DNA of 64,000 nucleotides from Gammaproteobacteria bacterium (GTDB taxonomy: Bacteria > Pseudomonadota > Gammaproteobacteria > Steroidobacterales > GCA-2729495): NCBI GenBank assembly GCA_016874095.1, contig VGVH01000001.1, positions 353,745 through 417,744 of the forward strand, read 5' to 3'. Made by a program: the position numbers and the translations under genes. The notes below the pieces were generated by a model that saw nothing but the letters and a program-made list of their open reading frames with translations, had not been told where the DNA came from and made no database searches. This document shows positions 1 to 64,000 of this stretch, piece by piece (position 1 is the first letter of the stretch; each line of letters starts with the position of its first letter).

Positions 1-993
1 CCAGAAGAGCGGCTTCAACTTCGCTGCGGAAGCCGGCGCGCGCTTCGCGAACCGGTTCCAGGTCGATTCGAGCGCCAGCCGCTCCCAGGCTTCGCGCTGT
101 GCTGGCGGCAGCACCAGGGCACGCACGCCAGCGGCTTCGAGTGCCGCGGCTTCCTCAGCTTCGAGCCGCGCGAAGCGCTCGCGATTGCCGCGCTCGTAGC
201 GGATCGCCTCGGACACGAGCAGCGCCCGCCCTTCCGGCGCCAGCCGCGCCCAGGCGTCGAGGTTGATCTGCAGGCACATCGCCAGGCGCTGCACCGGCGG
301 ATCGATCCGCGAGCGGATGAAGCGGTTCACGCCCAGATCCGGAACGCCGATGCTGGTGAAAGCGAAGCCCTGCACCAGGCCGCGCTCGAGCGCCGTGTAC
401 ACCTCGCTCAGCGGAATCTGCACCGGCCGGCCCCCGAGAGACTTCACGAATTCGCGGTGCGAGGGCGAGGTGCGGATCAGCAGGCCGTCGAGATCCGGCA
501 GGCCGTCGGCGCGCAGTGGCGGCGCCTCGCGCAGAAAGACCTGCGATCCGATGCCCGTCTGCACCCAGCCGATCAGTCGTGCGTTCGCCCGTGATGCCCA
601 GTAGGGCTGCAGGGCATCGAGCGCACCGCTGACGCGCGCCTGCTCCGGGCTGATCGTCGCGCCGTAGATCGCGTCGCCCTCTGGCAGCTGGCCGAGGAAG
701 TAGGTCATGCCGCCGAAGACCATGTCGATGGCCCCGCGGCGCAATGCGTAGAGCATCTGCTGCTCGGGGATGACTTCGGGCCCGCCAAGGAAGTCGATGC
801 GCACGACCCCTCTGCCGGCTGCATTGACGGCGTCGACGTAGCGCAGAAAGTCGGCGGTAAAGTTCTGGCGGCTGCTCCAGGCGCTGCCGAGGCGCAGGCG
901 CACCTCCTCGGCCGCTGCTGGGAGTGCGGCCAGCAGCGCGGCCGCGAGCCAGAGCAGCGTGAAGATGCGCCGGGTTGTTCGCGGCCTGTTCAT
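1..993 (-). CDS. TRAP transporter substrate-binding protein, DctP family (3' end outside window)
   Basis: Absent from the ORF track because it runs off the left edge, but reading the minus strand from the ATG at 993 gives 331 uninterrupted codons. The start reads MNRPRTTRRIFTLLWLAAAL and continues to a likely signal-peptidase site near LPAAAEE, so the product should be periplasmic. The segment HREFVKSLGGRPVQIPLSEV followed by YTALERGLVQG matches the DctP ligand-binding core (G-x-x-P-x-P-x-x-E-x-Y-x-A-L), which includes the arginine region that binds carboxylates. It would deliver an organic acid to a TRAP DctQM membrane complex. Those membrane genes are not in view and may lie beyond base 1. 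The gene is divergent from the TauE/SafE gene, with about 50 bp between start codons. The ligand cannot be inferred. Confidence 0.88.
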   Translation of the reverse strand, partial: MNRPRTTRRIFTLLWLAAALLAALPAAAEEVRLRLGSAWSSRQNFTADFLRYVDAVNAAGRGVVRIDFLGGPEVIPEQQMLYALRRGAIDMVFGGMTYFLGQLPEGDAIYGATISPEQARVSGALDALQPYWASRANARLIGWVQTGIGSQVFLREAPPLRADGLPDLDGLLIRTSPSHREFVKSLGGRPVQIPLSEVYTALERGLVQGFAFTSIGVPDLGVNRFIRSRIDPPVQRLAMCLQINLDAWARLAPEGRALLVSEAIRYERGNRERFARLEAEEAAALEAAGVRALVLPPAQREAWERLALESTWNRFAKRAPASAAKLKPLFW

Positions 994-1043
994 CCGGCTA
1001 CATTCCCGCAATACCCGGGAAATTGAAATAGCCGACGCCGCCC

Positions 1044-1802
1044 ATGCTCGACATTGTTCTCGTCACCGTCGCCGCCGCGCTCGCCGGCTTCATCGACGCC
1101 ATGGTCGGCGGAGGCGGGCTCGTGCTGGTGCCGGCGCTGTTCAGCGTCTTTCCGCAGGCGGTGCCCGCCACGCTGTTCGGCACCAACAAGGGCGCGGCCA
1201 TCTGGGGTACCGCCTGGGCGACGCTGCAATACGCGCGCCGCGTGCAACTCGACTGGGCGGTGCTGGCGCCAGCGGCGATCGCGGCGCTGGCAGGGTCTGC
1301 CATCGGCGCCTGGGGCGTGACGCAGGTCTCCCCCGAAGGGCTGCGCCGCGCGCTGCCATTCGTGCTCCTTGTCGTATTCGTCTACACGCTGCTCAGGCCC
1401 GATCTCGGCCGTGTGCACGCCCCGCGACTCGGCCCCGCCGCGGCGCGCGCCGTCGGCATCGGTCTCGGTCTCACGCTCGGCCTGTACGACGGCTTCTTCG
1501 GCCCCGGCACGGGGAGCCTGCTGGTTTTCCTGTTCGTGCGCCTGCTCGGCTATGACTTCCTGCACGCGTCGGCGAGCGCGAAGCTCCTCAACGCCGCAAC
1601 CAATGCTGCCGCGCTCGCGCTGTTCGCGGCCACGGGCCACGTGTGGTGGGCACTCGCGCTCACGATGGCGGTGGCCAACGTCGCGGGCAGCTGGCTCGGC
1701 ACGCACGTCGCCCTGCGCCGGGGCACGGGTTTCTTGCGCGGCGTGTTCATCGTGGTGGTTGCCGCCCTGATCCTGAAGACCGGCTACGACGCTTTCTTCT
1801 GA
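1044..1802 (+). CDS. TauE/SafE (TSUP) family membrane permease
   Basis: A 252-residue, very hydrophobic protein with about seven to eight predicted membrane segments in two halves, as in the TSUP family (YfcA-like), whose members move sulfite, sulfoacetate or other organosulfur anions out of the cell. The N-terminal GFIDAMVGGGGLVLVPAL is the family's first signature, and LGLYDGFFGPGTGSLLVFLF is its repeat in the second half. The length is normal for the family. It is divergent from the TRAP binding protein, and its 3' end faces the FKBP gene across a short hairpin-bearing gap. No clear Shine-Dalgarno site precedes the ATG. The substrate is unknown. Confidence 0.9.
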   Translation: MLDIVLVTVAAALAGFIDAMVGGGGLVLVPALFSVFPQAVPATLFGTNKGAAIWGTAWATLQYARRVQLDWAVLAPAAIAALAGSAIGAWGVTQVSPEGLRRALPFVLLVVFVYTLLRPDLGRVHAPRLGPAAARAVGIGLGLTLGLYDGFFGPGTGSLLVFLFVRLLGYDFLHASASAKLLNAATNAAALALFAATGHVWWALALTMAVANVAGSWLGTHVALRRGTGFLRGVFIVVVAALILKTGYDAFF

Positions 1803-1837
1803 CCCGGCTTCTGCGCCCAGTCGGCTGGCAAGGGACA

Positions 1838-1866
1838 GAGGGGACAGACCTCTGGCCTGTCCCCTC
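1838..1866. repeat. REP-like hairpin in convergent gap (possible bidirectional terminator)
   Basis: GAGGGGACAG and CTGTCCCCTC form a 10-bp perfect stem. Inside it one A-C mismatch and two further C-G pairs enclose a TCT loop. It lies between the 3' ends of the TauE/SafE and FKBP genes. GGGGACAG...CTGTCCCC resembles palindromes scattered in some proteobacterial genomes, often linked to RAYT transposases. There is no run of T on either side, so a classical intrinsic terminator is less likely. Confidence 0.5.
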
Positions 1867-1881
1867 GTCTGATCGGAAACG

Positions 1882-2589
1882 CTACTTGCCCTGGATGCCG
1901 AGCAGGTCGATCTCGAAAACCAGCGTCGCGCCCGGCGCGATATCGGCGCCGGCGCCGCGGTCGCCGTAGGCGATGGCGGCCGGGCAGGTGAGCTTCGCCT
2001 TCTCGCCGACCTTCATCTTCTGCACGCCTTCGGTCCAGCAGGAAATCACGCGATTCAGGGGAAACTCGGCCGGCTGGTTGCGCTCGACCGAGCTGTCGAA
2101 GACTTTCCCATCCGGCAGCGTGCCGTGGTAGTGCACCTTGACCGTATCGGTTGCCCCAGGGCTTGCGCCCGTGCCGGGTGTGATGGTGCGGTAGACCAGA
2201 CCGGATTCGGTGCGCACGGCGCCTTCTTCCTTGGCGGCGGCGGCGAGGAATTCCTCGCCCTTGGCCGCACGATCCTTGGCGGCGGCTTCGATGCGCGCCT
2301 GGGCCAGGGTCTGGAACTTCTCCTGGTACTGCTCGACCTTCACGGCGAGTGTTTTGTCCTGCAGTGCATCGCTGAAGGCGCGCTGGAAGACTGCCAGCTC
2401 CTCCGCGTTCAGCTGCAATTGCTCGGCCTGGGAGCCGATCTGCTGGCCGACGGCCGCACCGTAGGCGTAGATGGCCTTCTGGTCCTCGGTCATGGCCGGA
2501 ACCTCGGGTTCCTTGGCCTGCTGCTGGCAGGCGGTGACGAGGAGGACGGCGGCGGTCAGGGCGGCAGCCGGAATTCTCGATCTGGACAT
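1882..2589 (-). CDS. FKBP-type peptidyl-prolyl isomerase, lipoprotein
   Basis: The ORF track starts 13 codons upstream, but the ATG at 2589 gives MSRSRIPAAALTAAVLLVTAC, a lipoprotein signal with the lipobox LVTAC (Cys about residue 21), so I choose it (235 residues). After the Cys comes a helical FKBP_N dimerisation region (about 30-115), rich in Ala, Lys and Glu. A C-terminal FKBP domain (about 130-235) carries VKVHYHGTLPDGKVFDSS and ends AIAYGDRGAGADIAPGATLVFEIDLL. This is the FkpA/Mip architecture: a periplasmic prolyl isomerase and chaperone that helps outer-membrane and exported proteins fold. The usual GWTEG of the active site reads CWTEG here, with the key Trp kept. It appears monocistronic. 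Confidence 0.92.
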   Translation of the reverse strand: MSRSRIPAAALTAAVLLVTACQQQAKEPEVPAMTEDQKAIYAYGAAVGQQIGSQAEQLQLNAEELAVFQRAFSDALQDKTLAVKVEQYQEKFQTLAQARIEAAAKDRAAKGEEFLAAAAKEEGAVRTESGLVYRTITPGTGASPGATDTVKVHYHGTLPDGKVFDSSVERNQPAEFPLNRVISCWTEGVQKMKVGEKAKLTCPAAIAYGDRGAGADIAPGATLVFEIDLLGIQGK

Positions 2590-2672
2590 GTAATTGACCT
2601 TTGCTGGGGCCTGGTCGGCCCGTTGCACAACGGCGGCGATGCTAGCACGGCCTGCCGAGGCGCCGGCGGCGC

Positions 2673-2703
2673 AAAAAAACCCGGAGCAGCGAACTGCTCC
2701 GGG
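2673..2703 (-). terminator. Rho-independent terminator of the HU-like gene
   Basis: On the minus strand, CCCGGAGCAG, a TTCG loop and CTGCTCCGGG are followed directly by seven T. This is a perfect 10-bp GC-rich stem capped by a UUCG tetraloop with a U tract. It sits about 55 bp downstream of the HU-like stop codon. Confidence 0.93.
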
Positions 2704-2756
2704 ATTCCAGACCCGGCGCAGAGCGCGGGCCCGGCAAGCCTGACTGAACCCAGGGC

Positions 2757-3068
2757 TCAGTTCACCATGTTCTTCAGTGCCTTCAGCGGCAGGATCCGCA
2801 CCTTCTTGGAGGCCGGCTTCGCCTTGAAGACCATCTTTTCACCAGTGAACGGGTTTACGCCCTCGCGTTCCTTGGTTGCCGGCTTCTTCACGACCTTCAT
2901 CTTAAGGAGGCCCGGCAGCGTGAACAGCCCACCGCCACGCAGGCTCTTCTTGACGCACCCGGCCAGGGAGTCCAGGACCGCGCTGGCCTGCTTGCGGGAC
3001 AGCTTCGTGTCCTTCGAGATCTGATTCAGGATGTCCGACTTCGTCGGAGCTCCGCCCTTCTTTGCCAT
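2757..3068 (-). CDS. HU/IHF-family histone-like DNA-binding protein
   Basis: The real gene is the last 103 residues of a much longer track ORF, starting MAKKGGAPTKSDILNQIS at 3068 behind GAGGAG, a good ribosome site. The fold is a bacterial DNA-binding (HU) domain: N-terminal helices with KLSRKQASAVLDSLAGCV, then beta strands and the flexible DNA-binding arm around KEREGVNPFTGEKMVFKAKP, ending with SKKVRILPLKALKNMV. It should bind and bend DNA non-specifically and help organise the nucleoid. HU proteins are usually about 90 residues; the extra length here is a short basic N-terminal stretch and a longer C terminus. It is a single gene with its own candidate promoter and a strong terminator. 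Confidence 0.9.
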   Translation of the reverse strand: MAKKGGAPTKSDILNQISKDTKLSRKQASAVLDSLAGCVKKSLRGGGLFTLPGLLKMKVVKKPATKEREGVNPFTGEKMVFKAKPASKKVRILPLKALKNMVN

Positions 3069-3113
3069 GTTCGTTTTACTCCTCGCACAGAGAGTGATTA
3101 AGTCACGCGGCGA

Positions 3114-3142
3114 AGTATAAACACAGTTTTCGCCGGGAAACA
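3114..3142 (-). promoter_or_regulatory. Candidate sigma-70 promoter of the HU-like gene
   Basis: On the minus strand, TGTTTC and TATACT are separated by 17 bases, with the -10 box about 46 bases before the ATG. The surroundings are AT-rich compared with the genome. The -10 is convincing and the -35 is weak. Confidence 0.4.
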
Positions 3143-3299
3143 TAGTGTTTTTCGATTTGACTTTGTCGCCCGGTTTCGGTGCGAATCGCGCGTTTCGCCC
3201 CCGATGCGCAGTCCGTACGTACCTTCCCCGGCCTCGCGCGCGGCTGCAGTGTCCGGCATAAGTTGCGGGAATCCTGCGGAAATTGCGCTCCTGCAGTTG

Positions 3300-3801
3300 C
3301 CACCAGACAGCGGACAATCCGGCCAGCCCATCGCGGGTATAAACAGCAGGTAAATGAGAATCGCGAAGCGGACAACAGCCATCACGTTGGGCTGCGCTTC
3401 GCCTCCCTCGTTGCCAGTACCGGTCGCGAACAAGGTGGCTCCGCCCAGCAACGCAAAGACTCCACCCGCGACGATGAATGCCGCAATCAGCATCAGCAGC
3501 GTTTTGCCGTAGAACAGATAGAACTGGCCGGTAGGAAATCCCGTCACGAACGGCGTCTGGCCGAAGCGGATGTTGCGGTAGGAGCTCATGCGCAGGGTGA
3601 ACATGCGCGAGCGGACGATGATCCACCGGATGGCGATGAAGAGCAGCAAAGCAGCCACCGCGCCGAGTACCGGCGAAACCTGGCCCAGGCCGAATATATC
3701 CCCAGCGTCAGGATGCTGAGCGCCAGATTGACGATCCAGATGCGGAAGTACTCGCCGCCGGAGCCGCGGAACTCGAATGGCTCGACGCTCGTGGATTCCA
3801 T
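3300..3801 (-). pseudogene. YjgN/DUF898-family membrane protein, internally deleted and frameshifted
   Basis: The start MESTSVEPFEFRGSGGEYFR leads into NLALSILTLGIYSAWARFRR, the standard N terminus of DUF898/YjgN membrane proteins. In that frame the sequence then turns to nonsense. A second minus frame takes over at about 3690-3700 with GQVSPVLGAVAALLLFIAIR and then SRMFTLRMSSYRNIRFGQTP, which is the middle of the same family. The stretch normally between these parts (the YFYGNT...G.F.Y.G.P region, roughly 40-60 residues in homologues I recall) is missing, so this is a deletion plus frameshift, not one sequencing error. The C-terminal half of the family also fades after IPAMG. Boundaries are approximate. 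Confidence 0.7.
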
Positions 3802-3849
3802 CGCAATGCATCCCCGAATCGTTCCCCGGAACGATTATGCTCCCCGCGC

Positions 3850-4128
3850 ATGGCTGCTGGCCACAGCAAAGCCTGGTACGTGTATCTGGTCGAGTGTCGC
3901 GACGGCTCGCTCTACACCGGCATCGCCCGTGACGTGCAGACAAGGGTCGCGGCCCACAACGACGGCGGCGGGGCGCGCTATACGCGCAGCCGCCGGCCCG
4001 TGCGGCTCGTCTACAAGGTTCGCATGGCCGGGAAGTCGCAGGCCCTGCGCCGCGAGCACGCGATCAAGCAACTGAAGGCAGCCGACAAGCGCCGGCTCGT
4101 CGCGCGCCGGCCGATCAAAGGCGCCTGA
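3850..4128 (+). CDS. GIY-YIG nuclease-domain protein (UPF0213/YhbQ-like)
   Basis: A 92-residue single-domain protein. WYVYLVECRDGSLYTGIARD carries the GIY-YIG core in its usual YVYLL...YTGI variant, followed by the conserved Arg in RVAAHNDG, the RYTRSRRPVRLVY block, and the catalytic-type Glu in LRREHAIKQL. Members are small stand-alone proteins of unclear physiological role; a few have been reported to act on DNA. The 3' end overlaps the convergent TPR gene by 14 bp. Confidence 0.9.
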   Translation: MAAGHSKAWYVYLVECRDGSLYTGIARDVQTRVAAHNDGGGARYTRSRRPVRLVYKVRMAGKSQALRREHAIKQLKAADKRRLVARRPIKGA

Positions 4129-4420
4129 GGAAGACCCGCATTTCGCGCTCTGCCTGCTTGTCGCCTTTCCTGCCGGCGACCGCGATGCCCGACTCGAACG
4201 CGGCGCGAGCGCCCGCTACATCCCCCGCCGCGGCGCGCGCCTTGCCGAGCAGTTTCCAGGCGGCGGAGTACTCGGCGTCGATGGCGACGGCCTTTTCCAG
4301 ATGGGCAATCGCCGCCGCGTGATCGCCCGCTGACAGCTGCTCGCTGCCGAGCGAGTAGCGCAGCAGTGCGCCGTCCTGTCCCTTCGCGAGCAGCGCCTCC
4401 AGCGCGGCGATGCGGCTCAT
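4115..4420 (-). CDS. Small tetratricopeptide-repeat protein
   Basis: A 101-residue protein starting MSRIAALEALLAKGQDGALL at 4420. Its ATG overlaps the trkH stop (ATGA), so it is probably translated by coupling to trkH. Residues 20-85 hold two TPR-like helix pairs (LGSEQLSAGDHAAAIAHLEK and LLGKARAAAGDVAGARAAFE). There is no signal peptide, so it should be cytoplasmic. TPR proteins bind other proteins. The fixed position behind trkH suggests a link to potassium uptake, but no function can be assigned. The track ORF that extends upstream is a shadow of trkH. Confidence 0.85.
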   Translation of the reverse strand: MSRIAALEALLAKGQDGALLRYSLGSEQLSAGDHAAAIAHLEKAVAIDAEYSAAWKLLGKARAAAGDVAGARAAFESGIAVAGRKGDKQAEREMRVFLRRL

Positions 4421-5868
4421 CGGCGCCAGAAGGCGGGCGAGATCAGCACGAACAAGGTGAAGATCTCGAGACGGCCGAGCACCATCGCGACAATGCATAC
4501 CCACTTGTCGATGTCGGCCAGCGACTTGAAGTTGAAGGCTACCTCGCCGAGGCCCGGGCCGACGTTGTTGATCGTGGTGGCAATGGCCGAGAAGGCCGTC
4601 ACCTGGTCGATCCCTGTGCCGGTCAGGACCAGAATCATCATGCCGAAGAGCACGATGTAGATCGCGAAGAACCCCCACACGCCGTCCACTACGCGCTGTG
4701 GCACGACGGTGTCCCCGAGACGCACCGGTATCTCTGCGGCGGGATGGATCAGGCGCATGATCTCGCGTGTACCCTGCCGGTAAAGCAGCATCCAGCGGAT
4801 GACCTTCATGCCGCCGGAGGTCGAGCCGCCGCAGCCGCCGATGAACATGATGAACACCAGCAGCACCGGCACCATTCCGGGCCATGAGGAGAAATCGGCT
4901 GTGGTGAAGCCGGTCGTAGTAACGACGGAGACCACATGGAAGAGGGAATCTATCAAGGCGATATGGGGTTCGCCGTAGTGCTCCGTTATCACGAGTATGG
5001 CGGCTACGAACAGGCAGACGGTCGCGACGATCGCCAGGTAGGTCCGCAGCTCCGCGTCGCCGCGGTAGGTGCGGAAGCTCCGGGCCTGGAAGGCCAGGAA
5101 GTGCAGCGAGAAATTCACGCCGCCCAGGATCATGAACACGATCGCGACGATGTCGATCGCCGTGCTCTGGTAGTAGCCGATGCTCGCGTCGTGGGTGGAA
5201 AACCCGGCGGTCGACACCGTGGTGAAGCTGTGGCAGATCGCATCGAACGGCGACATGCCGGCCGCCCAGTAAGACAGTGCGCAGAGGACGGTCACGATCA
5301 GGTAGACGTACCACAGCGCCTTGGCGGTCTCGGTGATGCGCGGCGTCAGCTTGGTGTCCTTGGTGGCGCCGGAGACCTCGGCGCGGTAGAGCTGGGCGCC
5401 GCCGACGCCAAGCATAGGCAGCACTGCGACGGCCAGCACCACGATGCCCATGCCGCCCAGCCATTGCAGCTGCGCCCGCCACCAGAGTATCGCGGGCGGC
5501 TGGTGGTCCAGGCCGGTGATGACGGTGGCGCCGGTCGTCGTGAGGCCCGATACCGCCTCGAACACCGCATCGGTGACAGACAGCTGTGGATCCTCCGCGA
5601 AGAGCAGTGGTGCACCGGCGAACAGGCTGAGAAAGATCCAGAAGCCGGCAACGACGAGAAACCCGTCGCGGGTGCGCAGGTCGCGGCTGTGCCAGCGCAC
5701 CGGTGCCCAGATGGCGATGCCGGTCAGGAGCGTCACGAGGAACCCGGCTACGAACGCGGCGGCGCTGCCGTCCTGGTACCAGGCCGAGACGAACACCGGC
5801 GGCAGCATCGTCAGGCTGAACAGCATCAGCAGCAGCCCGAGGATCTGCTGGACGACCTTGAGCTGCAT
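4417..5868 (-). CDS. trkH: Trk system potassium uptake protein TrkH
   Basis: A 483-residue multi-spanning membrane protein of normal TrkH length. The four pore loops with their filter glycines are visible: SGLTTTGATVITGLD, SFTTVSTAGFSTHD, VSVVTTTGFTTADF and ATTINNVGPGLGEV. GGCGGSTSGGMKVIRWMLLY is the other family hallmark. It forms the K+-translocating channel-like subunit in the inner membrane and is gated by the TrkA ring. It follows trkA by 10 bp and overlaps the TPR gene by 4 bp. Confidence 0.97.
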   Translation of the reverse strand: MQLKVVQQILGLLLMLFSLTMLPPVFVSAWYQDGSAAAFVAGFLVTLLTGIAIWAPVRWHSRDLRTRDGFLVVAGFWIFLSLFAGAPLLFAEDPQLSVTDAVFEAVSGLTTTGATVITGLDHQPPAILWWRAQLQWLGGMGIVVLAVAVLPMLGVGGAQLYRAEVSGATKDTKLTPRITETAKALWYVYLIVTVLCALSYWAAGMSPFDAICHSFTTVSTAGFSTHDASIGYYQSTAIDIVAIVFMILGGVNFSLHFLAFQARSFRTYRGDAELRTYLAIVATVCLFVAAILVITEHYGEPHIALIDSLFHVVSVVTTTGFTTADFSSWPGMVPVLLVFIMFIGGCGGSTSGGMKVIRWMLLYRQGTREIMRLIHPAAEIPVRLGDTVVPQRVVDGVWGFFAIYIVLFGMMILVLTGTGIDQVTAFSAIATTINNVGPGLGEVAFNFKSLADIDKWVCIVAMVLGRLEIFTLFVLISPAFWRR

Positions 5869-5878
5869 GCGCTGGCGG

Positions 5879-7258
5879 TTACCCGAAGCGGCGCGTGGCG
5901 ACTTGGAACAGGCGCTCCACCTGATCGACCTGCCGGCGGTCGGTCAGGAAGAGGATCACGTGGTCGTCGGCGCACACAACGGTATTGCGGTGCGCCTCCA
6001 TCACGTCCTCGTCGCGCACGATCACGTTGATGCTGGTACCCGGAGGCAGCGGGATCTGGTCGATGCGCCTGCCGACCACCCTCGAGTTCTCCGGGGTACC
6101 GTGCGCGATCGCCTCGATCGCCTCGGCGCGACCGCGCCGCAGCGAGTGCACCTTGACCATGTCGCCCTGCCGCGCCTGGGCGAGCAGGGTGCCGATCGTG
6201 ATCTGCTGCGGCGATATCGCCACGTCGATGGTGCTCTTTTCCATCATTTCCGCATACGACGGCCGGTTGATCAGCGCCATCACCTTCTTGCAGCCGAGAT
6301 CCTTGGCGAGCATCGCGGAGAGGATGTTGGCCTCGTCGGCGTTCGTCACGGCGATGAACACGTCGGCGGCGTCGATGTTCTCCTCGAGCAGCAGGTTTTC
6401 GTCGGCCGCGTCGCCCGACAGCACGATGGTCTTCGCCAGGCGCTCGGCCAGCCGGCGGGCGCGGCTGCGGTCGCGCTCGATGATCTTGACGTTGTTGGTT
6501 TCCTCAAGCGCCGAGGCGAGCTGCATGCCGATATTGCCGCCGCCGGCGATCACCACGCGCCGCACCGGCGGCTCGAGCCTGCGCATCTCCGCCATGACGG
6601 TGCGGATGTCGTTGCGCGCGGCGATGAAGAACACCTCGTCGCCTTCGCGGATCAGCGTCTCGCCATCGGCAGGCACGCTCTGGCCGTCACGGTATATCGC
6701 GGCGATACGCACCTCCACGTTCGGGATGTGGGTCTTGAGATCGCGGATGCGCTGGTTGACGAGCAGGCCGTCGCGCCGTGCCCTCACGCCGACCAGGCGG
6801 ACGCGCCCGTCGGCGAAGTCGAGCACCTGGAAGGCGCCCGGGTAGCGGATCAGCTGCTGGATGTACTGCGTGACGAGCAGTTCCGGGCTGATGCGCACGT
6901 CGACGGCGACGGCGTCGCTCGCGAACAGCTCCTCGTGGGTGATGTACTGGGCCGAGCGGATGCGGGCGATCTTTTTGCCGATGTTGAACACGCGGTGCGC
7001 GACTTCACAGGCCACCATGTTCACTTCGTCGCTGTTGGTGACGGCAATCACCATGTCGGCGGCGGCGCCGCCGGCCCGCTCCAGCGTGTCGGGATGGGCG
7101 CCGTGACCGACGACCGTGCGTACGTCGAGGCGGTCCTGCAGTTCCCGCAGCACGGCGGGATCGTGGTCGATGATGGTGACTTCGTTGGCTTCCTGCCGGG
7201 CGAGCTGGTTCGCGGCTGACGAACCGACCTGGCCGGCGCCGACGATGATGATCTTCAT
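5879..7258 (-). CDS. trkA: Trk system potassium transporter regulatory subunit TrkA
   Basis: A 459-residue cytoplasmic protein with the duplicated TrkA architecture. Each half has a Rossmann NAD(H)/nucleotide-binding domain (MKIIIVGAGQVGSSAANQLA at the start; VVIAGGGNIGMQLASALEE near residue 232) and a TrkA_C domain (around 140-225 and 370-455). Binding of nucleotides to this ring opens the TrkH pore. It is the first gene of trkA-trkH-TPR. Its start lies 9 bp after the uvrD stop, so the four genes may be co-transcribed. Confidence 0.97.
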   Translation of the reverse strand: MKIIIVGAGQVGSSAANQLARQEANEVTIIDHDPAVLRELQDRLDVRTVVGHGAHPDTLERAGGAAADMVIAVTNSDEVNMVACEVAHRVFNIGKKIARIRSAQYITHEELFASDAVAVDVRISPELLVTQYIQQLIRYPGAFQVLDFADGRVRLVGVRARRDGLLVNQRIRDLKTHIPNVEVRIAAIYRDGQSVPADGETLIREGDEVFFIAARNDIRTVMAEMRRLEPPVRRVVIAGGGNIGMQLASALEETNNVKIIERDRSRARRLAERLAKTIVLSGDAADENLLLEENIDAADVFIAVTNADEANILSAMLAKDLGCKKVMALINRPSYAEMMEKSTIDVAISPQQITIGTLLAQARQGDMVKVHSLRRGRAEAIEAIAHGTPENSRVVGRRIDQIPLPPGTSINVIVRDEDVMEAHRNTVVCADDHVILFLTDRRQVDQVERLFQVATRRFG

Positions 7259-7267
7259 GCGGCGAGT

Positions 7268-9451
7268 CTACATGAGCTCGAGATTGGCGTAGGACATCAC
7301 CAGCCACTTGGCGCCGCCGTTCTCGAAGTTCACCTGCACGCGCGCGTGGGCGCCGTTGCCTTCGCAGTTGAGCACCACGCCCTCGCCGAACTTGCCGTGG
7401 CGCACGCGCTGGCCGAGTCGCACCGGTTGCTCGGGGTCCTGCAGGCCGCTGCCCGCGTGGCCGGGCGCCTGCCGCTGGTAGACCGGGCGGGACACCCTGA
7501 TCTGCGGACGCAGTTCCTCGACCAGCTCGGCCGGGATCTCGCGGATGAAGCGCGAGGGTTGGGCGAAGCTGTCGACGCCGTGCAGGCGGCGCTGCTCGGC
7601 ATGGGTCAGGTACAGCTCGCTCATGGCCCGGGTCGCGCCGACGTAGCAGAGGCGGCGCTCCTCCTCCAGGCCCTCGGCATCCTCGAGCGTGCGGCGGTGG
7701 GGGAAAAGGCCATCCTCCATGCCGGCCAGGAAGACCACCGGGAACTCCAGGCCCTTGGCCGAGTGCATGGTCATGAGTTGCACGCAGTCGTCCCACTCGC
7801 TGCCCTCGGCTGCGCCCGACTCGAGGACGGTATGGGCGAGGAAGGCGTCCAGCGGAGACAGCTCCTCATCCGGTTCGCCCGGCATCTCGGCCGGGTCGAA
7901 GCTGCGCGCGGCGCTCACCAGTTCCTCCAGATTCTCGATCCGTGCCTCGGCCCGGTCCCGCTCCTCCTTCTGGAAGTGGGGAATCAGCCCCGAGCGCTGC
8001 ACGACGTGGTCCACCTTCTCGTGAAGTTCGATGCCGGCGGTATCGCGGTCCATCTGGTCGATGAGGGCGAGGAAGTCGTAGACGGCCTTCGCCGCGCGAC
8101 CCGACAGCTGCCCGCCAGCCGCGCTCTGCGCCGCGCGCCACAGCGGGATGCCGTTGGCGCGGGCGTAACCGCGGATCTCGTCGACCGTCCGCGCGCCGAT
8201 GCCGCGGGTCGGGACGTTGACCACGCGCTCGAACGAGGGGTCGTCGTCGCGGTTGGACGTGAGCCGCAGGTAGGCCAGCGCGTCCTTGATCTCGGCCCGC
8301 TCGAAGAACCGCAGGCCGCCGTACACGCGGTACGGGATGCCCGCATGCAGCATCGCCTCCTCGAACACGCGCGACTGCGCGTTGGAGCGGTACAGGATGG
8401 CCGCCTCGTCGCGCCGGTGCCCGGCGGCGACGAAGGAGCGGATGCGCTCGGTGATGAACTGCGCTTCCTCCCGCTCGTTGTAGGCGCTGAAGATGCGGAT
8501 CGGCGCGCCGGCGCCGGCCTCCGTCCACAGCTCCTTGCCGATGCGGCCCGAGTTGTTGGCGATGAGCGCGTTGGCGGCGCGGAGGATGGTGCCGGTGGAC
8601 CGGTAGTTCTGCTCGAGCTTGACGAGCTGTGCCGCCGGGAAGTCCCGCCGGAAGCGGTTCAGGTGTTCAGTGCGGGCGCCGCGCCAGCGGTAGATCGACT
8701 GGTCGTCGTCGCCGACGGCGAAGGGCAGGCCGTCGGTGCCAGACAGCGCCAGCAGCCAGGCGTACTGGATGGCGTTCGTGTCCTGGAACTCGTCGACGAG
8801 CACATGCCGGAAGCGGCGCTGGTAGCTCGCCAGGATGTCCGGGTTCCGCGCCCAGAGCTCGTGCGCGCGGAGCAGCAGCTCGGCGAAATCCACGACGCCG
8901 GCGCGCTCGCAGGCCTCCTGGTAGACGCGGTAGAGATGGATCATCTGCCGGCGGTTGATGTCGCCCTCATCGCGCAGCTGCTCCGGTCGCCGGCCCTCGT
9001 CCTTCTGGTTGTTGATGAACCACTGGATTTCGCGTGGCACCCAGGTGCTCTCGTCGAGTTCCAGCCCCTTCAGGATCCGCTTGATGAGGCGTTGCTGGTC
9101 CTCGGCATCGAGGATCTGGAAGGTCTGCGGCAGGCCCGCTTCGCGCCAGTGCCGGCGGAGCAAACGATGGGCGAGGCCGTGGAAAGTGCCGACCCAGAGA
9201 TTCTGCACCGGGATGCCGAGCAGCTGCTCGATGCGACCGCGCATCTCGGCAGCCGCCTTGTTGGTGAACGTGACCGCCAGGATGCCGTAGGGCGAAACCC
9301 CCTCGACCTGGATCAGCCAGGCGATCCGGTGGACGAGCACGCGGGTCTTGCCGCTGCCCGCGCCGGCCACGACGAGCATGGGCGACTGCGGCGCAGTGAC
9401 GGCCGCGCGCTGCGCGTCGTTGAGCGGCGCGATGATCGGAGTAACGTCCAT
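7268..9451 (-). CDS. uvrD: DNA helicase II UvrD
   Basis: A 727-residue superfamily 1A helicase. Walker A is VVAGAGSGKTRVLVHRIAWL near the N terminus, the Walker B/Q region is VDEFQDTNAIQYAWLLAL, GDDDQSIYRWRGA follows, and the late motifs LMTMHSAKGLEFPVVFLAGM and VGATRAMSELYLTHAEQR are intact. The C-terminal Tudor-like tail (LGQRVRHGKFGEGVVL...) is also present; in UvrD it contacts RNA polymerase. It unwinds DNA 3' to 5' in nucleotide excision repair and mismatch repair. The length fits UvrD (about 720) better than Rep (about 670). I see no convincing LexA box in the 120 bp upstream. Confidence 0.96.
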   Translation of the reverse strand: MDVTPIIAPLNDAQRAAVTAPQSPMLVVAGAGSGKTRVLVHRIAWLIQVEGVSPYGILAVTFTNKAAAEMRGRIEQLLGIPVQNLWVGTFHGLAHRLLRRHWREAGLPQTFQILDAEDQQRLIKRILKGLELDESTWVPREIQWFINNQKDEGRRPEQLRDEGDINRRQMIHLYRVYQEACERAGVVDFAELLLRAHELWARNPDILASYQRRFRHVLVDEFQDTNAIQYAWLLALSGTDGLPFAVGDDDQSIYRWRGARTEHLNRFRRDFPAAQLVKLEQNYRSTGTILRAANALIANNSGRIGKELWTEAGAGAPIRIFSAYNEREEAQFITERIRSFVAAGHRRDEAAILYRSNAQSRVFEEAMLHAGIPYRVYGGLRFFERAEIKDALAYLRLTSNRDDDPSFERVVNVPTRGIGARTVDEIRGYARANGIPLWRAAQSAAGGQLSGRAAKAVYDFLALIDQMDRDTAGIELHEKVDHVVQRSGLIPHFQKEERDRAEARIENLEELVSAARSFDPAEMPGEPDEELSPLDAFLAHTVLESGAAEGSEWDDCVQLMTMHSAKGLEFPVVFLAGMEDGLFPHRRTLEDAEGLEEERRLCYVGATRAMSELYLTHAEQRRLHGVDSFAQPSRFIREIPAELVEELRPQIRVSRPVYQRQAPGHAGSGLQDPEQPVRLGQRVRHGKFGEGVVLNCEGNGAHARVQVNFENGGAKWLVMSYANLELM

Positions 9452-9571
9452 CGGCGAATTCTACCAGCCGCCCGAGTGGCGGGAATCCAGGCGAACAGGC
9501 GAGATTCGCGGCGTGAATCTTCCGAGCGATGCCGCAGACTGTTGCCTGACACCGGCGCTGCCGGCGACGAA

Positions 9572-11404
9572 CTAGTTGCCCGCAATTGCGCGCAGAAACG
9601 CTTCGGCGTAGCGCTCGAGCTTCACCTGGCCGACGCCGGTGATCTCGAGCAGGGCATCGGCCGTGGCCGGACGCCGACGGCTCATCTCGAGCAGCGTGGT
9701 GTCGCCGAACACCACGTAGGGCGGCACGCCCTGCGCGTCGGCGAGTTCGCGGCGCAGGCTGCGCAGGCGCTCGAACAGCTGCTGGTCGGCGTCCGCCAGC
9801 GGCGATTCGGCGACGGCCTGTTTCGCCCGCTTGCCCTTCGGGGTCTTCGCCGTGGCCTTCCGCTTCACGCGCGGCCGGGCCAGCTCGAGAGTGGTCTCCC
9901 CGCGCAGCAGCGGCCGCGCCGTATCGGTCAGCTTCAGCACCGACCAGTTGGCGATGTCCTGGTACAGGAACCCCCGGTGGATCAGCTGGCGGAAGATCGA
10001 CATCCACTCGGTTTCGCCGAGATCGCGGCCGATGCCGTAGGTGGACAACCGGTCGTGGCCGAGCTGGCGGATGCGATCGGAATCAGCGCCGCGGAGAACG
10101 TCGATCACATGCTTCATGCCGAAGCGCGATCCGACCCGAAACACGCAGGACAGGGCCTTGCGCGCGGCCTCGGTGCCGTCGAAAGTCTCCGGCGGGTTCA
10201 GGCAGACGTCGCAGTTGCCGCAGGCCTCGGCGAGCGACTCGCCGAAGTAGCCCAGCAACACCCGGCGCCGGCAGGTGAGGCTCTCGGCAAAGGCCACCAT
10301 CGCGCCGAGCTTGTAGGTCTCGATGCGCCGCTGGTCCTCGTCCGCGGTGTTCTCGATCATCTGCCGGGCAAGGACCACGTCCTGGGCGCCGTAGAGAAGC
10401 AGCGCCTCGGCGGGCAGGCTGTCGCGCCCGGCGCGGCCGGTCTCCTGGTAGTAGCCCTCGATATGACGCGGCATGTCGTGGTGGACGACGAAGCGCACGT
10501 TCGGTTTGTCGATGCCCATGCCGAAGGCCACCGTCGCGACGACGATCTGCACGTCGTCGCGGAGAAATCGCTCCTGCACGTCGTCGCGCGTGGTCGCGCC
10601 GAGCCCGGCGTGGTAGGCGGCGGCCTGGAAGCCATGGCCGCAGAGCTGCGCCGCGACTTCCTCGACGCGGCGGCGCGACAGTGCATAGACGATGCCCGAC
10701 TCCCGACCCTGCCCCAGCAGGAACCGCAACAGCTGCTCGGCGGGCCGTTGTTTCTCGAGCACGCTGTAGCGGATGTTGGGGCGGTCGAAGCTGGTGATGT
10801 GCCGGCCAGGCTCCTCGAGCCGCAGCACGCGGATGATGTCCTCGCGCGTCTGCGGATCGGCAGTCGCCGTGAGGGCGGCCATCGGAACGCCGGGCAGGCG
10901 CTCGCGCAGTTCGCCGAGCTGCGCATACTCGGGCCGGAAGTCATGTCCCCACTGCGACACGCAGTGCGCCTCATCGACGGCGAGCAACGCGACTTCGACG
11001 CCATCCAGCCGGGCGAGGAACTCCGGGCTCATCAGTCGCTCCGGAGCGACGTAGAGGAGGTCGAGTTCGCCCGCATGGAGCCGGGCCAGCACGCGCCGCG
11101 CTTCCGCTGCCTCGAGCGAGGAGTTGTAGTAGGCCGCGCGCACGCCGAGGTCGACGAGGCCGTCGACCTGGTCCTTCATCAGCGAGATGAGCGGCGAGAC
11201 GACGATGCCGACCCCGGGCCGCAGCAGCGCCGCGAGCTGGAAGCACAACGACTTGCCGCCGCCAGTCGGCATGAGCACGAAGGCATCGCGGCCGCCGAGC
11301 AGGTCCTCGACGGCCTCGCGCTGGCGGGGCCTGAATTCATGCAGGCCGAAAACCCTGCGCAGGGTTTCCTCGAGCGAACGGGCGGGAGTCCGGGGATCGT
11401 GCAT
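9572..11404 (-). CDS. recQ: ATP-dependent DNA helicase RecQ
   Basis: The ORF track begins at a TTG 24 bp upstream. The ATG at 11404 (MHDPRTPARSLEETLRRVFG) is the more natural start and gives 610 residues, the usual RecQ size. LMPTGGGKSLCFQLAALLRP is Walker A and LLAVDEAHCVSQWGHDFRPE is the DEAH box. The zinc-binding region shows CGNCDVC, followed by the winged helix (RQLIHRGFLYQDIANWSVLK). The C-terminal HRDC domain starts around LADADQQLFERLRSLRRELA. It unwinds recombination intermediates and forks. It lies 20 bp behind the glycosyltransferase stop. Confidence 0.96.
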   Translation of the reverse strand: MHDPRTPARSLEETLRRVFGLHEFRPRQREAVEDLLGGRDAFVLMPTGGGKSLCFQLAALLRPGVGIVVSPLISLMKDQVDGLVDLGVRAAYYNSSLEAAEARRVLARLHAGELDLLYVAPERLMSPEFLARLDGVEVALLAVDEAHCVSQWGHDFRPEYAQLGELRERLPGVPMAALTATADPQTREDIIRVLRLEEPGRHITSFDRPNIRYSVLEKQRPAEQLLRFLLGQGRESGIVYALSRRRVEEVAAQLCGHGFQAAAYHAGLGATTRDDVQERFLRDDVQIVVATVAFGMGIDKPNVRFVVHHDMPRHIEGYYQETGRAGRDSLPAEALLLYGAQDVVLARQMIENTADEDQRRIETYKLGAMVAFAESLTCRRRVLLGYFGESLAEACGNCDVCLNPPETFDGTEAARKALSCVFRVGSRFGMKHVIDVLRGADSDRIRQLGHDRLSTYGIGRDLGETEWMSIFRQLIHRGFLYQDIANWSVLKLTDTARPLLRGETTLELARPRVKRKATAKTPKGKRAKQAVAESPLADADQQLFERLRSLRRELADAQGVPPYVVFGDTTLLEMSRRRPATADALLEITGVGQVKLERYAEAFLRAIAGN

Positions 11405-11424
11405 GGATCGCGGCAGCGGGCCGG

Positions 11425-13020
11425 TCAACGGACGCGGAAGATCCTGACCGGCAGGCCGATGGCCACCCAGGGAGCCTGGTCGGCCTCGTAGACCTTCTCG
11501 CCGCTGCGCATGATCGCCTCGTAGGTGGCGATTGTGCGCTGGTAGCGCTCGGCCTCTGCGAGCCGCCGATCATAGTGATTGGCGATGACGACGTAGTCGA
11601 TACCCTGTCGGGCGATGAACCCGGGATCGGCCAGCGTGCCGACGATGCCCCGCGGCACCGCGAACCGCCGCCCCTGCGTATCGAGCCGCCAGATGCGGCC
11701 TTGCTCCACGGTGTACAGGCGGTAACGATCCGCCGGCAGCTGCGGCGTGTAGCTCTCCGCCAGGATGGCGCTGCCGGCCGGTACGTTCTCGAGTATCCAG
11801 CGCGAGGCCATGTCGCGGCTGTCGTCGCGCGCGGTCGCGACGGTCCAGGGCAGCGACGCCATCGTCGGCTGTATCAGCGCCACGGCCGTCACCACCAGCA
11901 CCATGGCGGACACTGCGCGCGCGCCGCTGCGGGCGCGGAGCGCGTCAGCGGCTGACGACAGGCCGAGGGCTGCCAGCGCCACCACGAACGGCAGGGCCGG
12001 CAGCGCCCAGCGGTCCCAGCGCAGGCTCAATGACGAGATGAAAGCGAGATACACGGCCAATGCGAGCAGCGCCAGCTGGCCCGAACGGTGCCGTCGAGTC
12101 AGCGCATGCCAGGCGCCGGCGACTGCCAGCACTGCCCCGATCGCGCCGATGTCGGTCAGGATCGGTCCGCCCAGGTAACTGGCCAGCGCAGGGAGAAAGC
12201 CTTCCGAAGTCCCGCTCAGATGGTAGGTCCGCGCCTCGAAATTCAGGTCGCGCAAGACGACCAGCGGCGAGACGAGGAGATAGGGGGAGCCGACCGCGAT
12301 GCCTGCGATGGTCGCGCCGCCGGCTGCTGCCAGTCTCGGGAATTCCGCCCAGACAGGCGAGGAGCGGTCGCGGAGCCGCAGCAGGTGGGCGCCGATGATC
12401 ACGAGGCTGAACACCGCAGCCGGGTACTTCGTCGCGATCGCGAGGCCGAGACAGAAACCTGCCGCAAGGTAGTCGCGCCAGCGCCCCACCGTCGCGACGG
12501 AGAGGACCGCCAGCATTGCCAGCAACACGAAGAAGGTCATCACCATGTCGGAGCGGGCGATGATGGACAGCTGCGTATGCAGCATGCTGGCGGCGAGCAG
12601 GCCGGTTGCCAGCATCGCGCCCGCCCCGCCGGCAATGCGCCGCGCGAACTGCCAGGCAAGCACCAGCGTTCCCGTCGCGAACAGGACGATCACGACGCGC
12701 GCGGCGAGAAACCACGGCGAAGGATCTTCCCGGAAGGCCGCTGCCGCCGCTGCCAGGTCGCTGCTGCCGACGATCTCGAGCGCGCCGAATGCGGCGAGAA
12801 AGCTGTAGATGGCCGTCGACCCGGGATGGCCGAACCAGCCGGGATCGAGGTTGCCGCTCTGGAGCATGGCGAAGGCGCGTTGCACGAAGTCCGGCTCGTC
12901 CGGGTCGTACACGAACGGCAGCCCCCAGTCGATGGCGTACAGCCGCAGCCCGAGGCCAGTCAGCGCGAGCAGCAATGCGCCAAGCGTGAACCAGCGATTG
13001 ACGTCGTGATCGCGGATCAC
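11425..13020 (-). CDS. GT39/PMT-like membrane glycosyltransferase
   Basis: The track ORF is 800 residues, but its first part is out-of-frame ctaA. A GTG at 13020 overlaps the ctaA stop (GTGA) and opens VIRDHDVNRWFTLGALLLAL, giving 531 residues. The first periplasmic loop contains FVYDPDEPDFVQRAFAMLQ, the acidic D-x-D/E metal and substrate site of dolichyl- or undecaprenyl-phosphate-sugar glycosyltransferases (PMT_2, ArnT-like). About 10-12 membrane segments follow, then a C-terminal periplasmic domain (from about 380). Such enzymes transfer a sugar from a lipid carrier to lipid A, a glycan or a protein; the acceptor is unknown. Its placement inside a heme A/oxidase assembly run is unexpected. 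Confidence 0.82.
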   Translation of the reverse strand: MIRDHDVNRWFTLGALLLALTGLGLRLYAIDWGLPFVYDPDEPDFVQRAFAMLQSGNLDPGWFGHPGSTAIYSFLAAFGALEIVGSSDLAAAAAAFREDPSPWFLAARVVIVLFATGTLVLAWQFARRIAGGAGAMLATGLLAASMLHTQLSIIARSDMVMTFFVLLAMLAVLSVATVGRWRDYLAAGFCLGLAIATKYPAAVFSLVIIGAHLLRLRDRSSPVWAEFPRLAAAGGATIAGIAVGSPYLLVSPLVVLRDLNFEARTYHLSGTSEGFLPALASYLGGPILTDIGAIGAVLAVAGAWHALTRRHRSGQLALLALAVYLAFISSLSLRWDRWALPALPFVVALAALGLSSAADALRARSGARAVSAMVLVVTAVALIQPTMASLPWTVATARDDSRDMASRWILENVPAGSAILAESYTPQLPADRYRLYTVEQGRIWRLDTQGRRFAVPRGIVGTLADPGFIARQGIDYVVIANHYDRRLAEAERYQRTIATYEAIMRSGEKVYEADQAPWVAIGLPVRIFRVR

Positions 13021-14030
13021 GCGCGCCTGGGCAGGAACGAAGTCGCGTGCAACAGGTTGATGGTGGAAAGGACGAGCAGTGCCGCGCCGGCGTTGTGCGC
13101 GGTCGCCACGGCGAGCGGCAACCCGAACCACACGGTGCTCACGCCGAGCACCATCTGCAGGCTCACGGCGGCGATGACGAGCCAGCCGGCGAGTGTCACG
13201 CGCGGCGGGTAGTGGCTGCGGCGGGTCGCCCGGCCCGCGACGATGACCAGCAACGCGAGCGTGACCAGCGCGCCCGCCCGATGCGTGAGGTGGATCGCGA
13301 CGCGTGCCGCGGCATCCAGCACGCCACCCTCGTAGTTGATGCCGAGTCCGCGCCAGAGCACGAAAGCCTCTGCGAAATCCGCCTGCTCCGGCCACCATTG
13401 TCCAAGGCACTGTGGCAGGTCGGGGCAGGCCAGCGCGGCGTAGTTCGAGCTGGTCCAGCCACCGAGCAGGATCTGCCCGGTGAGCACCGCAAGCGCTGCA
13501 ATTGCCGGCCAGAAGGCGCGTCGTCTGTCCGGCAGCGTTGCAGCCGACGGCTGCCGACGCGCCTCGAGGATGAGCCACCAGGCCAAGCCGAGCGTCGCCA
13601 GGCCGCCGAGCAAATGCGCCACCACGATCAACGGCTTCACGAGCAGGGTCACTGTCAGCATGCCCAGGAGCCCCTGCAACACGACGGTCAGGAGCAGCAG
13701 CAACGGCATCACGACCGGCTGGCGGGGATCGCGCCGGTTCGCGAACGCCAGTCCCGCAATGCCGACGATACAAAGGCCGAGCGTCGTCGCCGCGTAGCGG
13801 TGGATCATCTCCTGCCACGCCTTCCACTCGTCGACTGGCTGATCCGGAAACCTGGCTATTGCCGCTTCATGCTCGTGCGACTCGTCGGGTACGGTGAGCT
13901 GGCCGTAGCAGCCGGGCCAGTCGGGGCAGCCGAGTCCCGCATCGTTGAGGCGCACCCAGGCGCCAAGCACGACCACGACCAGCGTCAGCGATACGGCGAC
14001 GAGCAGCAGGCGGCGATACCAGTCGTACAT
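13017..14030 (-). CDS. ctaA: Heme A synthase, COX15/CtaA family
   Basis: A 337-residue inner-membrane protein with eight predicted helices. LGAWVRLNDAGLGCPDWPGC is the family signature, with the paired cysteines of the first periplasmic loop. Conserved heme-ligand histidine regions are EMIHRYAATTLGLCIVGIAG, VVAHLLGGLATLGLAWWL, HLTHRAGALVTLALLVIVAG and ATAHNAGAALLVLS. It oxidises heme O to heme A for the aa3-type oxidases encoded nearby. It is adjacent to the SCO-like and SURF1 genes and overlaps the downstream glycosyltransferase. No ctaB (heme O synthase) is visible in this window. Confidence 0.95.
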   Translation of the reverse strand: MYDWYRRLLLVAVSLTLVVVVLGAWVRLNDAGLGCPDWPGCYGQLTVPDESHEHEAAIARFPDQPVDEWKAWQEMIHRYAATTLGLCIVGIAGLAFANRRDPRQPVVMPLLLLLTVVLQGLLGMLTVTLLVKPLIVVAHLLGGLATLGLAWWLILEARRQPSAATLPDRRRAFWPAIAALAVLTGQILLGGWTSSNYAALACPDLPQCLGQWWPEQADFAEAFVLWRGLGINYEGGVLDAAARVAIHLTHRAGALVTLALLVIVAGRATRRSHYPPRVTLAGWLVIAAVSLQMVLGVSTVWFGLPLAVATAHNAGAALLVLSTINLLHATSFLPRRA

Positions 14031-14032
14031 GG

Positions 14033-14632
14033 TCAGCCGATCGTCGAGGCTTTAAGCAGGTGTTTGATATCGGCATGCATGCCCTTCATGCCGGTGCCCG
14101 CGGGGTAGCGCAGCAGCACGTTGCCGAGCGGATCGGCGAGAAACACTTCGTGCCCGCCACGCGGCTCGATGACGCGCACGAGATTCGCGACGTCGGCCGC
14201 GCTGGTCGTGTAGCCGAGGCCGGGGTGCTCAGCGGCGAAAAACGCCTCGTCGGGCGTGCCCTGCGTGACGACGAACAGGCGCTGCACGCGTTCCATGTCG
14301 CGACCGAGCGCGCGACGCACCTGGCGTATCTCGACCAGCGCCTGACGGCAACCGGCGTCGCAGGCCCCAGTGCCCACATATATAAGAGTCCACCTGCCCT
14401 GCAGCATGCGCGTCCTGCCCGGTTCGCCGGGCTGGTCAAAGCCGACGTTCGCGAGTGGTCGTGCCGGCTGGTAAAGCTCGCCGTGATGCGTGGTGCCCTG
14501 CGGCCGCCACTGGAAACCGGTGAAGTAGAGGACCATCGCGACAGCGACGGGACCGAGGAACACCAGAGTGAGCAGCAGCAGAGTGCGGCGATTCTTGGGC
14601 ACCTGGGGGATCGGGTGGACGGCGTCATTCAT
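14033..14632 (-). CDS. SCO-like membrane-anchored thioredoxin-fold protein (oxidase assembly)
   Basis: 199 residues: a cytoplasmic N-terminal tail, one membrane helix (about 18-40, TLLLLTLVFLGPVAVAMVLY), then a periplasmic domain. GRWTLIYVGTGACDAGCRQA carries a CxxxC pair in the position of the SCO1 copper site. The C-terminal part (HEVFLADPLGNVLLRYPAG) matches the last strands of the thioredoxin fold. SCO proteins place copper in CuA of oxidase subunit II or reduce its cysteines. The family's usual Cys-Pro after the motif is replaced by CRQA, so it is a divergent member. The start overlaps the SURF1 gene's end, and it is followed 2 bp later by ctaA. A role in CuA assembly is inferred from fold and position. 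Confidence 0.75.
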   Translation of the reverse strand: MNDAVHPIPQVPKNRRTLLLLTLVFLGPVAVAMVLYFTGFQWRPQGTTHHGELYQPARPLANVGFDQPGEPGRTRMLQGRWTLIYVGTGACDAGCRQALVEIRQVRRALGRDMERVQRLFVVTQGTPDEAFFAAEHPGLGYTTSAADVANLVRVIEPRGGHEVFLADPLGNVLLRYPAGTGMKGMHADIKHLLKASTIG

Positions 14633-15359
14633 GGTGGTAGGCCGAGTGCGACACGCGGCGCCAGTTCAGGACGACATAGAGTACGACGACCAGCCCCGCG
14701 AGCGCGAACCATTGCACGGCATAGCCGATGTGCTCGACCGGTGTCAGCAGCGCCGGGCGCCAGCGGCGGTCGAAGCCGTCCGCGCCGACGGGATCGAGGA
14801 GCAGCTGGTAATCCCGTACCGGGTAGCCGAGCGCCTGCGCGAGATCCGCAGCCGTCGGGTACAGCATGACGCGGGGCCAAGGCAGGTCAGGCCGGGTGTC
14901 CGACGGACCAGCCCGCAAAGCGGCCCGCGGCAGCGCGTCGAGCAGTCCCGTGACCTGGCGCGGCGCATCGCCCACCGCGAGGTCGGGCAGTTTCCGGCGG
15001 TCCGGATTCGCGGGTATCCAGCCGCGGTTCACGAGCAGGGCTGTGCCGTCGCCGACGAGCGGCGTCAGCACCTCGTAGCCGGCACGGCCGTCGCGCGTCC
15101 GGGCGTCGAGCAGCACCTGGTGCGCGACGTCGTAACCGCCGGAGGCCATGATGACGGCGTAGCGCTGCGTGGCGAGCGCAGCGCCGTCGGTCGGGGCAGG
15201 TGCCGGCGCGCCGGCGGACCCGGTGTCGAAGCGCTCGAACAAGACGTCCTTCTGCTCTGAACGGTCGAGCTGCCAGTTGCCCAGGCCGACGAAGGCGCCA
15301 CCGAGCACGAGCGTGCCCAGGGATGCCCAGAGGGGTGGCTGGAAGCGACGGGCCGGCAT
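14625..15359 (-). CDS. SURF1-family oxidase assembly protein
   Basis: From the ATG at 15359 (MPARRFQPPLWASLGTLVLG) it has 244 residues, with an N-terminal helix (about 10-28), a periplasmic domain and a C-terminal helix (YAVQWFALAGLVVVLYVVLNW). The family marks GLGNWQLDRSEQKDVLFERF, LLVNRGWIPANPDRRKLPDL and the C-terminal HIGYAVQWFAL are intact. SURF1 proteins help insert heme A into subunit I of cytochrome c oxidase. The 3' end overlaps the SCO-like gene. It is divergent from the DUF2909 gene, with 27 bp between starts, so a shared bidirectional control region is likely. Confidence 0.93.
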   Translation of the reverse strand: MPARRFQPPLWASLGTLVLGGAFVGLGNWQLDRSEQKDVLFERFDTGSAGAPAPAPTDGAALATQRYAVIMASGGYDVAHQVLLDARTRDGRAGYEVLTPLVGDGTALLVNRGWIPANPDRRKLPDLAVGDAPRQVTGLLDALPRAALRAGPSDTRPDLPWPRVMLYPTAADLAQALGYPVRDYQLLLDPVGADGFDRRWRPALLTPVEHIGYAVQWFALAGLVVVLYVVLNWRRVSHSAYHHE

Positions 15360-15386
15360 GGGGTGCGGATTGTACAATCCCGGACC

Positions 15387-15605
15387 ATGAAGCTCTTCGT
15401 CATACTGGTCCTGCTCGGCATCGTCTACAGCATGGGCTCGGCCCTGTACTTCCTGATGAAGGACAAGGAGGACGGACAGCGGGTGCTGCGCGCCCTTACG
15501 ATCCGGGTGGCACTGTCCGTGTTCTTGTTCCTGCTGCTGGTGATCGCCTACGTTGCCGGCCTCGTGCAGCCAACCGGCCTGCCTGCCGGCCCCCACTCGC
15601 CCTGA
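15387..15605 (+). CDS. DUF2909-like twin-transmembrane protein
   Basis: The ATG at 15387 gives MKLFVILVLLGIVYSMGSAL and 72 residues. There are two helices (about 2-22 and 40-62) joined by a short charged loop with the family-type KDKEDGQRVLRALTIRVALS. Similar proteins sit next to SURF1 and oxidase genes in many gammaproteobacteria, but no function is established. It is divergent from SURF1. The track start eight codons upstream has no ribosome site and would add a non-hydrophobic tail. Confidence 0.8.
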   Translation: MKLFVILVLLGIVYSMGSALYFLMKDKEDGQRVLRALTIRVALSVFLFLLLVIAYVAGLVQPTGLPAGPHSP

Positions 15606-15776
15606 AGGCCGGGGCTGCTGGCTTTCAATCAGGGATTCGATATGACACACTCCGGCAAAGTCTTGTGCCGCTGCTGCCTTTTGGCCTGCAGCGCGGCACC
15701 ACGAAGAAGCGCGAGGACAGGCTTCAGTGGCATGGACGCAAACGCTGGAGCCCTCCTGGCATAGGGGGACGCTCCC

Positions 15777-16367
15777 ATGATTTGCCTCTACTATCTGGCG
15801 CCGAGTCTCGAGAGCACGCAGCGGATCACCGATGACCTGCACGCCGCCGGCGTCCAGGACTTCTTCCTCCACGTCATTTCCCGCGATGAGTCGGGGCTGA
15901 GAACCCGGCACATCCATTCCAGCAACTACCTGGAAACGCGCGACATCATCCGCGATGGATTCATCGGGGCTGCGCTCGGGCTGGCGCTCGGCCTGGTCCT
16001 CGTAATCGCCGCCATGTACTTCGAGCCATTCGGGCCCGGCGTGCCGCCGTTCATCTTCGCGCTGATCGTCGGGGTGATCACGCTGTTCGGCGCCTGGGAG
16101 GGCGGGCTGGCCGGCATCGCCTCCGAGAACAAGAAGCTCGCCAAGTTTCATCACGATCTCGAAGCGGGGCGCTTCCTGATTCTGATCTACGCGCGCAAAG
16201 CGCAGGGCCCGGCGGTGCGCGGGATGATGCGAGCCAAGCACCCGGAGGCCGAACTCGCCGCGGCGGATCGGCATTTCATCAATCCCTTCAGCAAGGTGCG
16301 CAAGCGTGCCCATCACCGGCACGGGGCGGCCGCGCGAGGGGGAAGCGCGCAACAAAGTAGTCAGTAG
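15777..16367 (+). CDS. Uncharacterised membrane protein upstream of oxidase cluster 1
   Basis: 196 residues starting MICLYYLAPSLESTQRITDD. An N-terminal soluble domain of about 60 residues looks like a ferredoxin-like or regulatory fold (LYYLAPSLES...DDLHAAGVQDFFLHVISRDE). Two membrane helices rich in Gly and Ala follow (about 63-82 and 92-115, GAALGLALGLVLVIAAMYF). The C-terminal region contains HDLEAGRFLILIYARKAQGP, and the tail is basic. The layout resembles DUF1269-type membrane proteins, but I cannot name the family with confidence. It is 23 bp upstream of coxB1 and probably in the same transcript. The 171 bp before it, after DUF2909, hold no gene and may carry the operon promoter. Confidence 0.7.
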   Translation: MICLYYLAPSLESTQRITDDLHAAGVQDFFLHVISRDESGLRTRHIHSSNYLETRDIIRDGFIGAALGLALGLVLVIAAMYFEPFGPGVPPFIFALIVGVITLFGAWEGGLAGIASENKKLAKFHHDLEAGRFLILIYARKAQGPAVRGMMRAKHPEAELAAADRHFINPFSKVRKRAHHRHGAAARGGSAQQSSQ

Positions 16368-16390
16368 GATTCGCACAAAGGAAGTCGGCA

Positions 16391-17782
16391 ATGTCGCTAG
16401 CGGTGGTCCTCATACTGCTCGTGGTCGGCTCAGTGATCTTTCATTTCCTCAGTCCGTGGTGGTTTACGCCGATCGCGTCGAACTGGGGAATGATGGACAC
16501 CACGGTCGACATCACCTTCTGGGTGACGGGGATCGTATTCGTGGCCGTAAACCTGTTCATGGCCTACGCGATCATCCGCTTCCGACACCGGCAGGGGCAG
16601 CGCGCCAAGTACGAACCCGAGAACAAGAAACTCGAGTGGTGGCTGACGGTCATCACGACGATCGGCGTGGTGGCCATGCTCACACCGGGCCTCTTCGTCT
16701 GGGCTGACTTCGTCGCCGTGCCGAAGGATGCTGCGATCGTTGAAGTCGTCGGCCGGCAATGGAACTGGAGCTTCCGCTATCCTGGTGATGACGGGGTTCT
16801 CGGGGCCTCCAGCGCCAAGCTGACCACCCCCGACAATCCGTTCGGCATCGATCCTCAGGACGCAGCCGGCCAGGACGACGTCGTGGTATCGGACCAGGAA
16901 TTGCGGCTGCCCCTCGACCGGCCCGTCAAGCTGCTATTGCGGTCGACCGATGTCCTGCACAACTTCACCGTGCCGCAATTCCGCGTGAAGATGGACTTGG
17001 TCCCCGGCATGGTGACCTACGTCTGGCTCACACCGACGAAGACAGGAACCTTCGAGATTCTCTGTGAGGAGCTGTGCGGCCTCGCTCATTTCGCGATGCG
17101 CGGCAAAGTGATCGTCGACGAGCCGGACGCTTACGCGACCTGGCTCGCGCAGCAGCGCAGCTTCGCCGGCACGCAGTCGCTGGCAGCGGCCGACCCCGTC
17201 GCGGGCCAGGTTTCCTACGCCACCTGCGCCGCCTGCCACGGTGCGCAGGGTGAAGGCAACGTACTGCTCAACGCACCAGCGCTGGCCGGCCAGCCAGGTT
17301 GGTATATCGATCGCCAGCTCGCGAACTTCAGGAAGGGCCTGCGTGGTGCCGCGCCGGGCGACACCTTCGGTCCGCAGATGGTGGGTTTCGCGAGCATACT
17401 GGATGCGGCCGCGACGCGTAATCTCATCGCCTATCTACAGACGCTGCCAGACCCGCGACCAGAGCAGAGCGTTTCCGGCGACGCCAGCGCCGGAGCCCGG
17501 CTCTATGACACCTGCGCGGGTTGCCATGGCGTCGATGGGCAGGGCATCTGGACGAGCAACGGTCCGCGGCTGGCGAACCTCGGCGACTGGTACCTCGAGC
17601 GCCAGCTGAAGTATTTCAAGCAGGGCGTGCGCGGCAAGCATCCACAGGATTTTCACGGGGCCCAGATGGCGTTACTGATGGGCACCTTGCGTGACGATCG
17701 TGCCATCGCCGACGTGGTCGCCTACATCAACACGCTGGGCTCGGGACCGGCAATGGCGGCGGCTGGCACGGCGGCCCGGTAG
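16391..17782 (+). CDS. coxB: Cytochrome c oxidase subunit II with two C-terminal cytochrome c domains
   Basis: A 463-residue fusion. Two helices (about 3-22 and 42-62, plus a hydrophobic stretch at 85-105) anchor it. The CuA cupredoxin domain spans about 115-245, with His190 and ILCEELCGLAHFAM providing Cys225, Cys229, His233 and Met236. Two class I cytochrome c domains follow, with heme motifs CAACH (279-283) and CAGCH (375-379) and likely Met ligands in FGPQMVGFA and HGAQMALLM. Electrons would pass from a donor through two hemes c to CuA, so a separate soluble cytochrome c may not be needed. Most caa3 oxidases have one such domain. No cleavable signal is obvious. It is the first structural gene of cluster 1. 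Confidence 0.95.
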   Translation: MSLAVVLILLVVGSVIFHFLSPWWFTPIASNWGMMDTTVDITFWVTGIVFVAVNLFMAYAIIRFRHRQGQRAKYEPENKKLEWWLTVITTIGVVAMLTPGLFVWADFVAVPKDAAIVEVVGRQWNWSFRYPGDDGVLGASSAKLTTPDNPFGIDPQDAAGQDDVVVSDQELRLPLDRPVKLLLRSTDVLHNFTVPQFRVKMDLVPGMVTYVWLTPTKTGTFEILCEELCGLAHFAMRGKVIVDEPDAYATWLAQQRSFAGTQSLAAADPVAGQVSYATCAACHGAQGEGNVLLNAPALAGQPGWYIDRQLANFRKGLRGAAPGDTFGPQMVGFASILDAAATRNLIAYLQTLPDPRPEQSVSGDASAGARLYDTCAGCHGVDGQGIWTSNGPRLANLGDWYLERQLKYFKQGVRGKHPQDFHGAQMALLMGTLRDDRAIADVVAYINTLGSGPAMAAAGTAAR

Positions 17783-17801
17783 GGTTCAAGGGGATACAAC
17801 A

Positions 17802-19562
17802 ATGGCATACGTAGCAATCGCCGACCGCGACACGCACCTGCATGACCCGCAGACGTTCGTCACGAAGTACATCTGGAGCCAGGACCACAAGGTCATCGCC
17901 ATCCAGTATTCCCTGATCGCCATCGGCGTGGGTCTGGTAGCGCTGGTCCTGTCCGGGATGATGCGCCTGCAGCTCGGTTTTCCGGACACGTTCTCCTTCA
18001 TCACCCCGAACAACTATCTCCAGTTCATCACCATGCACGGCATGATCATGGTGATCTATCTGCTCACCGCGCTGTTCCTCGGCGGATTCGGCAACTACCT
18101 CATTCCCCTCATGGTCGGCGCGCGCGACATGGTATTCCCGTACATGAACATGCTGAGCGTGTGGGTCTACCTGCTCGCCGTCCTGGTGCTCCTGGCCAGC
18201 TATTTCGTGCCCGGGGGGCCGACGGGCGCCGGCTGGACGCTCTATCCGCCGCAAGCCATCCTCCCCGGTACCGCCGGCGCGAGCTGGGGGATCATCCTCA
18301 TGCTTGTTTCGCTCGCGATTTTCATCGTGGCGTTCACGATGGGCGGGCTGAACTACGTCTGCACGGTGCTACAGGCACGCTGCCGTGGCATGACGCTGAT
18401 GCGGATGCCGCTGAGCATCTGGGGCATCTTCATGGCGACGATTCTCGGCCTGCTGGCGTTTCCCGCCTTGCTGGTCAGCGCCATCATGATGATCCTCGAT
18501 AGCCTGATCGGCACCAGCTTCTTCATGCCGGCCATCGTTTCGATGGGCGAGCAGCTCGCCTACGAGGGCGGCAGTCCGATCCTGTTCCAGCACCTGTTCT
18601 GGTTTTTCGGGCATCCGGAGGTCTACATCGTCGCGCTGCCGGCGTTCGGCATCGTGTCCGATCTGCTGAGCGTGCATGCCCGCAAGAACATCTTCGGCTA
18701 CCGGATGATGGTGTGGGCGATTCTGGCGATCGGCGGACTGAGCTTCGTCGTCTGGGCCCATCACATGTACGTGAGTGGCATGAATCCCTATTTCGGTTTC
18801 TTCTTCGCCACGACTACGTTGATCATTGCGGTGCCGACGGCAATCAAGGTGTACAACTGGGTGCTCACCTTGTGGCATGGCGACATACACCTGCGCGTGC
18901 CCATGCTGTTCGCGATCGGTTTCATCTTCACCTTCATTCACGGCGGCCTGACCGGCCTGTTCCTCGGCAACGTCACCGTGGATCTGCCGTTGTCGGACAC
19001 CTACTTCGTCGTCGGGCACTTCCACATGGTGATGGGCGTGTCCCCGATCCTGGTTGTCTTTGGCGCGATCTATCACTGGTTCCCGAAGATCACCGGGAAG
19101 ATGTACAACGAGACGCTCGGCAAGTGGCACTTCTGGCTGACCTTCCTCGGTACCTACTCGATCTACCTGCCGATGCATTACCTGGGCATACTCGGTGTGC
19201 CACGCCGCTATTTCGCACTCGGCGAGACGGAATTCATTCCAGATTCCGCGCACATCGCCAACGAGAGTATTACGATTTCCGCGTTGATCGTCGCGGTCGT
19301 GCAGATCCTGTTTATCATCAACATGGTCTGGAGCACATGGCGCGGGCAGAAGGCGGACCCGAATCCTTGGGGTGCAACCACGCTGGAGTGGCAAACGCCG
19401 GACACGCCGCCCAAGCATGGCAACTGGGGTCCGAAGTTGCCCGAGGTGTATCGCTGGGCTTACGACTTCAGCGTGCCTGGCGCAGCGCGTGACTTCATCC
19501 CGCAGAACGAGCCGCTGGATCCGAAGATCGCCCCTGGCAGAGACCACGGCGTCCACGCGTGA
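17802..19562 (+). CDS. coxA: Cytochrome c oxidase subunit I (cluster 1)
   Basis: The ATG at 17802 (MAYVAIADRDTHLHDPQTFV) gives 586 residues; the upstream track extension overlaps coxB. All A-type heme-copper oxidase marks are present: the heme a His in FITMHGMIMVIY; WFFGHPEVYIVALPAFGIV with the CuB His, the proton-channel Glu and the His-Tyr crosslink; VVWAHHMYVSGM with the CuB His pair; AVPTAIKVYNW with the K-channel Thr and Lys; and VVGHFHMVMG with the heme ligands. The D-channel Asp is in VGARDMVFPYMN. It therefore looks like a working proton pump of the A1 type. It lies 19 bp after coxB, and its stop overlaps the next start (GTGA). Confidence 0.97.
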   Translation: MAYVAIADRDTHLHDPQTFVTKYIWSQDHKVIAIQYSLIAIGVGLVALVLSGMMRLQLGFPDTFSFITPNNYLQFITMHGMIMVIYLLTALFLGGFGNYLIPLMVGARDMVFPYMNMLSVWVYLLAVLVLLASYFVPGGPTGAGWTLYPPQAILPGTAGASWGIILMLVSLAIFIVAFTMGGLNYVCTVLQARCRGMTLMRMPLSIWGIFMATILGLLAFPALLVSAIMMILDSLIGTSFFMPAIVSMGEQLAYEGGSPILFQHLFWFFGHPEVYIVALPAFGIVSDLLSVHARKNIFGYRMMVWAILAIGGLSFVVWAHHMYVSGMNPYFGFFFATTTLIIAVPTAIKVYNWVLTLWHGDIHLRVPMLFAIGFIFTFIHGGLTGLFLGNVTVDLPLSDTYFVVGHFHMVMGVSPILVVFGAIYHWFPKITGKMYNETLGKWHFWLTFLGTYSIYLPMHYLGILGVPRRYFALGETEFIPDSAHIANESITISALIVAVVQILFIINMVWSTWRGQKADPNPWGATTLEWQTPDTPPKHGNWGPKLPEVYRWAYDFSVPGAARDFIPQNEPLDPKIAPGRDHGVHA

Positions 19563-20230
19563 GCACGACCGTACTGTTCGTTCTCGTTCTGGCCGGCGTC
19601 GTCGGCTGGTGGTTGTTCGCCCGGCAGCTGACCGGGAGGCCGTGGGAACTCGCGCAACGCAAGCTCGATGATTCGCACGAAGGCGCCACGCTCGCCGTCA
19701 GCCCCGCTCGCACCGGGCTGTGGGTGTTGCTTGCCGTCATCAGCTCTTTTTTCGCGCTGTTCATGTCGGCCTATGGCATGCGCATGATGCTCGACGATTG
19801 GCGACCGCTCGCGGAGCCGTCTTTGCTATGGGGTAACACCCTGATCCTCGTACTGAGCAGCATCGCGTTTCAATGGACGCGCGTCGCCGCTCGGCGTGGC
19901 GATCGTCCCGCCGTGCAGACGGGCCTCATCGTCACGGGGTTTTTTACCTTTGCTTTCCTTGCCGGCCAGGTACTCGCCTGGCGGCAGCTCAGTGCATCGG
20001 GGCAATATCTCCACAGTAACGTGGCCAACGCCTTTTTCTTCCTGCTCACCGGCTTGCACGGTCTGCACCTGCTTGGGGGTCTCGCGGCGTGGGCCAGGAC
20101 GATGCTGCGCCTCATGCAAGCCGGCACGGCCTTGGGTCAGGCCCGCCAGAGCGTCGAGCTCTGTGCAACCTATTGGCACTACCTGCTGCTTGTCTGGTTG
20201 GTGCTGTTCGGAATGTTGTTAGCCACATAG
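19559..20230 (+). CDS. Cytochrome c oxidase subunit III-like membrane protein (first of two)
   Basis: 223 residues from a GTG that overlaps the coxA stop. There are six or seven hydrophobic helices. The C-terminal half has the subunit III pattern LTGLHGLHLLGGLAAWARTM followed by VELCATYWHYLLLVWLVLFG, where the His and Trp-His positions match subunit III. The N-terminal part has an extra helix and a short charged loop (RPWELAQRKLDDSHEG). It is followed 18 bp later by a second subunit III-like gene, so cluster 1 carries two. One may be a structural subunit and the other an accessory paralogue; sequence alone does not tell which. Confidence 0.85.
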   Translation: MSTTVLFVLVLAGVVGWWLFARQLTGRPWELAQRKLDDSHEGATLAVSPARTGLWVLLAVISSFFALFMSAYGMRMMLDDWRPLAEPSLLWGNTLILVLSSIAFQWTRVAARRGDRPAVQTGLIVTGFFTFAFLAGQVLAWRQLSASGQYLHSNVANAFFFLLTGLHGLHLLGGLAAWARTMLRLMQAGTALGQARQSVELCATYWHYLLLVWLVLFGMLLAT

Positions 20231-20248
20231 TCGGGGGCACACAGGCGC

Positions 20249-20944
20249 ATGAGCGATCACGCAATGACCAGCACGGCGCCGGCCGCCGTTGCACCGGACG
20301 GACTGAGCGGCGTCACGGCCGACTGGTCTGCGGACAAGCAAGCCTTCCCCGTCCCCTGGGGCAAGGCGATGATGTGGATCTTCCTGCTCAGCGACACTTT
20401 TATTTTCACTTGCTTCCTGACGTCGTACATGAACGTGCGCATGTCGACCACCGAGGTATGGCCGAACGCCAGCCAGGTTTTCGCGCTGCACATCGGCGGC
20501 GCCGACGTGCCGATGGTCCTGATCGCGATCATGACGTTCATCCTGATCACGAGCAGCGGAACCATGGCTCTCGCCGTGAACTACGGTTACCGGCGCGACC
20601 GCGCCCGGACGACGTCCCTGATGCTGATTACCGCGGCCTTTGGCGCCGTGTTCGTCGGCATGCAGGCGTTCGAGTGGACCAAACTGATCGTCGATGAAGG
20701 CATACGGCCGTGGGGCAATCCGCTCGGCGCGGCGCAGTTCGGCTCCTCGTTCTTCATGATCACAGGCTTCCACGGCCTGCACGTGTCCGCCGGAGTAATC
20801 TATCTGGTGGTCGTGGCGATGCGCGTGTGGAACGGGTTCTACGATCGCAAGGGCACTTACGAGACCGTCGAGATCACCGGCCTGTACTGGCACTTCGTCG
20901 ATCTCGTGTGGGTGTTCATTTTCGCGTTTTTCTATCTTTGGTGA
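20249..20944 (+). CDS. coxC: Cytochrome c oxidase subunit III (second copy, cluster 1)
   Basis: 231 residues with five to six helices. WGKAMMWIFLLSDTFIFTCF is the helix with the conserved Glu replaced by Ser-Asp, and FFMITGFHGLHVSAGVIYLV and EITGLYWHFVDLVWVFIFAF are the classic subunit III motifs (GxHGxHV, YWHFVDxVW). It stabilises subunit I and the D-channel entry. The N terminus has a soluble tail of about 35 residues. It resembles the canonical subunit III more than the preceding gene does. It sits 19 bp before the subunit IV gene. Confidence 0.92.
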   Translation: MSDHAMTSTAPAAVAPDGLSGVTADWSADKQAFPVPWGKAMMWIFLLSDTFIFTCFLTSYMNVRMSTTEVWPNASQVFALHIGGADVPMVLIAIMTFILITSSGTMALAVNYGYRRDRARTTSLMLITAAFGAVFVGMQAFEWTKLIVDEGIRPWGNPLGAAQFGSSFFMITGFHGLHVSAGVIYLVVVAMRVWNGFYDRKGTYETVEITGLYWHFVDLVWVFIFAFFYLW

Positions 20945-20963
20945 GAAAGGCTGGACGACACGC

Positions 20964-21281
20964 ATGGACAAGGCCGAAGGTCAACAACACCCGCTGGCGA
21001 TCTACCTGTGGATCTGGGTAACGCTATTCGTGCTCAGCGCTTTCTCGTACATGGTCGACTACTTCCACGTGCAGGGATATCTGCGCTGGACACTGATCAT
21101 CATTTTCATGTTGCTCAAAGCAGGGCTGATCGTGGCCGTGTTCATGCACATGGCCTGGGAACGCCTGGCACTGAAGTTCGCGATACTCGTGCCGCCGCTT
21201 TGTCTGCTGGTTCTGATCGGCCTGATGGCCGTCGAAGGTGATTACACCTTCTTCACGCGACTGTCGGAGTTCGTGCGCTGA
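20964..21281 (+). CDS. Cytochrome c oxidase subunit IV (prokaryotic type)
   Basis: 105 residues with three membrane helices. YLWIWVTLFVLSAFSYMVDY, the lysine in IIFMLLKAGLIVAVFMHMAW and HMAWERLALKFAILVPPL fit the COX4_pro family (CoxD/CyoD-like), whose third helix carries the same K-x-x-L-I-V-x-x-F-M-H pattern. It is a small non-catalytic subunit that packs on subunits I and III. It is the last gene of cluster 1, and its 3' end overlaps the convergent small membrane gene by 40 bp. Confidence 0.9.
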   Translation: MDKAEGQQHPLAIYLWIWVTLFVLSAFSYMVDYFHVQGYLRWTLIIIFMLLKAGLIVAVFMHMAWERLALKFAILVPPLCLLVLIGLMAVEGDYTFFTRLSEFVR

Positions 21282-21535
21282 TCCTGATCCGCAACACCCC
21301 AAACCCAGGCGAGGATGCCGAAGACGAGCAGCGCGAGGGCGACGATCGCGAACGGCAGCGGCGGCAGCCACAGTGGAACTTCCTCGAGCGTTGGCGTGCC
21401 GACAAGCGAACCGATGACGATCACGAGCAGCATGCCGAAGGTGATTCCGAGCGCGATCACCGGCTGCCGGCGCCAGGCCAGCGCCCAGAGAGCGATCAGT
21501 AGCAGAAGCACAATCACGAAAGTGGTAACGCTCAT
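21242..21535 (-). CDS. Small two-helix membrane protein, function unknown
   Basis: 97 residues with an SD-like GGGAG before the ATG (MSVTTFVIVLLLLIALWALA). Three hydrophobic stretches are visible (about 4-18, 26-44 and 60-82), separated by short polar turns, and the C-terminal tail is polar (VADQDQRTNSDSRVKKV). I do not recognise a family. Support for a real gene: it fills an otherwise empty 250-bp gap, has a ribosome site, and is uniformly hydrophobic. Its last 13 codons overlap the coxIV gene on the other strand. It lies 42 bp downstream of the cytochrome c5 gene on the same strand, so the order cytochrome then small membrane protein may be one transcript. Confidence 0.55.
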   Translation of the reverse strand: MSVTTFVIVLLLLIALWALAWRRQPVIALGITFGMLLVIVIGSLVGTPTLEEVPLWLPPLPFAIVALALLVFGILAWVWGVADQDQRTNSDSRVKKV

Positions 21536-21577
21536 TATCGTTGCTCCCTGAAGAGTCCCTGATCGCCCGGCTCTTTC

Positions 21578-22096
21578 CTAGCGCGACTCCGCCAGCATAT
21601 AGGCGACTGCTGCCCTGACTTCCGCGTCCGAAAGGTTCACGAAGCCGCCTTTGGCCGGCATCACGCCTTTCTTCCCCTGGAAGCCCGCGATCGCATTGCG
21701 CTCCAGCGACGCCACGCCCTGCGCGATGCGTGCTCCCCAGTCCGCCTTGTCTCCCAGCTTTGGCGCGCCGGCAATGCCGGCACCATGGCAGGCATTGCAG
21801 GCTTGATTGAATACCTGCGGACCAGACAGGGGGGCCGCCACCGGTGCCGGGATAGCGGCAACGGGGGTGGCATCGGTTTGCCCGGCGGGCGACTCCTGGC
21901 CGGCAAGTACCACCGTCCCGACCGGCTTGAGTCGCTCGTCGACCTCATGCTGGTACTCCGGATTGTCGCGAACGGCGACATTCTGCGTCCTCGACGCCAC
22001 GAAGGCAGCGAGCAGCCCGAGTCCCACGGCTGTTGCAATGAGCACACCCATGATCAGCGTGAACAAATCCATGAACTTCCGGTCGTGGGTGGCCAA
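21578..22096 (-). CDS. Membrane-anchored cytochrome c5-like protein
   Basis: 172 residues. A membrane helix near the N terminus (about 9-33, LFTLIMGVLIATAVGLGLLA) acts as anchor. An Ala/Pro-rich linker follows (about 65-90), then one cytochrome c domain with the heme motif CNACH and a Met ligand in KKGVMPAKGG. GVMPAKGGFVNLSDAEVRAA is the cytochrome c5 signature (VMPAKGGxxxLSDxEVxxAV). It is a likely electron carrier to the oxidase of cluster 2, whose subunit II lacks its own heme c. The gene lies between the two oxidase clusters. Confidence 0.92.
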   Translation of the reverse strand: MATHDRKFMDLFTLIMGVLIATAVGLGLLAAFVASRTQNVAVRDNPEYQHEVDERLKPVGTVVLAGQESPAGQTDATPVAAIPAPVAAPLSGPQVFNQACNACHGAGIAGAPKLGDKADWGARIAQGVASLERNAIAGFQGKKGVMPAKGGFVNLSDAEVRAAVAYMLAESR

Positions 22097-22147
22097 TCGC
22101 TTGCTCCTGCGGGGATGATCGGCGAGGCACGTTTGATATTGCCAGCT

Positions 22148-22175
22148 AGTATAACTGGCGTCCGATGCTACGCAA
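22148..22175 (-). promoter_or_regulatory. Candidate promoter of the cytochrome c5 gene, inside a short palindrome
   Basis: On the minus strand TTGCGT, a 16-base spacer and TATACT lie about 50 bases before the ATG of the cytochrome gene. The -10 is inside the inverted repeat GCCAG-N9-CTGGC (22141-22159), which could be an operator. The reverse reading (TATAAC) could also serve the HIG1 gene. Confidence 0.35.
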
Positions 22176-22261
22176 ACGCCGCCCGTGCGCGCCTATCGAT
22201 GAATTTGCCAGCCTTGGCCTATACTCGACGGTGGTTGCAGCATTCTGATGAGAGATTGGAA

Positions 22262-22453
22262 ATGAATGTGCTTACGGTGCTCATCGTGTTGGCATTGCTT
22301 GCCACCATGGCCACGTTGCTTTTGGGGCTCATCTCCATGGGCGGCGGCGGTTCTCTGGATCGACAGCTCAGCACGCCATTGATGTGGGCCCGGGTGGGCC
22401 TTCAGGCCCTTGCGGTGGCGCTGCTGATCATCGCCGCGGCAGTCGCGCCGTGA
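22262..22453 (+). CDS. HIG1-domain small membrane protein
   Basis: Only 63 residues, starting MNVLTVLIVLALLATMATLL at 22262; the long track ORF upstream of it is a shadow of the cytochrome gene. There are two helices (about 3-23 and 42-61) joined by a loop SMGGGGSLDRQLSTPLMWAR. The pattern S/N-x-x-L-M-x-x-R-V-x-x-Q-x-x-A-x-x-L is that of HIG1 (hypoxia-induced) domain proteins, which in mitochondria and some bacteria associate with cytochrome oxidase supercomplexes. Its place between two oxidase clusters agrees with that role. The usual second Arg is Trp (LMWAR). Confidence 0.8.
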   Translation: MNVLTVLIVLALLATMATLLLGLISMGGGGSLDRQLSTPLMWARVGLQALAVALLIIAAAVAP

Positions 22454-22457
22454 CGGC

Positions 22458-23339
22458 CTAAAACCAATACACGAAGATGAACAGGCCAAGCCACACGACG
22501 TCGACGAAGTGCCAATACCAGGCGACACCCTCGAAGGCAAAGTGCCGATCCGGCGTGAAGTGACCGCGCAGACAGCGTAGCCAGATGACGGTGAGCATGA
22601 TCGCGCCGATGGTCACGTGTGCGCCGTGAAAACCCGTCAGCATGTAGAACGTCGAGCCGTAGATCCCGGTCTGCAGAGTCAGGTTCAGGTGCGTGTACGC
22701 TTCGTAGTACTCGTACACCTGGCAGCCCATGAAGACGAAGCCGAGAATGAACGTGGCTCCAAGCCAGACCAGCAGCGACCCACGTCGGCCAGCTTTCAAG
22801 GCGTGATGGGCGATAGTCAGGGTCACGCCGCTCGTCAGGAGAATGGCCGTGTTCAGTGCCGGAATCGGGAAAGGACCCATCGGAGAGAAGTTGCCGCCTA
22901 CGGCGCCCGGTCCATTCGATGGCCACTCGTTTTCGAAGCTCGGCCAGATCAGCAACTTCGTCCACATATCGGTCCCCTCGCCGCCCAGCCATGGCAGTGA
23001 GAGTTGGCGGGCATAAAAGAGCGCGCCGAAAAATACCGCAAAAAACATGACCTCGGAGAAAATGAACCAGCCCATGCCCATGCGAAAGGACTTGTCTACC
23101 TGTTCGTTGTAGAGCCGCGACTCGCTTTCCCCGATCACCTGGCCGAACCAGCGGAACATCATGTACAGGAGCAAGGCGATTCCGGCGTATACCGCCACCT
23201 CGCCTGCACCGGAGCCATTGAGGACCCGGGAGACGCCCCAGAACAGCGTGAACAGGGCGATGGAACCGATGATGGGCCAATTGGTGCCATGAGGCAGGTA
23301 GTACTTGACTGGTGCGGCGTCGTTGGTCATGCGCATCAT
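22458..23339 (-). CDS. coxC: Cytochrome c oxidase subunit III (cluster 2)
   Basis: A 293-residue, seven-helix protein of the full-length mitochondrial type. GWFIFSEVMFFAVFFGALFY contains the conserved Glu of helix III. FYMLTGFHGAHVTIGAIMLT and GVAWYWHFVDVVWLGLFIFV are the C-terminal signatures. A loop insertion (about 125-165) carries several prolines. It is the last gene of cluster 2, 13 bp after ctaG. Confidence 0.96.
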   Translation of the reverse strand: MMRMTNDAAPVKYYLPHGTNWPIIGSIALFTLFWGVSRVLNGSGAGEVAVYAGIALLLYMMFRWFGQVIGESESRLYNEQVDKSFRMGMGWFIFSEVMFFAVFFGALFYARQLSLPWLGGEGTDMWTKLLIWPSFENEWPSNGPGAVGGNFSPMGPFPIPALNTAILLTSGVTLTIAHHALKAGRRGSLLVWLGATFILGFVFMGCQVYEYYEAYTHLNLTLQTGIYGSTFYMLTGFHGAHVTIGAIMLTVIWLRCLRGHFTPDRHFAFEGVAWYWHFVDVVWLGLFIFVYWF

Positions 23340-23352
23340 CCCCCGGGAATAG

Positions 23353-23901
23353 TCACGCCGTGGACTTCACGAACATCGTGTAGGACAGCGTCACGCGATC
23401 GACATAACTCGGCAGGTTGCGATCCAGATAGAACTGTACGACAAGCTCGCGTGTTTCCTGCGGTTCGAACTTCTGCTCCTGGAAGCAGAAGCATTCGGTC
23501 TTGTTCACGTACTGCGCGGCGCCGCCAGGGGCAACATTCGGGATTGCCTGGCCAGTCAGCGGGTGATCCGTCAGATTTCGTGCCCTGAACTTGACGGTCT
23601 GGAGCTGGCCCGGATGCACCGCGAGTTCCGTGACCGCCGGCGCAAACTCCCAGGGGGCGTACTCGTTGACCGAAGCGAGAAATTCAACCGTTATCGTCCG
23701 CTGCTCGTCCATCGCAACGGGAATCGCGGTAACCGCCTGCACGTTTCTGCCGCCGATCCCGGTTATCTCGCAGAGCAGGTCATAGAGCGGAACCAGCAGA
23801 TAGCCGAAGCCGAACATGCCTATCGCCAGAGCAACCAGCCGCAGTGTCAGACTGCGATTGGAGTGTCGGGCGAAATGGCGCTGGCTGCTGCGCTCTGCCA
23901 T
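23353..23901 (-). CDS. ctaG: Cytochrome c oxidase assembly protein CtaG/Cox11
   Basis: 182 residues: one N-terminal helix (about 20-42, LRLVALAIGMFGFGYLLVPL), then a beta-sandwich periplasmic domain. The copper-binding Cys pair is in NKTECFCFQEQKFEPQE (CFCF), the hallmark of Cox11. It delivers copper to the CuB site of subunit I. It follows the small assembly protein by 1 bp. It would serve cluster 2 directly and might serve cluster 1, which has no ctaG of its own in view. Confidence 0.96.
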   Translation of the reverse strand: MAERSSQRHFARHSNRSLTLRLVALAIGMFGFGYLLVPLYDLLCEITGIGGRNVQAVTAIPVAMDEQRTITVEFLASVNEYAPWEFAPAVTELAVHPGQLQTVKFRARNLTDHPLTGQAIPNVAPGGAAQYVNKTECFCFQEQKFEPQETRELVVQFYLDRNLPSYVDRVTLSYTMFVKSTA

Positions 23902-23902
23902 G

Positions 23903-24013
23903 TCAGTTGGGTAGCTTTACGAGGAAGTAGGTGACATAGAAAGAGAGCGACAGCACCACCAGCAGCCAGACCTGGCGTCGCACGCGCCTGCGGGACTCGT
24001 CGCGTGCCTTCAT
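23903..24013 (-). CDS. Small cytochrome oxidase assembly protein (36 residues)
   Basis: Too short for the ORF track in its own right. MKARDESRRRVRRQVWLLVV begins at an ATG that overlaps the coxA2 stop (ATGA), and the protein ends FYVTYFLVKLPN. It has a basic N terminus and a single membrane helix (about 15-32). Genes of this size and position between coxA and ctaG recur in proteobacteria and are annotated as small oxidase assembly proteins. Both junctions (4-bp overlap with coxA, 1 bp to ctaG) argue for translation. Confidence 0.8.
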   Translation of the reverse strand: MKARDESRRRVRRQVWLLVVLSLSFYVTYFLVKLPN

Positions 24014-25593
24014 TTGACCAGCGGGGCCTCTTCGAAGGTATGGTAGGGAGCAGGAGACGGCACGGTCCACTCCAGGCCCTCGGGATGGTCCCATACCTGA
24101 CTCGTCGCCTTCTGCCCGCCTCGAGCACACTGCACGACGATCCAGACGAACAGCAGCTGCGCGAAGCCGAAGCCGAAAGCGCCGATACTCGACACGAGGT
24201 TCCAGTCCGTAAACTGCGTGGCATAGTCCGGGATGCGACGCGGCATGCCGGCCAGGCCGAGGAAATGCTGCGGAAAGAACAGCAGGTTCACAAAAATCGT
24301 GGACAGCCAGAAATGCCACTTGCCGAGCGTCTCGTCATACATGTGGCCGGTCCACTTGGGTAGCCAGTAGTAGGCCCCCCCCAGCGCTGCGAACAGGGCA
24401 CCCGGCACCAGCACGTAGTGAAAGTGCGCCACGATGAAATAGGTGTCGTGGTACTGAAAGTCGAGCGGCACGATGGCCATCATCAGGCCGGTGAAGCCGC
24501 CTATGCTGAACATGAACAGGAAGCCGATGGCGAACAACATCGGTGTCTCGAACGTGAGCGAGCCGCGCCACATCGTCGATATCCAGTTGAAAACCTTCAC
24601 GGCCGTCGGTACGGCAATCAGCATGGTCGTCATCATGAAGAACAATTCGCCAGCGAGCGGCATGCCGACGGTGAACATGTGATGAGCCCACACGATGTAG
24701 GAGAGAAAGCCGATGCTGGCGGTCGCGTACACCATTGAGTCATAGCCGAACAGTCGCTTGCGCGAAAAGGTGGGAATGATCTGCGACACGATTCCGAAGG
24801 CCGGCAGAATGATGATGTAGACCTCCGGGTGCCCGAAGAACCAGAAGATGTGCTGGAACAGCACGGGATCGCCGCCGCCGGCAGCCTGGAAGAAGCTCGT
24901 ACCGAAGAATTGATCCGTGAGTAACATCGTGACGCCACCGGCCAGCACGGGCATAGCACCGATCAGCAGATACGCCGTGACGAGCCAGGTCCAGACGAAC
25001 ATCGGCATCTTCATCAGCGTCATGCCGGGTGCGCGCATGTTCAATATCGTCACGATGATGTTGATGGAGGCCATGATGGACGAGATGCCCAGCAGGTGGA
25101 TCGAAAAAATGGTGAACGGAAAGCCGTCGCCTGCCTGCAGTGACAGGGGCGGATAAAGCGTCCAGCCCGAAGCCGGCCCTCCGCCCGGCATCAAGAGGGT
25201 CGCGAGCAGCATTGCACCGGCGAAAGGCAGCAGCCAGAACGACCAGTTGTTCATTCGTGGCAGCGCCATATCGGGGGCGCCGATCATCATCGGAATCATC
25301 CAGTTCGCGAATCCCGCGAATGCCGGCATGATCATGCCGAAGACCATGATGAGGGCGTGCATCGTCGTCATCTGATTGAAGAAGTCAGGATTGACGAACT
25401 GGATGCCTGGTTGGAACAGCTCGGCGCGGATCACTAGCGCCATCAGTCCACCCACGAACAGCATCACGAGCGCGAACAGCAAATAAAGGGTGCCGATATC
25501 CTTGTGGTTGGTCGTGCGGATCCACCGCATGAGGCCCTTTTCCGGGCCATGGGCGTCGTGCTCGTCACTGTGATCATGCGTTGCCACGCTCAT
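24010..25593 (-). CDS. coxA: Cytochrome c oxidase subunit I (cluster 2)
   Basis: 527 residues, the standard aa3 size. Marks: MHALIMVFGMIMPAFAGF (heme a His), IGAPDMALPRMNNWSFWLLP (D-channel Asp), FWFFGHPEVYIIILPAFGIV (CuB His, Glu, crosslinked Tyr), YIVWAHHMFTVGMP (CuB His pair), IAVPTAVKVFNWISTMW (K-channel Thr/Lys) and YFIVAHFHYVLVPGALFAAL (heme a3 and a His). It is a canonical A1-type proton pump. It is 52 bp after coxB2 and overlaps the small assembly gene. It differs from the cluster 1 copy (586 residues) in length and in the HFHYV versus HFHMV motif. Confidence 0.97.
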   Translation of the reverse strand: MSVATHDHSDEHDAHGPEKGLMRWIRTTNHKDIGTLYLLFALVMLFVGGLMALVIRAELFQPGIQFVNPDFFNQMTTMHALIMVFGMIMPAFAGFANWMIPMMIGAPDMALPRMNNWSFWLLPFAGAMLLATLLMPGGGPASGWTLYPPLSLQAGDGFPFTIFSIHLLGISSIMASINIIVTILNMRAPGMTLMKMPMFVWTWLVTAYLLIGAMPVLAGGVTMLLTDQFFGTSFFQAAGGGDPVLFQHIFWFFGHPEVYIIILPAFGIVSQIIPTFSRKRLFGYDSMVYATASIGFLSYIVWAHHMFTVGMPLAGELFFMMTTMLIAVPTAVKVFNWISTMWRGSLTFETPMLFAIGFLFMFSIGGFTGLMMAIVPLDFQYHDTYFIVAHFHYVLVPGALFAALGGAYYWLPKWTGHMYDETLGKWHFWLSTIFVNLLFFPQHFLGLAGMPRRIPDYATQFTDWNLVSSIGAFGFGFAQLLFVWIVVQCARGGQKATSQVWDHPEGLEWTVPSPAPYHTFEEAPLVK

Positions 25594-25645
25594 CCTGACT
25601 GCTCCTGGCGGCGGCTCCCGTCTGTGGGATCGCCCGAACCTTGAC

Positions 25646-26446
25646 TCAACCGGTCACCTGCTGCCGCAACCAGGCATCGAACTCGCTCTCGGGAATGACT
25701 TCGACGACGATCGGCATGAAGCCGTGGTCCTTGCCGCACAGTTCCGCGCACTGGCCACGGTAAGTTCCCGGTCGGTCGACCTGAAACCATCCCTCGTTCA
25801 TGTAGCCCGGGATCGCGTCGCGCTTGACGCCGAAATCGGGCACCCACCACGCGTGATTGACGTCGTTCGAGGTGATGAGGTAGCGGATCTTTACGCCAGC
25901 CGGCAGCACCAGCGGCCGGTCGACTTCGAGCAGGTAGTTGTCCACCGCGTAGGGGTCCCTGCCGGAGTTCTTCTGGCGCGCAACGTTGCTCTCTCTGCCA
26001 AGGGTGCTATAGAAGCTGTAGTTCTTCCCGACGTACTCGTACTGCCACTTCCATTGATAACCGGTGATCTTGACGGTGAGTTCAGACCCGCTCGTGTCCT
26101 CGATGAGGATCAGCGCCTGGGCGGCCGGGATCGCCAGGCCGACCATGACAAAGAAGGGAATTACCGTCCAGATGAATTCGGCCAGGTTGCTGTGGTCCCA
26201 GGTCGCGGACGCAACACCCGGTTTCTTTCGGAATGCAATCAGCGCGTAGGTCAGAACGGCGAACACCAGCACGCCGATGACCGTGACGATCCCGAGGACC
26301 AGCATGTGCAGGTCGTAGATACGGCTGCTGATCTCGGTGACGCCCCGCGGCAGGTTGGTCGCCCAATCGGCGTGCGCATGGGCGTAAGCGAACAACCCCG
26401 CGGCAGCGGCGAGAGCTCGCAAAGCAGACTTTCCGAGTGACAGCAT
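25646..26446 (-). CDS. coxB: Cytochrome c oxidase subunit II (cluster 2)
   Basis: The track start is 15 codons upstream. I prefer the ATG at 26446, since MLSLGKSALRALAAAAGLFA...AHAHA is a well-formed signal peptide and GGGGT lies upstream. It then has 266 residues. Two helices follow (about 45-68 and 88-108). The CuA domain holds VNHAWWVPDFGVKRDAIPGY (His ligand) and GQCAELCGKDHGFMPIVVEV (C-x3-C-x3-H-x2-M). There is no cytochrome c domain, so a separate carrier such as the nearby cytochrome c5 must deliver electrons. It is the first gene of cluster 2. The 235 bp upstream to bioC contain no gene and probably the promoter. Confidence 0.93.
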   Translation of the reverse strand: MLSLGKSALRALAAAAGLFAYAHAHADWATNLPRGVTEISSRIYDLHMLVLGIVTVIGVLVFAVLTYALIAFRKKPGVASATWDHSNLAEFIWTVIPFFVMVGLAIPAAQALILIEDTSGSELTVKITGYQWKWQYEYVGKNYSFYSTLGRESNVARQKNSGRDPYAVDNYLLEVDRPLVLPAGVKIRYLITSNDVNHAWWVPDFGVKRDAIPGYMNEGWFQVDRPGTYRGQCAELCGKDHGFMPIVVEVIPESEFDAWLRQQVTG

Positions 26447-26681
26447 CAGTTCTACCCCAAGCCTCGAGCCCAAGAGCATTGCGATCCGCATCAGACGCTA
26501 TTCCGAATGGCCGGCACTCGGGATGTGATCGTCAGGTTAGACGCCAGCATCGGACTTCACCGGAAGCCGACACGTAACGCAGGAGCGCAAACAACGAACG
26601 CTCAGCCTCGCTAGGGGCAACGACCCCCCGGAAGCAGCGAAATTCTAAAGGATGGACCGGATCAGTTGAAGAGGTTCTTCG

Positions 26682-27530
26682 CTATCGACGTTGACGAACG
26701 CGATGCAGTGGCACGCTGATTTCTCCCGCCGGATCGACGAAGCGTCGCGCTGCTGTGCCGGCCCAGGCGTGACCGTAAAGAACCTCGAGCGTCACCGGCA
26801 GCGCGCCGTCGGTCCCACGGCGCGACTCGTACGCGGAGATCATCGCCTGCCAGCGCCGGCGACCGGTCAGAGTGCGGCGGCGCTCCGGATGGCGGTTGGT
26901 GGCGCCGACGCTGCGCAGGTCGGCGATCCCGCGCAGGAGCTCGCGGTAGGTCACGTCGATGGTCTCCGTGTCGACGACGGGTTCGGCGAAACCGGCCCGG
27001 ACCAGCGCATCGCCCAGGTTGTGCATGTCCGGGAAATCCAGAGTGTGCGTGGCCGAATCCGGTTGCGGCCAGGCCTCCCGCAGTTCGTGCAGGCTGCGCG
27101 GCCCGAGCGTGGAAAACGCGAAAAGGCCGGGAAATTTCAGGACGCGGCGGATTTCGCGCAGGACTGCCGACGCGTCCTCGCACCAGGGCAGGAGCAGGTT
27201 GGCGACGACGAGATCGGCGCTCGCGTCGGGCAGCGGCAGGCGACGGGCGTCGGCGCAGACCCGCGCCCAGGGCTGCCGGCCTGTACCCAGCATGCCAGGC
27301 ACCAGATCGATCGCGATCAAGCTGGACTTAGCGAAGCAGGCGGCGAAATCGGCGGTCGCCTCGGGCGGGCCGGCGCCCAGGTCGAGGACGACGGCGGGAT
27401 CGAGGCTGACCGGTTCAAGCCGGTCGATCAGGCCGGCACGAACGGCGCCGTGCAGGAAATCCGCGGCCGCGTACCCGGCAGCAGCCCGACCGAAAGCCCG
27501 TGCGACGCCGCGGCGATCCGGGCCAGGCAT
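26682..27530 (-). CDS. bioC: Malonyl-ACP O-methyltransferase BioC
   Basis: 282 residues. The N terminus VARAFGRAAAGYAAADFLHG matches the BioC opening (RxFxRAAxxYxxxAxLQ). The SAM-binding site is VVLDLGAGPPEATADFAACF, followed by CADARRLPLPDASADLVVAN and LREIRRVLKFPGLFAFSTLG. The C-terminal half contains DMHNLGDALVRAGFAEPVVD and LRSVGATNRHPERRRTLTGR, which are BioC-specific. It methylates malonyl-ACP to start the pimeloyl moiety of biotin. The first SAM motif reads GAGPPE instead of GCGTG. It is 8 bp after bioB. No bioF, bioH, bioA or bioD is in the window. Confidence 0.93.
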   Translation of the reverse strand: MPGPDRRGVARAFGRAAAGYAAADFLHGAVRAGLIDRLEPVSLDPAVVLDLGAGPPEATADFAACFAKSSLIAIDLVPGMLGTGRQPWARVCADARRLPLPDASADLVVANLLLPWCEDASAVLREIRRVLKFPGLFAFSTLGPRSLHELREAWPQPDSATHTLDFPDMHNLGDALVRAGFAEPVVDTETIDVTYRELLRGIADLRSVGATNRHPERRRTLTGRRRWQAMISAYESRRGTDGALPVTLEVLYGHAWAGTAARRFVDPAGEISVPLHRVRQRR

Positions 27531-27538
27531 CGCCGGAC

Positions 27539-28510
27539 TCAGTGCCCGGCCGTCGCTTCCGCGGGCCGCATTCCCAAGCGCTGGAGCAGTGCCCGGTCGC
27601 GATCGGCGGCCGGATTCGGCGTCGTGAGCAGCCGCTCGCCGTAGAAGATGGAATTCGCTCCGGCAAAGAAGCAGAGCGCCTGCATCTCGTCGCTCATGTC
27701 GGTGCGACCAGCCGAGAGGCGTACGTGGGAGGCGGGCATGAGGATCCGCGCGATGGCGATGATCCGGACGAAATCGAGCGGATCCACGGCCGCCGCATCG
27801 GCCAGCGGCGTGCCCTCGACCGGCACCAGCTGGTTGATTGGAACGCTCTCCGGGTGAGCGGGCAGCGTGGCCAGCGTGTGGAGCAGGGCCAGCCGATCGG
27901 TGACTTCCTCGCCCATGCCGACGATGCCGCCGCAGCAGACCTTGAGCCCGGCAGCCCGCACATTGGCGAGCGTGTCGAGCCGGTCCTGGTAGCAGCGGGT
28001 GGTGATGATCTGCGGATAAAAGCGCTCCGAGGTGTCGAGGTTGTGGTTGTAGTAATCCAGACCGGCGGCCTTCAACTGGTGGGCCTGGGCTTCGGTCAGC
28101 ATGCCGAGGGTGGCGCAGGTTTCGAGGCCTAATTGGCGAACTTCGCCGATGATCGCGGCGAATTCCTGCACCTGGCGCGGCTTGGGGCTGCGCCAGGCCG
28201 CGCCCATGCAGAACCGCGTGGCGCCGCTGTCACGGGCCGCCCGGGCGCGCTCGAGCACTTCCTCGCGGTTCATCTGCTCGTCACGCCCGACGCCGGTGTC
28301 GTAGCGCAGGCTCTGCGGACAGTAAGCGCAATCCTCCGGGCAGCCGCCGGTTTTCACGCTCACCAACGTGCTGATCTGCACCTCGTTCGGGTCGAAATAC
28401 TGGCGGTGCAGGGTCTGGGCGCGGAACAGCAGGTCGTTCAGTGGCAGCCGGCCGAGCGCTTCCACCTCGCCCAGGGTCCAGTCGTGACGAATAGCGGAGG
28501 GGGTGCTCAC
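27539..28510 (-). CDS. bioB: Biotin synthase BioB
   Basis: The radical SAM cluster motif is [20 protein letters not shown] (CxxxCxxC). The start is a GTG at 28510 ([20 protein letters not shown]) behind AGGA, giving 323 residues; the upstream track extension has no coding character. Further marks are [80 protein letters not shown] and the [2Fe-2S] region with [20 protein letters not shown]. It inserts sulfur into dethiobiotin. It is divergent from comF, as in many gammaproteobacteria. Confidence 0.96.
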
Positions 28511-28581
28511 AGGCTTGAATTTCCTGGGGTTCAGGTGAGATTTGGAGGTCGCGCCGGGCGGCGTTGGGCGGCAGTATCGAA

Positions 28582-29241
28582 GTGCCTGACCAACCCTGTC
28601 AACCTGCCTTGCTCCACCAAGTTGACCAACTGCTCGACCGGCTGCTGCCGCCCCGTTGCCTGCTTTGCCAGGCGCCGGTCGGTGCGAACTGCTGCGCCGG
28701 CTGCCGCAGGGACCTGCCCTGGCTTCAGCATGCCGGGCGCCTCCACGCAGCGCTCGCCTACGAGTACCCGGTGGACCGGCTGATCGCGCGCGCGAAATTC
28801 GGTGGCCGTCGCGACTGCGCGCGCGTGCTCGGCGAGTGGCTGGCCGCCGACCTGCTCGCGTCGCGTGCATCGCCCTGGCCGGAGCTGATCATTCCCGTGC
28901 CGTTGCACCCGCGCCGACTGGCGGATCGCGGCTACAACCAGTCCGAGGACATAGCGCGTCCGCTGGCGGCGGCGACCGGTGCGCGCATCGACCTGCGATC
29001 CTGCCGGAGGCTGCGGGATACGCCGGAGCAGAGCCGGCTCAGCGCGAGCGAGCGGCGGCGCAATCTTCGCGGCGCATTTTCAGCGGGTCCCGGTATCGCC
29101 GGCCGCCGGGTGGCGATGGTCGACGATGTCATCACGACGGGCAGCACGATGGCCGCGCTGGCGCGCTCGCTGCTCGACGCGGGCGCGGCCAGCGTCGAGG
29201 CCTGGGCGGTCGCGCGCACTCAGCCGGGACGGAACAGGTAG
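28582..29241 (+). CDS. comF: ComF-family phosphoribosyltransferase-like protein
   Basis: About 219 residues. The N terminus carries a zinc-ribbon-like Cys cluster ([20 protein letters not shown]). The PRTase fold follows, with [20 protein letters not shown] and the PRPP loop [20 protein letters not shown]. ComF proteins assist DNA uptake in competence; a Cys-containing N terminus and PRTase C terminus are typical. The start is uncertain: TTG at 28564 or GTG at 28582; I use the GTG. Its 3' end overlaps the convergent ubiA by 22 bp. With type IV pilus genes elsewhere in the window, natural transformation is possible but untested. Confidence 0.9.
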
Positions 29242-30104
29242 TCCAGCGCTATGCCGGCAAACACTGCGCCGCCGACGAGGTGGCTCTGCATGAACGCCTC
29301 GAAGCAACGGGTCGGGTCGCGATTCTCGATCAGCCTGCGCTGGTAGAGAAGCAGGCCCGAAACTGCGAGCAGTGAGGCGAAGTACCAGGGACCCATCTGC
29401 GCGAGCCGGCCGACCAGCGCGAGCGCCAGCACCAGCACGACCATGAGCAGGCTCACGACGAACACATCGGCACTGCCGAACAGTATCGCGGTCGAGCGGA
29501 TGCCGGCGCGCATGTCGTCCTCGCGATCGACCATGGCGTACTCGGTGTCGTAGATCACCGCCCAGACAACAACGGCGAGGAAGATCAACCAGGCGACGCG
29601 GGGAATGGCGCCGGTCACCGCGGCGTAGGCCATCGGCACGCTCCAGCCGAAAGCAGCGCCCAGGACCAGCTGCGGCGCAGAGATGAAGCGCTTGGCGAAC
29701 GGGTAGATGACGGTCAGCCCGCCGCCGGCAACGGCGAGCAGCTGCGCCGGGCGATTGAGCTGCAGCGCGAGTGCTATTGCAACCATCGAGAGGGCTGCAA
29801 AGAGGCCGAGCGCCTCGGCCGGCGAAACGGCGCCGCTGGCCAGCGGGCGAACGCGTGTGCGGGCGACGCGGCCGTCGAAGTCGCGATCAGCCCAGTCGTT
29901 GATGACACAGCCGGCGCTGCGCATCACGACGACACCAGCGACGAACACCAGGAACAGCCGCTGGTCCGGTCGGCCGTCCGCGGCGAGCCACAGGGCCCAA
30001 AGTGTCGGCCAGAGCAGCAGCCAGATGCCGACCGGCCGGTGCAGGCGCATCAGGCGGGCGTAGTGATGAAGCGTTCCGCGGGCCATGGTTCTGCCGCGCA
30101 TCAT
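29220..30104 (-). CDS. ubiA: 4-hydroxybenzoate octaprenyltransferase UbiA
   Basis: 294 residues with eight to nine helices. SAGCVINDWADRDFDGRVAR is the first Asp-rich prenyl-diphosphate site (NDxxDxxxD), and AVIYDTEYAMVDREDDMRAG is the second (DxxYAxxDxxDD). It attaches the polyprenyl chain to 4-hydroxybenzoate in ubiquinone synthesis. Three ATGs are possible (30104, 30101, 30086). The first overlaps the recG stop (ATGA), which favours it. No ubiC is adjacent. Confidence 0.95.
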   Translation of the reverse strand: MMRGRTMARGTLHHYARLMRLHRPVGIWLLLWPTLWALWLAADGRPDQRLFLVFVAGVVVMRSAGCVINDWADRDFDGRVARTRVRPLASGAVSPAEALGLFAALSMVAIALALQLNRPAQLLAVAGGGLTVIYPFAKRFISAPQLVLGAAFGWSVPMAYAAVTGAIPRVAWLIFLAVVVWAVIYDTEYAMVDREDDMRAGIRSTAILFGSADVFVVSLLMVVLVLALALVGRLAQMGPWYFASLLAVSGLLLYQRRLIENRDPTRCFEAFMQSHLVGGAVFAGIALDYLFRPG

Positions 30105-32200
30105 ACGGTGGCGTAGCGCCCGGCATCACCCACCCAGCGTGCGACCAGCGCCTCGACGCTCGCGGGCGAGTTGGCGATGAGTTCGCGACCCAGTTGCTGC
30201 ACGAGGGGCGCCAGGGCGGCATCTCGGATCAGGTCGGCCACCCGCAACTGCATGAGGCCGGTCTGGCGCGTGCCGAGGACTTCGCCCGGGCCGCGCAGCT
30301 CGAGGTCCTTCTGCGCGACCACGAAGCCGTCGTTGGTGTCGCGGAGCACCTCCAGGCGTTCGCGTGCGAAACCGGCGAGCGGCGGCTGGTAAAGCAGTAC
30401 GCAACTGGACGCCGCCGCGCCGCGACCCACCCGGCCCCGCAGTTGATGCAATTGCGAGAGGCCCATCCGTTCCGCGTTTTCGACGATCATCAGGGTTGCC
30501 TCGGGCACATCGACGCCGACTTCGATGACGGTCGTTGCGACCAGCAGCTGGACCTTCCCCGCCGCGAAATCCCTCATCACGGCGTCCTTCTCCTCGGACT
30601 TCATGCGGCCATGGACTAGCCCCACGGCCAGCTCCGGCAGCGCCTCGCACAGCGCGCGCCGGGTCGACTCGGCGGCCTGCGCTTCCAGCAGATCCGAATC
30701 CTCGACCAGCGGGCAGACCCAGTAGGCGCGCTGGCCGCCGAGCGCCGCCTCGCGCACGCGCGCCACGACTTCCGGCCGCCGACGCGCCGGCAGCGCGACG
30801 GTCTGCACCGGCGTACGGCCAGGCGGCAGCTCGCGGATGATCGAGGTGTCGAGGTCGGCGTACAGCGTCATTGCGAGGGTGCGCGGAATCGGCGTAGCCG
30901 TCATCACCAGCTGATGTGGCCGCAGGTCACCGACGCTGCCCTTCTGCATGAGCGCCAGCCGCTGGTGCACGCCGAAACGGTGTTGCTCGTCCACGATCAT
31001 CAGCGCCAGGCTGCGGTACTCGAGTCCCTCCTGGAACAGCGCGTGCGTCCCGATCACGACCTTCGCCCGGCCGCTGCCGATGTCCTCGTAGGCGCGCAGG
31101 CGCTCGCCGCGGGCGAGGCTGCCGGACAGCCAGCAGACGTCGATGCCCAGCGGCTCGAACCAGCGCGTGAAGCTTCGCCGGTGCTGCTCGCTCAGGAGCT
31201 CTGTCGGCGCCATCACGGCGACCTGGTGTCCCGCGGCGACGGCGCTCAGCGCTGCAGCAGCGGCAACGACGGTCTTGCCACAGCCGACATCGCCCTGCAC
31301 GAGCCGCATCATCGGGTGTGGCTCCCGCAGATCCACGTCTATCTCCGCGAGCACGGTGCGCTGGTCGCCGGTCAGCCCGAATCCGAGACCCGCGAGGAAC
31401 CGCTGCCTGAGATCGGCGTCGCCCGCGAGTGCCGGTGCGCGCTCAGCACGGCCACGTTCGCGCAGGCGCCGCAGGCTCAGGTGGTGCGCCAGCATTTCCT
31501 CGAGCGCGAGCCGCCGTTGCCCGGGATGGCGTCCGGCAGCGAGCTGCTCGAGCTCGGCATCGGCGGGCGGGCGGTGCAGATAAAGCAACGCGTCGCGCAG
31601 GGTGGGCAGGCCTTGCCCTCCCAGCAGCGACTCCGGCAGCGCGTCCGCGAGAGTCGGCAGGCAACGGTCGATGGCCTGGTTCACGAGCGAGCGCAGCCGG
31701 AACTGCTGCAGTCCCTCGGTAGTCGGGTAGACGGGCGTCAACGTCTGCTCGAGCTCAGGCACTGCAGCGGCCGGACCAGCAGCAAACAGGCGGTATTCGG
31801 GGTGCACCATCTCCAGCCCGCCGGCGCCGCTGCGCGCTTCTCCGTAACAGAGGATTCGTGCACCGCGCACGAGGCCCGACTGCTGCGACTTGCTGAAATA
31901 GAAGAAGCGCAGCGTCAGCAGCCCGGTGCCGTCGCTCACCCGGCAGAGCAGGCTGCGACGACGGCGGTACACGACTTCGGCGATCTCCACCTCGCCACTG
32001 ACCACCGCGCGATGGCCCGGCACGAGCGAGCCGATGGGCGTGATGCGGGTGCGGTCCTCGTATCGCTGGGGCAGGAGGAAGAGGAGATCCGCTGCCTGAT
32101 TCACGCCCAGCCGCGCGAGCCGCTCGGCGAGCGCCGGGCCGACCCCGCGCAGGCCCTGCAGCCCCGCGTCCCGCGCCGCCTTCGCTACTGACTTCGCCAT
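30101..32200 (-). CDS. recG: ATP-dependent DNA helicase RecG
   Basis: 699 residues, the usual RecG size. The N-terminal wedge/OB domain includes RTRITPIGSLVPGHRAVVSG and FFYFSKSQQSGLVRGARILC. Helicase motifs are RLVQGDVGCGKTVVAAAAAL (Walker A), LMIVDEQHRFGVHQRLALMQ (DEQH), VMTATPIPRTLAMTLYADLD and VGRGAAASSCVLLYQPPLAG. It reverses stalled forks and processes Holliday junctions. In the common gammaproteobacterial order gmk-rpoZ-spoT-recG it follows spoT; here ridA lies between. It ends with an ATGA overlap into ubiA. Confidence 0.97.
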   Translation of the reverse strand: MAKSVAKAARDAGLQGLRGVGPALAERLARLGVNQAADLLFLLPQRYEDRTRITPIGSLVPGHRAVVSGEVEIAEVVYRRRRSLLCRVSDGTGLLTLRFFYFSKSQQSGLVRGARILCYGEARSGAGGLEMVHPEYRLFAAGPAAAVPELEQTLTPVYPTTEGLQQFRLRSLVNQAIDRCLPTLADALPESLLGGQGLPTLRDALLYLHRPPADAELEQLAAGRHPGQRRLALEEMLAHHLSLRRLRERGRAERAPALAGDADLRQRFLAGLGFGLTGDQRTVLAEIDVDLREPHPMMRLVQGDVGCGKTVVAAAAALSAVAAGHQVAVMAPTELLSEQHRRSFTRWFEPLGIDVCWLSGSLARGERLRAYEDIGSGRAKVVIGTHALFQEGLEYRSLALMIVDEQHRFGVHQRLALMQKGSVGDLRPHQLVMTATPIPRTLAMTLYADLDTSIIRELPPGRTPVQTVALPARRRPEVVARVREAALGGQRAYWVCPLVEDSDLLEAQAAESTRRALCEALPELAVGLVHGRMKSEEKDAVMRDFAAGKVQLLVATTVIEVGVDVPEATLMIVENAERMGLSQLHQLRGRVGRGAAASSCVLLYQPPLAGFARERLEVLRDTNDGFVVAQKDLELRGPGEVLGTRQTGLMQLRVADLIRDAALAPLVQQLGRELIANSPASVEALVARWVGDAGRYATV

Positions 32201-32228
32201 TCAGCTACGGCGCCGGATGGGGCGCCGC

Positions 32229-32609
32229 TCAGCCGGCGAGGATCGCGTCCGCCTCGACCGAAGAGCCGCGCGGCAGGGCGGAGACCTGCAACGCCGCGCG
32301 CGCCGGGTACGGCCGCGGAAAGTACTCGGCCATTATCTCGTTGACGGCGGCAAAGTGGGCGAGATCCGTCAGGTACACCGTGACCTTCACGGCGCTGCCG
32401 AGATTCATGCCAGCGGCCTCGGCCACGGCGCGCAGGTTGCGGAACACCTGGTGGATCTGCGCGCGGATGTCGCCAGCGACGAGCTGGCCGGTGGCGGGAT
32501 CGAGCGGGATCTGCCCCGACACGTACACGGTGCCGCCAGCGCGTATCGCCTGCGAGTAGGTGCCGATTGCGGCCGGTGCCGCCGTGGTGCTGATCGCCTG
32601 CTTCGCCAT
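32229..32609 (-). CDS. ridA: RidA-family enamine/imine deaminase
   Basis: 126 residues, full length for YjgF/Rid[21 protein letters not shown] is the N terminus. [40 protein letters not shown] and the C-terminal [20 protein letters not shown] (with the catalytic Arg of the R-x-x-x-x-V/A-x-x-L-P-x-x-x-x-V-E pattern) are intact. RidA hydrolyses reactive 2-aminoacrylate formed by threonine/serine dehydratases and forms a trimer. It sits between spoT (69 bp upstream) and recG (28 bp downstream), all on one strand; ridA next to spoT is seen in other proteobacteria. Confidence 0.94.
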
Positions 32610-32678
32610 GCGCGCGCCTCCTCGCTGTGACCGGTATGGCGCGTCGGGTGCGCCCGTGGCCCATTCTAGGGCAGTCCG

Positions 32679-34847
32679 TCAGGCTCCGGTGCGCGTGACT
32701 TTCTTGACCATCTTCATGCGGCGGATGCTCTTGATGACGTTCGCCAGGTGCACGCGATCGCGCACGCCGAGGACGAAAATGAGCGCGGCGGAGTCCTCGA
32801 GGTGCTCGTCCACCGATACCTGCTCGATATTCGACCCGGTATCGCCGATGCGGGCGGCCACTTCGGCGAGCACGCCCGGGCGGTTCTCGACGTCGACGCG
32901 GATCTCAAGCGGGAAGTCGCGCTCGATGCCGCTCTCCCACATGACGGGAATCCACTTGTGCGGCTGCTTGCGATACTCGCCGAGATTGCCGCAGGCCGTC
33001 CGGTGGATCACCACGCCGCGACCGGCGCTGAGATATCCCATGATCGGATCGTCAGGGATCGGGTGGCAGCAGCGGGCGTAGCTGACGACGAGCCCCTCCG
33101 TGCCGGCTATGACGATGGGTGTCGGCGTGCCGGTGGTCGCGGCTGAGGCTGTAACCGGTTTCTTCTGCAGCAGTATCTGCGCGATGACCGGGGCCAGCCG
33201 TTCGCCCAGCCCGATCTGTTCGAACAGTTCGCTGGTATTGTCGAGTTGCAGCTCGTCGAGCAGCTTCTTCATCTGCTCTCCGGAGACCTTGCGCAGCGAG
33301 GAGTCGAAATCGCGCAGCGACTGGTCGAGCAACCGCTTGCCGAGATCCCGCGCCTCCCCCTTCTTCATGTCCCTGAGGAAATGGTGGATCGCGGCGCGCG
33401 CCTTTGCGGTCGCTACGAAATTCACCCAGGCCGGATTGGGTCGGGCGCCGCGGGCGGTGACGATCTCGATTGTCTGACCGTTCTGCACCTGGCTGCGCAA
33501 GGGCACGAGGCGCCGGTCGATCTTGGCGGCGACACAGCGGTTGCCGACGTCCGTGTGCACGGCATAGGCGAAGTCGACGCAGGTGGATCCGCGGGGCAAT
33601 CGCAGAATGTCGCCTTTGGGCGTGAACACGTAGACCTTGTCGGGGAACAGGTCGACTTTTACGTGCTCGAGGAATTCCTCCGAATCGGTCGCGACCTGCA
33701 TCTCGTTGATGATCGCCAGCCACTCGCGCGCGCGGGCCTGCGGAGGAACTGCGTCGCGTTCGCTCTGCGGATCCTTGTACAGCCAGTGCGCTGCGATACC
33801 GCTCTCGGCGATGCGGTTCATCTGCTCGGTGCGGATCTGCACCTCGATAGGAATGCCGTTCGGACCGATCAGCACGGTGTGCAGGGACTGGTAGGCGTTG
33901 ACTCGAGGTATCGCGATGTAGTCCTTGAACTTGCCGGGCGAGGGTTTGTAGAGCTGGTGCACGATGCCGAGCACGCGGTAGCAGCTGTCGACGTCCGGCA
34001 GGATCAGTCGGAAGGCGAACACATCGGCGATCTCGCCGAGCGCATGTCCCTTGCGGATCATCTTGCGGTAGATGCTGTAGAGGTTCTTCTTGCGGCCGAG
34101 CACGCGGCAGTCGATGCCGGCTTCCTTGAGCCCCTTCTCCAGCCGGTCCTCGATCCGCGACAGGAATTGGCGCTGGTTGCCCTCGGCGCGGCGCACGGCC
34201 TTGTCGAGCACGCGGTAGCGCAACGGGTAGGCGTGCTTGAAGCCCAGGTCCTCGAGCTGGCTCTTGATCGCGTGGATACCGAGGCGGTTGGCGATCGGTG
34301 CGTATACGTCGAGTGTTTCCCGCGCGATGCGCCGCTTCTTCTCGAGCGCCAGCGCGTCGAGCGTCTGCATGTTGTGCAGCCGGTCAGCGAGCTTGACGAG
34401 GATGACGCGGATGTCCTGCACCATCGCCAGCATCATCTTGCGGAAGCTCTCTGCCTGCGCTTCCGCGCGGCTGGTGAAGGAGAGCTTGTCGAGCTTGCTG
34501 ACGCCATCCACCAGCGCCGCCACATCGGCGCCGAACTTGTCATGGATGTCGGTTCTGGCGGCCGGGGTGTCTTCGATGACGTCGTGGAGCAACGCTGCCG
34601 CTATCGTCTGCCAGTCCATGTGCAGGTCGGCCAGGGTGCTGGCGACGGCAACCGGATGGCTGATGTAGGCCTCGCCGGAGAGGCGCTTCTGGCCTTCGTG
34701 CGCCGCGGCGCTGAACTCGTAGGCCGCGGCGACCTTCTCAACCTGCTCCTCGGGCAGATAACTGAGCCGCGCAATGAGCTGCCGCAGGCCGAAATTCTTC
34801 CGGCCTATCAGTAGCAGTCGATCGAGTATCGCAGCGCCGTAGTCCAT
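32679..34847 (-). CDS. spoT: Bifunctional (p)ppGpp synthetase/hydrolase SpoT
   Basis: 722 residues with the complete RSH layout. The HD hydrolase has SHPVAVASTLADLHMDWQTI and LLHDVIEDT (His-Asp) near residue 90. The synthetase domain (about 235-350) includes FKDYIAIPRVNAYQSLHTVL and IPIEVQIRTEQM. TGS (about 385-445) has VFTPKGDILRLPRGSTCVDF, followed by a helical region and a zinc-finger-like CCHPIPDD. The C-terminal ACT domain has GVLAEVAARIGDTGSNIEQV. The intact HD points to active hydrolysis. The synthetase reads IADVFAFRLIL, as in SpoT, so synthesis is probably weaker than in RelA. It is 51 bp after rpoZ. Confidence 0.96.
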   Translation of the reverse strand: MDYGAAILDRLLLIGRKNFGLRQLIARLSYLPEEQVEKVAAAYEFSAAAHEGQKRLSGEAYISHPVAVASTLADLHMDWQTIAAALLHDVIEDTPAARTDIHDKFGADVAALVDGVSKLDKLSFTSRAEAQAESFRKMMLAMVQDIRVILVKLADRLHNMQTLDALALEKKRRIARETLDVYAPIANRLGIHAIKSQLEDLGFKHAYPLRYRVLDKAVRRAEGNQRQFLSRIEDRLEKGLKEAGIDCRVLGRKKNLYSIYRKMIRKGHALGEIADVFAFRLILPDVDSCYRVLGIVHQLYKPSPGKFKDYIAIPRVNAYQSLHTVLIGPNGIPIEVQIRTEQMNRIAESGIAAHWLYKDPQSERDAVPPQARAREWLAIINEMQVATDSEEFLEHVKVDLFPDKVYVFTPKGDILRLPRGSTCVDFAYAVHTDVGNRCVAAKIDRRLVPLRSQVQNGQTIEIVTARGARPNPAWVNFVATAKARAAIHHFLRDMKKGEARDLGKRLLDQSLRDFDSSLRKVSGEQMKKLLDELQLDNTSELFEQIGLGERLAPVIAQILLQKKPVTASAATTGTPTPIVIAGTEGLVVSYARCCHPIPDDPIMGYLSAGRGVVIHRTACGNLGEYRKQPHKWIPVMWESGIERDFPLEIRVDVENRPGVLAEVAARIGDTGSNIEQVSVDEHLEDSAALIFVLGVRDRVHLANVIKSIRRMKMVKKVTRTGA

Positions 34848-34898
34848 GCCCGGATTCTACATCCGGGGTCGCGGGCCGCCTCCGCAGCGGATCGCTCT

Positions 34899-35192
34899 TT
34901 ACAGAAGATCCGAGTCGTCGTTCATGTTGATCGGCGGCCCGCCCAGCAGGTCGTTCGCCTGCTCAGCGGCAAAGAGCTCCGCCGGGGTGGGATCTGCCTC
35001 GAGCAGTATCTCCGGCCCGACCAGCCCCGCCGCGATTTCGCGCAGCGCCAGCACCGTCGGCTTGTCGTTCTCCCAGTCGAGATGATTGGGAGCGCCATTG
35101 GCGAGCCGGCGCGCGCGCTTCGCGGCGACCGTTACCAGCTCAAAGATGTTCTCGACGTTGCCCAGGCAGTCTTCAACGGTGATTCTGGCCAT
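34899..35192 (-). CDS. rpoZ: DNA-directed RNA polymerase omega subunit
   Basis: 97 residues starting [20 protein letters not shown]. The conserved core [20 protein letters not shown] and [12 protein letters not shown] is intact (omega consensus R-A-R-x-L-x-x-G, K-x-T-V-x-A-L-R-E-I-x-x-G). Omega aids assembly of the beta-prime subunit and contributes to ppGpp binding, which suits its place just before spoT. In related genomes gmk lies directly upstream. Here it is 138 bp from the ABC ATPase gene and separated from gmk by four genes. Confidence 0.95.
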
Positions 35193-35330
35193 GCTCTTGC
35201 TCGAAAGTCCGGTCGGCTGAAAAGGACGGTCAGGCTACCTGCTGCGCGTCGGGACGCACAATGGCATATGCCCAAAGGTGCTAACCGGACGAGCAGATTG
35301 GCCTGTATTTCAAGCGGAAAGCGTTGTCTT

Positions 35331-36047
35331 TCACGGCTGGATTGTGCGGGCTGAGTCCTCGATGCGCCCGTCGCGAATTCGGATGACGCGGTCCGCTTCC
35401 AGCGCAAAGTCGTCGTCATGCGTGACCATGACGAAGGTCGTTCCTGATTCGCGCGCCAGCGTTCGCATCAGGTCGAAAACCACGCGACCGCTGCGGGTAT
35501 CCAGGTTGCCGGTCGGCTCGTCGGCGAGCACCAGCGCGGGATTGTTCGCCAGGGAGCGTACTACCGCCACGCGCTGCTGCTGGCCGCCCGACAGCTGCGC
35601 GGGGCGGTTTTTCAGCTTGTCGCCCAGTCCGACCAGGTCGAGCAGGTCGCGCATGCGCCGCTCCTGCCCGGCCTGAAATGCCGGGCCCTTGATCCTGCAG
35701 GGCATGAGGGCGTTCTCCAGCACGTCGAACTCGGGCAGGAGATAGTGAAACTGAAATATGAATCCGAGCCGATCGCGACGCATGCCGGCGCGGCCCAGTT
35801 CGTCGAGATTGCCGACCTCGTCTCCCGCGATGTGAACCTTTCCCGCGCTGGGCCGGTCGAGCAGGCCCATGATGTTCAGCAAGGTCGTCTTGCCGGAACC
35901 GCTGCCGCCGACGATCGCAACGAATTCGCCACAATTGACGCGAAACGAGACATCGAAGAGGACCGGCGTTTCCACCCCGGCGCTGACGTAGGTCTTGCTG
36001 ACCCCGGCGAGTTCGATGACCGGGGGTCCGTTGCCGGTGCGCTGCAT
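35331..36047 (-). CDS. ABC transporter ATP-binding protein (MacB/LolD-like)
   Basis: The ATG at 36047 overlaps the permease stop (TGATG) and gives 238 residues; the longer track ORF is a frame shadow. Walker A is VGGSGSGKTTLLNIMGLLDR, the signature QLSGGQQQRVAVVRSLANNP, Walker B ALVLADEPTGNLDTRSGRVV, and the switch His is in FVMVTHDDDFALEADRVIRI. FIFQFHYLLPEFDVLENALM is the Q-loop in the form typical of the MacB/LolD/FtsE group, whose transporters move or extract substrates at the periplasmic side. It energises the FtsX-like permease encoded upstream, with the HlyD-like adaptor. It is the last gene of the four-gene module. Confidence 0.93.
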   Translation of the reverse strand: MQRTGNGPPVIELAGVSKTYVSAGVETPVLFDVSFRVNCGEFVAIVGGSGSGKTTLLNIMGLLDRPSAGKVHIAGDEVGNLDELGRAGMRRDRLGFIFQFHYLLPEFDVLENALMPCRIKGPAFQAGQERRMRDLLDLVGLGDKLKNRPAQLSGGQQQRVAVVRSLANNPALVLADEPTGNLDTRSGRVVFDLMRTLARESGTTFVMVTHDDDFALEADRVIRIRDGRIEDSARTIQP

Positions 36048-37297
36048 CAGCTGCCCCTGATGACCTGCATGGGGTCGATGCCGCCCGCCCGGCGCGCCGG
36101 GAAGAATGCAGCCACGACCCCGACGGTGATCGCCACGCCGGCAGCGCCGGCAAGCAGCCACGGATCAATCTGAATGTTGAAGACAGGCGTCAGGCGTCCG
36201 CCCGGCCCCGGCGCGCGAACGTTGGAGAGCATTTCCAGCATGCCGATACCTGCAGGTATGCCGACAGCACATCCGAGCAACGCCAGCAGGAAGCCCTCGA
36301 CGACGAAGATCGACTGGATTTCGACCGGTGTGGCGCCCATCGCTTTCAGGATGCCGATCTCGCGGTACTTGCCGGTGACGGACATGATGAGAATGCTCGC
36401 GATGCCGAAGCCGGCGGCGACGATGGTGGAGATCAGCACCATGTTGATGGTCTGGTCCTGGGCGCCCAGGGTGCGGAAAACGTTCGGGTTGTCCTCGATC
36501 CACGATCGCGCCCGAAATGGCATCGAAACGGCGAGCGCCCGCGCCGTTACTTCCGCCTGGTAGAAATCGCGTATGCGAACGCCGATGCTGCTGATGGCGC
36601 TGCCGAGTTCGAGCAGCGACTGCGCATCGCGCAGGGTGAGGAAGACCTGTCCGTCATCGAGTTGGCCGGAGCCCGTCTCGTAGATGCCGGCGACAGTAAC
36701 TGACAGCGCCTGCCCGCCCGGGCCGATCAGTCGCAGCTTGTCGCGCATGCGGATGCCGAAATCCCGCGCGAGGCGGGTGCCGATGACGACATCGCCGGTA
36801 ACCATCTGCAGGAAGTTACCTTCGAGCAGATTCTCCTCGACGCTGACGATACGGTCGTGCCGTTCCGCCAATACGCCGGTGGCGCGCACGGACTCCCGTC
36901 GCGCGCCGCGGAACAGGAACGCATTGCCGGTTGCAACTGGCGAAACCACCGTGATTTCCGGATCGGCTTCGAGTGCCGGCAGCCACTGGCGCCAGTCGTC
37001 GATGCTGTCGATGCCGCGTGGCAAGTTCACGGTTTCGCCGACGTACAGCGGAGCACCCGGTCCGGCCGGCAGCCGCCATGCCCCAACTGGTGTGCGTTCG
37101 GCAGGCTCGAGCACGATGTGCGGGATGCTGCCGGTGACATTGCCGACAATGGAGCGCTGTGTCCCGCCGATCGTGGTTCTGAGGTACACGATCAGCAGGA
37201 CGCTGATCGCAACCACGCCGATCGTGAGCAGCGACTGCCCGACGCCGTACCGCAAGTGGCGCAGCGCAACCGACAGCGTGAAGAAGCTGAGCTTCAC
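36047..37297 (-). CDS. ABC transporter permease, FtsX/MacB-like
   Basis: A GTG at 37297 overlaps the adaptor stop (GTGA) and opens VKLSFFTLSVALRHLRYGVG, giving 416 residues. The topology is one N-terminal helix (about 18-40), a large periplasmic domain (MacB_PCD-like, about 45-265), then three C-terminal helices (about 290-315, 335-365, 380-400), as in FtsX/LolC/MacB permeases. SVTGKYREIGILKAMGATPV is the coupling helix that meets the ATPase. The ATPase is a separate gene, unlike true MacB. With an HlyD-type adaptor it forms a tripartite export system of the DevBCA/MacAB general kind. The substrate is unknown. Confidence 0.9.
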   Translation of the reverse strand: MKLSFFTLSVALRHLRYGVGQSLLTIGVVAISVLLIVYLRTTIGGTQRSIVGNVTGSIPHIVLEPAERTPVGAWRLPAGPGAPLYVGETVNLPRGIDSIDDWRQWLPALEADPEITVVSPVATGNAFLFRGARRESVRATGVLAERHDRIVSVEENLLEGNFLQMVTGDVVIGTRLARDFGIRMRDKLRLIGPGGQALSVTVAGIYETGSGQLDDGQVFLTLRDAQSLLELGSAISSIGVRIRDFYQAEVTARALAVSMPFRARSWIEDNPNVFRTLGAQDQTINMVLISTIVAAGFGIASILIMSVTGKYREIGILKAMGATPVEIQSIFVVEGFLLALLGCAVGIPAGIGMLEMLSNVRAPGPGGRLTPVFNIQIDPWLLAGAAGVAITVGVVAAFFPARRAGGIDPMQVIRGS

Positions 37298-38412
37298 GGA
37301 CGGCCTGCTGCCTCGGTGCCGGCAATCGCTCGGGCGCGCTGCCCGGGCCGGCCGCGGCGCGCTTCCCGGAGAACTTCGGTGTCCGCCGCAAGTCCGTCGA
37401 CGGCGACCCACTCGGGATTTCGACCGAGCACACTGACCGGTTGCGGCGCGACTCTGCCGTCAATGAGCGCCAGTACGCGGGGCGTTCCATCGAAAAGCAC
37501 CGCACGGGCAGGCAGGGCCAATCCACCCGTCGTGCGCCGAACCTCGATGTTCACGTCGACCGTCATGTTGGGCAGCACGAAATCAGGCAGGTTTTCCGAG
37601 CGCAGCCGCAGGCCGACGACTCCGCGGTCGCTGTCCACGTTGGGTCCGACCTGCACCAGCCTGGCGTTGAAAGGATTTTCCGGATAGGCCGGCGCAACGG
37701 CGATCGCCGGTTGACCGACGGCGAGCCTGCCGAGATTGTTCTCGTCCGTCTCCACGTAGATCTCGGTTGCCGACATCTCGGCGACAGTGAACCAGGCCGT
37801 CGTGGCCGAAACCGTCGTACCCGGCTCGACCATGCGCTCGATGACGACGCCATCGAACGGCGCGCGTACCTCGCGCTTGCCGAACTCCGGCCGGATCTTG
37901 TCGACCTCAGCTCGTGCTTCCTCGAGCCGGGCCCGGGACGCGTCTGTGCGCGCACGCTGCACGCGCTCCGCGGCTTCTGCGGCGTCCAGCTCCGCCACCG
38001 GCACGAGCTTGCGATCGGCGAGTTCGCTGGCCCGGCGCAGTTCCCGCACGTCGTTGTCCAACTGCGACTCCTCCCCCCGAAGGTCAGTCTGCGCAGCACG
38101 GAGCGACGCGAGCGCGCCAGCGAGGCGGGCATCGGTCTCGCCCAGCCGGACCCGGCCAAGCAACTGTCCCGCTTGCACCAGGTCCCCCTCGGTGACCTCG
38201 ACGCTTTCGACCACGCCCGGGGCCTCGGCGCCTACCATGCCCTGGCGAACGGCGCGCAGCTTGCCGCTGGCCACCACGACCTCCACCACATCACGTCGCT
38301 CCGGGGTCACCACGACGACTGGCTCCGGGCGCAATGCCAACCAGATCAATGCCAAAACAGAAAGGGCAGCGCCAGCGATCCAGGGGAGCCGTTGCCGCGT
38401 GACCATCATCAT
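37294..38412 (-). CDS. HlyD/MacA-like periplasmic adaptor protein
   Basis: 372 residues. There is an N-terminal membrane anchor (about 8-27, LPWIAGAALSVLALIWLALR) and a lipoyl/barrel-sandwich domain split by a coiled-coil hairpin (about 85-170: LAGALASLRAAQTDLRGEES to RARLEEARAEVDKIRPEFGK). Beta-barrel and membrane-proximal domains follow (KREVRAPFDGVVIERMVEPG, then LVQVGPNVDSDRGVVGLRLR). It would connect the permease to an outer-membrane channel; no TolC-like gene lies nearby. The start overlaps the B12-binding gene's stop (ATGA), so sensor and exporter are translationally coupled. Confidence 0.92.
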   Translation of the reverse strand: MMMVTRQRLPWIAGAALSVLALIWLALRPEPVVVVTPERRDVVEVVVASGKLRAVRQGMVGAEAPGVVESVEVTEGDLVQAGQLLGRVRLGETDARLAGALASLRAAQTDLRGEESQLDNDVRELRRASELADRKLVPVAELDAAEAAERVQRARTDASRARLEEARAEVDKIRPEFGKREVRAPFDGVVIERMVEPGTTVSATTAWFTVAEMSATEIYVETDENNLGRLAVGQPAIAVAPAYPENPFNARLVQVGPNVDSDRGVVGLRLRSENLPDFVLPNMTVDVNIEVRRTTGGLALPARAVLFDGTPRVLALIDGRVAPQPVSVLGRNPEWVAVDGLAADTEVLREARRGRPGQRARAIAGTEAAGRP

Positions 38413-39137
38413 TCAGGGCGATCTCCTTGCGGTAGTTTTCCTGCAAGCTCGTTGAATTCATCGAGGCTTGAAATGACAGAGGTTTGCGCGGGCAGGTCTG
38501 ACGTCGCCATTTCAAGCGCCTCGCGCCCGCCGACCCAGAGATGCGTGCCGGCAGGCATCGCGGCGCGCAGGTCGGCGAGTTGCCGCCGCGCATCGATGAC
38601 GCCAGCACTGGTCACGATGCTAACGGCAACCGCCGCAACACGTACGCTCGCGCAGAACCGTCCAATCTCCTGTGCCGGGAGATCGGGTCCGAGGTAGATC
38701 GCCTGGATGCCCTCGCTGGCGGCGAGAACCGCCAGCATCAAGCAACCGAGTTCGTGACGTTCGCCGGAAAGCGTGGTGAAGGCGATCCGCGGTCCGGAGG
38801 CACGGCGGTTGTGTTCATCCAGCGCGGTGTGAAGCTGGCGGCGAACGGCTCCGGTGAGCAGGTGCTCCTGCACGATGGACAACTCGCCGCGCTCCCAACG
38901 GTCCCCGACCTCGGTCAACACGGGCGCAAACACTTCCCGCACCATCACCAGGGGTGCCAGCGCCTCCCGGGCGCCAATAGCCCAGCGATCCTGGTCCGCC
39001 ACTTCCCAGGCGGAGGTGGCCTCAAGCAGCCGGTCGACGTAATCGGCCGGGCTGCTCGGGGTGGGCGAGGACGGCGGGCTTGTCACCCCGGGTATTTCGC
39101 CGGGGGCGCCGGTTCGGTTTTCAGGTGGCTGGCGCAT
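38409..39137 (-). CDS. CarH-like cobalamin-binding (B12 photoreceptor-type) protein lacking a DNA-binding domain
   Basis: 242 residues. Residues 1-30 are a Pro/Ser/Thr-rich tail. About 31-110 form a helical cap of the B12_binding_2 type with GDRWERGELSIVQEHLLTGA: Trp81, nine residues, Glu91-His92. This is the W-x9-EH motif that contacts the adenosyl group in CarH/LitR photoreceptors. About 116-235 form a Rossmann B12-binding domain with SGERHELGCLMLAVLAASEG (His128 as lower ligand, in the same GERHE-hG form as Thermus CarH), AIYLGPDLPAQEIGRF and a late VGG loop. The N-terminal MerR helix-turn-helix of CarH is absent, and only 19 bp separate it from gmk, leaving no room for one. It probably acts through a partner protein, as AerR does in purple bacteria. 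Confidence 0.85.
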   Translation of the reverse strand: MRQPPENRTGAPGEIPGVTSPPSSPTPSSPADYVDRLLEATSAWEVADQDRWAIGAREALAPLVMVREVFAPVLTEVGDRWERGELSIVQEHLLTGAVRRQLHTALDEHNRRASGPRIAFTTLSGERHELGCLMLAVLAASEGIQAIYLGPDLPAQEIGRFCASVRVAAVAVSIVTSAGVIDARRQLADLRAAMPAGTHLWVGGREALEMATSDLPAQTSVISSLDEFNELAGKLPQGDRPE

Positions 39138-39156
39138 CCGGAGACGGGTCCTCTTC

Positions 39157-39780
39157 TCAGCCTCTGCAGATGGCGGCGAGCCGACCGCGCAGCGCGGGAT
39201 CGGTAGTGCGGTTCGCCCCGCCCTGGCCTGCCACCACGGCCTGCAGCTCGGCGAGCGCCGTCTCGACGGCCTCGTTCACAACGACGTAGTCGAATTCGCT
39301 CCAGCGGGCCATGTCGTCGCGCGCTTCGGACAACCGCCGCGCGATGACCTCCTCGCCGTCGGAGCCGCGGCCGCGAAGGCGCCGCCCCAGCTCCGCGAAG
39401 GATGGCGGCATGATGAAGATGAGCACGCTCGACGGCATGGCTACGCGCACCTGGCGGGCCCCCTGCCAGTCGATGTCGAGGAGTACGTTTGTCCCTGCCT
39501 CCGTGTGCGCCTCGATCTGTGCACGGCCGGTGCCGTAGTAATTGTCGAAGACGCGCGCGTGCTCGAGCAGCTCCCCGCCCGCGATCATTCGTTCGAAGCG
39601 GGCGTGGTCGACGAAGAAGTAGTCCTTGCCGTCCTGTTCACCGGCCCGCGGCCTGCGTGTCGTGAACGACACCGAGAACCGCAGCGCCGGATCCCCGGCC
39701 AACAATCGCTTCGTCAGCGTCGTCTTCCCAGCGCCGGATGGGGCGGTGAGGACGAAGAGCTTGCCGCAAATGGGGGTCAC
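39157..39780 (-). CDS. gmk: Guanylate kinase
   Basis: 207 residues. The P-loop is KLFVLTAPSGAGKTTLTKRL. FSVSFTTRRPRAGEQDGKDY is the GMP-binding segment, and VLLDIDWQGARQVRVAMPSS and IMPPSFAELGRRLRGRGSD complete the fold. It phosphorylates GMP to GDP. It lies 18 bp behind yicC and is followed by the B12-binding gene instead of rpoZ. The last residues (AICRG) include no obvious extension. Confidence 0.96.
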   Translation of the reverse strand: MTPICGKLFVLTAPSGAGKTTLTKRLLAGDPALRFSVSFTTRRPRAGEQDGKDYFFVDHARFERMIAGGELLEHARVFDNYYGTGRAQIEAHTEAGTNVLLDIDWQGARQVRVAMPSSVLIFIMPPSFAELGRRLRGRGSDGEEVIARRLSEARDDMARWSEFDYVVVNEAVETALAELQAVVAGQGGANRTTDPALRGRLAAICRG

Positions 39781-39798
39781 TGTGTGCAGATCTTGCCG

Positions 39799-40686
39799 CT
39801 ACTCGACGTTCTGCACCTGCTCGCGCATCTGCTCGATCAGCACCTTCAGATCCACCGCGTGGCGCGTGGTCTCGGCGTCGGCTGACTTGGAGGCGAGGGT
39901 GTTGGCTTCGCGGTTGAACTCCTGGAGCAGGAAGTCGAGGCGGCGGCCAGCGGCTTCGTCGTGCTTTTTCATGGCGGCGCGGAACTCGGTGACGTGACCT
40001 TCCAGCCGGTCGAGTTCCTCGGCGACGTCGAGTTTCTGGGCGATGAGGGCGAGTTCCTGCTCCAGCCGGTCGTTATCGACGGTGGCGACCAGTGACTTCA
40101 CCCGTTCTGTCAGGCGCTCGCGGATCGCGGTGAGTACCGCGGGCAGGCGAGCGCGGACCGCGGCGACACGGACGAGGATCTCGGCGCAGCGCGATTCGAG
40201 CAGCTCCTGGAGTCTTGCCCCCTCGCGGCCCCGGCTCGCGTTCAGCTGGGCGACGGCCGCCTCGAGTGTCTCGAGCGCCAGGCCGTGCAGAGTCTCGACT
40301 TTTGTTTCCTCTTCGTGGAGGACTCCGGGCCAGCGGAGGATGTCCACGGGATCGATCGGCGCAACGGTGCTGCCGGATCCGGCGATCAGCTTCTGCAGCG
40401 AGTTGGCATGATCGATGACTTCGCGCGCGAACGCCTGGTTCAGGCGCGCATGCAGTTGCCGTTCGCCGGAGGAACGCAGATTCAGGCTCGCGTCCAGCTT
40501 GCCGCGTTTGACAAGCCGGCCTATCAGGGCGCGCGCGTCGGTCTCGATCGCGCGGAACCCTTCGGGCAGCTTTACCTGCGCCTCGAGATAGCGGTGGTTC
40601 ACCGAGCGCAGCTCCCAGGCCAGCTGGCCGAGAGCGGTAGCGTTTTCGGTGCGGGCGAAGCCCGTCATGCTGCGGATCGTTGCCAT
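39799..40686 (-). CDS. yicC: YicC-family endoribonuclease-like protein
   Basis: The real start is the ATG at 40686 (MATIRSMTGFARTENATALG) behind AGGA, giving 295 residues. The 878-residue track ORF that includes it is an artefact reading through the PP2C and rph genes. MTGFAR at the start and the C-terminal TLASKSADAETTRHAVDLKV, LIEQMREQVQNVE are the YicC (DUF1732) signatures. Family members have been linked to RNA cleavage and stationary-phase survival. yicC next to gmk is a common arrangement. It is divergent from the PP2C gene; the 192 bp between them should hold both promoters. Confidence 0.94.
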   Translation of the reverse strand: MATIRSMTGFARTENATALGQLAWELRSVNHRYLEAQVKLPEGFRAIETDARALIGRLVKRGKLDASLNLRSSGERQLHARLNQAFAREVIDHANSLQKLIAGSGSTVAPIDPVDILRWPGVLHEEETKVETLHGLALETLEAAVAQLNASRGREGARLQELLESRCAEILVRVAAVRARLPAVLTAIRERLTERVKSLVATVDNDRLEQELALIAQKLDVAEELDRLEGHVTEFRAAMKKHDEAAGRRLDFLLQEFNREANTLASKSADAETTRHAVDLKVLIEQMREQVQNVE

Positions 40687-40878
40687 AACTTCCTGCTCTG
40701 GATTACTGCACCGGCCTGTGACCGCCGCCCGCGCCGGGCCGGCCGGTTCTCGCGATAATGGCCGGTGCGCAGGGTTCTCCTGCGCCGTAGACTCTTGGCC
40801 CGTCACGCTGGCGGAATTGCCGCTGACGGTCAAGCTGAAAATCGGCCCGTCGCCGGCGTCGAACCGGGGAGCAGCGAG

Positions 40879-41619
40879 TTGAAGGTCGAGTGTGCAGAGC
40901 TGAGCCTCATCGGCGGCCGCAAGGAGAACCAGGATCGCGTCGCCGTCGCGCGCGCCGATGACTCGGTACTCCTTATCGCCGTCGACGGCATGGGCGGCCA
41001 CGCCGGCGGCGCCCGCGCTGCGGCCGTTGCAGTGGAGACCATCGGCGACTCTTTCCGTCGCGCCACCGCGCCGCTGTTCGATCCGCTGGGGTTTTTGCAC
41101 CTGACGGTCGGCAGGGCCCATGTCCGCATCGCCCAGCTCGGCGTGGGCGTCAAGATGGAAGACCGGCCGCGCGCGACCTGCGCCATCTGCCTCGTCCAGG
41201 ACGGCACGGCCTTCTTCGCTCACGTCGGCGACAGCCGTATCTATCACCTGCGCGAACGCGCTATCCACGACCGGACGCGCGACCACAGCCATGTCGAGCT
41301 GCTCCTGCAGGAGGGCCTCATCACCGAGGCCGAGATTCCCGACCATCCGATGCGCAATTTCGTGGAGTGCTGTCTTGGCGGCAGCTACGCCCTGCCAGGT
41401 ATGACGGTCGGCTCCGCCCGGCGCCTTTCCCCGGGCGACCTCGTGATGGTCTGCACGGACGGTTTCTGGTCCGGGCTGGACGACGCCGACGTCGCCACTT
41501 TCGGTGCCGGCGGCGAACCGGTCGACATTTCCCTGCGGCGGCTGGCCGAACAGGCCGTGCGCAACAGCGGTCCTTACAGCGACAATACCTCGGCGGCCGG
41601 CCTGCGCTGGCTGGGCTGA
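40879..41619 (+). CDS. PP2C-family serine/threonine protein phosphatase
   Basis: The track ORF starts upstream without a ribosome site. A TTG at 40879 lies 7 bases behind GGGGAG and begins just before the catalytic domain (LKVECAELSLIGGRKENQDR), giving 246 residues. Metal and phosphate motifs are GGRKENQDR, LIAVDGMGGHAGGARAAAV, FFAHVGDSRIYHLRERAI, VMVCTDGFWSGLDDADVATF and the terminal SDNTSAAGLRW. It is a single-domain Mn/Mg-dependent phosphatase without membrane segments. No partner kinase (Hanks type) is nearby. It lies 39 bp upstream of rph. Confidence 0.88.
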   Translation: MKVECAELSLIGGRKENQDRVAVARADDSVLLIAVDGMGGHAGGARAAAVAVETIGDSFRRATAPLFDPLGFLHLTVGRAHVRIAQLGVGVKMEDRPRATCAICLVQDGTAFFAHVGDSRIYHLRERAIHDRTRDHSHVELLLQEGLITEAEIPDHPMRNFVECCLGGSYALPGMTVGSARRLSPGDLVMVCTDGFWSGLDDADVATFGAGGEPVDISLRRLAEQAVRNSGPYSDNTSAAGLRWLG

Positions 41620-41658
41620 CCGATCAGGCCGCACAACGTCCGACGCCGCGAGGTTTCT

Positions 41659-42396
41659 ATGCAACGTCCCAGTGCGCGCAGCCCCGATGAGCTGCGCCAG
41701 ATCCGATTCGAAACGGGCTACACCCGGCATGCCGAAGGGTCGGTGCTCGCAGTCTCCGGCGACACGCGCGTGCTCTGCACGGCCAGTGTCGAGGAAGGCG
41801 TGCCGTCGTTCCTTCGCGGCAAGTCGCAGGGATGGATCACGGCCGAGTACGGCATGCTTCCCCGCGCTACGCACACCCGCAGCGCACGCGAGGCAGCACA
41901 GGGCCGGCAGTCCGGCCGTACGCAGGAAATACAGCGGCTGATCGGCCGGTCGTTGCGTGCCACAATCGATCTCAAGGCGCTTGGCGAGATGACGGTTACG
42001 CTCGACTGCGACGTCCTGCAGGCTGACGGCGGAACGCGCACTGCTGCGATTTCGGGCAGCTGGGTTGCCCTCGTCCTCGCGATCGATCGGCTGGTCCGCG
42101 CAGGCAGCCTGCGCCGCAATCCGTTGCACGGCCAGGTCGCCGCGGTTTCCGTTGGCATCTATCGCGGTGTGCCGGTGCTCGACCTGGACTACGCTGAGGA
42201 TGGCGAAGCCGAGACCGACATGAACGTCGTCATGAACGATGCCGGCGCCTTCATCGAAATCCAGGGCACCGCCGAAGGCCATGCCTTCCAGCGTCAGGAG
42301 CTCGATCGCCTGCTCGACCTTGCCGCCGCCGGTGTACGTGGGATCATGCAGGCGCAGACGGCTGCTGTGGACACCTGGCGGGCGACTGCCCGCTGA
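41659..42396 (+). CDS. rph: Ribonuclease PH
   Basis: 245 residues. [20 protein letters not shown] is the usual opening. Further family marks are [40 protein letters not shown] with its phosphate-binding Arg, [40 protein letters not shown] and [20 protein letters not shown]. It removes nucleotides from tRNA 3' ends using phosphate. It is followed 7 bp later by rdgB, a standard pairing. Confidence 0.97.
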
Positions 42397-42403
42397 CACT
42401 GCG

Positions 42404-43000
42404 ATGATCAGGCGCATGGTTCTCGCCACTGGCAACGCCGGAAAGGCGCGCGAGATCCAGGCGATACTGGGCGCGGGCTACGAGGTGCTGCTGCAATCAG
42501 CTCTCGGCGTCGAGTCGGTCGAGGAGACCGGCCTGACCTTCGAGGAGAACGCGCTGCTGAAGGCGCGGTATGCCTCGGCTGCGACCGGGCTGCCTGCGCT
42601 TGCCGACGATTCCGGCCTGGAGGTCGATGCCCTGCAGGGCGCACCGGGTGTCCGATCGGCACGCTACGCCGGTGCCGACGCCACCGACGGACAGAACGTC
42701 CAGCGACTGCTTGATGCCATGGCCGCGGTACCTGACGGTCACCGGCAGGCCCGTTTCCGCTGCGCAGTTGCCTGGGTGCGATCCGCCGACGATCCCCAGC
42801 CGTTGCTCGCGACTGGCGCCTGGGAGGGCAGCATCGCCCACGAGCCCCGCGGGACGCTCGGTTTCGGTTACGACCCGGTTTTCATCGACCAGGAGTCCGG
42901 TTGCAGCGCGGCTGAGATGCCGCCCGGCCAGAAGAATCGCCTGAGCCATCGCGGCCAGGCGTTGCGTGCGCTGGTCGGGATGCTGGCGCCGTGGGGCTGA
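42404..43000 (+). CDS. rdgB: XTP/dITP diphosphatase RdgB (HAM1 family)
   Basis: From the ATG at 42404 it has 198 residues (MIRRMVLATGNAGKAREIQA); a second ATG four codons later is possible. VLATGNAGKAREI is the phosphate-binding opening. Family marks follow: ETGLTFEENALLKARYASAA, LADDSGLEVDALQGAPGVRS, GTLGFGYDPVFIDQESGCSA and KNRLSHRGQALRAL. It hydrolyses non-canonical purine triphosphates (dITP, XTP) before they enter DNA or RNA. In many gammaproteobacteria hemW follows; here it does not. Confidence 0.96.
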   Translation: MIRRMVLATGNAGKAREIQAILGAGYEVLLQSALGVESVEETGLTFEENALLKARYASAATGLPALADDSGLEVDALQGAPGVRSARYAGADATDGQNVQRLLDAMAAVPDGHRQARFRCAVAWVRSADDPQPLLATGAWEGSIAHEPRGTLGFGYDPVFIDQESGCSAAEMPPGQKNRLSHRGQALRALVGMLAPWG

Positions 43001-43339
43001 ATGCCCCGGCGGGGCGGCGCAGACGCACCTTTATGCACAACGGCTCGTATTTCCGTACTCGGTTCGCACATTTATGGGTGTTTTTCGTGAGCTGACAGCA
43101 GAAAGATCGATAACTGACTGATAAAAAAGACTTTTACCGTCTTGCTTATTTCTTGACCAAAAACGCGGAAACGCCACGGAAACCGGGCGCTTTCGGCTCC
43201 CAGGTTCGGCTTTCCCCAGAGATATCCACATCTTCTGTGGATAAGGGCAGTCGCGCCGCCAAACTTGCCAGTGGGATGGCTGCTGGTTATCCTCTGCGCC
43301 CTTTTTCGTCCGCCAGGATTCCGCCAGGTTGACGCTGCC
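43001..43339. other. AT-rich intergenic region between rdgB and rpmE
   Basis: 339 bp without a credible gene. Its first two thirds are clearly richer in A and T than the flanks (GATAACTGACTGATAAAAAA and nearby). It contains a palindromic pair of DnaA-box-like sites at 43222-43244 and a third imperfect GTTATCC at about 43286. A weak AAGAC-N7-GTCTT hairpin lies near 43127. The minus-strand track ORFs across it lack coding character. It probably holds the rpmE promoter; see the finding on DnaA boxes. Confidence 0.6.
43222..43244. promoter_or_regulatory. Inverted pair of DnaA-box-like sites
   Basis: TATCCACA, five bases, TGTGGATA. The right arm with its next base reads TTATCCACA on the minus strand, a perfect E. 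coli-type DnaA box. The left arm reads ATATCCACA, one mismatch from consensus. Perfect 8-bp symmetry around a 5-bp centre. Confidence 0.65.
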
Positions 43340-43549
43340 ATGAAGCCCGAAATCCACCCCGCCTACCAGCAAATCAAGGTCACCTGCAGCTGCGGCAACG
43401 AGTTCCTGACGCGCTCGACGCTGAAGGAAGACCTGCACATCGAGGTCTGCTCCGCGTGCCATCCGTTCTACTCCGGCAAGCAGAAGCTGCTCGACACCGC
43501 CGGCCGCGTGGACAAGTTCCGCAAGAAGTACGCCCGCAAGAGCGCCTGA
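43340..43549 (+). CDS. rpmE: 50S ribosomal protein L31 (zinc-binding form)
   Basis: 69 residues: [20 protein letters not shown]. Four cysteines in CSCGNEF and [14 protein letters not shown] mark the C+ (zinc-binding) type. [18 protein letters not shown] is the usual C terminus. It is a small protein at the ribosomal subunit interface. The start at 43340 matches the universal MK-x-x-I-H-P opening, so the longer track ORF is wrong. A weak ribosome site (CAGG) precedes it. Confidence 0.97.
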
Positions 43550-43643
43550 CGCTCCGTCACCGGCCAGTTCATCGCCGGCATCATCTGCTCGATCGGCACT
43601 GCGTATCATCGCAGCGCCCTGTCACGTTTCCCGCTGCATTGCA

Positions 43644-43672
43644 TGGCGGCGCCTTCGCGCGTTTCCTATAAT
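43644..43672 (+). promoter_or_regulatory. Candidate promoter of gltA
   Basis: A perfect -10 hexamer TATAAT at 43667-43672, 35 bp before the gltA ATG. A -35 at the right distance is poor (TGGCGG); a TTGCAT further upstream is too far (22-base spacing). The -10 alone is strong in such GC-rich DNA. Regulation through an activator is possible. Confidence 0.5.
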
Positions 43673-43706
43673 GCGGCGCGCGTTAAAGGCAGTCGGGTAA
43701 AGCTGT

Positions 43707-44999
<1,293 letters not shown>

Positions 45000-45002
45000 G
45001 CG

Positions 45003-45623
45003 TTACGTCGACGGGTCGCCGGCAACCAGCGCTTCCACGTCCTTCGTCGTCGCACGTCGTTCCGGCCGCCCGTCGATCGTTGACAGCGGCGCATTGCCCC
45101 GGCCGCGTTCGGGAAACACGGTCACGGTGAAATCGAACTCCCCGTCGCTGAAGCGGTAGCCGGGATACAGATCCGCCGTGTCCCGTCGCGTGCGCAGGCG
45201 GTGAACCCAGGGCCGGTTGGCGAGGCCGAGCCCGTCGAGTACCGCGCCGACCGCCTCGGCACTGTCGCTGAACGCGTGCAAGTCGATGCTGCTCCAGTCG
45301 CTTGCGCTGCCGGCCAGCACTGGTCCGACGAGCTTCGCGTCGAACTGGTGCAGCTCGCGCATCATCCGCAGCGCGGCGTTGCGAAGCTCACGGATCAGCA
45401 CGTCGTGTTCATCGCCGCGAAAGATGCGATTGCGCTCGCTCATCGCAGCAGCCACTTCTTCGTTGCTCGGCAGCGCGCCGCTATCTTCGAGCCCGAGGCG
45501 TTCGCCCGCCTTCGTTTTCGCGGCGCGGAAGTCCTTGAGGCCGTGCTCCTGAATCATGCGCGCTGCTTCGTTCGCGATCGCGCTGCGACGATGATCAGGG
45601 CGGGATTGATTGCGTCTCGGCAC
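45003..45623 (-). CDS. Conserved protein of unknown function, possible nucleotidyltransferase-like fold
   Basis: 206 residues, soluble. The N terminus is basic and helical (RRSAIANEAARMIQEHGLKD, then a charged region FRAAKTKAGERLG). KLVGPVLAGSASDWSSIDLH followed by AFSDSAEAVGAVLDGLGL resembles the G-S-x-x-x-x-S-D-I-D-L core of small nucleotidyltransferases, but the acidic triad is not certain. The C-terminal part has YRFSDGEFDFTVTVFPERGR. Homologues in related genomes are, as far as I recall, annotated only as hypothetical or mislabelled as MurC ligases. It ends 3 bp from gltA and lies 6 bp downstream of the PBP1A gene on the same strand. Confidence 0.75.
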   Translation of the reverse strand: MPRRNQSRPDHRRSAIANEAARMIQEHGLKDFRAAKTKAGERLGLEDSGALPSNEEVAAAMSERNRIFRGDEHDVLIRELRNAALRMMRELHQFDAKLVGPVLAGSASDWSSIDLHAFSDSAEAVGAVLDGLGLANRPWVHRLRTRRDTADLYPGYRFSDGEFDFTVTVFPERGRGNAPLSTIDGRPERRATTKDVEALVAGDPST

Positions 45624-45629
45624 GGTGTG

Positions 45630-48230
45630 TCAAAACAGTTCGACGGCTTCATCGGCCTGAAACACGCCCCCAGATGCAGCCTCGTCGGCTGCGGCGGCGT
45701 TCATCACTTCGATGTCGGACAGCCGGAAGTATTCGAAAACCGCAGATGGATCGCCCGCGCCGGCAAGTTGACCAGTCGCAGGCACGATGCGCGCGGCGAC
45801 CAGTCCCGCGGGCTGGCGCAACGGAGTCTCAGGCGTACTGCGCAGGGCACGGGCCATGAAGCTCTTCCACATGGGCAGCGCGGTCTGGCCGCCTTCCTCG
45901 CGGTCGCCCAGCGAGCGCTCCTGGTCGAATCCCACCCAGGCCGTCGCTACGAGCGCACCATTGAAGCCGCTGAACCAGGCGTCGCGCCGTTCGTTCGACG
46001 TGCCGGTCTTGCCGGCGATATCGCGCCTGCCGAGTTCCCGCGCGCGACGACCGGTGCCACGCTCGATCACGTCCCGCATCATGTCGTACATCATGAACGC
46101 GTTTTCTTCGCTGATGACGCGCATCCCAAGCCGGACACTGCGAAAAAAGGCGGGTGCCTCCGCGATGCCGGGTCGCCAGCTTTCACCATGCGCCAGCATC
46201 TCCTGCACGCTGCCGTAGTCGGGCACTTCATCGACGCTGGCCGGAGGCGGTGGCGCGCTGTCGAGTGGCGAGCCCTGTTGCAGGGTGCCGCTCTCCACTG
46301 CAAAAACGCGCGCATCAGCGCTGCCCTGAGAGACTCCGCCGACCGGCGCGGACCGCTCGCAGCTGCGGCAGGCGCGGAAAGGTTCGGCCTGGAACACCGT
46401 TCTGCCGCCTGAATCGACGATCCGGTCAATGAAGTAATGCTCGACCCGGCGGCCGCCGTTGGCGAATACCGCGTATCCCGCTGCAACGTCCCAGGGAGAT
46501 GCGCCGCCACTGCCCAGGGCGAGTGACAGATTCGGCGGCAATGCCTCGTTGTCGAAGCCGAAGGCGCGAATATGCCGGGTTGCGGCCTCGATGCCGGTGC
46601 CCATCAGGATGCGGACCGAAACGAGGTTCAACGATTTGACCAGGGCTTCGCGCATGCGCGTGGGCCCGCTGAATTCGCGGGAATAGTTCTCCGGCCGCCA
46701 GGTGTCCTCCATGTCGGCATCGCCGAAGACGAGCGGCGCATCGTTGATGATGCTGGCCGGAGTAAAGCCGCTGTCCAGGCCGGCGGAGTAGACGAAAGGC
46801 TTGAATGACGAACCGGGCTGGCGCCGCGCCTGGACCGCGCGGTTGAAGCTGCCGGAATAGAAGTCAAAGCCCCCGGTCAGTGCGACTGTGGCGCCGTCTG
46901 CAGGGTCCAGAGCGGTAAAGGCGCCCTCGACTTCGGGAACCTGGGCGAGGAGCCAGCCGCGATTCACCGTTTTCAGCAAAAAGACGAGATCGCCGACCGC
47001 CAGCTGTTCCGCCACGTTGCGAGGTGCCGGGCCCACGGCGTCGTCCGTCTGGAATCGCCGCCACTTCAACCCGGACCAGGGAACCGTGACCTCGCCCACC
47101 TCCCGGACGTAAAAGCTGGCCGAGTCATCCTTGCCGAGGGCGAGCACGACAGCAGGTCGCAGGTCCTCGTTTCCGGGCTGCTTCGTCAGCAGCGCCTCGA
47201 GAGCCTGGTTGCGCGCCGGTCCCGGCGCCGGCCCGATCCCATCGAGTAAACCGCGTTCGCGTGGGCCGCGGAAACCATGTCGGCGGTCATATTCGTATAA
47301 CGCAGTCGCCAATGCGGTATTGGCTGCATGCTGCAGCCGGCTGTCGACGGTCGTCACGACGGTAAAGCCGTCCGTGTAGGCGCCGTCGCCGAATCGTCGC
47401 ACCATCTCCGCGCGAACCATCTCGGCGATGTACGGGGCCTCGATCTCGACCTTCGGCCCGTGCAGCCTGGCCTGCAGCGGTGTCGCAACCGCCGCTTCGA
47501 ACTGCGCCTGGTCGATGTAACCGAGCGCCCGCATGCGGCCGAGAACATAGGCCCGACGCTGCATTGCCCGCGCCGGCCCACTCACCGGGTTCAGCTGCGA
47601 TGGCGCTTTCGGGATCGCCGCGATGGTTGCCGCCTCGGCCACGTTGAGTTCGGCCAGGGTCTTGCCGAAGTAAACCTCCGCCGCTGCCGCTACGCCATAG
47701 GCGCGCTGCCCGAGGAATATCTTGTTGAGGTAAAGCGCCAGTATTTCGGGCTTGCTGAACGTCTGCTCGATCTGCACGGCGAGGAAGAGCTCTTTCGCCT
47801 TGCGAACGAAACTGCGCTCGGGCGTCAGGAAATAGGCGCGCGCAAGCTGCTGGGTAATGGTGCTTCCGCCCTGGGTGCGCTCGCCGGTGACGAGGAAGTT
47901 CAGCCCGGCGCGCAGGATGCCCTGCCAGTCGAACCCAGGATGATCGAAGAATCGATCGTCCTCTGCGGCCAGGAACGACTTGACGACGACATCCGGGATT
48001 TCCTCGAAGCGGACCGGCATGCGCCGCTGCTCCCCGAGCTGCGCCATCAATCGCCCGTCGCGGCTGTAGACCCGCAGCGGGGTCTGCAATGGCACTGCCC
48101 GGATGGTGTTTGCGGACGGCAGGCCGGGCGCCAGGAAGTAATAGACACCTGCAGCCACTGAGGCGACGAACAGGAAAATGGTAAATGCGAGAGCAGCGAC
48201 CGCGGTGCCCCAGCGAGGTACGAACTGCAT
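45630..48230 (-). CDS. mrcA: Class A penicillin-binding protein 1A
   Basis: 866 residues. A membrane anchor (about 10-33) is followed by a GT51 transglycosylase domain with AAEDDRFFDHPGFDWQGILR (catalytic Glu), GGSTITQQLARAYFLTPERS and KAKELFLAVQIEQTFSKPEI. An OB-like insert follows, then the transpeptidase: ARRQPGSSFKPFVYSAGLDS (SxxK), VKSLNLVSVRILMGTGIEAA and DIAGKTGTSNERRDAWFSGF (KTG). It polymerises and cross-links peptidoglycan. It is divergent from pilM, as in Pseudomonas (ponA-pilM); the 375-bp gap serves both. Confidence 0.95.
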   Translation of the reverse strand: MQFVPRWGTAVAALAFTIFLFVASVAAGVYYFLAPGLPSANTIRAVPLQTPLRVYSRDGRLMAQLGEQRRMPVRFEEIPDVVVKSFLAAEDDRFFDHPGFDWQGILRAGLNFLVTGERTQGGSTITQQLARAYFLTPERSFVRKAKELFLAVQIEQTFSKPEILALYLNKIFLGQRAYGVAAAAEVYFGKTLAELNVAEAATIAAIPKAPSQLNPVSGPARAMQRRAYVLGRMRALGYIDQAQFEAAVATPLQARLHGPKVEIEAPYIAEMVRAEMVRRFGDGAYTDGFTVVTTVDSRLQHAANTALATALYEYDRRHGFRGPRERGLLDGIGPAPGPARNQALEALLTKQPGNEDLRPAVVLALGKDDSASFYVREVGEVTVPWSGLKWRRFQTDDAVGPAPRNVAEQLAVGDLVFLLKTVNRGWLLAQVPEVEGAFTALDPADGATVALTGGFDFYSGSFNRAVQARRQPGSSFKPFVYSAGLDSGFTPASIINDAPLVFGDADMEDTWRPENYSREFSGPTRMREALVKSLNLVSVRILMGTGIEAATRHIRAFGFDNEALPPNLSLALGSGGASPWDVAAGYAVFANGGRRVEHYFIDRIVDSGGRTVFQAEPFRACRSCERSAPVGGVSQGSADARVFAVESGTLQQGSPLDSAPPPPASVDEVPDYGSVQEMLAHGESWRPGIAEAPAFFRSVRLGMRVISEENAFMMYDMMRDVIERGTGRRARELGRRDIAGKTGTSNERRDAWFSGFNGALVATAWVGFDQERSLGDREEGGQTALPMWKSFMARALRSTPETPLRQPAGLVAARIVPATGQLAGAGDPSAVFEYFRLSDIEVMNAAAADEAASGGVFQADEAVELF

Positions 48231-48605
48231 CGCACAATTCCGCGGTGATTCCTTGCCTCAGGCTCGGCGATTATGCATCCTGTGCCGTGTTTTTTGGGCA
48301 AACTCACCGCAAGATTAGGACAAAAAGCCACCGGTATACGGGTCTCGGTCGAGTCGTTGCGAAAGCGACGCGGAAAATCGATCGAAACCTTAGGATAGCG
48401 GGGTTGCCAGTGTCGGCTCGTTCCCCGAGCGAGGACCGACGACGCCTGCCGCCAGGCACCATCCCCGGTCTGCTGCTGACGTCGCCCATCATTACGTGAG
48501 CCGTATCACGCTGGTTTCTAACCATTCTAATATATGTTTAAATTTAGTTTCTCACGTTGGCCCCGACGAACTTCGTGCAAGTTGCCGGGATAGAAGGGAA
48601 AAGAC
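48231..48605. other. Divergent control region between mrcA and pilM
   Basis: 375 bp with no supported gene; track ORFs here have no ribosome sites. The pilM-proximal third is AT-rich (CTAATATATGTTTAAATTTA around 48526-48545), in contrast to the flanks, and may carry the pilus operon promoter or an UP-like element. A small GCTCG-TTCCC-CGAGC hairpin is at 48416-48430. I see no sigma-54 GG/GC pair at proper spacing. Confidence 0.55.
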
Positions 48606-49667
48606 GTGCTGTTTTCGTCGCGATCCCAGCCAGTGATCGGGCTCGACATAGCGACTTCCTCAATCAAACTGATTGAGCTGTCGGGTACCCTTCAGAACTG
48701 TCGGGCCGAGTGCTACGCGGCGGAAGCCACGCCGCCGAATTCCATCAATGAAAAGACCATCGTCGATCCCGCAGCGGTCGGCGAGGCGATCCGTCGCGCA
48801 GTCAAGCGCGCGAACATCAGCACACGCGAAGTCGCCATCGCGATCAGCGGCGATGCTGCGATCACCAAGGTGATCCAGCTGCCGAAGGTGCTGACTGGCA
48901 ACCAGCTCGAGCAACAGGTCGAGGTGCAGGCCGACCAGTACATCCCCTTCCCGATGGAAGAGGTGAGTTACGACTTCGAGGAGCTCGGGCCGTCGAAGAA
49001 CGATCCCGACATGCAGGACGTGCTGCTCGTCGCGACCCGCACGGAAAACGTGGACCAGCGTCGCGCGGCCGTCGAAGCCGCCGGCCTGATACCGCGGGTT
49101 GTCGACGTCGAGCCTTTCGCGCTGGAAGCTGCCTGCCAGCTCATGATGCACCAGATGCCGGACGGCGGTATGGGGCACCTGATCGCCATAGTCGATTTCG
49201 GCGCGAGCAATACGACTTTCAGCGTCCTGCGCGACATGCGGGTCAACTACACGCGCGACTTCTCCTTCGGCGGGCAGCAGCTCACCGAGGAAATCATGCG
49301 TACCTACGGGCTTTCGCTGGAGGACGCTGGCCGCGCCAAGAAAGAAGGCGGCCTGCCGAGCAACTACGGACCCGAGGTGCTCGAGCCCTTCATCGACGAC
49401 ATGACCCAGCAGGTCAGCCGTTCGCTGCAGTTCTTCCTTGCCTCCGTCGGCGGTTTGGCCCAGCCCGACCAGATCCTCGTCTGCGGCGGCTGCGCGAATA
49501 TTCCCGGCGTTGCCGACGTGATCTCGAGCAAGGTCGGCATCCCGACGGAGATCGGTGATCCTCTCGGCCAGGTGAAGATTTCCTCCAGGGCCAAGGGGCA
49601 GGGCGTGCGCAAGGACTCGACCGCTCTCCTGACCGCCTGCGGTCTCGCGCTACGGAGCTTCGGCTGA
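48606..49667 (+). CDS. pilM: Type IV pilus inner-membrane platform protein PilM
   Basis: 353 residues from a GTG behind AAGGGAAAAGAC (MLFSSRSQPVIGLDIATSSI). It is an actin-like ATPase fold: VIGLDIATSSIKLIELSG (phosphate 1), LIAIVDFGASNTTFSVLRDM (phosphate 2) and LVCGGCANIPGVADVISSKV (adenosine loop). It is cytoplasmic, binds the N-terminal tail of PilN and links the pilus motor to the envelope subcomplex. It is the first gene of pilMNOPQ, 1 bp before pilN. Confidence 0.97.
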   Translation: MLFSSRSQPVIGLDIATSSIKLIELSGTLQNCRAECYAAEATPPNSINEKTIVDPAAVGEAIRRAVKRANISTREVAIAISGDAAITKVIQLPKVLTGNQLEQQVEVQADQYIPFPMEEVSYDFEELGPSKNDPDMQDVLLVATRTENVDQRRAAVEAAGLIPRVVDVEPFALEAACQLMMHQMPDGGMGHLIAIVDFGASNTTFSVLRDMRVNYTRDFSFGGQQLTEEIMRTYGLSLEDAGRAKKEGGLPSNYGPEVLEPFIDDMTQQVSRSLQFFLASVGGLAQPDQILVCGGCANIPGVADVISSKVGIPTEIGDPLGQVKISSRAKGQGVRKDSTALLTACGLALRSFG

Positions 49668-49668
49668 C

Positions 49669-50259
49669 ATGCCACGCATAAACCTCCTGCCACATCGTGC
49701 GGAAGGCCGTGCGCGCCGGCGCAACCAGTTCTTCATGGGCCTGGGCGGCTCGCTTGTCGGCGCGCTGGTCACCGTCGGCATCGCGACCTGGATCATGAGC
49801 GCGATGGTCGACAATCAGAACGACCGTAACGAAATTCTGAAGACAGAGATCGAGATGCTCGACAAGCGCATCACCGAGATCATCGACCTCGAGGCCAAGA
49901 AGGAAAGCCTGCTGATGCGCATGGAGATCATCGACAAGCTCCAGCGCTCGCGCCCGGAAATAGTCCATGTTTTCGATCAGCTGGTGCGTACGCTGCCGGA
50001 TGGCGTCAACCTGACATCCATCAAGCAGAACGGCACTCAGTTGCAGATCAAGGGCGCGGCTGAGTCGAACACGCGTGTGTCCGCGTTCATGCGCAACATC
50101 GACAAGTCGGATTGGCTCAAGGACCCTGACCTCGAGGTGGTCCAGGTCAAGACCATTAAGGGCCGGGCCGAGGCGCAGGGTCCGCGCACCAGCGAATTCA
50201 CGGTCCTTGCCCGCCAAGTCAGCGTCGCGTCCGAGGGCGAAGAGGGGGCCGCGCGGTGA
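49669..50259 (+). CDS. pilN: Type IV pilus inner-membrane protein PilN
   Basis: 196 residues. MPRINLLPHRAEGRARRRNQ contains the conserved INLLPWR-like tail that binds PilM (here INLLPHR). One helix (about 25-45) and a coiled coil (about 50-90) precede a ferredoxin-like periplasmic domain with LPDGVNLTSIKQNGTQLQIK. It forms heterodimers with PilO. Its stop overlaps the pilO GTG. Confidence 0.96.
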   Translation: MPRINLLPHRAEGRARRRNQFFMGLGGSLVGALVTVGIATWIMSAMVDNQNDRNEILKTEIEMLDKRITEIIDLEAKKESLLMRMEIIDKLQRSRPEIVHVFDQLVRTLPDGVNLTSIKQNGTQLQIKGAAESNTRVSAFMRNIDKSDWLKDPDLEVVQVKTIKGRAEAQGPRTSEFTVLARQVSVASEGEEGAAR

Positions 50260-50930
50260 ACTTTCTCCAGCAGCTGCGGCAGCTCGACTTCAACGACATA
50301 GGCCGTTGGCCGCCCGTATTCCATATTTTCTTCGTCGGCCTGTGCTTTGCGATTGCGGCCGTGGCGGGTGTTTACTTCCTCGTATACCAGAGCCACATGC
50401 CGCGCCTTGAAAAGTTGGAGCGGGAAGAGAAGGAATTGCGCTCGACCTTCGAGGAAAAGCAGAAGAAGGCCGCTAATTTCACCGCCTACAAGGCGCAGCT
50501 TGCCGAGATCGAACGTTCCTTCGGTACGATGCTCCGTCAGCTGCCCGGCAAGACCGAGATTCCGAACCTTCTCATTGACATTTCCCAGACCGGACTTGGC
50601 GCTGGTCTAGAGGAAGAGCTGTTCCAGCCGCTGGGCGAGGAACGACAGGACTTCTACGCAGAGAAGCCGATCAAGATCCGGCTCAAGGGCGCCTATCACG
50701 AGTTCGGCCGGTTCGTGAGCGACATCGCTGCCCTGCCGCGCATCGTGACCCTGCACGACATCGAAATCGGGCCGGCCACCAAGGAATCGACCGGTGAGGA
50801 CCTCGTCCTCAACGTCACTGCCAAGACGTACCGCTATCTCGACGAGAGCGAAGTCAGCTCGGCTGCCGAGGAAAAGGACCCGAAGGCCAGGAAGGGCAAG
50901 GCGAAGAAACCGCCTGCCAAGAAGACGTGA
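50256..50930 (+). CDS. pilO: Type IV pilus inner-membrane protein PilO
   Basis: 224 residues from a GTG that overlaps pilN (GTGA). There is a short cytoplasmic tail, one helix (about 22-45), a coiled coil (YQSHMPRLEKLEREEKELRS to about 90), and a ferredoxin-like domain with LPGKTEIPNLLIDISQTGLG and FGRFVSDIAALPRIVTLHDI, the PilO signature. The C terminus is a Lys-rich tail (DPKARKGKAKKPPAKKT), longer than usual. It aligns the pilus machine with PilP and PilQ. Confidence 0.96.
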   Translation: MNFLQQLRQLDFNDIGRWPPVFHIFFVGLCFAIAAVAGVYFLVYQSHMPRLEKLEREEKELRSTFEEKQKKAANFTAYKAQLAEIERSFGTMLRQLPGKTEIPNLLIDISQTGLGAGLEEELFQPLGEERQDFYAEKPIKIRLKGAYHEFGRFVSDIAALPRIVTLHDIEIGPATKESTGEDLVLNVTAKTYRYLDESEVSSAAEEKDPKARKGKAKKPPAKKT

Positions 50931-50946
50931 GCCGGTGGGTAAGGTC

Positions 50947-51465
50947 ATGATCCTGCATCGACATCACATCCTTCGCTGCCTCCTGATCATGGCGCTCGGC
51001 CTTGGCGTCACCGCCTGTGGTGGCGCCGACGCGGAGCTCGACGCGTATCTCAACATGGTCAAGGCCAGGGGGGGCGGCCGCATCGAGCCGCTGCCGCAGA
51101 TCAAGCCCTACGAGACTTTCGCCTACGAAGCGCAGACGCTTCGCTCTCCGTTCCAGGCGGACTCACCGCGAGGCCGTGCCAACGCCGGCCCGCGTCCGGA
51201 GGCCAACCGTCCGAAGGAATACCTCGAGCAGTTTCCGCTGGACACCCTGGCGATGGTGGGAACGCTGCAGCGGGGGGGCAATCGCTACGGCCTGCTGCAG
51301 ACCCAGGACGGGCTCGTGCATCGGGTCTTGTCGGGTAACTACGTCGGTCAGAACGACGGCCGCGTTGTCGCCGTGACCGAGGGCGAAGTTCAGTTAGAGG
51401 AGCTGGTGCCGGATGGCATCGGCGGGTTTTACAAGCGGTCGGCAGCCATCGGGCTGTCCGACTGA
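50947..51465 (+). CDS. pilP: Type IV pilus lipoprotein PilP
   Basis: The ATG at 50947 (MILHRHHILRCLLIMALGLG) gives 172 residues with a lipoprotein signal ending GVTAC. An unstructured linker (about 35-100) contains IEPLPQIKPYETFAYEAQTL and a Pro/Arg-rich part. The HR domain (about 100-170) shows EYLEQFPLDTLAMVGTLQRG and GLVHRVLSGNYVGQNDGRVV, as in PilP. It bridges PilNO and the PilQ secretin. A GTG four codons upstream is an alternative start. Confidence 0.95.
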   Translation: MILHRHHILRCLLIMALGLGVTACGGADAELDAYLNMVKARGGGRIEPLPQIKPYETFAYEAQTLRSPFQADSPRGRANAGPRPEANRPKEYLEQFPLDTLAMVGTLQRGGNRYGLLQTQDGLVHRVLSGNYVGQNDGRVVAVTEGEVQLEELVPDGIGGFYKRSAAIGLSD

Positions 51466-51499
51466 CAGCGCCACCAGGCGAGCGTGGGAGTGAGTGACG

Positions 51500-53656
51500 A
51501 TGTTTATGGCCAGCCCAGCTGAACTCTTCAAGGCCGGCGCCCTGCGACGGGTGCTAGTGGCCCTGCTGGTCGCCTTCGCGGCCTGCACGGCCCAGGCGCA
51601 ATCGACGCCGCTGCAGTTGCAGGACATACAGGTGCAGATACTGCCGGGCAACCAGGTCCAGCTCGAACTGAAGCTTTCCGGCGACGCAGGCGAGCCGCTT
51701 AGCTTCAGCATCGAGAATCCCGCGCGGATCGCGGTGGATCTCCCCAACACGACCATCGCACTTCCGTCCCGCCGCAAGGACCTCGGTGTAGGCGCGTTGA
51801 CCACGGTGCTGGTAGCCGAGTCATCCGGTCGCACCCGTGTCGTGCTGAATCTTTCGACGATGGTGCCCTACGAAACCCGCGTCGCGGGAAGCAGCGTATT
51901 CGTGACTCTGGCGAGCCCCGGCGCTACCGCGGCACCGATGGCAACAGCTGCGCTGGCGCCGGCCGCGGCCGCTCCCGGCGGGCGCAGTATCCGCGGTGTC
52001 GACTTCCGCCGCGGCGACAAAGGCAGCGGCCGGGTCGTCGTCAGCCTGTCAGATGCAGGGATTCCGGCCGACGTGCGCAAGGAGGGCGGCAAGGTTGTCG
52101 CGACCTTCAGGGGCGCCAGCATTCCCGACGCCATGCTGAAGCGACTGGATGTCACCGACTTCGCAACCCCGGTCGACACGATCGACGTCACCCGCTCGGG
52201 TCGGGATACACGCATCGTGATTTCCGCCCGCGGTTCCTGGGATGAACTGGCCTACCAGTCCGACCAGGTGTTCACGGTCGAGGTGCAGCCGATCGTGAAG
52301 GCCCCAGCAGCCGAAAAATCGACGCTGTTCAGCTCGGACAAGCAGTACAGCGGCGAACGGCTGACATTGAACTTCCAGGACATCGAGACCCGCGCGGTTC
52401 TCCAGCTGCTCGCAGACGTCAGCGGCCGCAACATCGTGGTGTCGGATACCGTCGATGGGAACGTCACGCTTCGTTTGCAGAGCGTTCCCTGGGACCAGGC
52501 GCTCGACATCGTCCTTGCCACCAAGGGGCTCGACAAGCGCCAGAACGGCAACGTCATGATCGTCGCCCCGGCGGAAGAGATCGCCATGCGCGAGAAGGCT
52601 GACCTCGAGGCACGCAAGGAAATCCAGGAGCTCGAGCAGCTGGTTTCGGAGTACCTGCAGGTCAATTACGCCAAGGCTTCCGACCTTGCCGAGCTGATGA
52701 AAGGCAAGGACAAGAACGCGCTGCTCTCCGAGCGCGGATCCGTCGGTATCGACGAGCGCACCAACACGCTGCTCGTGCAGGACACGCCCGATCGCGTCAA
52801 CGCCATCCGCCGCCTCGTGACAGCTCTCGACATCCCTGTCCGCCAGGTGCTGATCGAGTCGCGCATCGTGGTGGTGCGTGACGACTTCAGCCGCGACCTT
52901 GGCGTGCGCTGGGGCGTGACAGCCGTGTCCGACTCGAGCGACGGCCTCGTGGCCGTGAGCGGCAGCGGCGATGGCACGGGCACGATCGTCGACTCGGCAG
53001 TCGAAAACATCAACAACAACGGCACGCCGTTCCCGGTGGAGCTGCCTGAACTGAACGACCGTTACCAGGTGAACCTGCCGGTTGGGAATCCGGCCGGTCG
53101 GCTGGCTGTCGCGCTGCTGCAGGACGATTTCCTGGTCGATCTCGAACTCTCGGCGTTGCAGGCCGAGGGTCGCGGCGAGGTGATTTCCTCACCCCGCGTG
53201 ATCACGGCGAACCAGAAGCAAGCTTCGATCCGCCAGGGCGTGGAAATCCCCTACCAGGAAGCTGCGTCGAGCGGCGCGACCACGACCCAGTTCAAGGAGG
53301 CCGTGCTGTCGCTGACTGTGACGCCGCAGATCACGCCTGACGATCGCATCATCATCGATCTCCTCGTGACGAAGGACAGCGTGGGCGAGGTGATCAGCAA
53401 CGAGCGCGGTGGCGAGGTGCCGTCGATCGACACGCGTTCGGTCGAGACCCAGGTGCTGGTCAACAATGGCCAGACCGTGGTGCTCGGCGGCATCTACGAG
53501 ACCGAGCAGGGCGAGGATTACCGCAAGGTACCGATCCTCGGCGATATTCCCGGGTTGGGCTACCTGTTCCGTTCGACGAAGCGTACGTCGAACAAGTCCG
53601 AGCTCCTGATTTTCGTGACGCCAAAAATACTCAAAGAAGGCGCGAGCATTTACTGA
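51500..53656 (+). CDS. pilQ: Type IV pilus secretin PilQ
   Basis: 718 residues from the ATG at 51500, nine bases behind GGGAG; the track GTG at 51494 is too close to it. A signal peptide ends near CTAQAQS. Two AMIN domains (about 37-120 and 155-260) bind peptidoglycan. A secretin/TonB short N-terminal domain (around LTLNFQDIETRAVLQLLADV) and an N1/KH domain follow. The secretin core has EVISSPRVITANQKQASIRQ, GVEIPYQEA and VLVNNGQTVVLGGIYETEQG. It is the outer-membrane channel for the pilus. In related genomes aroK follows directly; here a large lipoprotein gene intervenes. Confidence 0.97.
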   Translation: MFMASPAELFKAGALRRVLVALLVAFAACTAQAQSTPLQLQDIQVQILPGNQVQLELKLSGDAGEPLSFSIENPARIAVDLPNTTIALPSRRKDLGVGALTTVLVAESSGRTRVVLNLSTMVPYETRVAGSSVFVTLASPGATAAPMATAALAPAAAAPGGRSIRGVDFRRGDKGSGRVVVSLSDAGIPADVRKEGGKVVATFRGASIPDAMLKRLDVTDFATPVDTIDVTRSGRDTRIVISARGSWDELAYQSDQVFTVEVQPIVKAPAAEKSTLFSSDKQYSGERLTLNFQDIETRAVLQLLADVSGRNIVVSDTVDGNVTLRLQSVPWDQALDIVLATKGLDKRQNGNVMIVAPAEEIAMREKADLEARKEIQELEQLVSEYLQVNYAKASDLAELMKGKDKNALLSERGSVGIDERTNTLLVQDTPDRVNAIRRLVTALDIPVRQVLIESRIVVVRDDFSRDLGVRWGVTAVSDSSDGLVAVSGSGDGTGTIVDSAVENINNNGTPFPVELPELNDRYQVNLPVGNPAGRLAVALLQDDFLVDLELSALQAEGRGEVISSPRVITANQKQASIRQGVEIPYQEAASSGATTTQFKEAVLSLTVTPQITPDDRIIIDLLVTKDSVGEVISNERGGEVPSIDTRSVETQVLVNNGQTVVLGGIYETEQGEDYRKVPILGDIPGLGYLFRSTKRTSNKSELLIFVTPKILKEGASIY

Positions 53657-53697
53657 GGCGAGTCCCCAGGGGGGACCGGGCAGAGGAAATGGAAGTC

Positions 53698-55365
<1,668 letters not shown>

Positions 55366-55385
55366 CGTCGCAGGCCATGCCTGTT

Positions 55386-55409
55386 GCCTGCCGGCCTCCT
55401 TCGGCAGGC
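55386..55409 (+). terminator. Possible terminator after the Ig-like lipoprotein gene
   Basis: GCCTGCCG and CGGCAGGC form an 8-bp perfect stem around GCCTCCTT, followed by CGATGCGTTTC. The U tract is poor, so it may be an attenuator or a simple stable hairpin. It lies about 20 bp after the stop and 48 bp before aroK. Confidence 0.4.
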
Positions 55410-55456
55410 CGATGCGTTTCTGGAGCAGGCGATTTCCACGCCGCTAGAATGAGCGC

Positions 55457-55984
55457 ATGGACGCGAAGCCCAGCATCTTCCTGATCGGCCCGATGGGCGC
55501 CGGCAAGTCGGCCGTGGGCCGCAAGCTTGCCGAGGAGCTGGGCCTGCAGTTCATCGACAGCGACGAGGCCATCGAGGAGCGCACGGGGGTCGACATTCCC
55601 TACATCTTCGAGCGCGAGGGCGAGTCGGGTTTTCGTGCGCGCGAGCGGCACGTTATCGACGAGCTGAGCCGGTTGCCGGGCATCGTGCTAGCAACCGGTG
55701 GCGGGGCGGCACAGGACCCCGCTACGCGCGAGGTGCTCGGCCAGCGCGGCAAGGTGGTCTACCTGCACGCGTCCGTGGATCAGCAGTTGCGGCGGACCCG
55801 TGGCGGCCGTGAGCGGCCGATGCTCAAGTCCGGCGATCCACGGGAGGTGCTGACGGCTCTCATGGCCGTGCGCGATCCGCAGTACCGGCAGATTGCCGAC
55901 GTCATCGTCGAGACCGACGGCCGGCGCGTCGCGGCCGTGACCCGCGAGATCCGCCGCCGGTTGTCCGAAATGAAGCCCGGTTGA
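55457..55984 (+). CDS. aroK: Shikimate kinase
   Basis: 175 residues. The P-loop is FLIGPMGAGKSAVGRKLAEE. LQFIDSDEAIEERTGVDIPY is the shikimate-binding DxD region, GIVLATGGGAAQDPATREVL is the GGG motif, and RGGRERPMLKSGDPREVLTA is the lid region with its Arg. It phosphorylates shikimate in aromatic amino acid synthesis. Usually aroB follows within a few bases; here 126 bp with a long inverted repeat intervene. Confidence 0.96.
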   Translation: MDAKPSIFLIGPMGAGKSAVGRKLAEELGLQFIDSDEAIEERTGVDIPYIFEREGESGFRARERHVIDELSRLPGIVLATGGGAAQDPATREVLGQRGKVVYLHASVDQQLRRTRGGRERPMLKSGDPREVLTALMAVRDPQYRQIADVIVETDGRRVAAVTREIRRRLSEMKPG

Positions 55985-55992
55985 GCCCGGCG

Positions 55993-56079
55993 CGCGGATT
56001 CGAGGAAAGCGGGTGGGGGTCTTTTGTTCGGGGAAGTCTTACTCACAAAAGACCCCCACCCGCTTTCCTCGAATCCGCG
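55993..56079. repeat. 35-bp perfect inverted repeat between aroK and aroB
   Basis: The left arm 55993-56027 (CGCGGATTCGAGGAAAGCGG...) is matched without a mismatch by the right arm 56045-56079, around a 17-base centre. A transcript in either direction would form a very stable 35-bp hairpin. The inner ends read GGGGGTCTTTTGT and ACAAAAGACCCCC. The element starts 9 bp after the aroK stop and ends 31 bp before the aroB ATG. It has the size and symmetry of a paired REP/BIME or small MITE. It could also act as an attenuator, although it lacks a downstream U tract. Confidence 0.9.
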
Positions 56080-56110
56080 TCCGCGCTCAGCTGACCCTAT
56101 AATTCGCCGC

Positions 56111-57196
56111 ATGTTGACGATTACCGTCGATCTCGGCGCCCGCGGCTATCCGATCTTCATTGGTAGCGGACTGCTCGGCCGTCCGGGCCTGCTCGACACG
56201 CATCTGCGCGGGCGCGATGCATTGATCGTCACCAATACCACCGTAGGGCCGCTGTACCTCGGCCGGCTGCGGGCCGGGCTGGGCCGCGGACGGGTCGAGA
56301 CCGTCGAGCTGCCCGATGGCGAGGAGCACAAGCAGCTCGATACGACGGCGCTGGTGCTCGATGCGCTGGTCGGCGGGCGGTTCGGGCGCGACAGCGTCGT
56401 AATCGCGCTCGGCGGTGGCGTCATCGGCGATCTCGCCGGGTTCGCTGCGGCGATCTACCAGCGCGGGATCGATTTCATCCAGGTGCCCACGACGCTGCTG
56501 GCCCAGGTCGACTCGTCTGTCGGCGGCAAGACCGGCGTCAACCACCCGGGGGGCAAGAATCTGGTGGGAGCGTTCCACCAGCCCATCTGCGTCGTCTCCG
56601 ACTCCGAGACGCTGCATACCCTGCCGCCACGGGAACTGTCGGCCGGGCTCGCCGAGGTCGTCAAGTACGGCCTCATCGCCGACGGGCAGTTTCTCAAGTG
56701 GCTGGAGGAGCACGCGGAGTCGCTGCTCGCACAGGACACGACCGCGCTGCATCACGCCATACGCCGGTCCTGCGAACTGAAAGCCGAAGTCGTGGCGGGT
56801 GATGAGCGCGAGCACGGTCGCCGCGCGATACTCAATCTGGGCCATACCTTCGGCCACGCCATCGAGAACGCCGCTGGTTACGGCCAGTGGCTGCATGGCG
56901 AGGCTGTCGCGGCCGGCATGTGCATGGCCGCGCGGTTCTCGCAGCGGCTGGGCTGGCTCAAGGCCGCCGACGTCGGTCGGGTCGAGCAGTTGTTGAAACG
57001 TTTCCGCCTGCCGACCAGGCCACCGCGCATCACGCCGGAGAATTTCATGAAGGCCATGGCGATGGACAAGAAGGTCCTCGCTGGGCAGATCCGCCTCGTG
57101 CTGCTGCCGGTCCTGGGCAATGCCCGCGTTACGGCCGATTACCCGCCGCAGGAGCTGCAGGAATTCGTGCGTGCCGAGCTCGAGGCGGCGAAGTAA
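56111..57196 (+). CDS. aroB: 3-dehydroquinate synthase
   Basis: 361 residues from the ATG at 56111 (MLTITVDLGARGYPIFIGSG); the track start lies inside the inverted repeat. Marks: ELPDGEEHKQLDTTALVLDA, VVIALGGGVIGDLAGFAAAI (NAD loop), QVPTTLLAQVDSSVGGKTGV, GLAEVVKYGLIAD (metal Glu), LNLGHTFGHAIENAAGYGQW and LHGEAVAAGMCMAARFSQRL (metal His residues). It makes the first cyclic intermediate of the shikimate pathway from DAHP. The hairpin upstream may tune its expression relative to aroK. Confidence 0.97.
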   Translation: MLTITVDLGARGYPIFIGSGLLGRPGLLDTHLRGRDALIVTNTTVGPLYLGRLRAGLGRGRVETVELPDGEEHKQLDTTALVLDALVGGRFGRDSVVIALGGGVIGDLAGFAAAIYQRGIDFIQVPTTLLAQVDSSVGGKTGVNHPGGKNLVGAFHQPICVVSDSETLHTLPPRELSAGLAEVVKYGLIADGQFLKWLEEHAESLLAQDTTALHHAIRRSCELKAEVVAGDEREHGRRAILNLGHTFGHAIENAAGYGQWLHGEAVAAGMCMAARFSQRLGWLKAADVGRVEQLLKRFRLPTRPPRITPENFMKAMAMDKKVLAGQIRLVLLPVLGNARVTADYPPQELQEFVRAELEAAK

Positions 57197-57227
57197 CGCT
57201 GTCCGCCGCACCGTTGCGGCTGCCGGC

Positions 57228-58394
57228 ATGGCCGGTGGGCTTGCGCCTTATGCGGCCGACGATTCCTGCAGTCGCGGGCGTCGGCACCCGGAGCAGCTGC
57301 ACGGCTACCGCAGCCAGTTCCAGCGCGACCGCGACCGGATCCTGCATTCGGCTGCCTTTCGCCGGCTCGTCTACAAGACCCAGGTCTTCGTCAATCACGA
57401 AGGCGATCTCTATCGCACCAGGCTCACCCACTCGCTGGAGGTTGCGCAGATCGGGCGCACCGTCGCGGGCAACCTCGGCCTGAACGAGACACTCACGGAG
57501 GCCATCTGCCTCGCCCACGATCTCGGGCACACGCCGTTCGGCCATGCCGGGCAGGATGCGCTGAATCGCCGCATGCGCCCGTACGGCGGTTTCGAACACA
57601 ACCTCCAGTCGCTGCGCGTGGTCGACCAGCTCGAGGACCGCTATCTCGCGTTCTCCGGGCTGAATCTCACCTACGAAACGCGCGAAGGCATCCTCAAGCA
57701 CTGTTCGAGGACTGCCGCGCGCCAGCTCGGCGATCTCGGTCAGCGCTTCCTGCGGCGCCAGCAGCCCGGCCTCGAGGCGCAGCTGGCGAACATCGCGGAC
57801 GAAGTTGCCTACAACAATCATGACGTCGACGACGGCTTGCGCGCGGGCTTGCTGACAGTCGCCGAGCTTGCGGATATCGCGCTGTTCGGTCGTCACTACC
57901 GCGCCGTGAAGAAACAGGCCGGGTGCCGCCGTCGGCATATGGGCGACCGTGTGCTGATACACGAAACGGTGCGGCGCATGATCAACCAGGTCGTAAGCGA
58001 TCTGATCGAGACGTCGCGAGCGAACCTGCGCGCTGCAGCACCCGCGAGTATCGAGGAGGTACGCGCACGTCGCTTGCCGCTGGTAGCGCTCAGCAGCGAG
58101 ACCCGGAGCGAGCACCTGGAGCTCAAGCGCTTCCTCCGCCGACGGCTCTATCGCCATGAACGCGTAATGACCGTCAACCGCCGCGCCCAGGAGATCCTGG
58201 CAGCGCTGTTCGATCTCTACATGGCTGATCCGGCGGCAATGCCGGCAGAGCACCGCGACCGCGCTCGTGCGGCTGCCCGAAAATCAGGCGCGGGCGGGCG
58301 TGCCCGGGCGGTAGCCGATTACCTGGCCGGCATGACCGACCGCTACGCCGTGTCAGCGTACCGCCGGCTGGTCGATCCTGCGCTGGACTGGTGA
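57228..58394 (+). CDS. Deoxyguanosinetriphosphate triphosphohydrolase-like HD protein
   Basis: 388 residues from the ATG at 57228, although the track extends upstream into aroB. RDRDRILHSAAFRRLVYKTQ with VFVNHEGDLYRTRLTHSLEV is the dGTPase opening with the first metal His. CLAHDLGHTPFGHAGQDALN is the HD pair, and NIADEVAYNNHDVDDGLRAG the later metal Asp region. It hydrolyses dNTPs to nucleosides plus triphosphate, probably under allosteric control. It is the type 2/3 dGTPase-like subfamily (about 380-400 residues), not the longer E. coli Dgt. It lies 31 bp after aroB. Confidence 0.93.
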   Translation: MAGGLAPYAADDSCSRGRRHPEQLHGYRSQFQRDRDRILHSAAFRRLVYKTQVFVNHEGDLYRTRLTHSLEVAQIGRTVAGNLGLNETLTEAICLAHDLGHTPFGHAGQDALNRRMRPYGGFEHNLQSLRVVDQLEDRYLAFSGLNLTYETREGILKHCSRTAARQLGDLGQRFLRRQQPGLEAQLANIADEVAYNNHDVDDGLRAGLLTVAELADIALFGRHYRAVKKQAGCRRRHMGDRVLIHETVRRMINQVVSDLIETSRANLRAAAPASIEEVRARRLPLVALSSETRSEHLELKRFLRRRLYRHERVMTVNRRAQEILAALFDLYMADPAAMPAEHRDRARAAARKSGAGGRARAVADYLAGMTDRYAVSAYRRLVDPALDW

Positions 58395-58466
58395 GGCCGG
58401 CGCCACTAGCATCTGCACCCCGGCCGACCGGGCCGGATTCACCCAGCTGACAGAGCGCCACCCCTC

Positions 58467-59183
58467 GTGCCCCCAGCCTCAGCCATCGAGAGACGCGATC
58501 GACTGATCTTCGCCATGGACGTGGCGGACCCGGCCGCTGCGCGTGCGCTCGCCGAAAAGCTCGGCGAATCGGTGCAGTTCTACAAGCTCGGCCTCGAGAT
58601 GATGATGTCGGGCGGCTACTTCGAGCTGCTCGAGTGGTTCCGTTCCCGCGACAAGAAGATCTTTGCCGACCTCAAGTTCTTCGACGTGCCCGCTACCGTG
58701 GGTGCTGCTGTCCGCAACCTCGCCCGCCACGGCGTTACCTTTGCGACGGTGCACGGCAACCAGGGAATAATGGAAGCAGCTGCGAAGGCCAAGGGCGACG
58801 TGAAGATCCTGGCTGTTACCGTGCTGACGAGCCTTGATCGCGGCGACCTCGACGATCTCGGCTTTGCCTGCGACGTCGAGAAACTCGTTCTGTCGCGTGC
58901 CCGCCGTGCTTTCGAGGCGGGTTGCGACGGCATCGTGGCTTCGGGCCTCGAATTACCCGCAATTCGCCGCGCAGTGGACGGTCGGCTCCTGGTGGTGACG
59001 CCAGGCATCAGGCCTGTCGAGAACCGGCCCTCGGATGACCAGAAGCGCGTGGTGACGGTCGAACAGGCGTTCCGCGACGGCGCCGACTATATCGTCGTCG
59101 GCCGGCCGATCCGCGACGCCGCAGATCCGCGCGCCGCCGCCGAGGCCATACAATCAACCATTGCTGAAATATTCCCCACGTAG
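58467..59183 (+). CDS. pyrF: Orotidine 5'-phosphate decarboxylase
   Basis: 238 residues from a GTG at 58467 (VPPASAIERRDRLIFAMDVA). IFAMDVADPAAARALAEKLG, the catalytic KKIFADLKFFDVPATVGAAV (DxKxxD), VTVHGNQGIMEAA, VVTPGIRPVENRPSDDQKRV and DYIVVGRPIRDAADPRAAAE (phosphate-binding Arg) are all present. It forms UMP. It appears to be a single gene behind dgt (72 bp). Confidence 0.97.
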   Translation: MPPASAIERRDRLIFAMDVADPAAARALAEKLGESVQFYKLGLEMMMSGGYFELLEWFRSRDKKIFADLKFFDVPATVGAAVRNLARHGVTFATVHGNQGIMEAAAKAKGDVKILAVTVLTSLDRGDLDDLGFACDVEKLVLSRARRAFEAGCDGIVASGLELPAIRRAVDGRLLVVTPGIRPVENRPSDDQKRVVTVEQAFRDGADYIVVGRPIRDAADPRAAAEAIQSTIAEIFPT

Positions 59184-59227
59184 CAGCGGCGCCAGCCGCG
59201 ACCCCAAGAAATAAAAAGGAGAAGAGG

Positions 59228-60082
59228 ATGATTCTGCTCACAGGCGCTACCGGCAAGACCGGTGGCGAGACGGCGAAGGCCCTGGCCGCCCGCGGCGTGA
59301 AGGCCCGCGTTCTCGTTCGCGATCCTGCCAAGGGAGCGGCGCTTCAGGCATTGGGGCACGAGATCGCCGTTGGTGATGCGAGCGATGCGGCCAGCGTGAA
59401 AAAGGCACTCGCGGGCGTCGAACGCATCCTGATCCTCCTGCCGAACAGCCAGCAGCAGGAAGCCATGGAAAAGCAGCTCACCGACCTGGCGAAGCAGTCT
59501 GGCGTGAAGCATGTCGTGAAGATGTCCTCGATGGAGGCCATGGCCAGCGCGACCACGCCGATCCCGATGGCCCATTGGGCGGTCGAGGAGCACATTCGCC
59601 GCTCCGGGCTTGCCTGGACGATGGTGAAGCCGAACTTCTTCATGCAGAACCTGCTCGGCAGCGCCGGCTCGATCAAGGCCAACAAGTCGTTCTCCCTGCC
59701 GTTCGGCAACGGCCGGACTGCGATGATGGACGCCCGTGACATCGGTGCCGCGACCGCCGAGGTGCTGGCCGGCAAGGGTCACGAGAACCGCAGCTACGAG
59801 ATCACCGGGCCCGAGTTGCTGACGTTCCACGAAGCAGCGGAGCGGTTCAGCGCGGCGCTCGGCACGAAGATCACCTATGTGCCGGCGGATCCGGCTGTCT
59901 TCATGGAGATCATGAAGAAAGTGCTGCCGAACGAGTGGCACCGCAATGCGGTCGGACAGCTCTTCCGCGAGATCGCTGAAGGCGGGCTGAACCACACGAC
60001 TCAGGACTTCAGGAAGCTGACCGGCCGGGATCCGATCTCCCTCACCCAGTTCGTCCGCGACCACGCGCAGCTGTTCCAATAG
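59228..60082 (+). CDS. NmrA-like NAD(P)-binding oxidoreductase/regulator
   Basis: 284 residues behind a strong AAGGAG ribosome site (59217-59222). MILLTGATGKTGGETAKALA is the atypical-SDR (NmrA/QOR2-like) dinucleotide loop (G-x-T-G-x-x-G). The rest follows that fold: RVLVRDPAKGAALQALGHEI, VEHVVKMSSMEA-like text (HVVKMSSMEAMASATTPIP), AHWAVEEHIRRSGLAWTMVK and RPNFFMQN-like PNFFMQNLLG. The Tyr-x-x-x-Lys catalytic pair of classical SDRs is missing, as usual for this group, which often senses NADP(H) or reduces quinones. The function here is not known. It is convergent with tesA. Confidence 0.88.
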   Translation: MILLTGATGKTGGETAKALAARGVKARVLVRDPAKGAALQALGHEIAVGDASDAASVKKALAGVERILILLPNSQQQEAMEKQLTDLAKQSGVKHVVKMSSMEAMASATTPIPMAHWAVEEHIRRSGLAWTMVKPNFFMQNLLGSAGSIKANKSFSLPFGNGRTAMMDARDIGAATAEVLAGKGHENRSYEITGPELLTFHEAAERFSAALGTKITYVPADPAVFMEIMKKVLPNEWHRNAVGQLFREIAEGGLNHTTQDFRKLTGRDPISLTQFVRDHAQLFQ

Positions 60083-60091
60083 ACAGCCCGG

Positions 60092-60715
60092 TCAGCGCAG
60101 CTCCGGCTTGAGGTAGGGCCAGACGTTTTCGAGGATCCGCGGCTGGCCCTTGGCGTTCGGGTGGATGCCATCGGCCAGCATGAGCTTCGGGTTGAGAGCT
60201 ACGCCGTCCATGATGAACGGGATGAGCGGAACCTTTTCCTCGCGAGCCAGTGCCGTGTACACCGCGGAGAACTCCCGGGTGTAACGCGGGCCGTAGTTCG
60301 GCGGCATGCGCAAACCGGCGAGCACGACACGCGCGCCCGCCGCCCGCGACAGGCGGATCATTTGTAACAAATTGTTTCGCATGACATGCAGCGGGGTGCC
60401 GCGCAGCCCGTCGTTGCCCCCGAGTTCGATCAGGACTACCGCTGGTTTGTGCACCTTCAGCGCGCGGGGAAGGCGCCCCAGACCGCCGGTCGTGGTGTCG
60501 CCGCTGGTGCTGGCGTTAACCACGCGATAACCGTACCCTTTTGCCGTCAGCCGGTTTTGCAGCAGCGTGACCCATCCTTGCCCGGGTTCCAGCCCGAATC
60601 CGGCACTCAGGCTGTCACCGACCACCAGCAGCGTCCGCGCCGGCGCGGACGCCGACGCATAAGTGGCGACAACCAGCGAGATCAACAGGATCAGTTTTGA
60701 GATGCAGGAACGCAC
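60092..60715 (-). CDS. tesA: Periplasmic SGNH-hydrolase, TesA-like acyl-CoA thioesterase/arylesterase
   Basis: The real coding part starts at a GTG at 60715 (VRSCISKLILLISLVVATYA), giving 207 residues with a signal peptide ending near ASASA. SGNH blocks: LLVVGDSLSAGFGLEPGQGW (Ser), STSGDTTTGGLGRLP (Gly), LIELGGNDGLRGTPLHVMRN (Asn) and ADGIHPNAKGQPRI (Asp-His). It hydrolyses acyl thioesters or lipids in the periplasm. tesA divergent from ybbA-ybbP is the E. coli arrangement. Here the two start codons are one base apart. No ribosome site is visible for the GTG. Confidence 0.92.
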   Translation of the reverse strand: MRSCISKLILLISLVVATYASASAPARTLLVVGDSLSAGFGLEPGQGWVTLLQNRLTAKGYGYRVVNASTSGDTTTGGLGRLPRALKVHKPAVVLIELGGNDGLRGTPLHVMRNNLLQMIRLSRAAGARVVLAGLRMPPNYGPRYTREFSAVYTALAREEKVPLIPFIMDGVALNPKLMLADGIHPNAKGQPRILENVWPYLKPELR

Positions 60716-60716
60716 G

Positions 60717-61388
60717 ATGAACGGGGCTGTGCTGCGCACGGAAAACCTCGGCAAGCAGGTTAGCAGCCCGGAAGGTTCGCTGACTATCCTCGAGGGTGTC
60801 GAAATCTCCATCGCTGCCGGCGAGACCGTGGCGCTGGTCGGGCCCTCGGGTGCAGGCAAGACGACGTTGCTGGCGTTGCTGGCAGGCCTCGACTTGCCCA
60901 GCACCGGCCGCGTGTGGCTTTGCGGCGAGGATCTCACGGCACTCGACGAGGACGGCCGCGCGCGGCTCCGCGGCGAACGAGTCGGCTTCGTGTTCCAGTC
61001 CTTCCACCTGGTGCCGTCGTTGACCGCGCTGGAAAACGTCATGCTGCCGCTCGAACTCGCCGGAAACCGCAGCGCCGAGGCGAGCGCCCGCGAGGTTCTC
61101 GGCGCCGTCGGGCTGGACCATCGACTGGCCCACTACCCGAAGCAGCTCTCCGGCGGCGAGAAGCAGCGGGTGGCCATTGCCCGCGCGTTCGTCACGCGAC
61201 CGCAGCTGCTGTTTGCTGATGAACCAACCGGCAATCTCGACACAGCCAGCGGCCAGCGCATCGCAGAGCTGCTGTTCGGCCTGAATCGCCAGGCGAAGAC
61301 CACACTGGTGCTCGTGACCCACGAGCGCGCGCTCGCGGCGCGTTGCGATCGCGTGATAGAAATCGTCGCTGGCCGGATCGGGACTTGA
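60717..61388 (+). CDS. ybbA: ABC transporter ATP-binding protein YbbA
   Basis: The ATG at 60717 (MNGAVLRTENLGKQVSSPEG) has AGGA eight bases upstream and gives 223 residues; the track start lies within tesA. Walker A is VALVGPSGAGKTTLLALLAG, the signature LSGGEKQRVAIARAFVTRPQ, Walker B LLFADEPTGNLDTASGQRI, and the switch TTLVLVTHERALAARCDRVI. The Q-loop VGFVFQSFHLVPSLTALENV is of the MacB/LolD type. It powers the YbbP permease, whose TTG start overlaps this gene's stop. The YbbAP complex has been linked to extraction or export of lipophilic substrates. Confidence 0.95.
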   Translation: MNGAVLRTENLGKQVSSPEGSLTILEGVEISIAAGETVALVGPSGAGKTTLLALLAGLDLPSTGRVWLCGEDLTALDEDGRARLRGERVGFVFQSFHLVPSLTALENVMLPLELAGNRSAEASAREVLGAVGLDHRLAHYPKQLSGGEKQRVAIARAFVTRPQLLFADEPTGNLDTASGQRIAELLFGLNRQAKTTLVLVTHERALAARCDRVIEIVAGRIGT

Positions 61389-63880
61389 GAACGCTCGCCT
61401 TTGCATTGCGAGGCCTGCTGCGTGACCTGCGCGGCGGCGAGCTCACGGTGCTGGTGGCCGCGATCGTTGTCGCGGTCACCGCCATCACCGCGGTCGGCTT
61501 TTTCACGGACCGCGTCGGTCGCGTGATCCGCCAGCAGGCCGGGGCGGCACTTGCCGGCGATCTGGTCGTCCGCTCACCCGTGCCGCTTCCCGGCGAGTTT
61601 CTCGACGAGGCGCGTGCGCTTGGGCTGCGGACCGCCGAGGCTGTGTCGTTCGCGAGCGTCGTCCTGACCGACGCGGAGGAGAGCTCGCTCGCTACGGTGG
61701 AGGGCGTGACCGCGGGCTTCCCCCTGCGCGGCGAAATCAAGATTTCGGAGCAGATGTTTGGTCGCACGGAGGCGACACGCGATGTTCCCGCGCTTGGCGA
61801 GGCCTGGGCCGAGGCGGGGCTGCTCGGCAAGCTGGGCGCGGAGGTTGGAACCGAAGTCGAGGTGGGCACGCGGCGGCTGCGCATCACCCGCGTGCTCGAG
61901 TACCAGCCGGACCAGAACCCCGGCTTCGCCAATCTCGCGCCATCCCTGCTCGTGAATATCGCCGAGGTGGCGCAGATGGACGTGCTGCGGCCGGGAAGCC
62001 GCGCCACGTTCCGCCAGCTCTTCGCGGGCGACGAGGACACCATCGAGAAGTTGCGTGACACCCTCAAGCCGAAATTGGGGAGCGATGCCGTCATCCGCGA
62101 CCGGCGCGATGCCGGCGAACAGATCAACGCGGCGATAGAGCGCGCGCAGAGCTTCCTGTCGCTCGCTTCCCTGGTCACGATCGTCCTGGCGGCGGTTGCC
62201 ACCGCCATGGCCGCGCGACTCTATGCCCTGCGCCACCTCGACACGGTAGCGCTGCTGAAGAGCATCGGTGGAACCCAGGGCTTTGTCGAGCGGGTATCGC
62301 TCATCCAGCTCCTCATGATCGTCGTCGGCACGACTGTCATCGGGTCGGCCATCGGATTCGCTGCGCAGGGCGTGCTTGCGGAATTGTCGCTGGGGCTCCT
62401 CGGTGTGGAGCTGCCGCCGCCCCGCGCGATGCCAGCATGGCTTGGAGCCCTCACGTCGAGCACGATTGTCGTCGGCTTCGCCCTCCCGCACCTCTGGGCC
62501 CTGCGGCGTACTCCGCCCATCCGCGTTCTTCGACGGGACCTGCCGCCACCCGCGCTCGCCACCTGGGTTACCTACACCGTGGCAGTCGGCGCTCTTGCCT
62601 GGATGATTTTCGCGATCGTCCGGAACCTGAAGCTCGTCGGGTTCATACTCGGTGGCCTCGGTGGCCTCGCCCTGGTGGCCGGCCTGGCGGGATTCCTGCT
62701 GGTGAGGCTGGTCTCGCGTTTTCGCGGCGCCGCCGGCGTTTCCTGGCGCTACGGCCTTGCCAACATCTCGCGGCGCGGCACGGAGAGCGTGGTGCAGATC
62801 GTGGGCTTCGGCCTGGGCCTCATGGTGCTGCTCCTTCTCACGATCGTGCGCACGGATCTGCTGTCGGAGTGGCGCCGCACGATTCCAACCGACGCACCGA
62901 ACTACTTCCTGATCAACATCGACCCCGCCACCTGGGAGTCGATGCGCGCCTTCATCGAGGCAGAGATCGGCAGCAAGCCGCAGGCGTTGCCATTCCTGCG
63001 CGGTCGGCTGGCGGCGATCAACGGCAAGTCCACCGACGGCATGAAGCCGGAGAATCCGCAGGCGGCGAATTTCGTCCGTCGCGAGCAGAACCTCACCTGG
63101 GTCGCGCAGCTGCCGGAGAGCAACACCATCAAGTCCGGGGAGTGGTGGGGCGCCGACTACCGGGGTGAACCGCAACTTTCCCTCGACGATGAGGTGGCGC
63201 GCGCCGTCGGCATAGAAGTCGGGGATACCCTCACGTTCAACATCGGCGGCGAGGAGATCGCCATGCCGGTGACGAGCATCCGCACCATCGAGTGGGACTC
63301 GTTCGCGCCGAATTTCTACCTGGTGCTTTCCCCCGGGGTCGCCGAGGAGCTGCCGCAGACCTACATCGCGAGTTTCTACGTTCCGCCCGAGCGCCGGTTG
63401 CTGCTGAACAAGCTCGTGCGACGATTTCCCGGCGTAACGGTATTCGACCTGGAAGCGATACTGGGTCAGGTGCGAATGATCGTGGATCGTGCGTCGCAGG
63501 CCGTGCAGTACGTCTTCCTCTTCACCATCCTCGCCGGCGTGATGGTGCTGCTTGCCGCCGTGCAGGTAACGCGTGATGAGCGCCGGTTCGAGAGTGCGAT
63601 CCTGCACGCGCTCGGCGCGGGGCGTCGGCAGATCCTCAACGGCGTGGCGGTGGAGTTCACGACGCTTGGCGCGCTTGCCGGCGTGCTGGCCGCGCTCGGT
63701 GCCTCGGCGATCGGTCTTCTGCTGGCCGAGCGCGTCTTCGACCTGGGCTTTCGCGTGAGTCCGATGCTCTGGCCTGCCGGCCTGTTGCTGGGCGGTCTGA
63801 TCGTCGGCATCACCGGCACTCTGGCAACCCGCAAGGCAGTGAATGAGCCACCGGTGACCGTGCTGCGAGAGTCCATATAA
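61385..63880 (+). CDS. ybbP: ABC transporter permease YbbP, FtsX-like
   Basis: 831 residues from a TTG overlapping the ybbA stop (TTGA): LRTLAFALRGLLRDLRGGEL. It has ten predicted helices: one N-terminal, a large periplasmic domain (about 45-245), three helices with an FtsX block (LASLVTIVLAAVATAMAARL, ALLKSIGGTQGFVERVSLIQ), a middle group (about 395-500), a second periplasmic domain and a last FtsX block (RRFESAILHALGAGRRQILN). This duplicated YbbP architecture is normal in length. It forms an exporter with YbbA, with TesA encoded divergently as a likely functional partner. Confidence 0.95.
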   Translation: MRTLAFALRGLLRDLRGGELTVLVAAIVVAVTAITAVGFFTDRVGRVIRQQAGAALAGDLVVRSPVPLPGEFLDEARALGLRTAEAVSFASVVLTDAEESSLATVEGVTAGFPLRGEIKISEQMFGRTEATRDVPALGEAWAEAGLLGKLGAEVGTEVEVGTRRLRITRVLEYQPDQNPGFANLAPSLLVNIAEVAQMDVLRPGSRATFRQLFAGDEDTIEKLRDTLKPKLGSDAVIRDRRDAGEQINAAIERAQSFLSLASLVTIVLAAVATAMAARLYALRHLDTVALLKSIGGTQGFVERVSLIQLLMIVVGTTVIGSAIGFAAQGVLAELSLGLLGVELPPPRAMPAWLGALTSSTIVVGFALPHLWALRRTPPIRVLRRDLPPPALATWVTYTVAVGALAWMIFAIVRNLKLVGFILGGLGGLALVAGLAGFLLVRLVSRFRGAAGVSWRYGLANISRRGTESVVQIVGFGLGLMVLLLLTIVRTDLLSEWRRTIPTDAPNYFLINIDPATWESMRAFIEAEIGSKPQALPFLRGRLAAINGKSTDGMKPENPQAANFVRREQNLTWVAQLPESNTIKSGEWWGADYRGEPQLSLDDEVARAVGIEVGDTLTFNIGGEEIAMPVTSIRTIEWDSFAPNFYLVLSPGVAEELPQTYIASFYVPPERRLLLNKLVRRFPGVTVFDLEAILGQVRMIVDRASQAVQYVFLFTILAGVMVLLAAVQVTRDERRFESAILHALGAGRRQILNGVAVEFTTLGALAGVLAALGASAIGLLLAERVFDLGFRVSPMLWPAGLLLGGLIVGITGTLATRKAVNEPPVTVLRESI

Positions 63881-64000
63881 GTTATTGGTTCCGCCTGTTG
63901 ATGCGATACGAGCGATCAAATCAGCCACGCAGGCGGCGTGCGACCCGCCAATCGGGCGCAAGTCACGAGTTACTCGTGTAACTGGGCCTTCGCGTCAGAA
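63881..64000. other. Non-coding right edge after ybbP
   Basis: 120 bp with no gene. Two competing short hairpins overlap: CACGAG-TTA-CTCGTG (63964-63978) and AGTTAC-TCGT-GTAACT (63968-63983). There is no U tract, so a terminator is not established. Confidence 0.4.

Follow-up and report, generated by a model that had tools for sequence, protein, structure and literature searches.

A predicted ccaa3-type cytochrome c oxidase of the CoxMNOP branch with a c4-like diheme subunit II, and the probable zero-, one- and two-heme series to which it belongs

The window, i.e. the whole stretch of 64,000 nucleotides that was analysed, contains a five-gene operon, coxM-coxN-coxO-coxP-COX4, with coxM as its first gene and two subunit-III paralogues. 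Judged from sequence, it very probably encodes an A-family cytochrome c oxidase of the ccaa3 type, belonging to the CoxMNOP branch, in which a cytochrome c4-like diheme tail on subunit II would serve as donor relay. We adopt this reading because the CuA site, the two His-Met heme sites and the operon are intact and these parts are conserved together. Taken singly, the enzyme is an ordinary representative of an oxidase type already published, and its value lies in the series which it forms with its relatives. It is likely that the CoxMNOP scaffold carries subunit II in zero-, one- and two-heme forms, and that two-heme subunits arose at least twice, from modules unrelated to each other, namely by capture of a c4-like cytochrome and by tandem duplication of a caa3-type domain. 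If true, the series would be a natural experiment on the benefit of a tethered electron donor to a terminal oxidase, where matched enzymes could serve to test whether such a donor raises turnover, makes soluble cytochrome c dispensable to the cell, or commits the enzyme to one partner, be it bc1 or another. No description of the series or of the two modules was found in the literature covered, from which subscription papers were mostly absent.

The coxM reading frame starts with ATG behind a plausible Shine-Dalgarno sequence, AAAGGAAG, has exact coordinates (Table 1) and encodes 463 residues. The initial annotation had read in it a complete set of CuA ligands and two fused cytochrome c domains with the motifs CAACH and CAGCH, and had proposed a domain search; the reading is borne out. 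Pfam matches COX2 at residues 117-236 (2.7e-19), Cytochrom_C in two stretches (1.8e-26) and Cytochrome_CBB3 at residues 277-348, and the NCBIfam model CoxB (TIGR02866) scores over its cut-off. Ligand alignment gives H190, C225, E227, C229, H233 and M236 as a complete CuA site, and C279/C282/H283 with M330 and C375/C378/H379 with M426 as the heme sites; both c domains are of class I, each with a CxxCH motif and a Met ligand. Among 20,000 shuffled versions of the sequence, not one had two CxxCH motifs. Two features by which the sequence of a ccaa3 subunit II is recognised are present, a complete CuA site and a C-terminal extension with a pair of heme c motifs. The AlphaFold model of the product has a mean pLDDT of 85.8, and its best structural match is the caa3 subunit II 2yev_B. 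An extra N-terminal helix (residues 2-20; 16391-16486) is predicted ahead of a strongly conserved SPWWFTPIASNW; it may be an uncleaved third membrane helix, not a signal peptide.

The rest of the operon agrees with the II - I - III-like - III-like gene order of CoxMNOP oxidases. Translation of coxN shows the six histidine ligands, the GHPEVY motif and the K-channel lysine that mark A1 oxidases of the A family, and aligns over its full length with solved A-type oxidases. Its best start lies behind AAGGGG, in preference to the GTG at 17691 given in a mechanical list of open reading frames. Wherever enough downstream DNA was available (59 of 59 loci), coxN, coxO, coxP and COX4 follow coxM.

Table 1. 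Features of the ccaa3 operon and its surroundings in the window
Feature	Position	Strand	Remark
coxM-type subunit II: CuA domain plus a fused pair of cytochrome c domains	16391..17782	+	
CuA ligand region H190...C225-x-E227-x-C229-x3-H233-x2-M236	16958..17098	+	
Cytochrome c domain 1	17192..17449	+	CAACH 17225-17239, Met330 17378-17380
Cytochrome c domain 2	17477..17737	+	CAGCH 17513-17527, Met426 17666-17668
coxN, subunit I (A-type)	17802..19562	+	heme/CuB histidines, GHPEVY, K-channel Lys present
coxO, first subunit-III-like protein	19559..20230	+	
coxP, second subunit-III-like protein	20249..20944	+	
Prokaryotic subunit IV (COX4_pro)	20964..21281	+	
Uncharacterised membrane protein, 196 aa	15777..16367	+	adjoins coxM in 35/73 loci with enough upstream DNA
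Small membrane protein of extra block	21242..21535	-	no family match
Monoheme cytochrome c of extra block	21578..22096	-	with coxM in 7/50 loci
Twin transmembrane helix / HIG_1_N small protein	22262..22453	+	
Canonical aa3 operon	22458..26491	-	ccaa3 block nested in its locus
Canonical coxC	22458-23339	-	
ctaG	23353-23901	-	
Canonical coxA	24010-25593	-	
Canonical coxB	25646-26491	-	
Rest of canonical cox locus	13017..15605	mostly -	DUF2909 on +
ctaA	13017-14030	-	
PA0111-like redox protein	14033-14632	-	
SURF1	14625-15368	-	
DUF2909	15363-15605	+	

Regarding the conservation of the electron-carrying sites, 71 of 80 homologous loci retain all 14 CuA and heme ligand positions, and the sole difference in the other nine is E227Q (L035-L037, L039-L043 and L064, mostly Steroidobacter or related MAGs). 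This change is tolerable, since it is the backbone of the residue that contacts copper, and glutamine occupies the same place in Thermus ba3. The Met ligands of the c domains, on whose presence the initial annotation had made its reading depend, are kept in 80 of 80 loci.

As to function, the bc1 complex or small cytochromes of the periplasm would supply electrons, which would pass by the two tethered hemes to CuA, heme a and the heme a3-CuB site, and protons would be pumped in the manner of A1 oxidases; with its donor attached, the oxidase would not depend on the arrival of a diffusing one. It is plausible that bc1 or a periplasmic donor hands electrons over directly, and heme attachment, heme A content, the order of the hemes and the identity of the donor are likewise inferred. 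On the donor side, the genome encodes cytochrome c1 and, outside the window, a separate, freestanding diheme c4-like cytochrome. A tail that acts chiefly in docking, for instance as the scaffold of a bc1-oxidase supercomplex, and not as an electron relay is unlikely. In P. aeruginosa c4 is part of a bc1-cbb3 supercomplex, as the PDB title of 8smr states, and docking and relay may coincide; but the heme-binding residues and Met ligands retained across the 80 loci would be superfluous for a mere scaffold.

Where the tail came from is indicated by comparison of its two domains, which share 47% identity with one another and 23-24% with monoheme caa3-type domains, with freestanding secreted diheme cytochromes ~40-54% identical to the fused tail. 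The freestanding homologues have signal-peptide-like N-termini, and the distance between their hemes almost equals that in the tail (97 vs 96 residues). By sequence the tail matches the cytochrome c4 1etp (E=1.7e-14), and the predicted tail superposes on the c4 found in the bc1-cbb3 supercomplex of P. aeruginosa (8smr_K) with TMt 0.78 and rmsd 3.5 over 198 columns, which suggests that the domains are arranged as in c4. In a tree of single domains, built from 90 columns only and with many weak forks, the first domains cluster together, as do the second domains (3 changes vs 26 by chance). Because the two kinds separate, the duplication is probably older than the fusion and the fused module was probably already diheme; most likely the tail was acquired by capture of a whole secreted diheme cytochrome. 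Another conceivable origin is that a monoheme caa3 subunit II doubled its single c domain in place, passing from zero to one to two hemes. Monoheme relatives do exist on the same scaffold, and family f175 of the class shows exactly such a route, but the domains of the window are of another type than the monoheme ones and stand far closer to each other and, at ~50%, to the freestanding diheme cytochromes. Doubling in place is therefore largely refuted for the window lineage, and we rate it as very unlikely. Two side observations concern freestanding diheme cytochromes. At locus L198 a tail-related one (~6209-6762, - strand) lies directly upstream of an alternative-complex-III-like operon (846-5800; multiheme c, Mo-type, NrfD), and at L122 (4419-6290) two such genes lie directly upstream of coxM in genome G012, with similar copies in G019.

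A probable second route to two hemes is seen in family f175, where a long CoxM occurs in 17 of 149 genomes. All 15 of those read carry two c domains, both caa3-type, with ~50% identity between the two as well as to monoheme domains, and ~24% to the domains of the window; coxM genes with such tandem domains were noted at L202 (6716-8191) and L220-L234. Among relatives on the CoxM scaffold, the alphaproteobacterial subunit II lacks heme c, that of others carries a single caa3-type domain, and that of f175 a tandem pair. In the CuA phylogeny, a check proposed in the initial annotation, 49 of 50 diheme rows come together and the f175 row falls among monoheme rows, yet a single clade of all diheme rows is not rejected (AU p 0.39). 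Two origins are thus not proven by the CuA tree alone, and the argument for two routes is made because the c modules differ. Eleven canonical coxB genes examined for a Shewanella-type diheme form in the order had one heme c or none.

The distribution of the diheme form depends on the level at which it is surveyed: it is common in its own order and scarce across the class. A CuA homologue was found in 5 of 274 genomes of the class sample, four of them at full diheme length, and in 151 of 396 genomes and 38 of 72 genera of the order sample, nearly all at diheme length (450-490 aa). Family f14 of the order has a 363-aa CoxM, monoheme in the one member read. The phylum sample gave a homologue in 25 of 399 genomes, and members outside the class are short frames of 278-325 aa; the ones read lack a heme c motif. 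A scan of the genome collection gave 520 relatives, among them cultured Steroidobacter, Peristeroidobacter, Povalibacter and Ramlibacter. The initial annotation had called two fused hemes much rarer than one, a reading that by its own account would be refuted if a survey showed the form to be common in related genomes; the rarity holds class-wide and fails in the order, whose survey gives just such a result and also rules out rarity as the main point.

In the window, the ccaa3 block (15777-22453) lies between coxC and DUF2909 of the canonical locus coxB-coxA-ctaG-coxC-DUF2909-SURF1-PA0111-like-ctaA. In congeners this locus is otherwise identical in layout, and the gap between coxC and DUF2909 is 24-61 bp (G002, G003, G004, G007), 431 bp (G005) or 1.9 kb (G008/G009); the ~1.9 kb in the latter two congeners is other DNA (L114 5955-7826, L115 5968-7839). 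All nine congeners lack a homologue of coxM. A plain recent insertion was considered and set aside, as the MAGs L061, L075, L083 and L084 share the nested layout; in Steroidobacter the block lies instead between the PA0111-like gene and ctaA. Since the nested layout recurs in other MAGs, loss in the congeners and gain in the window lineage are equally possible, and base composition gives no clear sign of recent transfer. Two of these MAG records (L061, L075) are titled Klebsiella pneumoniae, almost certainly by misassignment. The 196-aa membrane protein next to coxM has no Pfam or NCBIfam family and lies on the opposite strand in some loci; it is possibly an assembly factor of the CoxMNOP branch. 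The genome also encodes a cbb3 oxidase outside the window and gave no match for a bd oxidase, and the ccaa3 enzyme is an accessory oxidase alongside the canonical aa3 (coxBAC) and cbb3. It might be a silent or decaying duplicate, in keeping with the missing counterpart in the nine congeners and with the weak or starvation-only expression of ccaa3 in Shewanella and KF707 (PMC4728554, PMC5492768). This we hold to be very improbable, for the frames are open, the ribosome site, catalytic residues and operon order are intact, and third-position G+C resembles that of neighbouring genes.

Among known systems, COX2 is reported to be often fused to cytochrome c in the COX operons of proteobacteria (PMC4013037), and several diheme forms are published. 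The initial annotation had named Desulfovibrio, and a dihaem subunit II is indeed known in the heme-copper oxygen reductase of D. vulgaris (Lobo et al. 2008, as cited in PMC3899249), which by that description resembles the window in its diheme cytochrome c on subunit II and belongs to a sulfate reducer distant from the window organism. It is not the sole precedent, since CoxB of Shewanella oneidensis (PMC3899249) and CoxM of P. pseudoalcaligenes KF707, encoded by coxMNOP (PMC5492768), are published ccaa3 subunits. The S. oneidensis enzyme, expressed at carbon starvation and high oxygen (PMC4728554), shares with the window the A1 subfamily and a CuA-bearing subunit II whose C-terminal extension has two heme c motifs. 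By its published description it is encoded in a cox cluster for three subunits that has a single subunit III, whereas the diheme gene of the window stands in a coxMNOP operon and the window's canonical coxB, in its coxB-coxA-coxC cluster, has no heme c motif. KF707 shares with the window the II-I-III-III gene order and an A-family subunit I, and its CoxM, ~52 kDa by description, likewise has two c-type heme motifs; if it belongs to family f175, its two c domains would be tandem caa3-type and not c4-like. Alphaproteobacterial CoxMNOP oxidases (Sinorhizobium meliloti pSymB, Skermanella) have the same II-I-III-III-IV operon and a CuA domain 57-66% identical to the window's, but their subunit II, of ~255-315 aa, has no fused cytochrome c, and in S. 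meliloti a separate cytochrome c gene adjoins the operon. Finally, cytochrome c4 has, like the window tail, two tandem class-I domains, and the whole predicted tail superposes on it; c4 is a separate protein, whereas the window tail is tethered to subunit II.

Follow-up and report, generated by a model that had tools for sequence, protein, structure and literature searches.

The window, the whole 64,000-nucleotide stretch of DNA that was analysed, encodes a 242-residue protein that is, by profile, PDB sequence search, AlphaFold and Foldseek, a CarH-type cobalamin module, and this MerR-less module of the class-I CarH/LitR group has quite possibly become an accessory protein dedicated to an ABC exporter, responsive to adenosylcobalamin (AdoCbl) or light. 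Its gene is the first of a four-gene cassette, followed by those of the adaptor, the permease and the ATPase (Table 1). Judged by sequence, the cassette protein is a real, conserved relative of the CarH/AerR kind. B12 photoreceptors are familiar as transcription factors (CarH), co-regulators (AerR) and enzyme regulators (photocobilins); the sequences described here suggest that the target of control by light or by vitamin B12 status may in this case be a pump and not a gene. If this is true, B12 light sensing would extend to membrane transport, and the 242-residue protein provides a small, naturally occurring CarH B12 domain for which a candidate partner suggests itself. No paper linking a CarH-type B12 module to an exporter was found in the open-licence literature searched.

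Table 1. Features of the window, of the 242-residue protein and of related loci
Feature	Position	Strand	Remarks
Stand-alone CarH-type cobalamin-binding protein, 242 aa	38409..39137	-	motifs, profiles, PDB matches, AlphaFold
Disordered N-tail of the B12 protein	residues 1-29
Helical cap with W81-x9-E91-H92	residues 30-112
Rossmann domain with E126-x-H128-x2-G131	residues 117-235
HlyD/RND_mfp (MacA-like) periplasmic adaptor	37294..38412	-	start codon overlaps B12 gene stop by 4 nt
FtsX/MacB_PCD-type ABC permease	36047..37297	-	closest solved structures LolF/LolE, then MacB
ABC transporter ATPase, 238 aa	35331..36047	-
gmk (guanylate kinase)	39157..39780	-	upstream of B12 gene in window genome only; outside conserved cassette
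rpoZ (RNA polymerase omega)	34899..35192	-	downstream flank of cassette
spoT	32679-34847		frames cassette with rpoZ and gmk
Carotenoid genes of source genome	G000:C10, locus L155 6700-10297	-
Cassette site kind 1: gmk/rpoZ	window
Cassette site kind 2: lipB	G035, G038, G039
Cassette site kind 3: Rieske oxygenases	G032, G001
Cassette site kind 4: folE and ECF sigma factor	G003
Cassette site kind 5: nitrilase-like/trypsin/photolyase region	G016, G028, G037, G023

A stand-alone CarH-type module and its ligand residues

The B12 gene starts with ATG. Its product matched Pfam B12-binding_2 with 41 bits, above the cut-off, and B12-binding with 29.2 bits, just below the cut-off of 32.1. The top NCBIfam match was CarH (90 bits, E=1.5e-25), a score far below the equivalog cut-off of 400 bits, which was set for the full-length protein. 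CarH was found at 2.7e-24 in a family-profile search, and phmmer against PDB sequences matched Thermus CarH at E=3.7e-19, compared with 0.017 for AerR (7te2). AlphaFold, supplied with an 11-row alignment, predicted four helices (30-112) followed by the Rossmann domain, with a pLDDT of 88.7 and a pTM of 0.81, and the top Foldseek matches of the model were structures of the Thermus CarH B12 domain (E ~1e-11, TMt ~0.82). The preliminary description of this DNA had assigned the protein to the CarH type and proposed superposition on CarH; profile, PDB sequence and fold all bear the assignment out.

Both CarH signature motifs published in PMC8156234 are present in the protein: W-x9-EH lies at residues 81-92, and ExHx2Gx41SxV/Tx22-27GG is formed by E126, H128, G131, S173, V175 and G203-G204, with spacings of x41 and x27. 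The previously named GERHELG with H128 and the stretch AIYLGPDLPAQEIG were likewise read in the protein. Neither Pfam nor AlphaFold revealed a further domain, such as a globin-like one, within the 242 residues. When the window was searched by tblastn with a MerR domain, nothing better than E=0.1 was obtained, in agreement with the earlier statement that the domain is absent and not merely missed; no cobalamin riboswitch or other Rfam RNA was found in the window either. A MerR domain split off as a separate upstream gene is ruled out, as none is encoded nearby in the window or at the orthologue loci. The protein is not a CarH, because it has no MerR domain. It likely works like the B12 module of CarH, as fold and motifs indicate, and it is likely to bind AdoCbl, while its light output is uncertain.

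Alignment with the PDB sequence paired W81, E91, H92 and H128 with W131, E141, H142 and H177 of Thermus CarH, and R127, D152 and G143 with R176, D201 and G192. W81, E91, G125, E126, H128, E129, G131, G143 and D152 are invariant in the window protein and its ten orthologues (11/11), R127 is kept in 10/11, and H92 in 9/11, the remaining two having Arg. The expectation that W81, E91, H92 and H128 would persist in homologues was thus correct for the Trp, the Glu and the lower His, but not for H92. In Thermus CarH the adenosyl group is held by W131 and E141 and the dimer by R176-D201, and after light His132 takes the place of the upper ligand, which couples photolysis to disassembly (PMC10442372). 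The position of His132 is occupied by Glu82 in the window protein, by Glu in one orthologue (G001), by Gln in three and by His in six of the 11. Given that the Thermus H132A protein is mostly still tetrameric after light (PMC10442372), the light output of the Glu82 protein could be weak or different. The adjacent His is common in CarH but not universal (PMC9304148), and the B12 domain of Thermus CarH is light-responsive even in isolation (PMC10442372). The earlier claim that the kept residues are those that make cobalamin light-responsive therefore stands for W81, E91 and H128, but has to be withdrawn at the His132 position and, in two orthologues, at H92. Thermus G160, a dimer-dimer contact, is not clearly kept, and no tetramer is therefore predicted.

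Orthologues and loss of the MerR domain

A search of 99 related genomes yielded ten close orthologues, 46-54% identical, all from two genera (g1 and g8) of the family to which the window belongs; with the window protein, the 11 come from 8/8 g8 genomes and 3/10 g1 genomes. In an alignment-based scan of named genomes the hosts were mostly gammaproteobacterial metagenome bins, one of them titled Baikal-deep; a single-protein query had given nothing in these genomes, and the alignment query recovered the orthologues. Across 369 genomes of the class, the profile gave 347-374 bits for the 11 and 192 bits or less for all else.

None of the 11 carries MerR, consistent absence in homologues having been named beforehand as a check, and the nearest outgroups all carry it. 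An RxWExR-type MerR domain is found in the above-threshold matches outside the family and in the more distant named matches, and that of G049 was confirmed by Pfam. No stand-alone form was detected outside the family in the 369 class genomes, where all such matches at E<=1e-25 contain MerR. In a tree built from 53 B12 modules, with the photocobilin-like proteins, a separate clade, as the root, the 11 orthologues make up one clade (support 99/97) inside the MerR-bearing CarH/LitR group, arguing that MerR was lost once. On this phylogeny, the stand-alone form is the product of a single real domain loss, MerR having been dropped once from CarH/LitR. The dN/dS values were 0.16-0.40 in the pairs tested, with distant pairs near saturation, and by this measure the orthologues are under purifying selection. 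That the protein is a functionless, decaying CarH remnant, as the lost output domain and the patchy occurrence in g1 (3/10) might suggest, is nearly refuted by dN/dS well below 1, the lack of stops, ligand residues invariant across ~50% divergence and the conserved operon.

Linkage to an ABC exporter and the cell background

The adaptor gene directly follows the B12 gene in 11/11 cases, and so do the permease and ATPase genes wherever the contig reaches; an ATGA stop/start overlap joins the B12 and adaptor genes in about 10/11. The cassette occupies five kinds of genomic site among the 11. The permease (E<=1e-40) was detected in 10 of the 40 family genomes, all ten of which have the B12 gene; in the eleventh (G001) the B12 gene is present and the contig ends inside the adaptor. 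In G039 the contig with the B12 gene ends with the start of the permease, most of which is on another contig, and at loci L034 and L040 the B12 and permease genes were placed by tblastn and genome search. The linked genomes belong to two genera with shared ancestry, and the cassette counts are not independent trials. No B12 gene was found beside 18 distant exporters (permease 25-36% identical) in the stretch fetched.

At none of the five kinds of site does the cassette have a transcription factor as a constant companion. Neither a corrinoid methyltransferase nor an activase was found linked to it at the loci examined, and a crude look with a few short motifs found none shared upstream of the cassettes. 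Light-gene neighbours occur only at some sites (G003, G016, G028). At L036 385-7951 of G003, the cassette lies beside genes for a CMAS methyltransferase, a SnoaL-like protein, an FAD/amine oxidoreductase, DUF1365, a photocobilin-like protein, an ECF sigma factor and folE, and this cluster resembles the light-induced gene sets of Pseudomonas described in PMC9758184.

In the window the cassette sits within a housekeeping gmk-rpoZ-spoT run, and since the B12 gene lies 19 bp behind gmk, the cassette may be read with the housekeeping genes. The preliminary description had the limits of the B12 reading frame and the 19-bp gap right and left the minus strand ungiven; it missed the ABC exporter, whose adaptor gene shares 4 nt with the B12 gene and which is a more telling neighbour than gmk. 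A meaningful linkage to gmk was rejected, gmk adjoining the B12 gene in the window genome only. Farther upstream, a minus-strand ORF (39799-42435) spans yicC (about 39802-40722) and continues into sequence antisense to a PP2C-like phosphatase ORF on the plus strand (40765-41619); beyond yicC it is probably no gene.

The source genome has a cobalamin adenosyltransferase, and its genes for phytoene synthase, a CrtI-like oxidoreductase and lycopene cyclase (crtB/crtI/crtY-type) stand side by side. No MerR-B12 protein or full-length CarH/LitR was found in this genome, none of its three MerR-domain matches having a B12 module, and a photolyase gave no match. It encodes a second B12 protein of 363 aa, bearing NxHDxG (G000:C21, locus L042 4558-5649, minus strand), which matches photocobilin structures in two stretches; the gene lies ~1.2 kb from folE (GTP cyclohydrolase I, L042 6856-7593), and relatives of the protein are spread over the family.

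Mode of action and comparison with known systems

The B12 gene moves together with the exporter genes and is coupled to them in translation, and for this reason we think that the protein more probably acts on the exporter directly, or nearly so, than through an unlinked transcription factor; linkage and coupling do not in themselves prove physical contact. In the mechanism that we infer, from AdoCbl binding and light response to partner, direction of regulation and substrate, AdoCbl would be bound between the helical cap and the Rossmann domain, as conserved residues and fold suggest, with H128 as the lower ligand and W81 and E91 holding the adenosyl group. In the dark, the AdoCbl-loaded protein would tend to form a head-to-tail dimer, the Thermus pair R176/D201 being retained as R127/D152. 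Once AdoCbl is photolysed or lost, the cap and the oligomeric state would change, and with them the contact made with a partner. The likeliest partner is the exporter that is made along with the protein, contacted on its cytosolic side, and export would then track light or AdoCbl status. A stand-alone photocobilin, also a B12 photoreceptor, regulates an enzyme by contact (PMC10979010). That the CarH photosensor domain, without its DNA-binding half, switches the ABC efflux pump directly by contact under the control of light or AdoCbl is possible, if on the doubtful side. In E. coli, protoporphyrin is exported by MacAB-TolC, and mutants of this exporter are photosensitive (PMC4263509), so that a phototoxic tetrapyrrole is, by analogy, a reasonable guess for the substrate; the permease is nearer to LolE/LolF than to MacB, and lipids or lipoproteins are therefore equally open.

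It is rather unlikely that the protein is instead an AerR-like co-regulator, an AdoCbl photoreceptor binding an unlinked transcription factor or a sigma/anti-sigma pair and thereby controlling the operon of the exporter and possibly carotenoid genes as well. AerR is a MerR-less B12 photoreceptor that acts on CrtJ (PMC6199135, PMC9144470), and the G003 cassette adjoins folE, the ECF sigma factor, the photocobilin-like gene and CMAS/DUF1365/FAD-oxidoreductase genes, which are of the light-induced kind in Pseudomonas (PMC9758184); however, AerR was matched only at E=0.017, no transcription factor accompanies the cassette at any kind of site, and a gene 19 bp behind gmk may be read with housekeeping genes. 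The earlier proposal of action "like AerR with CrtJ" is thus an analogy alone, the constant partner being an ABC exporter.

We consider it unlikely that the protein senses AdoCbl status or redox state and makes no use of light in the cell, the holo/apo ratio or the cobalt oxidation state setting exporter activity or assembly. The ligand-switch His is absent in 5/11, including the window protein (E82), H92 is lost in two orthologues, and one member comes from the Baikal-deep bin; on the other hand, the residues by which CarH holds the adenosyl group (the Trp, the Glu and the lower His) are invariant, the source genome is carotenogenic, and any AdoCbl protein is chemically light-sensitive. A role as corrinoid carrier or chaperone, in which the protein would deliver a corrinoid to an enzyme or supply the exporter with it as cargo, is very unlikely. 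Methyltransferase systems do use stand-alone B12 modules as corrinoid proteins, and MtgC and MtbC gave weak matches, but these reached 31.5 and 26.3 bits against cut-offs of 370 and 350, far below CarH, so that the protein is not placed with the methyltransferase corrinoid proteins, a placement named earlier as one that would speak against the CarH type; moreover, ExHExG and W-x9-E(H/R) are CarH-type motifs, and no corrinoid methyltransferase or activase is linked.

Like MacAB/LolCDE-type exporters, the proposed partner consists of an adaptor, an FtsX-type permease and an ATPase, but its permease is only 25-36% identical to the sampled relatives, which have no leading B12 gene. The proposed accessory protein shares with CarH/class I LitR of Thermus thermophilus and Myxococcus xanthus the B12 module fold, Wx9EH, ExHx2G-x41-SxV-x27-GG, the R/D dimer-interface pair (R127/D152) and Gly at the G192 position; it differs in lacking MerR, in having Glu for His132, in not clearly keeping Gly160, and in being linked to an ABC exporter instead of a crt operon. 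The MerR-less B12 architecture is that of AerR/PpaA of Rhodobacter, and AerR acts through protein contact, whereas its partner is CrtJ/PpsR and its setting photosynthesis. The photocobilins (SasPcob, AbDPcob) have a globin-like biliverdin domain that is absent from the 242-residue protein, yet they too are stand-alone AdoCbl modules, and they work through protein contacts.
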